Part shown: piece by piece, positions 1 through 23,743 of the stretch
Layout: each line of letters opens with the position of its first letter
How positions within the stretch are numbered: position 1 is the first letter of the stretch
Source of the DNA: a virus
Direction: 5' to 3' (one strand)
Length of the DNA: 23,743 bases
IMG/VR virus record: IMGVR_UViG_3300045921_000044
Coordinates: 1 to 23,743 of that record
The notes under the pieces: generated by a model
The model's input: only the letters and a program-made list of their open reading frames with translations
Databases searched by the model: none
Told to the model about the DNA's origin: nothing
Position numbers and translations under genes: made by a program

Positions 1-1
1 G

Positions 2-130
2 TCGAAGAGATTAATCCGAACGGTTTCAACCGCGCTGATTGATCTCAAATCGCCGGCGGCCTTCAAGCTAGCTCCGTCGCTTCCGCTTGAGACCGCTCTC
101 GCCGATTTCTTCAAAACCGCAAGAGAGTAA
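2..130 (+). CDS. C-terminal end of an upstream gene (partial, unrecognised)
   Basis: The second forward frame is open from the window edge to a TAA at 128-130, giving 42 residues that end in LADFFKTARE. The stop lies 5 bases before the next start codon, the spacing expected inside a tightly packed phage operon. Another forward frame is also open from the edge but stops at 40-42, so this longer frame is the better candidate. No domain is visible in so short a piece. In many phages the gene before a protein like the next one is a RecA-like or AAA ATPase, but nothing here shows that. Confidence 0.5.
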   Translation, partial: SKRLIRTVSTALIDLKSPAAFKLAPSLPLETALADFFKTARE

Positions 131-135
131 CCATC

Positions 136-567
136 ATGGCTTTCAACTTTCAAGAAGTTCTGTCTCAGCCCGCCGCCGAAATTGAGAAGCCCAAGCCCCT
201 CCCGGTCGGCCACTATATCTGCATCATTGACGGCCCGTTCAAGCCTGGCGAAACCAAAGACTCGAAAGGCTTTGTTGAGTTCAAGCTCAAGCCTCTCGCG
301 CCCGACGCGGACGTGGATATGGAGGAGCTGAGTTCGCAGAAGGGCATCGGCATCCGCACCCTCCGCTACACTCTTTGGCTGGAGGACGAGAGCCGCTGGC
401 GGATTGTCGAGTTCGGCGAGAAGCTCGGCCTCGATGCAAAGAGTATGACGATTGGTCAGATTCTTTCGGAGGCGACCGGCCGACAGATTAAGGCCAAAGT
501 TAAGCACACCGTCTCGGCCGACGGCACCCAGATCTACGCGAACGTCGAAAGCGTTCACGCAATTTGA
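136..567 (+). CDS. Small early-region protein, possibly a ssDNA-binding/OB-fold-like accessory protein
   Basis: A 143-residue acidic protein beginning MAFNFQEVL. After a proline-rich linker at residues 18-24 (EKPKPLPVG) comes a beta-rich stretch (GHYICIIDG, then FVEFKLKPL). A central segment, TLRYTLWLED, is followed by a helical part and a C-terminal beta pair ending in YANVESVHAI. No catalytic motif is visible. The start ATG has a purine-rich AAGAGAG about 8 bases upstream, overlapping the preceding stop. Its place at the head of a methyltransferase, UDG/exonuclease, polymerase and helicase cluster suggests a replication accessory role. Phage genes here often encode ssDNA-binding or DUF669-like proteins, but this is inferred from context and general look rather than a recognised signature. 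Confidence 0.75.
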   Translation: MAFNFQEVLSQPAAEIEKPKPLPVGHYICIIDGPFKPGETKDSKGFVEFKLKPLAPDADVDMEELSSQKGIGIRTLRYTLWLEDESRWRIVEFGEKLGLDAKSMTIGQILSEATGRQIKAKVKHTVSADGTQIYANVESVHAI

Positions 568-574
568 TTCAATT

Positions 575-606
575 GTGAGGAGCGCAAATGCTCCTCACTT
601 CTCTTT
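575..606 (+). terminator. Intrinsic terminator or attenuator between the first two complete genes
   Basis: A perfect 9-bp inverted repeat (GTGAGGAGC at 575-583, GCTCCTCAC at 590-598) encloses a 6-base loop and is followed by TTCTCTTT. It lies entirely in the 48-base gap between the small protein and the methyltransferase fusion, 10 bases before the latter's start. The tract is interrupted by C residues, so termination may be partial, lowering expression of the downstream replication genes. Confidence 0.7.
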
Positions 607-615
607 GAGGCGACA

Positions 616-1833
616 ATGACCTCTGGCACTTTTCGAACTGTTCCTATCTCCGAAATCATCGTAAACAGGGAGGCTCGCCAGCGGCGAGAGCTTCCAAACA
701 CTTCCGACCTCGCCGACTCAATTGCCCGCAATGGACTGATCCACCCAATCGTCGTCGCCCCGGATATGACACTCGTAGCAGGCGAACGACGCCTAACTGC
801 ATGTAAGTCCCTCGGATGGACTGACATTCCCGTTCAATTCACCTCCGATCTTTCCGTCGAGGAACTTCGAACAATTGAACTCGAAGAGAATATAAAGCGC
901 GTTGACATTCCTTGGCAGGACCAAGTCCGCGCCGTCGAAGAACTCCACAAAATCAAATCCAAAAATCCAGAGTGGTCGGCCGATAAAACCGCAGCCCTCA
1001 TAGGATTGTCCGCGCGGCAGACTTATAAGTTTCTTCAAGTAGCGAAGGAACTCGGGGACAAGAAAGTTGCCACTGCCAACACTTTCTCGATCGCTCAAAA
1101 TATTGTGACGCAAAAAGCCGAGCGCGCTGCTGCAAGTGCAATCTCTGCAATTCGTGACACCACAACCACTCCCGATCTTATCCTTGTCGAGGACTTCACC
1201 AAGTGGGCACCGAATTATTCTGGCCCAAAATTCAACCTTATTCACTGTGACTTCCCTTATGGAGTCAATATGCATAAATCCGCTCAGGGCTCGCATATAG
1301 AAGTCCTTGGAGGCTACCTTGACACGCACGACGTCTATTGGAATCTAGTCGATACTCTTATCACTCACCAGTCCAATTTTGTTGCCGATTCCGCGCACAT
1401 GATCTTTTGGTTCAGCATGAATTACTATACTGAAACCATAGAACGACTTAATGCTGCCGGCTGGACTGTGATCCCACATCCACTCATTTGGGCAAAAACT
1501 GATAACGTAGGTATTCTTTCTGACCCAGCCCGCCGGCCCAGGCATATCTACGAAACGGCGTTACTCGCCCACCGTGGGGACCGTAAGCTTGTGCGCGCGA
1601 AGAGCGACTTTGTGGGGCATCCTACAACAAAAGAGTTCCACGTCTCAGAAAAACCAGAGCCTGTTCTTACGCATTTTATGGAGATGCTTGTAGACGATAC
1701 TACGACATTGCTCGATCCGACTGCGGGCAGTGGGACAGCTCTTCGTGTGGCACGGCGTTTGGGAGCAGTTAATTTACTTGGATTAGAAATCAATCCAGAC
1801 TTCGCCGCCCAAGCCAACGCGAGGTTGAAATGA
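616..1833 (+). CDS. ParB-like domain fused to a beta-type DNA methyltransferase
   Basis: A 405-residue two-domain protein. Residues 8-75 are a ParB/Spo0J-type N-terminal domain with the box AGERRLTA (55-62), followed by LEENIKR (89-95). A helix-turn-helix-like segment at about 122-143 (TAALIGLSARQTYKFL) may contact DNA. The C-terminal half is an S-adenosylmethionine-dependent amino-methyltransferase: motif IV is DFPY (212-215), EKPEPVL (345-351) precedes motif I, and DPTAGSGT (367-374) is the AdoMet loop. The order IV then I marks the beta (CcrM-like) class that methylates adenine N6 or cytosine N4. Motif IV has F where D/N-P-P-Y enzymes carry the first P. The start has GAGG 6 bases upstream, and the stop overlaps the next gene as ATGA. 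The likely role is protection of phage DNA from restriction or host-mimicking methylation; the target site cannot be read from sequence. Confidence 0.9.
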   Translation: MTSGTFRTVPISEIIVNREARQRRELPNTSDLADSIARNGLIHPIVVAPDMTLVAGERRLTACKSLGWTDIPVQFTSDLSVEELRTIELEENIKRVDIPWQDQVRAVEELHKIKSKNPEWSADKTAALIGLSARQTYKFLQVAKELGDKKVATANTFSIAQNIVTQKAERAAASAISAIRDTTTTPDLILVEDFTKWAPNYSGPKFNLIHCDFPYGVNMHKSAQGSHIEVLGGYLDTHDVYWNLVDTLITHQSNFVADSAHMIFWFSMNYYTETIERLNAAGWTVIPHPLIWAKTDNVGILSDPARRPRHIYETALLAHRGDRKLVRAKSDFVGHPTTKEFHVSEKPEPVLTHFMEMLVDDTTTLLDPTAGSGTALRVARRLGAVNLLGLEINPDFAAQANARLK

Positions 1834-2840
1834 AACTTGCCATCGTAGGCGAAGCGTGGGGCGCAGAAGAGGCTAAGGTTCGTATGCCGTTTGTTGGCGC
1901 TTCTGGCTATCTTCTTGACCAGCTTCTTAAATCAGCCGGCATTGCCAGGCATGAGTGCCTCATCACCAACGTTTTCAATCTCAAACCGGAGCCGACAAGT
2001 GACATCGCTAACCTCTGTGGCCCTAAATGTGACTCTGACCTACCAGCTATATCTACAGGAAAATACCTCCGACGTGAGTTTTACGGAGAACTTGAGCGCC
2101 TCGCAAATGAACTCAATGCTGCGAGACCCAATCTTGTTTTGGCTTTGGGCGGCACAGCTTTGTGGGCTTTCACCGGCGTCAGTGCGATCAGTAAAAATCG
2201 TGGGGCAGTTTTACGATCCACAGGAGCTATCCACGCCGCGCTCAGCGGATACAAAATCCTGCCTACCTTTCATCCAGCAGCAATCTTTCGAGATTACTCT
2301 CTGCTCCCAATTGCCTATGCGGACTTCGCCAAAGCCGCCCGCGAGCGAGAGTTTCCAGAAATCATCCGCCCCCAGCGGCGTATCTATATCGAGCCGTCCA
2401 TTTCCGACCTCGACCAATTCCTCATTCGTTGGCGCGACGCCAAATTCCTCGCAATCGACATCGAAACGCGCGGCGACGCAATCACATGCATCGGCTTCGC
2501 TCCGACCACAACGGAAGCGCTCGTAATTCCGTTCGAGGATCTTCGAAAACAAGGTGGCTCATACTGGCCTACCCCGTTTCAAGAGAAACAAGCTCTGGCG
2601 CGTGTTCGGAACTTCTGTCAGCTTCCAGCTCGCAAAGTTTTTCAAAACGGGCTTTACGACCTACACTTTCTCTGGCGCCGTTATGGTATCACAGTCGCCA
2701 ACCCAAGTGACGACACCATGCTTCTCCATCATGCACTTCAACCCGAGTCGCCAAAAGGCCTAGCGTTCCTTGGGTCAATTTACACCAACGAGGCCTCATG
2801 GAAACTCATGCGCACACAAACTATTAAGAAAGAGGGATGA
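1830..2840 (+). CDS. Uracil-DNA-glycosylase-like domain fused to the front part of a Pol I-type 3'-5' exonuclease
   Basis: A 336-residue protein. Residues 1-170 resemble the family 4/5 UDG fold: GEAWGAEEAK (7-16) then PFVGASGYLL (20-29), with FHPAAI (147-152) in place of the usual H-P-S motif. The N terminus starts directly at the first motif, so the pair of cysteines that begins the Fe-S site of family 4 enzymes is missing. Residues 205-336 are the start of a DnaQ/Pol I proofreading domain: Exo I is D210-x-E212 (AIDIET) and Exo II is N273-xxx-D277 (NGLYD), then DDTMLLHHAL (294-303). Exo III is absent; the protein ends at KKEG, and YNGLD appears only in the polymerase two genes on. UDG-Exo-Pol fusions are known in SPO1-type phages, so this is probably the first half of a split polymerase. 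Glycosylase activity is uncertain because GEAPG reads GEAWG. Confidence 0.85.
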   Translation: MKLAIVGEAWGAEEAKVRMPFVGASGYLLDQLLKSAGIARHECLITNVFNLKPEPTSDIANLCGPKCDSDLPAISTGKYLRREFYGELERLANELNAARPNLVLALGGTALWAFTGVSAISKNRGAVLRSTGAIHAALSGYKILPTFHPAAIFRDYSLLPIAYADFAKAAREREFPEIIRPQRRIYIEPSISDLDQFLIRWRDAKFLAIDIETRGDAITCIGFAPTTTEALVIPFEDLRKQGGSYWPTPFQEKQALARVRNFCQLPARKVFQNGLYDLHFLWRRYGITVANPSDDTMLLHHALQPESPKGLAFLGSIYTNEASWKLMRTQTIKKEG

Positions 2841-2841
2841 A

Positions 2842-3213
2842 ATGTTTAAGGGCGGTTATTACTATCTCGCGTCTCCATACTCTCATCCAGACCCCGCGCT
2901 TCGTGCCGTCCGCTTCCACGAGGCCCAACTCGCCGCCTGGAAACTGATGCAATTCGGAGTGACAGTTTACTCCCCAATCGCAGCGTGGCATCCAGCAGTT
3001 GAAAAATTCGGGGCGCCGACCGATGCGGACTCGTGGTGGCAACACAACAAAGGATTTCTCTTCAAATCCGATGGAGTAATCGTATTGACTCTCGCGGGGT
3101 GGAAAGAGAGCATTGGCGTCGGGCAGGAACTTGAGTATGCAAAAGAGCACGCACTTCGTATTTATTATGCGAGTCGGGAAGGCGAAGAAGTGGTTCTCAG
3201 GAGCCGGCCATGA
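2842..3213 (+). CDS. DUF1937 / nucleoside 2-deoxyribosyltransferase-like protein
   Basis: A 123-residue protein from the ATG at 2842, which lies 1 base after the previous stop and has AGAGGG upstream. The frame is also open further upstream, but that would run inside the exonuclease gene. It shows the signature of the nucleoside deoxyribosyltransferase superfamily: YYYLASPYSH near the N terminus (substrate loop), a central WWQHNKGFLFKSDGVIVL, and SIGVGQELEYAKEH near the C terminus, where the Glu matches the usual nucleophile. Members cleave or transfer deoxyribose between bases, or hydrolyse nucleotides, in the cytoplasm. The gene sits exactly between the two parts of a divided exonuclease domain. 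Its stop overlaps the polymerase start as ATGA, so the three are probably cotranslated. Activity and substrate are not known. Confidence 0.85.
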   Translation: MFKGGYYYLASPYSHPDPALRAVRFHEAQLAAWKLMQFGVTVYSPIAAWHPAVEKFGAPTDADSWWQHNKGFLFKSDGVIVLTLAGWKESIGVGQELEYAKEHALRIYYASREGEEVVLRSRP

Positions 3214-5594
3214 AAGTCATTCGCACAGAAGAGCTTACAGAAAACTCGCTTTCGTCTTCAGTCGAAAAGCTTTGGGTTTACAATGGCCTCGATTGTTGCG
3301 TCACGCTCGAGGTCTTTGAGGCCATCGAACCGCAACTCGACAACACCTCCCGCGCAACGTATGAGTTCTCCAAAGCCTTACAAGGTCCGATTTTGGAGAT
3401 GAACATGCGCGGGGTTCTCATCGACCCGGACGAGGTTCAAAAATCCCTGGCGGCCTACGAGACCGACATCGCACGACTTATTTCTCAATTTAACCGTCTT
3501 GTTAACGAAGGCTTTGGCCTCACCATCAACCCTGCATCGCCCGCGCAACTTAAACATCTTTTTTACGATGTAATGCGGTTGCCAGTCGTGAAAAAACGGA
3601 ACACGCAGGGTGGTTACGGGCCGTCCGTAGACCGCAATGCATTGGAGAAACTCAGCGTCCATTTCCATGCCCAGCCTATTATTGCCCACATTCTCGCGAT
3701 CCGCGATTTGCAGAAAAAGATATCTTTCCTCCGCACCGAGCGTGACGGGGACGGACGGCTCCGGACATCGTTCAATATTGCAGGCACCACAACTGGCCGA
3801 CTTGCATCGGCGCTCTCCGACTTTGGCACTGGCACTAATCTTCAAAACATCGACCGGCGCCTCCGCAGGGTTTTCATCCCCGACCCTGGAATGAAATTCT
3901 GCAACGTCGATCTTGAGCAAGCCGACTCCCGCAACCTTGGTGCGATGGAGCTAACCCTTTTTGGCGACGCCCGCTATCTCGATGCCTGCGAGTCCGGGGA
4001 CTTGCACACTGCAGTTTGTCGAATGGCCTGGACCGAACTTGCTTGGACTGGCGACCCCAAAGCCGACAGGAAGATAGCGGATCAAATCGCGTATCGAGAT
4101 ATGTCCTACCGCGATCTTGCAAAACGCCTCGGGCATGGGTGTCTTACCGTAGACCACGAAGTTCTTACACGAAAAGGCTGGGTTCCGATTACAGACAAAC
4201 CAAATGAGTTGTTGATGTGGAAAGAAGGTGAATCAAAATTTGGCAATGTTTCTCATTGGGAAGACAAATACTACACAGGGGAACTTCAACATTTCTTGGG
4301 AAATTCTATCGACGCGTTGATGACTCACGATCATCGTGTGCCAGCGCGGCGTGACGCATATACTGGAGTTGTTAAAGAGTATCCTGCTTCGGCCGGACCA
4401 CAGCCGTTAATGCCGCTCGGCGATGGATATGTCGGCGGTAATGTTGTAGTCCCTGCTCGGCTTATAGCAGCAATCATGTCTGACGGTTATATAAGCTCCA
4501 ACAGCTCTACAACATTTCATATTAAAAAAGAGCGCAAAGTTCAACGTCTTATTGACTTGTGCAATCTTTATAAAATTAAACTCACAAAAAACGCAAACGA
4601 TAAATACACTGTAAATTTCACTCACAATAAATTTTGCGGAAGTTATATGTTTAACTGGACGCGTGAGTGTCTAGAAGATTTTCTTGACGAGTATAAATTT
4701 TGGGATGGAACCCGCGGAAAATCGAGTGTGACGTTATTCTCAAAAAACAGAGCACAGCTGGAGTGGCTGCAAACATTTGGACGCATCTTAGGTATCGGCG
4801 GCGCAATCTCGAAAAAATATAAAACAGGATTTGGTGGCACTTGTTATCGACTTCAACAAAACAACCGTAAATGGGCTAGAGGATCCTCAGTTAAACACAC
4901 ACGCCACGCTGTAAAAAACGTTAGAGTTCTTTGTCCTACAGTGGAAACAGGCTGGTTTTATGTTCGCCGAAACGGAAAGATTTTTGTTACAGGAAACACA
5001 AATTACGAGGGACAGTCCGCGACCATGGCCATGCACAGCAAGATTCAAGTCGAAATGGTGAAGCAATTCCAGCTCCGCTATTTCACCGCGTTCCCGGCCC
5101 ATCAACGCTATCACCAGTGGGTCCGCGAAGAAATTCGCCGCACTGGCCAACTTACAACTTTGTTCGGGCGGCGAAGATATTTTTTTGGCCGCCGCGATGA
5201 CCCAACTGTTATTCGCGAAGCTGTTGCCTATATTCCGCAGTCAATGACAGCGGATGAAATCGACCATGCTCTAATCCGCATCTGGCGTGACGACATTGCC
5301 ACCCCACTACTTCAAGTCCATGACTCAATCCTCTTCCAATACCCAGCAAAAGACGAAGCCATTATCATCCCCGAGATCCTCAAGCGAATGCGTGTCGAGT
5401 TAGATCTTCCGGGCGGTCGGAAGTTTTCAGTTCCCGCCGAAGCTAAAGTTGGTTGGAACTGGGCTGACGTTGAATACGATGATGCTGGTAATGTCAAGGG
5501 GAACGAATATGGGCTCGTCAAGTGGCGGGGTGCCGACAACCGCAATGCCCCTCGGCCCGCGGCGATTAGCTTCTTGGATCGACTCCTTCGTTGA
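3210..5594 (+). CDS. Family A DNA polymerase (Exo III plus polymerase domain), interrupted by an intein
   Basis: The primary product is 794 residues: 508 of polymerase plus a 286-residue intein (311-596). It begins near the end of the exonuclease domain: Y24-xxx-D28 (YNGLD) is the Exo III motif missing from the UDG/exonuclease protein. Then come TTTGRLAS (193-200) and LQNI (211-214), which are fingers/palm hallmarks, and motif A with catalytic D234 (DLEQADSR). Motif B starts R301-xxx-K305 and, once the intein is removed, reads RDLAKRLGHGTNYEG. Motif C is VHDS (703-706) with the second catalytic Asp D705. By-eye deviations from E. coli Pol I are Asp for the steric-gate Glu in motif A, His at the Phe762 position, and HDS for HDE. 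There is no 5'-nuclease domain. The start overlaps the DUF1937 stop (ATGA) with AGGAG upstream. It is the replicative polymerase of the phage and probably pairs with the UDG/exonuclease protein. Confidence 0.95.
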   Translation: MKVIRTEELTENSLSSSVEKLWVYNGLDCCVTLEVFEAIEPQLDNTSRATYEFSKALQGPILEMNMRGVLIDPDEVQKSLAAYETDIARLISQFNRLVNEGFGLTINPASPAQLKHLFYDVMRLPVVKKRNTQGGYGPSVDRNALEKLSVHFHAQPIIAHILAIRDLQKKISFLRTERDGDGRLRTSFNIAGTTTGRLASALSDFGTGTNLQNIDRRLRRVFIPDPGMKFCNVDLEQADSRNLGAMELTLFGDARYLDACESGDLHTAVCRMAWTELAWTGDPKADRKIADQIAYRDMSYRDLAKRLGHGCLTVDHEVLTRKGWVPITDKPNELLMWKEGESKFGNVSHWEDKYYTGELQHFLGNSIDALMTHDHRVPARRDAYTGVVKEYPASAGPQPLMPLGDGYVGGNVVVPARLIAAIMSDGYISSNSSTTFHIKKERKVQRLIDLCNLYKIKLTKNANDKYTVNFTHNKFCGSYMFNWTRECLEDFLDEYKFWDGTRGKSSVTLFSKNRAQLEWLQTFGRILGIGGAISKKYKTGFGGTCYRLQQNNRKWARGSSVKHTRHAVKNVRVLCPTVETGWFYVRRNGKIFVTGNTNYEGQSATMAMHSKIQVEMVKQFQLRYFTAFPAHQRYHQWVREEIRRTGQLTTLFGRRRYFFGRRDDPTVIREAVAYIPQSMTADEIDHALIRIWRDDIATPLLQVHDSILFQYPAKDEAIIIPEILKRMRVELDLPGGRKFSVPAEAKVGWNWADVEYDDAGNVKGNEYGLVKWRGADNRNAPRPAAISFLDRLLR
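4140..4997 (+). mobile_element. Intein with LAGLIDADG-type homing endonuclease, in motif B of the polymerase
   Basis: A 286-residue in-frame insert begins at Cys1 (CLTVDHEVLT, block A) and ends with FVTGN before a +1 Thr. Block B has T62-xx-H65 (MTHDH), and block F is CPTVETGWFYVRRNGK (265-280). The last two residues are Gly-Asn, so the usual penultimate His is missing. Two LAGLIDADG-like helices are visible: ARLIAAIMSDG (106-116) and LEDFLDEYKFWDG (178-190), the second degenerate. They indicate a compact DOD-type endonuclease that could cut intein-free alleles. By hand count the line 4561-4620 is 25% GC, against 57% for 3901-3960 in the extein, which fits recent acquisition. Splicing must occur for a working polymerase because the insert splits the dNTP-binding helix. 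Confidence 0.95.
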
Positions 5595-6735
5595 TTTCAC
5601 TGAGGGCCTCGGTGTCCCGCGTCTTTTCCAGAAATGGACTGCTGTGGCCACAATTGCGGGCGCACTTGAACGCAAGGTCTGGATTGAAACCGATCGCGGT
5701 AAAATATGGCCCAATATGTATACCATCCTTGTTGGGCCTGCAGGCGTCGGCAAATCTCTTCCACTCAACGAAAGCGAACGGCTTTGGCGATCCCTTGAGG
5801 ATCACCATTGTGCCCCAACGTCACTTAGCAAAGCCGCCATGATTGACGCAATGAGTGACTCTACGCGTAGGGTAATTGTAGGAAAGGAGTATATGGAGTT
5901 CAACTGCCTCCTCGCCAACATCAGCGAATTCGGCGTGTTCCTGCCAGCATATGAGAACGATTTTATGAACGTTCTCATCACATTTTGGGACGGCTCGGTT
6001 TACGAAGAACGGCGTCGGACGAAGGAACTAAAAATCAAGATTGAGAGACCGCTACTCAACATTCTTGCCGGCTCTACCCCGAGTTACATTTCATCTCTAC
6101 TTCCCGAAGGTGCCTGGGATCAAGGCTTTCTTTCCCGCACCATTCTTGTCTATGCCGGGCAGGCACAGAAGGTCAACCCGTTCGGAGGTCGGACACTCGA
6201 CGACGCTGGATACGATGTTCTTTCCCACGACCTCCGCGTGCTTGGACAGCGGGCAGGGAAACTCCACGTATCTTCCGAGGCACAAACTGCAATCACAAAC
6301 TGGTATCTTTACGACACCTCCGCGCCAGACCACCCTAAACTTACCAGCTATGTTTCCAGGCGCCTAGTCCATTTGCTCAAGCTTTGTATAGTCTTTGCGG
6401 TAGATAGACCTAATAACCACGTGGTCGAGCTTCAGGATTTCATTCAGGCGAACGACCTTCTCACCGAAACCGAAACAGCGATGCTTGACCTATTCCGGGC
6501 AATGCGCGGCGGTGGCGATGGGCAGATTCTCGACGAACTCTGGCACTTCGTTTACACCATAACCGCAAAAGAAAAAAAGCCGGTGGCAGAACACCGGCTA
6601 GTTAATTTCTTGTCCGAACGTGTCCCTTCACATAATGTGATGAAGATGCTTGAAATCGCTCTTAAGTCTGAAATGCTTAGCGTGCGGATGAGCGAGACCG
6701 GACTTAATGTATACTCGCCGGGACGAAAAACCTAA
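5509..6735 (+). CDS. P-loop ATPase, putative phage replicative helicase / DUF3987-like protein
   Basis: The chosen start is ATG 5509 (MGSSSGGVPT), with AAGGGGA about 8 bases upstream; it gives 408 residues and overlaps the polymerase end by 86 bases in another frame. A TTG 60 bases upstream is also in frame but has no better ribosome site. A Walker A motif GPAGVGKS lies at 76-83. It is followed by an acidic ISEFGVF segment that fits a Walker B-like strand, then LLNILAGSTP resembling a sensor strand, and an arginine-rich stretch (YEERRRTKELK). The C-terminal 80 residues look like a winged-helix tail. This layout matches the phage DUF3987/primase-helicase-like ATPases found beside family A polymerases. 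No primase motif is seen. The role is probably unwinding or loading at the replication fork. Confidence 0.8.
   Translation: MGSSSGGVPTTAMPLGPRRLASWIDSFVDFTEGLGVPRLFQKWTAVATIAGALERKVWIETDRGKIWPNMYTILVGPAGVGKSLPLNESERLWRSLEDHHCAPTSLSKAAMIDAMSDSTRRVIVGKEYMEFNCLLANISEFGVFLPAYENDFMNVLITFWDGSVYEERRRTKELKIKIERPLLNILAGSTPSYISSLLPEGAWDQGFLSRTILVYAGQAQKVNPFGGRTLDDAGYDVLSHDLRVLGQRAGKLHVSSEAQTAITNWYLYDTSAPDHPKLTSYVSRRLVHLLKLCIVFAVDRPNNHVVELQDFIQANDLLTETETAMLDLFRAMRGGGDGQILDELWHFVYTITAKEKKPVAEHRLVNFLSERVPSHNVMKMLEIALKSEMLSVRMSETGLNVYSPGRKT
6571..6599 (-). terminator. Intrinsic terminator of the minus-strand late operon
   Basis: Read on the minus strand, AGCCGGTG, a 6-base loop and CACCGGCT form a perfect 8-bp stem (6578-6599), directly followed by seven T residues (the A-tract at 6571-6577 on the plus strand). 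It lies about 130 bases past the last minus-strand stop and inside the coding sequence of the convergent helicase gene, where the A-tract encodes Lys-rich codons. This is the classic rho-independent form. Confidence 0.85.
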
Positions 6736-6989
6736 CGTCGGTTTCCTTCGAGAATTTGCCGGATCACTCGAATATCTCCTTTCATCTCCGCAATCGTGTC
6801 GCGATCAATATTTCGTCCGGTCTCAAGCCGATCAATTCTCGTGCGATGGTCATCTACCCGGCTAATCAACGCCCGCACATCCCCTTGCAGCAACGCGAAC
6901 GCAAACACGCAGCCGATAATACTTGCAAACACAGTCCAACCAAACGAGGCGATGTTTACTCTCCAATCAAGACGCGGCGTGCTCATCAT
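6732..6989 (-). CDS. Single-span membrane protein with coiled coil; last gene of the late operon
   Basis: About 85 residues from ATG 6989 (or the adjacent ATG 6986, which overlaps the previous stop). An N-terminal hydrophobic span (FGWTVFASIIGCVFAFALL) is followed by a charged heptad-like helix (LISRVDDHRTRIDRLETG, then IAEMKGDIRVIRQIL). The TM-then-coiled-coil plan resembles DUF2730-type or i-spanin/holin accessory proteins, but no specific family is certain. It follows the holin and spanin candidates with overlapping start/stop signals, so a role in lysis is likely. Its stop codon overlaps the convergent helicase stop in the four bases CTAA, so the two operons have no space between them. 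Confidence 0.75.
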   Translation of the reverse strand: MMSTPRLDWRVNIASFGWTVFASIIGCVFAFALLQGDVRALISRVDDHRTRIDRLETGRNIDRDTIAEMKGDIRVIRQILEGNRR

Positions 6990-7165
6990 TGCCCCCGACA
7001 AAGCGCCTCAAACTTTCGATTGTTCCGGTCAACAGCCTCTTTCGTCCCGCGCGTATCCTGCCGGGAAAGATAGACCGGGGTGTAGGTCTGGCAAAATCGC
7101 GCGGCGGGGGGCGGTGCCGCCTGTTGCGTGCAATGAAACAGGACCAGGAACCCAACGCAAATCAT
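6986..7165 (-). CDS. Small secreted or lipoprotein-like protein, candidate o-spanin (Rz1-like)
   Basis: A 59-residue protein from ATG 7165, preceded by a strong GGAGGGA and overlapping the previous stop as TGATG. It begins with a short hydrophobic segment ending in Cys12 (CVGFLVLFHC), then a Pro/Ala-rich linker (AAPPPAA), then FCQTYTPVYLSRQDT and a C-terminal VDRNNRKFEALC. The proline-rich, exported shape and the position just after a helical membrane-proximal protein fit an outer-membrane spanin subunit. The residue before Cys12 is His and not Gly/Ala, so the lipobox is not canonical and lipidation is uncertain; the paired cysteines could instead form a disulfide in the periplasm. The function is inferred mostly from context. 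Confidence 0.7.
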   Translation of the reverse strand: MICVGFLVLFHCTQQAAPPPAARFCQTYTPVYLSRQDTRGTKEAVDRNNRKFEALCRGQ

Positions 7166-7383
7166 CAATCCCTCCAATATTTAGGATGAAATGCAGCATC
7201 CGTTTCATCCTTCGGCGGTGGCCTCGAATCAATTTCCTTCGCCATCGCCTCTTGCTTTTCAGCCGCCCGGACACCCCGGAGTTCCGCATCGGATGCTCCT
7301 TTGGCTTCAGACTGCTTATGGGCATACCAAGACTCGAAAATCTTGGCAGCCCACGTCGCAAGAAAATTGATGATCCAACTCAT
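7165..7383 (-). CDS. Small helical membrane-anchored protein, candidate i-spanin (Rz-like)
   Basis: A 72-residue protein starting MSWIINFLATWAAKIFESW, a hydrophobic or amphipathic N terminus. A long Ala/Glu/Lys-rich helix follows (KQSEAKGASDAELRGVRAAE, then KQEAMAKEID), with a proline-containing tail (SRPPPKDET) ending in KYWRD. An anchor plus periplasmic helix is the plan of inner-membrane spanins, and the gene lies between the holin and the Rz1-like candidate. Its start overlaps the holin stop (ATGA) and its stop overlaps the next start (TGATG), so translation is coupled. No sequence signature proves the assignment. Confidence 0.7.
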   Translation of the reverse strand: MSWIINFLATWAAKIFESWYAHKQSEAKGASDAELRGVRAAEKQEAMAKEIDSRPPPKDETDAAFHPKYWRD

Positions 7384-7595
7384 CGAACCGGCGGCTGGTC
7401 TTTCACCAACCCGGAGACCCCGTCGCGGGTCAAATTGATTCCAAGCTTAATAATCTTGTCAACGAGAAGCACTGCGGCGGCAAATGTCGCAGCCATTTTA
7501 TCCGACATGCCAAGCATTGTCCAGTCATACGTAAGAAGTGCCCCAATGATGAGGCCAATGACATTCAGAATGTTGTGGATAAGATTGGTGTTCAT
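7380..7595 (-). CDS. Holin (small two-span membrane protein)
   Basis: Start ATG 7595, preceded by AGGTG, gives 71 residues. A longer in-frame opening to a TTG-type start at about 7646 was not used because it would run over the promoter and 5' leader. Two hydrophobic segments are visible: about 9-23 (ILNVIGLIIGALLTY) and about 34-54 (KMAATFAAAVLLVDKIIKLGI). The tail is short, charged and proline-containing (GLVKDQPPVR). Small size, two spans, and a place directly after the endolysin and before spanin-like genes are typical of class II holins, which time cell lysis by opening the inner membrane. It is the first gene after the promoter at 7637-7665. Confidence 0.8.
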   Translation of the reverse strand: MNTNLIHNILNVIGLIIGALLTYDWTMLGMSDKMAATFAAAVLLVDKIIKLGINLTRDGVSGLVKDQPPVR

Positions 7596-7614
7596 CGAGG
7601 CACCTGTATGGTTT

Positions 7615-7629
7615 ATGCCCTTTGGGCAT
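7615..7629. promoter_or_regulatory. Short hairpin/palindrome at the start of the holin leader
   Basis: ATGCCC-TTT-GGGCAT is a perfect 6-bp inverted repeat with a 3-base loop. Measured from the -10 box of the adjacent minus-strand promoter, it begins about where transcription should start. It could protect the 5' end of the holin mRNA, modulate translation, or bind a dimeric repressor. No T-tract follows, so it is not a terminator. Confidence 0.5.
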
Positions 7630-7636
7630 TGTCGAT

Positions 7637-7665
7637 ATCTTAGCACAACTCGGAGTATATGTCAA
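7637..7665 (-). promoter_or_regulatory. Sigma70-type promoter for the holin/spanin genes
   Basis: On the minus strand, TTGACA (perfect -35, plus-strand coordinates 7660-7665) is separated by exactly 17 bases from TAAGAT (-10, 7637-7642), which is preceded by TGC, an extended -10 element. The -35 overlaps the endolysin stop codon. The start of transcription would fall near 7630 and leave a leader of about 35 bases before the holin ATG. It is the only convincing host-type promoter found in the window. Confidence 0.75.
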
Positions 7666-8072
7666 CCCGGGTAACGTGCAACTGGAAGCTGGAAATGCGG
7701 TCCATCCTTGAACGATTTCCAATCCCCGCCCCACTCAATCGGGACTTTTACATCCTTTGCCGCCTGTTTCATGATCTTAGCAAGTCGAGCGTAAAGAGGC
7801 CAGTCCCACTTCACATTTCGTTCGGTGCCAATCCAAGCAGCAAGATCGACTGCATAGCAGAATCCGTCCTTACCGATAAGATGACGTGAGCGCATTGTGC
7901 GGGTAGCGCCCTTTTTGAACAACTCTCTTTGCTGTTCAATAGTGCGTGGCCCCGAAGTGACGATAAATCCGAAATCGGGCTCGGTGATTTGTTCGGCCGC
8001 ACACCGAACAACTTTGACCAAATCCGGGTGAACCCGCTTAAGGTTCGTCTCCGACCGTGCATTGAGTTTCAT
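7662..8072 (-). CDS. Endolysin: M15-family (VanY/L-alanyl-D-glutamate type) peptidase
   Basis: A 136-residue protein that matches the single-domain M15C phage endolysins. The family pattern is clear: the substrate-side motif VTSGPRTIEQQRELF (38-52), zinc ligands H64 (SRHLIG) and D76 (YAVDLAAW), and H126 (GPHFQL) at the end, with E113/W114 in PIEWGGDW near the catalytic Glu position. These enzymes cut the peptide stems of peptidoglycan. No signal peptide is visible, so export probably depends on the holin. The start has AGGAG 8 bases upstream and lies just after the ejection protein stop. The gene ends inside the -35 box of the holin promoter. Confidence 0.93.
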   Translation of the reverse strand: MKLNARSETNLKRVHPDLVKVVRCAAEQITEPDFGFIVTSGPRTIEQQRELFKKGATRTMRSRHLIGKDGFCYAVDLAAWIGTERNVKWDWPLYARLAKIMKQAAKDVKVPIEWGGDWKSFKDGPHFQLPVARYPG

Positions 8073-8074
8073 TT

Positions 8075-11000
8075 CTATCTCCTAGGAAGATCATCATTGA
8101 GCGCCTGCAAAAGCTGACGCATACCAATATAGGTGCCACCAGGCAACACCTGCTGCAACGCCGCCGATTGTTGTTTCGACGGACTATCGCCGAGGCCGAG
8201 TTGGACACTTGCGCCAAAAGCCCTCGGGATATTGGAAATTAGCCCAGCCGTTGGGCCGCCAAGTGCGGTTACAACATCTCGCCCGGCCGCCGTCGATTGC
8301 AACTCGGTCGGGACTGGGCCAAACATCGCCATGATCGGAGTTTTGATCGGATTGATTCTTCCCATTCCTCCCGCTGCCGCTGCCGACTCTAACATGTTCG
8401 CGCCCCAAAACGGGACAGCGAATATACCATTAGCATCCAATGCTTCCGCAATCCAAAACCCTGTGTTCTGCTCAATGTTCCGCCGAAACCTATCAAATCG
8501 TTCCTGTCCACCATGCAAAGCTTGGATATATCGCACTACCATTCCAATCGTAGTCATCGCCACAAGCGCGTGCACAAGTTTAAGTGGGTCGCCTTGCAAC
8601 CCACGAATGGTGACATTCGTCAGCGACGAGATGTTGAATGAATTAAACTGAAGAAGCATCTTCCCCATCGGAGTCTGCGCAAAAAACGGAATCGCGCCCG
8701 GCTGAGCCCGCCTAGTCGAAAACATTCCATCGACTTCTTTTGCGACCGCTGAGCGGTAAGCGATAACGTCGTTTTCGACCCCGCGGAGCGCATCCCCAGT
8801 TAATCCTTCAGTCCATTTTTGCGTGTTAGCAATTCCTACACCACCCTGCCACTCGCCATGCTTACGAAGATGCGCCGCGACACGTTCGGCTATAGCGGGA
8901 TTTAGACCAAGTGAAGTCAAGTATTCTGTATTCGCTTTCATCGTATCCGGGTCGCGCAAAACTCGCATAATATGCGTCTGGGTCATTGTCGAGCCGATAG
9001 TCTCGACAAAATCTTGCCAGATTCGCGCGCCATTCCAGCGGCTTGCAACTCGCGTAACTTTGTCAACGATCTTCTCGATTGGCGATAGTTTCGAGAGCGG
9101 ATCGCCGATGTCAGCCATAGTAAGAAGGATGTGATCCGCGGCGCGATTGGTAACAAGGTTCATTAGCTTGGCTTCACTGACACTCGCCTTCACTCCCGCA
9201 AGGTTGGTTATCAGCGGCATCAGTCCGTCCCGCAGAAACGGCAGCAACCCACGCACCATAGCCGGGCGGTAGAGATCGGTAAGCTGAGAAATCACCTGAC
9301 CGCCCATCTGCCGGATATAGTTAAACCCGGTCACAACACGCGAGATACGTCCAAACGACCCTGAGTTCTCATTCACAAACGCGGTGGCTCGGACAGTATC
9401 ACGAAGAAGTTTTAGGTCTGAAATTGCGTTTGCCTCATCATCTGCGATGAGTTTCAAGAGCTTACGTTTTGTGAGATCGTCATCGGACTTAAATGTGACT
9501 TTCAGTCGCTCCAGGATCGTTGGCTCTTTTGCCAGCGCCGCATACGCAGCTTGCGCGTCAGGGGCTTGTTCAACTGCAGCTCGAAGCGCGTCATAGCTTT
9601 CAGCCAATTTTCCTTTATAAACACCTGTTTCTCCAAACACCTCACGAAGCGCCGGGCCGCCGAGATTAAGTCGTGCGAGCGCTATGTCGCCAGCAACACG
9701 TCTAGCATGAAGATGTGCAACCTCGGTAATGTCTTTGTTGAAGAACTTAATCGGGGCGTTAGGCGGGTCCATAATAAGATCAGGGATAGGATTAGTCCTG
9801 CCTTTGAATGGGCCTTTGTCGATCACCTCAAAAAAATTCGACTTCGGACTTCCGTCAGCGCCATACATTCTTCCAGAGTATTTGGCCGCGAGTTCATCCG
9901 CTACGTCGGTAGCGAACTGAGTAAACTTCGGGGCGCCCGCCCCGCGAATATCTACGTTCTCGCCAAGAACTTTCACTTCCCAGCGCTCCATGAATCGCCG
10001 CTCAATTTCTTCTTGTCGAGCAGCTAGCGCCTTATCTTGTTCTTCAATCCACTTCGGGTCGCGGCGAGCAATCCTGGCACGCAACCGGGCAGCTTTCTCG
10101 CCCATAGACAGTTGCCGGCCGGCCACTGCGCGCACAAGCATCTCATTCGCTTCTCGCAGAGCTTCTGCCTGCTGCATCCGATCCACAGACTCAATTGCTT
10201 CAATTCGAGCTTGAATGCGCCGCATCTCTTCAATACGGGCTTGGGTGCGGCGCTCTTCCTTTGCGAGGCGCTCCGCCAGCGCCTTATCCATCTCTGCTTC
10301 TTCGCGGGCCTCTTTCAATGATTTCCGCGTGTCAATGCTTTCAGTAAAAGCCGCGCGTTCTTTATCCGCTGCAATCTGCGCTTGCGCCATGCGCTTTTCG
10401 CCGGCTTCTTGCAGCTTGGCCATCTGCTCGTGGAGTCGAGCAGCCGACTTAACTTCACGCTCAATCACGTTTTCGTATGCGAGAGTAAGCCGGTCAATTT
10501 CAATCTGCGCTTTCTCCGGGTCAAGGGACTGGAGTTTCCGCTCCGTAGCGCGGCCACGCTCAAGCAGGCGTGTAAGCGCCGCCACCGACCGCTCTTCGAG
10601 GTCCGCGAGTTGATCCGCCAGGTCTTGCGCTTTTTGCGCCTGCATACCTTCGCTTTGTGTCAACCGCCGCTCGCGCGCAGAAATAGCGCGGATTTCTTCA
10701 TCGAATGCTCGAAGTCCAGGCACTTCACGGAGTTGATCGCGCTCGGCACGAAGGGCTTTGACTTTCTCTCTATTTCCTTCCCGCGCCGCTCGACGAATGG
10801 CTGCATTGTAGTCTTTTAGCACCTCACGAAGCAACGCCAGTTCCGGCGCACGAGTTTCAAGCTCAGCCCGTTGAGCTTGAAGACCTTCAATCAGTCGCGC
10901 GGCATCCTCTGCTGACATACGAAGATCGGCGCGCCGCTGTTCCAAATGGGCAAGACGTGCTCTTGCGGTGTTGAGAGAAGTTTGATAGTTTTCCATTAGT

Positions 11001-13111
11001 GCAGCTTCAAGCGCCGGAACAACTCGACGCCGCCACTCATCAGGATATTGCTTGAACGCCTCTGCGATTGGTTGCCGCGGGAGATACGACCCAGGATTCA
11101 TTTGCACATTGCCGGGCGACAATGCTCCCGAGTCCAGCATATCTTTCAGGAACGGATCGAAGAACTCACTGCGCCATGTCTGCGCCGCCCGCGTGATAAA
11201 TGCGTTATCGTCAATCGCTGTGGTGTTGTTAAGGAGCGCATAACCAACACGTTGGTTAAAATCCTCATACGACATTTTTTGCCCGGAGCGAACCATGTCG
11301 CTGTAAATTTGATCGTGTTTAACAATCGTGTTTGGAAACCGCGCTTCGAGTTGCGACGCCACACGTGAGGCCGCACCGCCTGGAGCCGCAGTTAAGCCCT
11401 TCGCGTGCCCCCGCATAAGGAGCGGATTTTCGCCGATTGCCTGCGCGAGTTGCCGAACGTAGGGCGACAGGCTCTGTGCGAGGCGGATGTTAGGAGACAG
11501 CCAGCCGAATTTCCCGGCAAGGCTTTCAGCGATTGTGCCTTTAATTCGCAAGGCTTCGAGTGGAAGTCCTTCGGTTGCGGCCGCGCCTACAGGCTGCGGA
11601 TTCGCCATCGCAGAGGGAATTTCCACCACTTCAATTTTCTGCGACTCAGGAAATTGAACTCCACTCCAATTAAAATCCCGCTCAACTTGATGTAGCAATC
11701 GTGCTCTTGTCAAGTCAAAAAGGACAATTTGATCTTGAACTTCATGCATAAAAAAGTGAGGCAAATTAAAGTATGCCGGGCCTGCGCGCATTTGCACAAC
11801 ATCGTAGATGGTCAATTTTTTGTTTGCTTCAACATACTCTTCAAAAGTTGGAGGAGTGATATTATAGTGCTTAGACGTTTCGAGAGAGCGCTTGTATCCT
11901 GCAGTCCAAAATTGATCCAACAACGCTTTATCTTGCGGCAAAAGCTCCTCGGGACTCATTTTTTTAGTTGCGGCATCCTTCCACTTTACGCCGTAATCAG
12001 CAAATACTTTCGGCTCATAACGCGAAATAGCTTCAAACCCCTGAATAATTATCGCATCATGTCCATTATTTTTTGCCCAGTCCTTCAAGGTAAGATAAGC
12101 CTCCTCGCCTGTATCGAACCTTGAAGGGAACACTGCGTCAAAAATGTCGTATACGTTGTTTGGAGTAATAACCAACGCATTCCGCGGGGAAAACTCCACA
12201 GCATACCAGTCAGGAATACTAAATCGCTCTACTCGACCCGCCATCCACATTCCAGATCCATCTAGATAAAGAGTGCTTTCATCTCCAAAAACAGAACCGT
12301 AACGTGCGCCTTGAAAATTTAATTGAAACCCCTGCGACAAATCCGTGTAAAAAGAGTTACCGTGACGAACTTCCCAAGTTCCGCTTACTCCAGTAAACTT
12401 GACTACTGGAGTCACATTAGGCGGAGCTACCTTTCCACCATAAGCCGCGCGGGCGGCCGCCTCTGTAATCTGCCGATCCGCACGGTTAAGCCATGCAGCT
12501 ACGCCACCACCGAGAAGCGCGCCAAGGACAACTCCACTGCCGATGTTCATCAGCGACTCATCCCAGCCACGGGTAAGTTGCGTATCCTGCAATGCCCCCT
12601 CTTGCACTGCGATAGCCGCGCCCGTAGCCGCTCCAGTGATTGCGGCACTCCGTGCGATAGCATAGCCACCACCAGTGGTCGCTCTGACTGCGCCGCCAAC
12701 CGGGAGCAACACTGTAGGGTCCGTCAAATTAGCAGCAATACCAGTGGTAAGCCCAAGCCACCAAGGCATAGTCGCAATAGTGCGACGGTCATCTTCTTCT
12801 TGCGCGATTTGCAAATCGACAGCCATCGCCCGACGTGCGTTGAAAGCGCCAGCTTTGACATACGTTTCCCAATCTCGCTCACGGCCTGCGTCACGAAGAT
12901 GTTGAAGCAGGTCGAAATTAGGATCGACTTCAGTTGGTGTTCCCCGCACCCGATCCGCAATCGCAGATGCAATCAAATTTGATTGGCGAAACTGCGCGGT
13001 AAGCTGCTGCCCGAATGTCGGGCCTGGGGCCGGCGGTCCTTGCACTGGCCGGGCTTCATCCCCCAGTGGGGTGCCCATCGGAAGCGAAGCGAGGTCGTCG
13101 CGGAAGCCCAT
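8075..13111 (-). CDS. Very large internal virion / DNA ejection protein
   Basis: 1678 residues from ATG 13111, which overlaps the previous stop as TGATG and has AGGTG upstream; a GTG one codon earlier is possible. The N-terminal 235 residues include a Gly/Ala-rich hydrophobic stretch (about 115-210) that could insert in membrane. Residues about 237-499 form a segment unlike the rest (see separate entry). Residues about 710-1045 are a continuous Arg/Glu/Ala/Gln-rich coiled coil. The last 400 residues include FNYIRQMGGQVISQLTD and PMGKMLLQFNSFNISS, typical of the C-terminal part of large podoviral internal proteins. It lies between the transglycosylase internal protein and the endolysin, the place of T7 gp16-like proteins. 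It is probably packed in the capsid and ejected to form the channel for DNA entry. Confidence 0.85.
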   Translation of the reverse strand: MGFRDDLASLPMGTPLGDEARPVQGPPAPGPTFGQQLTAQFRQSNLIASAIADRVRGTPTEVDPNFDLLQHLRDAGRERDWETYVKAGAFNARRAMAVDLQIAQEEDDRRTIATMPWWLGLTTGIAANLTDPTVLLPVGGAVRATTGGGYAIARSAAITGAATGAAIAVQEGALQDTQLTRGWDESLMNIGSGVVLGALLGGGVAAWLNRADRQITEAAARAAYGGKVAPPNVTPVVKFTGVSGTWEVRHGNSFYTDLSQGFQLNFQGARYGSVFGDESTLYLDGSGMWMAGRVERFSIPDWYAVEFSPRNALVITPNNVYDIFDAVFPSRFDTGEEAYLTLKDWAKNNGHDAIIIQGFEAISRYEPKVFADYGVKWKDAATKKMSPEELLPQDKALLDQFWTAGYKRSLETSKHYNITPPTFEEYVEANKKLTIYDVVQMRAGPAYFNLPHFFMHEVQDQIVLFDLTRARLLHQVERDFNWSGVQFPESQKIEVVEIPSAMANPQPVGAAATEGLPLEALRIKGTIAESLAGKFGWLSPNIRLAQSLSPYVRQLAQAIGENPLLMRGHAKGLTAAPGGAASRVASQLEARFPNTIVKHDQIYSDMVRSGQKMSYEDFNQRVGYALLNNTTAIDDNAFITRAAQTWRSEFFDPFLKDMLDSGALSPGNVQMNPGSYLPRQPIAEAFKQYPDEWRRRVVPALEAALMENYQTSLNTARARLAHLEQRRADLRMSAEDAARLIEGLQAQRAELETRAPELALLREVLKDYNAAIRRAAREGNREKVKALRAERDQLREVPGLRAFDEEIRAISARERRLTQSEGMQAQKAQDLADQLADLEERSVAALTRLLERGRATERKLQSLDPEKAQIEIDRLTLAYENVIEREVKSAARLHEQMAKLQEAGEKRMAQAQIAADKERAAFTESIDTRKSLKEAREEAEMDKALAERLAKEERRTQARIEEMRRIQARIEAIESVDRMQQAEALREANEMLVRAVAGRQLSMGEKAARLRARIARRDPKWIEEQDKALAARQEEIERRFMERWEVKVLGENVDIRGAGAPKFTQFATDVADELAAKYSGRMYGADGSPKSNFFEVIDKGPFKGRTNPIPDLIMDPPNAPIKFFNKDITEVAHLHARRVAGDIALARLNLGGPALREVFGETGVYKGKLAESYDALRAAVEQAPDAQAAYAALAKEPTILERLKVTFKSDDDLTKRKLLKLIADDEANAISDLKLLRDTVRATAFVNENSGSFGRISRVVTGFNYIRQMGGQVISQLTDLYRPAMVRGLLPFLRDGLMPLITNLAGVKASVSEAKLMNLVTNRAADHILLTMADIGDPLSKLSPIEKIVDKVTRVASRWNGARIWQDFVETIGSTMTQTHIMRVLRDPDTMKANTEYLTSLGLNPAIAERVAAHLRKHGEWQGGVGIANTQKWTEGLTGDALRGVENDVIAYRSAVAKEVDGMFSTRRAQPGAIPFFAQTPMGKMLLQFNSFNISSLTNVTIRGLQGDPLKLVHALVAMTTIGMVVRYIQALHGGQERFDRFRRNIEQNTGFWIAEALDANGIFAVPFWGANMLESAAAAGGMGRINPIKTPIMAMFGPVPTELQSTAAGRDVVTALGGPTAGLISNIPRAFGASVQLGLGDSPSKQQSAALQQVLPGGTYIGMRQLLQALNDDLPRR
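11615..12403 (-). other. AT-rich inserted domain within the ejection protein
   Basis: Residues about 237-499 of the large protein. A hand count of 12001-12060 gives 38% GC, against 67% at 10561-10620 in the coiled-coil part. The segment is rich in aromatic residues and Asn/Lys, unlike the Ala/Arg/Glu-rich flanks, and contains AVEFSPRNALVITPNNVYDI followed by FDTGEEAYLTLKDWAKNNGH and DAIIIQGF. This resembles the ADP-ribosyltransferase-like domains of phage 'polyvalent' proteins, but the R-S-E catalytic triad could not be assigned with confidence. It may be an effector delivered into the host with the DNA. Confidence 0.5.
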
Positions 13112-15975
13112 CACTCACCTTTAATCATATTTGGGTTGCCCTCAAAAGGGAAATTTGCGATGGCCGGGTCAGTTGGCGAGTCTCCCGTTGGCCTGGGATC
13201 GGAACGAAGGGCACCAAGCGCGCGCCCGACAGCGCCGGATATTTCTCGCGCGGCGCGAATTGGCCCCGCGTTTTCAACTGCGCGATTAACCGCGCGCCGT
13301 CGCTCATTGATTTCGGCAGCAATTTGCTCTGCTGGTCGCCCAGTCCTCTGTGCCTGCTCGACCACAACAGAGTCTGTCGGCAAAAGCATTGGCATCAAGC
13401 CCTGCCCTTCACGAGCGCGCGCAATTTCCGGCGCAATAACTTCCCGACGAAGCCGCTCGTTTTCTTTTGCGACATCTGCTTGCCACGGGCGCGCAATCAC
13501 CGAGCCATCCTCCCCGCCGATATTCAAGCGGTCATACTGACGAATGCCGTTTTGATCGAGGAAGGAAAACGCAATACCGTATGCAGGAGGTTCCCGTCGT
13601 GCCCGCCACATACTGGCAGTAACCCCCGACCGATCTAACGGAATGAGTGTAATGTCCTCAGGTTTTACCTCCCGTCCGGTCATTTCTTTTACAGCTTCGG
13701 CCGCCTGCCGATAGATATATCCAAACTGATCGTTCGGGTCATTCGAGGGCGGGTATCGCATTTCAGGCGGATACCGCATAACCCGACCATTGCTGACTCC
13801 GTAGAGTTCCTTCATTCGGTTTAGTGCATAGGACTCTGCTTCATTCCGATCACCGGTTTGGCGATACCGCTGAACCATTTCTTCCGCAAAGTCATTCAGA
13901 ATTGCCGCGCGAGCATCCTGATTCATTGGCATTTGCACACCGCCAAACGCAACAGGCGCGCGGCCGGCCCACAAGCCAGCAATAGCGGTCAAAATTCGCG
14001 ACGAGTAATCAGTCTTTTTAATTTCATCGCGGAGGCGCTGCGCCTCCGCATCTCGTGCTTTTTGTTGCGCCGCAAACTCCGGCGAGTTGCGGCGGGCGAT
14101 TTCGGCCGCGGCCTGCTGCGCGCTCATCCCAATGTCGGTGAGATAACGCCAAGTTGTGCCGAACTCATAAATCTCGTTTGCGCCGTTGACCCCGAGTAAT
14201 GGGTTCTGGCGCCTGGCATCGCCTACAATGGCCCCGGCAATCGCTCCAGCTATAGCAATCTCTTGCACATTCGTCGAGTTAGCCGCGCCGCGCAAAGCAG
14301 CCGCACCTTCGTCCGGAAGCAATCCAGACTGCTGAAATACGCGAAGCCCGGCCGCGAGACGATTCCCCCCAGTTTGCTGCAACGCGGCCTCAAATCCTGC
14401 CGACGCAATTTTTTTATCTTCCGGGTCCGCCCCGTTAAGCACACCACCCTGTCCAACACGCTGGGCATAAAGCTGTGCATATTGCGTTTGCTGGTCCCGG
14501 CGCGTAATTGAAGTCATTAGCTGCTGCACGGTGCTTGCATCAGTCAACCATCCAGTGTCACGGGCGGCGCGGACTTCAGCCATCCCCGCGCGGCCGTCGA
14601 TAATATCGAGTTGAAGCTGGTTTAGCCGAGCGTTATATTCCTCGGTTTGGCGCTGTTGGATTTGAACAGTTTGTTGCGCGGCCATACGCTCGGCCTGCTC
14701 ACGAAGGGCAACCCGCTGCTGGTAACTCAAACCGCCGGCTGCCGCAGCCACATTCGGGTCGGGCGTAACCGGGGCACCAGTCATTCCTCGGGTTTCAATA
14801 TTAAACACCTCCGCAAGTGTGCGCGGCTCGGTTCGCCGGCCACTCCACGCGCCCTCACCCCCTACAGTCGGACGATAAAAAGTGCGAGGGTTCGTTGCTG
14901 CTGCTTCTGGAAACAAAGCAGCAGCGCTTTGCGTAGGGTCGCGGGCAAGCTCTTTAAGAAACTTAACCCCGTTAGTTTGTCCCAGGAAATGCAGTATTCG
15001 CATATTCCTGTCAACTACAGGAAGATTAGCCGCATTAAGTGCACGAACACTCCATTCTTCGTAAATCCTTATAGCGGCTTCTTGTTGAGCTGGGTCGAAT
15101 CTGGGATCATTTCCTGTCCGGGATTCTCCAGGCCCAATTGGGCGGATGCCGGCTGCACGCCCTGCGGGAGAGTTTGCAATCTCATTCCAAGTGCTCGTGA
15201 TAAACTGATACCGTCCTGTTGCGGATGAACTTGGGTTCGTCGCACGGTCATTACCTCCGCTTTCAAGTTGCCGGTTGATTTGTCTATACTGCGTAGTGCC
15301 CCCGAGCGCAGCTGAGGCCCCATTAGGGTTATTAGTCACATAGCGGTTCATAGCCGCCTGGGAAGATTGCTGCCGCCAAGTATTTCGTAGCGCCTCTTTT
15401 TGGTCTTCTGGAAGCTGCGTGGCGTCGATAAGGCGAAGACCTTCAGCCTGATACCGCTGAAGCGCGTCGGGCTGGCTATCAATTCCTTGCATGAGCGTGT
15501 CAAAAGCACGCGCCAGTCCAGTGCTTTGCGTGGCGTCTCGAATCTGAAGTTCGCCCATAAACGCTTGACGGGAAATCTGCCCACGAAGCGCCTGATATCG
15601 CGGTGCCCATTGACGACGCTGTTCCGGCGTCATAGCGTTAAGACGCTGTGCAACTGCATTGTCGTAGGATGCGGTTATATCACGAGTAAAGTTGATCGCT
15701 TGCGAACCCTGTGCTTCGCGCATAGCGACTTGCAGCCGTCGCTCTTCGCTTTGACTAAATTCAAGAAACGAGCGTTCGTGATCGAAATTCTCGCGCCGCT
15801 GAATTTCCGCGCGATAGGCCACCGTGGCGCGAACCGCTGCGTCAGCAAAACTTTCAACCGCACGTCCAACGCCAGCACCGAACGCGTCAGCAGTTACCCC
15901 ACCAATTTGCTGAGGCGATTGCACATTGACCGGGACTTGCGATCTAGGAATCGGGGAATAAGGAACTTCGACCAT
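13111..15975 (-). CDS. Internal virion protein with lytic transglycosylase domain
   Basis: 954 residues starting MVEVPYSPIPRSQVPVNVQS. The first 210 residues are helical and Gln/Arg/Ala-rich. Residues about 228-345 form a lysozyme/SLT-like domain: QLESGGNDRATNPSSSATGR with the probable catalytic Glu at 238, then YQFITSTWNEIA, then DPRFDPAQQEAAI. The long remainder is Gln/Ala-rich helix with no recognised motif, ending in NFPFEGNPNMIKGE. This matches podoviral internal virion proteins that open peptidoglycan during genome entry; in T7 the transglycosylase is in gp16, here it is in a separate protein beside a giant partner. No Shine-Dalgarno is obvious at the ATG. The stop overlaps the next start. 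Confidence 0.88.
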   Translation of the reverse strand: MVEVPYSPIPRSQVPVNVQSPQQIGGVTADAFGAGVGRAVESFADAAVRATVAYRAEIQRRENFDHERSFLEFSQSEERRLQVAMREAQGSQAINFTRDITASYDNAVAQRLNAMTPEQRRQWAPRYQALRGQISRQAFMGELQIRDATQSTGLARAFDTLMQGIDSQPDALQRYQAEGLRLIDATQLPEDQKEALRNTWRQQSSQAAMNRYVTNNPNGASAALGGTTQYRQINRQLESGGNDRATNPSSSATGRYQFITSTWNEIANSPAGRAAGIRPIGPGESRTGNDPRFDPAQQEAAIRIYEEWSVRALNAANLPVVDRNMRILHFLGQTNGVKFLKELARDPTQSAAALFPEAAATNPRTFYRPTVGGEGAWSGRRTEPRTLAEVFNIETRGMTGAPVTPDPNVAAAAGGLSYQQRVALREQAERMAAQQTVQIQQRQTEEYNARLNQLQLDIIDGRAGMAEVRAARDTGWLTDASTVQQLMTSITRRDQQTQYAQLYAQRVGQGGVLNGADPEDKKIASAGFEAALQQTGGNRLAAGLRVFQQSGLLPDEGAAALRGAANSTNVQEIAIAGAIAGAIVGDARRQNPLLGVNGANEIYEFGTTWRYLTDIGMSAQQAAAEIARRNSPEFAAQQKARDAEAQRLRDEIKKTDYSSRILTAIAGLWAGRAPVAFGGVQMPMNQDARAAILNDFAEEMVQRYRQTGDRNEAESYALNRMKELYGVSNGRVMRYPPEMRYPPSNDPNDQFGYIYRQAAEAVKEMTGREVKPEDITLIPLDRSGVTASMWRARREPPAYGIAFSFLDQNGIRQYDRLNIGGEDGSVIARPWQADVAKENERLRREVIAPEIARAREGQGLMPMLLPTDSVVVEQAQRTGRPAEQIAAEINERRRAVNRAVENAGPIRAAREISGAVGRALGALRSDPRPTGDSPTDPAIANFPFEGNPNMIKGE

Positions 15976-15978
15976 GGC

Positions 15979-16527
15979 TTAATACAGCGAGTAAGCGTTG
16001 ATGAAATCGTCGCGCGAAGACGTCATGCCAGAGCCACTAAATACCATATCAGCCCACTTGGAACTGAATGTCGCGCCGGTCCCAAGAAGCGACCTTCCAA
16101 AGCCCAGCGCGCCACTGATAAGCGACCCTGCGGCCGCCATACGCCTAAGACCGGCCTCCGCCCCGAATGCATTTGCTCGGTTTCTAAAATCGGTGCTTTG
16201 CACCGCGCCGCGATAAATGTCATTAAGCTGATCCATCCGCCCAACAACTTGCGCAGATTCAAGCACATTCGCGGTGGTGCCCTGTCCAATGGCAAGACCG
16301 GATGCTCCTTGAATAGCAAGGATTTTCCCCTGCTGTTCCCGGTTTCGCATGCCGGTCTGTTCGGCCTCAATCCCAGCGCGAAGCGTAGCCTGTTGGGCGT
16401 TATACTCCATCAGCCGTTTGTTATTTTCCGCGACCTGGGCTTGATAGTTTGACATCTGATAGCCGGCAATACCTTGCATGGCCGCACCGGCCGCGCCAAG
16501 AATACCGAGTCCAATTTCCAATCCCAT
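15979..16527 (-). CDS. Internal virion protein, T7 gp14-like
   Basis: 182 residues from ATG 16527, overlapping the previous stop as TGATG (a GTG one codon earlier is possible). The N terminus MGLEIGLGILGAAGAAMQG is a Gly/Ala-rich hydrophobic segment. It is followed by a helical part, NYQAQVAENNKRLMEYNAQQ, and a second Gly/Ala-rich stretch near residues 130-150 (AAAGSLISGALGFGRSLLG). This pattern is shared by small ejection proteins of T7- and BPP-1-like phages that form the outer-membrane portion of the ejection channel. It is next to a gp13-like gene and upstream of the two large internal proteins, the order seen in T7 (gp13, gp14, gp15, gp16). Confidence 0.75.
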   Translation of the reverse strand: MGLEIGLGILGAAGAAMQGIAGYQMSNYQAQVAENNKRLMEYNAQQATLRAGIEAEQTGMRNREQQGKILAIQGASGLAIGQGTTANVLESAQVVGRMDQLNDIYRGAVQSTDFRNRANAFGAEAGLRRMAAAGSLISGALGFGRSLLGTGATFSSKWADMVFSGSGMTSSRDDFINAYSLY

Positions 16528-16949
16528 CACGGCCCTCTATACATCATATGGAGATAATACTGCCCGTTATGGCGAAACCGCCCAACGCGCTCAAAATACA
16601 ACAGCCGCATCCATTTCGCCGTTGTAGGGAATTTTTCGTTCGCAAAGCATTCGATGTTTCTATACTTCGCTTTGGCTTCGCTAAGGCGCTGACGCGAGGC
16701 CCGAATGAATTGAAATGGATGCTCTTGTGCCGCGGTGGTCATCAAAGCCCAGGCGGTGCCGTTGTCACTTAGAAGCGTTCCCCGAATAATCCCGCCGACT
16801 GCAACAAGTTTGTTTTCAATCCACTGTTCAGTGACAAACTCGCTTTGCCGGATAATCCCAGCGATCGCCTCTTCCGGCGCGGCCCCCGACAGAAACACCT
16901 CGCTTCGCGAGAACTCTTGGAGATTATCTACCAGCGCTTTCAAATCCAT
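16527..16949 (-). CDS. T7 gp13-like (DUF2833/GNAT-like) internal protein
   Basis: 140 residues with a short acetyltransferase-like fold pattern: AIAGIIRQSEFVTEQWIENK, then LVAVGGIIRG, ALMTTAAQEHPFQFI, IECFANEKFPTTAKWMRLL and a final aromatic FERVGRF. This is close in look to the T7 gp13 internal virion protein/DUF2833 group, which has a GNAT-like fold. In T7 it helps assemble the internal core. The start overlaps the nozzle gene stop as TAATG, and the stop overlaps the next start. Enzymatic acetyltransferase activity is not shown by the sequence. Confidence 0.75.
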   Translation of the reverse strand: MDLKALVDNLQEFSRSEVFLSGAAPEEAIAGIIRQSEFVTEQWIENKLVAVGGIIRGTLLSDNGTAWALMTTAAQEHPFQFIRASRQRLSEAKAKYRNIECFANEKFPTTAKWMRLLYFERVGRFRHNGQYYLHMMYRGP

Positions 16950-19765
16950 TAGGCGTCTCCCACAGTTACTTCAAGCGCGAGAGATAAAACAGTGAGCGGC
17001 AGTGGGTAAGACTGCTCTATACAAACCTGACCTTCCTGCGCCCATAACGGGTCGAGGACAGTTCGAATGTTTGTAGTGAGAAGCGGTTGGGGTAATCCGT
17101 AAACCGTCGGCCCAACCTGCTTGTAATCAACCAAAGTCTCAAACGTGTTACCGATCCGAAGCCCGCGAGAGTCAACCACTTTCACGGTCGCGGCCGAGAT
17201 TTTCTTTCGCTTGCCTTGGATTGAAGGATCGCCAACATCGAGTTGAAGAGTTTGAAGCTGAGCTTTGTAGCCCAAGCCAACCACAACTTTTGTTGCTGCG
17301 AAATCAAGTTGAATCTTGCCATTGGTGACAGTTTTATCAGGCAGAACGTTTCCATCTGCCAGAACTTTGACCTGCATACCTTCAAGATGCTCAAGGCCGG
17401 CCACAGTGTCAAACGGAGTAGAAATACTCCAAGTCCCCGCCGCTTGCGGAAACGGACGTTGTGTGGGGTCATCCGCCCAGAAATCCTTTACCGGCTGAAG
17501 AAAGTTGACAACGAACTCAGTAGTGGAGTTGACTGCGGTAACAACGCCATAACCCCCACCTGCGCGCACAATGTCATCAACTGAAACAGTAACAGGTGCG
17601 TCGGTGGTGCAAAGCACAGAACCGGAAACCCCACTGAGAGTTAGCTTCGCGTTAACTGGCGTGGGTTCGGCAGCCAATCCGCAGTCAACAAACCAAGCGT
17701 CCTCACTTCCATTCGGAAACTCGCGTTGGGCAAATCGCTCAATGCACTTTACATACCGGCCGTTCAAATACCGCTCAACCACAACGTAAACCGCATCGAG
17801 GTTGTTTTCGACTGTGGTCGCAATGGACCGAAATGCCCCCTGCGTGTCGTGTCGCGCCCAGCCAAGAAGCTCCTGATCTTTGATATAAGTGAGGGAGAGA
17901 AGCCGCCCATTTTCTTGAACATGCCAAACAATCTTAAACGGCTCTTGCGCATAAGCCCAGTCAGTGACGGGCACAACGGCACCGCGGTCATAAAAGAGAT
18001 GATTGGAAAATACTGTTATGTCAGTCCCGGTGTAAATATTCGCAAAGAAGTTGTATGTCAACTCGCGGACAATGGAACCTTTGGACTGAAGATAAAGAAT
18101 GTTAAAATTAATGGCAAGCGGCTGAACATCGGCGCAGCCGGTGTAGGACTGCGGGTTAGCGATAGCTTGAGTTGGAGTGACGGGGGAATTGACGCCAGCG
18201 CCACTTAACTGCCAAACGCCGCCACCCGTGAAAATAACCAAACCCCCAGGCATTGCAAGCATGGCCTTAATGTTGTTGACCTGCTGGGAGGCGAGAGTAA
18301 AGCTAATGCTGTCGCCGGAGGTAATCGGCGTGGCGTAATCGAAATTGGTGTATTGGCCAGGACGCGAAGCCCACAGCGTGTCCGGTTGATTAAGCGACGC
18401 TGCGTAGTATTGGCGCTGCTGAAAATAAGTAGTGACAGAAGGATATGTGCCAGTAAGCGGCCCAAACGTAGCAGTGGCAGCCGCACCACTTCCGCCACCA
18501 CCAGAGAAAGAAACAAGCGGGTTTGAGTAATTAATCCCGGCGTTGTCGATGATAATCGCAACAACCGCGCCAGCCTCAATTACAGTCCGCGCCATAAACC
18601 CGCTTCCTGTCGGATCAGTGATAGTGACAGTCGGGGGACTGGTGTAGCCAGAGCCGCCGGAGGTGATTGTCACACGTTCAATCCGACCAGGGGCAAACGG
18701 ATTGTAATTAGTCGGCGGTTGTTTGGAGAAATCAGGGGTGATGTTGGTGTCGTTGGCAAAATTAGCTTGCACCGTCACCATAAAACCGTAGGCCCCGCCC
18801 GGCGGCACACCACCAGTGCCACCCCGACCGACTCCGTTTCCTGTGATGCTTGCGCCGGGGGTCGCTTTATATACTGTATAAAAATCAGCGCCCGGAACTG
18901 GATTCCAAGTCAATGTGATCGGGAACCCTTCTTTCGAGTTTGTTTGTGCAGGTTCCGAAGGAAGGCTTTCTTCGCCAGCAGAGTTGATTGAGGTGACTCG
19001 GTAGCTGTAACCGTAAGTCGGACTTGTAACGTCTGAGGCGGTCAAAGTAAGCCCTGTCGGCCGGGCAGCAGACGTAGCGAACTGGACTTCAGTGAAGGTC
19101 CAGTTGGTATGAGATGTGCGAGTAAGCTGACGGACGGTGTAATCTGGATGAACTAGGGTCATCACATCAGCTGATTGAGTGTATTTAAGAAGCAAAAGGT
19201 CATCGCCAGAATAAGGCGAGACAAGCGTGTAGTAGCGAGCGACAGTGCCCCCAGTTACATACGGGTTGTATCCAGTGGTGTTGATTGGATCGCCGTTCAC
19301 ATCAACGAGAGTAAAGGTATTCGGACTTGTGACGGTAACAATTCCGGTTTTGTTGCGAAGAAGCGGATCGAGGCCGGCCCCGGAAAGAAAGACCTGATCG
19401 CCGTTGGTATAGTTGTGGTTCGGGACAGTGAACTCAAATGGAGCGGTGATAGCAGTGATAGTTTGCGGGGTTTCGAGCACATACCCGCCATCGCGGATCA
19501 CACGAAGATACAGGTGTCCGAACTCAAGAATGTAATTCTGCTCAGTTGAAAACTGAAACGGAATCAGGCGGACTGGAAAAGAAGAGTCTTTAGCAAACCC
19601 AACAAAACGAGTGCCTGGCCTATTTGATAGGCCACCTCGATAATCTACAAAGAAGTTCCGAACAACAGCCGCGCCGGTGCGGTAACGGGTTTGATCCACC
19701 CGACCACGGAACTGCGGCGCTAACTCGCCGGAACTGAATGAGGCTTGAACGACTACATTACTCAT
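16949..19765 (-). CDS. Large tail nozzle / stabilization-type protein (T7 gp12-like role) with inserted beta domains
   Basis: 938 residues from ATG 19765, which overlaps the adaptor stop as ATGA. The N terminus is diagnostic: ASFSSGELAPQFRGRVDQTR, then NFFVDYRGGLSNRPGTRFVG and VRLIPFQFSTEQNYILEFG, as in the common phage 'tail nozzle/stabilization' proteins. Two additions interrupt the body: a fibronectin III-like domain at about 235-303 (YGYSYRVTSINSAGEESLPS, WNPVPGADFYTVYK) and a Gly-rich beta repeat at about 362-436 with the two related units ITSGGSGYTSPPTVTI and IIDNAGINYSNPLVSF. The rest is beta-rich. It follows the gp11-like adaptor, the usual order for the nozzle at the tail tip. Confidence 0.85.
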   Translation of the reverse strand: MSNVVVQASFSSGELAPQFRGRVDQTRYRTGAAVVRNFFVDYRGGLSNRPGTRFVGFAKDSSFPVRLIPFQFSTEQNYILEFGHLYLRVIRDGGYVLETPQTITAITAPFEFTVPNHNYTNGDQVFLSGAGLDPLLRNKTGIVTVTSPNTFTLVDVNGDPINTTGYNPYVTGGTVARYYTLVSPYSGDDLLLLKYTQSADVMTLVHPDYTVRQLTRTSHTNWTFTEVQFATSAARPTGLTLTASDVTSPTYGYSYRVTSINSAGEESLPSEPAQTNSKEGFPITLTWNPVPGADFYTVYKATPGASITGNGVGRGGTGGVPPGGAYGFMVTVQANFANDTNITPDFSKQPPTNYNPFAPGRIERVTITSGGSGYTSPPTVTITDPTGSGFMARTVIEAGAVVAIIIDNAGINYSNPLVSFSGGGGSGAAATATFGPLTGTYPSVTTYFQQRQYYAASLNQPDTLWASRPGQYTNFDYATPITSGDSISFTLASQQVNNIKAMLAMPGGLVIFTGGGVWQLSGAGVNSPVTPTQAIANPQSYTGCADVQPLAINFNILYLQSKGSIVRELTYNFFANIYTGTDITVFSNHLFYDRGAVVPVTDWAYAQEPFKIVWHVQENGRLLSLTYIKDQELLGWARHDTQGAFRSIATTVENNLDAVYVVVERYLNGRYVKCIERFAQREFPNGSEDAWFVDCGLAAEPTPVNAKLTLSGVSGSVLCTTDAPVTVSVDDIVRAGGGYGVVTAVNSTTEFVVNFLQPVKDFWADDPTQRPFPQAAGTWSISTPFDTVAGLEHLEGMQVKVLADGNVLPDKTVTNGKIQLDFAATKVVVGLGYKAQLQTLQLDVGDPSIQGKRKKISAATVKVVDSRGLRIGNTFETLVDYKQVGPTVYGLPQPLLTTNIRTVLDPLWAQEGQVCIEQSYPLPLTVLSLALEVTVGDA

Positions 19766-20544
19766 ACGGGCACGTTCCAAAGTGGACCCCAAGAGATGCC
19801 CTGTCCGAACACCCCTTGCGCCGCGAACCCGCCACCCCGCGCCAAGATAAAGTCAGGAATAATCTCATGGACAACCGGGCTCTCGTTGTTATCCGAGGCC
19901 CGTGCATCCATAATCCGCTTGTTCGCAATTTGAAAATTAAGCTGCATCAACTGCTTGTCCCCGGTTAGAGGCATCGCGAGTTGCGCGGCAAGGGCGGAAA
20001 CAATAGCTTCCTCAAACCCAGGATCCCAAAGATTTGGATCCTCAACATCCCGGTTGTAGCAGGCAATAGCTTGGCGTTGGTTGGTTAGAATGACTTTGAT
20101 CTGATTGCCATTATCCGCATCAGTTGCGATAGAGTATTTGACGTAGGACTGCGCGCCAAATGACGGCGCGAAGGAGGTATTTGTGGAAAACAGTGGCACG
20201 CCTAGAACAGAAACATCTATCTGCGGGATGATAAATCGCATCCATAAGCAGTCGTCGGGATAAAGATACGAATAGTTCCATCCCGGGGCAGGGTAAGCAT
20301 CGGTCCAATACGGTGTCGGTGTGCCGACGAACTCAGGAGTTCCAGGCGCGGATTTCCAGAGGGTAAGGGTCTGAAACTTTTTTGCAATTCCCCACGGGGC
20401 GCTTCGAATTGTCTGTCGCCGCGTCGAGTCATAAAACTGCAAGCACGCTCGCGCCTCATTAGAGTCCTCGTTGAGATCAGTGATCGTCGAACGAGTTCCA
20501 AGAAGCGCGAGCGCTTGATTGCAGATATCAGCTGGGCTCGTCAT
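19762..20544 (-). CDS. Tail adaptor / tail tubular protein A (T7 gp11-like)
   Basis: 260 residues beginning MTSPADICNQALALLGTRS, the typical N terminus of head-tail adaptor proteins of the gp11 group. It continues with ACLQFYDSTRRQTIRSAPWG, then aromatic-rich segments (YLYPDDCLWMRFI), EAIVSALAAQLAMPLTG and the C-terminal helix LMQLNFQIANKRIMDARASD. These proteins form the dodecameric ring between portal and nozzle. The gene start overlaps the preceding stop as ATGA and its own stop overlaps the nozzle start, which supports stoichiometric co-expression of adaptor and nozzle. Confidence 0.9.
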   Translation of the reverse strand: MTSPADICNQALALLGTRSTITDLNEDSNEARACLQFYDSTRRQTIRSAPWGIAKKFQTLTLWKSAPGTPEFVGTPTPYWTDAYPAPGWNYSYLYPDDCLWMRFIIPQIDVSVLGVPLFSTNTSFAPSFGAQSYVKYSIATDADNGNQIKVILTNQRQAIACYNRDVEDPNLWDPGFEEAIVSALAAQLAMPLTGDKQLMQLNFQIANKRIMDARASDNNESPVVHEIIPDFILARGGGFAAQGVFGQGISWGPLWNVPV

Positions 20545-20852
20545 GAAACCGCCGTCCAGGCCAATTTATCCCCGCCGTTGACAAGATAAACCATAGTCAA
20601 ATTGTTGGCCTGTCGATGGCGGGGGTTGTTGGATGCATCCGGGGCGATTCCAAAAGCAAGATTAATGCCGTTGGTCTCGCCTAAAGTTGTAACCACAAAC
20701 GCGAATGCCGCCCCGTAGGTTGTCGGGGCGGCAGCGGTTGTCGTGGCTGCAGTTGACATCGTTTCACTCCAAACGAAGGTCGTTGGGATGCCAGCAAAAG
20801 CCTCGACTGGGCCAGCAGTCGGAAGTCGCACGCATGCGACGTGCACACTCAT
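20541..20852 (-). CDS. Small unrecognised protein, probable virion component
   Basis: 103 residues with an Ala/Thr-rich segment (MSTAATTTAAAPTTYGAAFA) and a beta-rich C terminus ending in YLVNGGDKLAWTAVS. No motif was recognised. The upstream ATG is used because it overlaps the preceding stop (ATGA) and has GGGAGC upstream. A second ATG at 20759 also has a good GGAGTG in front and would give 72 residues. Its place between capsid-cement and adaptor genes suggests a minor head or head-tail decoration role; this is only context. Confidence 0.7.
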   Translation of the reverse strand: MSVHVACVRLPTAGPVEAFAGIPTTFVWSETMSTAATTTAAAPTTYGAAFAFVVTTLGETNGINLAFGIAPDASNNPRHRQANNLTMVYLVNGGDKLAWTAVS

Positions 20853-21085
20853 TTCTTGCTCCCGAGCGCGTCAATTCCCGCGCCGGCAGAACGCCGACGG
20901 ATAGCCTCAATTTTCTTTTCTGCCGCGGCCTTGGCTTCCGGAGTTGGAGCGGAGACAACTTCCATCTGGTCCGTGGGTTCATACCATTCGGGGAGGGGAA
21001 AATCAGTCCCCTCCCCGACGAGCGTCCCCGGCTCCAGTAGGCAATCATTAATGTAATGCTGCCCAAGGAGACGATACACTGTCAT
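20849..21085 (-). CDS. Small conserved-type phage protein of unknown function
   Basis: 78 residues. The N-terminal half is beta-like and hydrophobic (YRLLGQHYINDCLLEPGTLV), followed by FPLPEWYEPTDQME; the C terminus is a charged helix (PEAKAAAEKKIEAIRRRSAG). Short proteins of this look often occur in the structural blocks of tailed phages, but I cannot name a function. The start lies 3 bases after the previous stop, and the stop overlaps the next start. Confidence 0.7.
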   Translation of the reverse strand: MTVYRLLGQHYINDCLLEPGTLVGEGTDFPLPEWYEPTDQMEVVSAPTPEAKAAAEKKIEAIRRRSAGAGIDALGSKK

Positions 21086-21088
21086 AAC

Positions 21089-21643
21089 TCATTCCTCCGA
21101 CCAAATGATGTTGAAATCAAGAACGCCGCCGGCCGGCACAGTGCCACCGCCGAAGTTGAATGCAAGATAGTCTGAGGTGCCCCGAAGGACAATACCCTGC
21201 GTTCCCCTGAAATCAAACTGAACCTGCGGACCAATTGCGGCCGCCACGCCCATGTTGACTCGGAAAGAAAGCAGAGTGCCAACTGCGCTACCAAGCGCAC
21301 TGGGGTTGGCGGTGTAAAGCCGCACAACGCCAGTTGCGGTTCCATTACCAGGATGCAAGCTGACACCCGCCGGCGTAGTTGAAGTGCCCCCGGTGTTGGC
21401 GGCACTTCGGCGGATCAGATTGCATACCAACTGCCCGGCCGTAGTCGCGAGCCCCGAGACCATAATTTTGCGCACACGGATTAGCTTGGAAGCCGATCCT
21501 TGCAAAACAAGAACATCGGTCGGAGCCGCAGCCGGGGTGTTGGCCGATGATGAATACGAGTAGCACCGCTCGAACCCGAAGTCGGTTACAACTGCGGATC
21601 CCTCGGCGGCCTTCGACATTCCTGCGGAACGAAAGGTAGACAT
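21089..21643 (-). CDS. Putative structural protein, beta-rich
   Basis: 184 residues starting MSTFRSAGMSKAAEG. The body is Gly/Ala/Thr-rich with alternating hydrophobic strands: LIRVRKIMVSGLATTAGQLV, GVVRLYTANPSALGSAVG, and a C-terminal GGGTVPAGGVLDFNIIWSEE. No signal peptide, TM or catalytic motif is visible. Composition and position next to the capsid cement gene fit a head decoration or fibre-like protein. A textbook ribosome site (GGGAGG) precedes the ATG, suggesting strong translation. The family is not identified. Confidence 0.75.
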   Translation of the reverse strand: MSTFRSAGMSKAAEGSAVVTDFGFERCYSYSSSANTPAAAPTDVLVLQGSASKLIRVRKIMVSGLATTAGQLVCNLIRRSAANTGGTSTTPAGVSLHPGNGTATGVVRLYTANPSALGSAVGTLLSFRVNMGVAAAIGPQVQFDFRGTQGIVLRGTSDYLAFNFGGGTVPAGGVLDFNIIWSEE

Positions 21644-21654
21644 ATACGCCTCCC

Positions 21655-22098
21655 TTAGTTCGTGATCGCGACGCCAGGCGGATAAGCGTTATCCATCTGA
21701 ACATCGAGATTGACCCACGCACCGACACCGCCAGCAGAATAGGTTCCGACAACGGTGTAGACAAGTTTGTAGTAACGCGGGAGGGTGCCAAAAAGCTGAG
21801 GGGGCCGGTGACCAATCGGGCAGCGCCAAATCATTCGGCTTGCCGTCAACTGCGCAGTCACAAGGGCACCGGACTCCGCCACCGTGTAGTAGGTGGAGTT
21901 ATCAACACTCGCACAGAGTGCAATGTCGATCGAGGTGCCGCCGGAAAGTGCAGTCGGCCCGGTTGCAACCGTAACCCACAGCGGATAGCCTGGACCGAGG
22001 TCGCGAAAGTTCGCGAGGTCGAGAACGTTGGTCGAGTCCCGCGTGGTGGTGATCGCTGTAGGCAGCGGATCGAATTCAAGGAGTTTATCGAGGATCAT
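21655..22098 (-). CDS. Bbp16-like capsid cement protein
   Basis: 147 residues from ATG 22098 (MILDKLLEFDPLPTAITTTR). The open frame continues upstream into the capsid gene, but this start gives the standard N terminus of the Bbp16 family, with STNVLDLANFRDLGPGYPLW next and IDIALCASVDNSTYYTVAES in the middle. Bbp16 decorates and stabilises the capsid of Bordetella phage BPP-1, and the order cement protein after major capsid protein is the same here. The start is 2 bases after the capsid stop with only a weak GGGTGG ribosome site. The assignment is by recognition of the N-terminal pattern. Confidence 0.85.
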   Translation of the reverse strand: MILDKLLEFDPLPTAITTTRDSTNVLDLANFRDLGPGYPLWVTVATGPTALSGGTSIDIALCASVDNSTYYTVAESGALVTAQLTASRMIWRCPIGHRPPQLFGTLPRYYKLVYTVVGTYSAGGVGAWVNLDVQMDNAYPPGVAITN

Positions 22099-22099
22099 A

Positions 22100-23143
22100 T
22101 TACACCACCCGAGATTCGGTGTTGAGGATTGCGTCGCAGGGACGGATCGGAATGCCCCTGAACGTGGTGACAGGCATGCCATCCCACTGCTCAATTTTCA
22201 GGAGCACATTGGCCTTATCGACCGCCTGAATATCGAGATAGGTGGAAATAGTGCGGTTACAGTAAATGACCGTGCGGCCCATCATGTCACGCACGCTCGG
22301 CGCGTCCGACGACTGGATTGGGGTCTGAGCCCGGCCAGTAGTCGGCATCCGATACATGGCGCGGATGAGCAGGTTGGTCAGGTTTGGCGCGTTACCGCTA
22401 GAAAGGAGCGTCACGTCGATGTTCGCGATACGGACACAAAAGCGCCAGTCGCGGACAGTCAAACCGATCTCCCACTTGTAGTGGTCACGGTAAGCTTGGT
22501 AAGTGTTGCCGTTGGCGTCCTGCACGGGCCACTCGCCCATGTCGGTATGCTGCAGACCGGCGATGCTTCCTTTCGGGAAGATGCCGTGGCAGGTCTCGGC
22601 GCCCCACGAAATAATCCAGATAGAAGTATTCGTAGAGCCCGTGCCTCCCGCGTCGATGACGTTGTTTGCTGACTGCGCCACTGCAGTCGAAACCGTGTTG
22701 TAGCGCGGGGCAAAGCCAGTAAACCGCTCGGGGTTGACATTCGTGTTGCCGTAGAAGATCGTCGAGGCGACCTGCTGCGACATGCCTTGAATGAACGCGC
22801 GCGACTCAGACAGGCGGAACTCAGCGGTGTTGCCGTTGAGCTTCGCAAGATCCTTATCAACCACGGAGTAGATTTCCAGATTGCCGCAGGTGTCAACAAT
22901 CTGAGCAGTGGTGGACTTGGCGTTAGCTACGCCGTAGTTGAGCATACGCCACGTTGCCTGCGGGATGCCAGTGCGAACGGTCGTTTTATGGCCGGTCGGA
23001 AGGTTGCCTTCCATGAAAAGCATGTCTTCAAGGATAGGGTTCGACTGCGAAAGCAGTTCGACAATAACAGCGGTTTTACCGCTGTCATCAGTCCGCTTGG
23101 CCCAGTCGGCCAGCGTCAATGTGGTTGCACCGATGACGGGCAT
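22100..23143 (-). CDS. Major capsid protein (HK97-fold, BPP-1 Bbp17-like)
   Basis: 347 residues starting MPVIGATTLTLADWAKRTDD. Features of the BPP-1/podoviral capsid group are SNPILEDMLFMEGNLPTGHK, RTGIPQATWRMLNYG, EFRLSESRAFIQGMSQQVAS and the FYGNTNVNPERFTGFAPRYN loop. The C-terminal part contains MYRMPTTGRAQ and a final WDGMPVTTFRGIPIRPCDAI, a common ending in phage capsid proteins. It builds the procapsid shell with the scaffold encoded upstream. The gene lies between a scaffold-like and a cement-like gene. An AGGA site precedes the ATG by about 10 bases. Confidence 0.92.
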   Translation of the reverse strand: MPVIGATTLTLADWAKRTDDSGKTAVIVELLSQSNPILEDMLFMEGNLPTGHKTTVRTGIPQATWRMLNYGVANAKSTTAQIVDTCGNLEIYSVVDKDLAKLNGNTAEFRLSESRAFIQGMSQQVASTIFYGNTNVNPERFTGFAPRYNTVSTAVAQSANNVIDAGGTGSTNTSIWIISWGAETCHGIFPKGSIAGLQHTDMGEWPVQDANGNTYQAYRDHYKWEIGLTVRDWRFCVRIANIDVTLLSSGNAPNLTNLLIRAMYRMPTTGRAQTPIQSSDAPSVRDMMGRTVIYCNRTISTYLDIQAVDKANVLLKIEQWDGMPVTTFRGIPIRPCDAILNTESRVV

Positions 23144-23149
23144 GGGAGG

Positions 23150-23743
23150 TTATCCTGTATGATTGGGGTAGAGAATCTGCGCAGCGGTTTTGGGCGGCGC
23201 AGCGGGAGGGTTGCCCTGAACATGTCGTCCTTCCGAAAGGGCGCTTGCCACTTTGAACAGGAACCTCGTCAGCGCGGGATTATTGCCGGCCCCGGTCAGG
23301 TTGAGAGCAGTTCGCACCTCTGGCCCGCCGAACTCGTTGATAAGTGAGGAAATTGCCGGCACGACTTCCTTCTCCAATTTATCCCCGCCGATTTCAGGGT
23401 CGGCGCGGATTTCTTTAACCCAGGCTTCGTTGACGTTTTTCCAAGCGTCTGCCTGCTGGGCCTGAAATGCGGAGACGAGGGATTTAACCTGCTCCGCATG
23501 CATACCGATTAAAGCAGATGCTTGGGCGGTTGTCAAGCCGGTCTCTTTGATATGGCTGACAAACTTATCAAATACCTCGCCTTCAGCCTTAATACCTTCA
23601 GGGAGGACAAGCTTGGTGGGGTCAAACGGCTCGGGGGCCGGCTCAGAGGGGGGAGCCCCGTTTTCAACGGGTTTATTCGTCTCCGTAGCCGGGGTATCCT
23701 GCGAGGGAGTCAGGATCGTCTCCTCTGCCGCCGGGCTGATTTC
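23150..23743 (-). CDS. Scaffolding protein (partial; start lies beyond the window)
   Basis: The minus-strand frame is open from the window edge (23743) to the TAA at 23150-23152, giving 197 residues of the C-terminal part. The visible beginning is acidic, Pro/Glu/Thr-rich and disordered-looking. It then becomes LVLPEGIKAEGEVFDKFVSH, IKETGLTTAQASALIGMHAE and a helical, charged region (ADAWKNVNEAWVKEIRADPE), ending in a short basic tail (ILYPNHTG). A TTG at 23536 could open a shorter frame, but the protein-like sequence continues through it. Disordered acidic N terminus, coiled helical C terminus and position directly before the capsid gene are typical of phage scaffolds (Bbp18-like). Confidence 0.85.
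   Translation of the reverse strand, partial: EISPAAEETILTPSQDTPATETNKPVENGAPPSEPAPEPFDPTKLVLPEGIKAEGEVFDKFVSHIKETGLTTAQASALIGMHAEQVKSLVSAFQAQQADAWKNVNEAWVKEIRADPEIGGDKLEKEVVPAISSLINEFGGPEVRTALNLTGAGNNPALTRFLFKVASALSEGRHVQGNPPAAPPKTAAQILYPNHTG

Follow-up and report, generated by a model that had tools for sequence, protein, structure and literature searches.

A predicted sigma70-type promoter before a podoviral holin gene adjoins a member of a dispersed family of palindromic sites and may be under operator control

The 66-base gap that separates the stop codon of an endolysin gene (7662) from the start codon of a holin gene (7595) in a podovirus raises the question of whether the holin is transcribed from a promoter of its own and, if so, what governs that promoter. 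The DNA analysed, hereafter the window, is a linear IMG/VR fragment of 23.7 kb from a podovirus whose virion genes are T7-like; the minus strand carries its late genes, which extend from the major head protein to the lysis block, and its replication genes run convergently on the plus strand. The endolysin, an M15-type peptidase (7662-8072, minus strand; PHROG 465, E 2.7e-52; PF13539), lies upstream of the promoter considered here. It is followed on the same strand by a 71-aa holin candidate (7380-7595) with two hydrophobic segments, which gave no match in PHROG and Pfam searches and has relatives in loci L082, L083, L084, L085 and L086 (46-54% identity) and in L087 (30%). Next come a 72-aa protein (7165-7383), a spanin-like candidate by position, and a 63-aa candidate outer spanin (6986-7177), which we take to resemble Rz1 and which found no match in a Pfam search. 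The final gene of the block (6732-7001) encodes an 89-aa protein with one hydrophobic segment; neither this protein nor the 72-aa protein matched a PHROG or Pfam family. The block is closed by an intrinsic-terminator-like hairpin with a T run (6578-6599, minus strand) inside the convergent primase gene. Its counterpart in the related locus L010 (1862-1885) has a weaker T run, and in both genomes the hairpin coincides with the opposite-strand codons of a conserved primase motif, KKPVxEHRL.

Several observations describe the window more generally. Searches of the phages collection found no near DNA match to it, one scan of genome contigs found no host link, and Rfam gave no match at gathering scores for the window or L105. 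The head protein of L100 and the polymerase segment and primase of L104 are identical to those of the window; these contigs, which come from two metagenome ids, end short of the holin promoter. Residues ~368-446 of the tail tubular B protein (16949-19792) match parts of unrelated baseplate and fibre families. The gene at 1830-2840 fuses a uracil-DNA glycosylase domain to a 3'-5' exonuclease domain (the latter a weak match, below the Pfam cut-off) and adjoins a separate DNA polymerase gene (3210-5594).

The initial annotation had described, on the minus strand, TTGACA, a 17-base spacer and TGC-TAAGAT, together with a perfect 6-bp hairpin near the predicted start of transcription, and we found all of these elements in place. 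The -35 box TTGACA (7660-7665) contains the endolysin stop codon TGA (7662-7664), and the 17-nt spacer ends in TGC (7645-7643), which extends the -10 box TAAGAT (7637-7642). The arrangement is thus that of a sigma70-type promoter, with near-consensus hexamers at 16-18 nt and an added TG, and would place +1 at about 7630. The inner palindrome, ATGCCC-AAA-GGGCAT (7615-7629), has a perfect 6-bp stem around a 3-nt centre, would occupy +2 to +16, and is followed by AAACCATACAGGTG and then by the holin ATG. Also on the minus strand are a flanking motif, ACCATAC (7606-7612, about +19), which has the form RCCATAY, and a Shine-Dalgarno-like AGGTG (7601-7605), 5 nt before the ATG. Two familiar devices were ruled out. 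The palindrome at 7629-7615 is not an intrinsic terminator, there being no T run after the stem, which is followed by AAACCATAC; nor is the holin of the lambda dual-start type with an sdi, its product beginning MNTNL and the in-frame stretch upstream holding no second ATG.

Weak promoter matches are no commoner in the window than expected: positions 1-15000 hold 10 sites matching at least 9 of 12 letters, against 10.3 expected from shuffled sequence. The holin promoter is the joint best of these (10/12, with a site at 7523) and the only one that carries the TG. Scored with a sigma70 weight matrix, it reaches 14.1, and 40 simulations gave an expectation of 0.05 such sites per strand of 23.7 kb. 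A still higher score, 15.3, the best in the window, falls at 23536-23508 (minus strand), within a coding frame that precedes the major head protein. L100, which has an identical head protein, keeps that site, whereas it does not appear among the sites scoring at least 11 in L101 (72%); we judged it to be probably a chance match rather than a second promoter. When 160 nt around the lysin stop codon were compared across 65 distinct regions long enough to score, from 82 lysin-bearing loci, only the window (14.1) and L010 (12.3) exceeded 8.9; given a TGA at that place, a score of at least 12.3 has P 0.0004. Two more distant lysin cassettes that we read, L184 and L238, have no comparable gap after the lysin. 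Beyond the primase, 19 of 119 non-L010 loci score at least 11.5 somewhere in up to 5 kb (122 loci were scanned, 3 of them the L010 contig). The idea of a promoter common to holin homologues elsewhere was rejected: inspection by eye of the 200 nt upstream in L082-L087 revealed no gap with boxes.

L010, a 5.5-kb contig, is the only close syntenic relative found, and no other contig came up when the Rz1-like protein was used in an alignment-based search. It shares the gene order of the window: a large virion protein (68%), an endolysin (59%), a holin-like gene whose product does not match the window holin, the 72-aa protein (56% identical), the Rz1-like protein (76-81% identity) and the convergent primase. 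TTGACT lies over its lysin stop codon, where the window has TTGACA, and is followed after 16 nt by TATCAT, so that the conservation check proposed by the initial annotation found both boxes kept in the one close syntenic relative available (1/1). The L010 palindrome (6+3+6) ends one base before AACCATAC, as does that of the window; AACCATAC is identical in the two and was found before the motif was generalised. Four of the six stem pairs have been replaced, on both sides, with the stem, the loop and the distance to AACCATAC unchanged. Because identity at four-fold sites is only 33% against 26% expected (119/358; 0.33 vs 0.26), unselected bases are close to saturated between the two sequences. 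The gap from the -10 box to the palindrome is 7 nt in the window and 39 nt in L010, a difference that would require an operator to work in another way in each. A promoter and site together before a holin were found in this one close relative alone.

Six-base-pair stems are plentiful in the window, and a palindrome of this kind is by itself common; what sets this one apart is its recurrence in relatives. A search of all loci for a palindrome before AACCATAC brought out the same layout in distant relatives, and the motif RCCATAY was defined after these first matches had been inspected. In its strict form (stem of at least 6, 3-nt centre, gap of 0-2, RCCATAY), the site gave 21 matches across the loci, a figure that counts the window and L010 along with two palindromes in both of their readings; 16 are distinct, against ~1.35 expected (964 motif places x 0.0014). 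The window site has the defining arrangement, a 3-nt-centre palindrome at a fixed distance from RCCATAY. Because RCCATAY had been chosen after the first matches, we ran a covariance model, R1, built from 10 sites, on other sequence. Its alignment holds 10 of the 12 sites of alignment A7, from which L141 and L195 were omitted, their palindromes being shifted by one base; R1 matches the omitted L141 site weakly (19-21 bits), and its match in L195 (19.9 bits) is to a neighbouring tandem unit, not to the omitted one. The palindrome at 7615-7629 scores 34.0 bits and is one of the 10 training sequences. CCATA is invariant across the 10 aligned sites, which had been selected for RCCATAY, and covariation in alignment A8 was not used as evidence, since the sites were picked for perfect stems.

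Run over 92 of ~250 loci, mostly of the clade, R1 returned 38 rows with E no higher than 5, as against ~5 expected by chance. Setting aside the 10 training sites and one copy leaves 27, and since 8 of these are reverse readings, there are 19 further places, two of them on one contig. The same model gave 3 rows, none better than E 2.8, on 85 loci of other phages (628,646 bases), a control set that includes one very distant relative, L046. Pieces of seven whole relatives yielded 22 rows at 16 places. G013 has five of these and G022 three, G001, G006, G015 and G023 have one to three each, and the pieces of G007 gave none. In the 23.7-kb window one family copy was found.

The sites are mostly intergenic and lie near replication, tail-fibre-like and lysis genes. 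Nine of 12 places with E up to 0.11 (L272, L271, L269 and L264 6976 being left out) fall outside ORFs of at least 100 aa, although such sequence makes up 18.5% and ORFs 81.5% (P 3e-5). Locations also repeat from genome to genome: sites stand directly behind a gene encoding a ParB-methyltransferase (L197, L202, L219, L230, L233, L240, L241, L250, L252, G006, G015 and G023), and where checked (L241, L252, G006, G015 and G023) a uracil-glycosylase/exonuclease gene comes next. Others precede the same gene, directly in L135 and L173 and at a distance of a few hundred bases in L115, L137, L140, L141, L144, L145 and L158. At the late end, sites in L192, L208, L218 and L220 precede a gene whose product, presumably, resembles a tail-fibre N-terminus. 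Many sites also carry RTATGGY on the left, and others a second RCCATAY in direct orientation. In L192 (7613-7655, minus strand) the outer arms have changed together, TATTGCC / GGCAATA standing for TATGGY / RCCATA, as if the whole inverted repeat had been kept, and L195 (1755-1822) has two palindrome-RCCATAY units in tandem.

Strong sigma70 promoters are over-represented at the family sites. Within 105 nt around each site, a forward score of at least 12 was reached at 5 of 35 sites (window, L010, L230, L233 and L274) and a reverse score at one; the other 30 have no such forward score, and the set leaves out L225, L148, L137, L183/L243 and L264 6976. Once the window and L010 are set aside, the count is 3/33, compared with 6/2100 random segments (P 1.2e-4). 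Because the sites are mostly intergenic, the comparison was extended to 139 other gaps in those loci, where none of 278 segments reached 12 (Fisher P 0.001). The -10 box lies inside the palindrome in L230, L233 and L274, whereas the palindrome begins just after the predicted start in the window and lies near +33 in L010. A T7-type RNA polymerase (PF00940) was found in none of 32 records, among them the fragmentary window, L010 and L101, with T7 itself as a positive control; the host polymerase is therefore the natural reader of these promoters, with the proviso that PF00940 may not cover N4 enzymes. The initial annotation had proposed that host RNA polymerase would express the holin and spanin-like genes separately from the endolysin, and this is partly sustained, by the placement of the promoter, by the conservation of its boxes in L010 and by the lack of a T7-type polymerase in those records.

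How, then, might the palindrome act? The letters of the inner palindrome are alike at the five sites of G013 and the three of G022, two related genomes, and differ in other genomes. The orientation of the better-scoring reading is independent of the direction of the flanking genes, as in G013, where the site at 7525 reads minus between plus-strand genes and that at 33683 reads plus between minus-strand genes. Since the letters are alike within a genome and different between genomes, a DNA operator fits better than an RNA hairpin, and the kept letters and free orientation would suit a protein-binding site on DNA. The operator was the option placed last by the initial annotation and has become the better supported one, the palindrome belonging to a dispersed site family. 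The palindrome might instead act in RNA, as a 5'-terminal hairpin of a holin mRNA made from the same sigma70 promoter, protecting the message from decay or setting its translation. The hairpin is predicted at -10.2 kcal/mol (z -1.8) and, at +2 to +16, lies 9 nt upstream of the Shine-Dalgarno sequence; an ORF, taken as the longest within 60 nt, starts 11-32 nt after the first RCCATAY base in 12 of 13 sites; and mRNAs can be stabilised by 5' stem-loops (PMC7509114). However, a position at the extreme 5' end is predicted in the window and not in L010, where the hairpin would lie ~33 nt inside the transcript; the better-scoring reading of some sites, such as the two in G013, opposes the flanking genes; and letters kept within one genome are not needed for structure alone. 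We consider an RNA role unlikely, although worth keeping in view.

If the palindrome is an operator, the most likely regulator at the holin site is the product of 616-1833 (plus strand), a gene that adjoins the replication genes; it joins a ParB/Noc N-terminus with a helix-turn-helix (HTH; residues ~115-144) to a DNA adenine methyltransferase (PF02195, PF01555). Profile searches matched it to Noc (7ng0, 6e-18) and to an adenine methyltransferase (5hfj, 1.5e-6), and the PDB fold matches of its model were likewise N6-adenine methyltransferases and Noc. The model places helices at 122-129 and 133-144, with a mean pLDDT above 90 for those blocks (overall 85.8, pTM 0.55). All seven whole relatives carry a relative of this gene, G007 too, although the search found no site there. 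Of 37 loci or pieces queried, in which some genomes are represented twice, 31 contain one; the remaining six (L010, L218, L259, L265, L270 and L272) end before reaching the gene. Its named relatives number 23 records, and identity is 24-27% in the seven that span most of the query. Nothing in the window corresponds in its letters to the sites directly before the gene in L135 and L173. The window does have, at 575-598 (plus strand), a 9-bp palindrome, GTGAGGAGC-GCAAAT-GCTCCTCAC, 17 nt before the gene; it is without RCCATAY, its letters are unlike those of 7629-7615, and it is perhaps the gene's own control site.

A ParB-family protein in the clade would also suit parS-like loading or marking sites that serve DNA handling, packaging or methylation landmarks and have no role in transcription, the holin promoter being incidental. 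Sites are few per genome, most have no strong promoter nearby, and in L135 (4600-4672) the site in front of the ParB-methyltransferase gene adjoins GTTTCACGTGAAAC, which we take to be the chromosomal parS core. Against this, strong sigma70 matches occur at 3/33 of the family sites and at 0/278 segments in other gaps, and in L230, L233 and L274 the -10 box lies within the palindrome itself. We regard a purely parS-like function as rather improbable.

Were the ParB-methyltransferase to read the palindrome, its HTH might be expected to change with the letters of the site, and the two do vary together in a way that is suggestive. Genomes with a TAAA...TTTA palindrome have nearly one HTH sequence in common, although they are close kin, and several with TGTCGG-like palindromes share another; L141 and L144, on the other hand, have palindromes unlike that of L173 despite similar HTHs. 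A partial Mantel test of HTH against palindrome gave r 0.25 (P 0.0004, n 26) and, with near-copies dropped from the 26 genomes to leave 23, r 0.21 (P 0.008, n 23). The HTH windows rank first of 64 along the ParB-methyltransferase protein and take the first two places among 184 when raw correlation is used (0.44). By partial r, windows of two control proteins, the neighbouring polA1 (0.29) and the primase (0.24), compare with the HTH (0.25), and because they do as well, shared ancestry may account for the tie. Were the sites operators of some other phage or host regulator, control proteins that track the palindrome no less closely than the HTH, and a genome (G007) with the fusion gene in which no site was found, would be unsurprising; the first places of the HTH windows by raw correlation, and the location of two sites directly before the fusion gene and of many directly behind it, would not. 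This makes another regulator improbable, to our minds distinctly so.

The reading that we prefer, to which we assign a probability of about 0.46, is that the gap carries a promoter for host RNA polymerase with sigma70, serving the holin and spanin-like genes and placed under operator control, with the ParB-methyltransferase as the most likely regulator. Our confidence in an operator-controlled promoter is reduced because G007 has the fusion gene without a site having been found. On the preferred reading, the promoter would start a short transcript of the holin, 72-aa, Rz1-like and 89-aa genes that ends at 6599-6578 and excludes the endolysin. Early in infection the regulator, made with the replication genes, would occupy the site over the holin promoter, and, once bound, would exclude or block RNA polymerase up to a late stage. 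Later, replication would multiply the promoter, and the site would be freed by dilution, by methylation or by some other signal; host polymerase could then make the short holin-spanin transcript, while the endolysin would be supplied by the long late transcript. The comparison shows the sequence elements and their conservation, the site family and its tie to promoters, and the domains of the candidate regulator; promoter use, binding, repression and the identity of the regulator, and with them an effect on the time of lysis, are what we infer.

A bolder version of this reading makes the ParB clamp-adenine methyltransferase the master switch of the clade: the HTH would read the genome-specific palindrome, the conserved methyltransferase domain would read and mark the constant RCCATAY, and the methylation state, reset by replication, would gate the lysis transcript. 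If this were so, the lysis clock would be run by DNA methylation, a prospect that we think very doubtful. A hairpin promoter for an N4-virion-type phage RNA polymerase can be put lower still, as highly improbable: N4 promoters have a similar geometry, with a 3-nt loop and a fixed distance, and the distance from loop centre to CCATA is indeed fixed in the 10 aligned sites, but the inner stem letters vary freely between genomes, and a search of 32 records for PF00940, a family that perhaps does not extend to N4 enzymes, found no polymerase. That a good-looking promoter and a common short palindrome merely coincide in a 66-nt gap, as the lack of an excess of weak matches and the probable chance origin of the stronger 23536 site would allow, is scarcely credible beside conservation in L010 at near-saturated divergence and membership of a dispersed site family.

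Should the operator-controlled promoter be real, the holin of this phage, unlike its endolysin, would stand under a repressible host promoter of its own. Repressor sites that are dispersed and largely intergenic are known in phages as the stoperators of mycobacteriophage L5, which resemble the present family in their distribution; they differ in being asymmetric and in belonging to the repressor of a temperate phage. The papers listed from the open-licence PMC literature included none on sites like these, or on a ParB-methyltransferase acting at a holin promoter. Host CtrA sites in promoters of alphaproteobacterial phages are another case of dispersed regulator sites (PMC9437464). The sdi of the lambda S gene is, like the palindrome, a structure adjoining a holin start (PMC3359269), but the window holin has no dual start. 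Among T7-like phages, predicted host promoters have been described in JG068 (PMC3765740), and in LUZ100 the lysozyme and holin are transcribed, the passages concerned naming no promoter of the holin's own (PMC10134795). The holin of the Liberibacter prophage SC1 does have its own promoter, which is active in a reporter in L. crescens and can be repressed by a DNA-binding protein (PMC5463029). The likeness lies in a separate, repressible holin promoter, repression at the window site being putative; in SC1, by contrast, a different bacterium supplies the repressor, the first late operon begins with the holin, and there is no related palindrome in the account given (PMC5463029). Plasmid RK2 offers the same combination of a ParB-family protein, a palindromic operator and a sigma70 promoter: KorB, a ParB-family clamp, represses sigma70 promoters from the operator OB, and KorA, bound at OA close to the core promoter, assists it (PMC11790492). 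The palindromes are different, however, OB may sit kilobases from the promoter (PMC11790492), and the phage protein, whose repression is putative, is fused to a methyltransferase. Fusions of a ParB-CTPase fold to an N6_N4 methyltransferase are frequent in phages and have no settled role, according to a 2025 survey whose passages at hand name no DNA sites for them (PMC12704722); the sites proposed here would provide the ParB-methyltransferase of one lineage with concrete candidates, one of them at a gene with an easily measured output, lysis.
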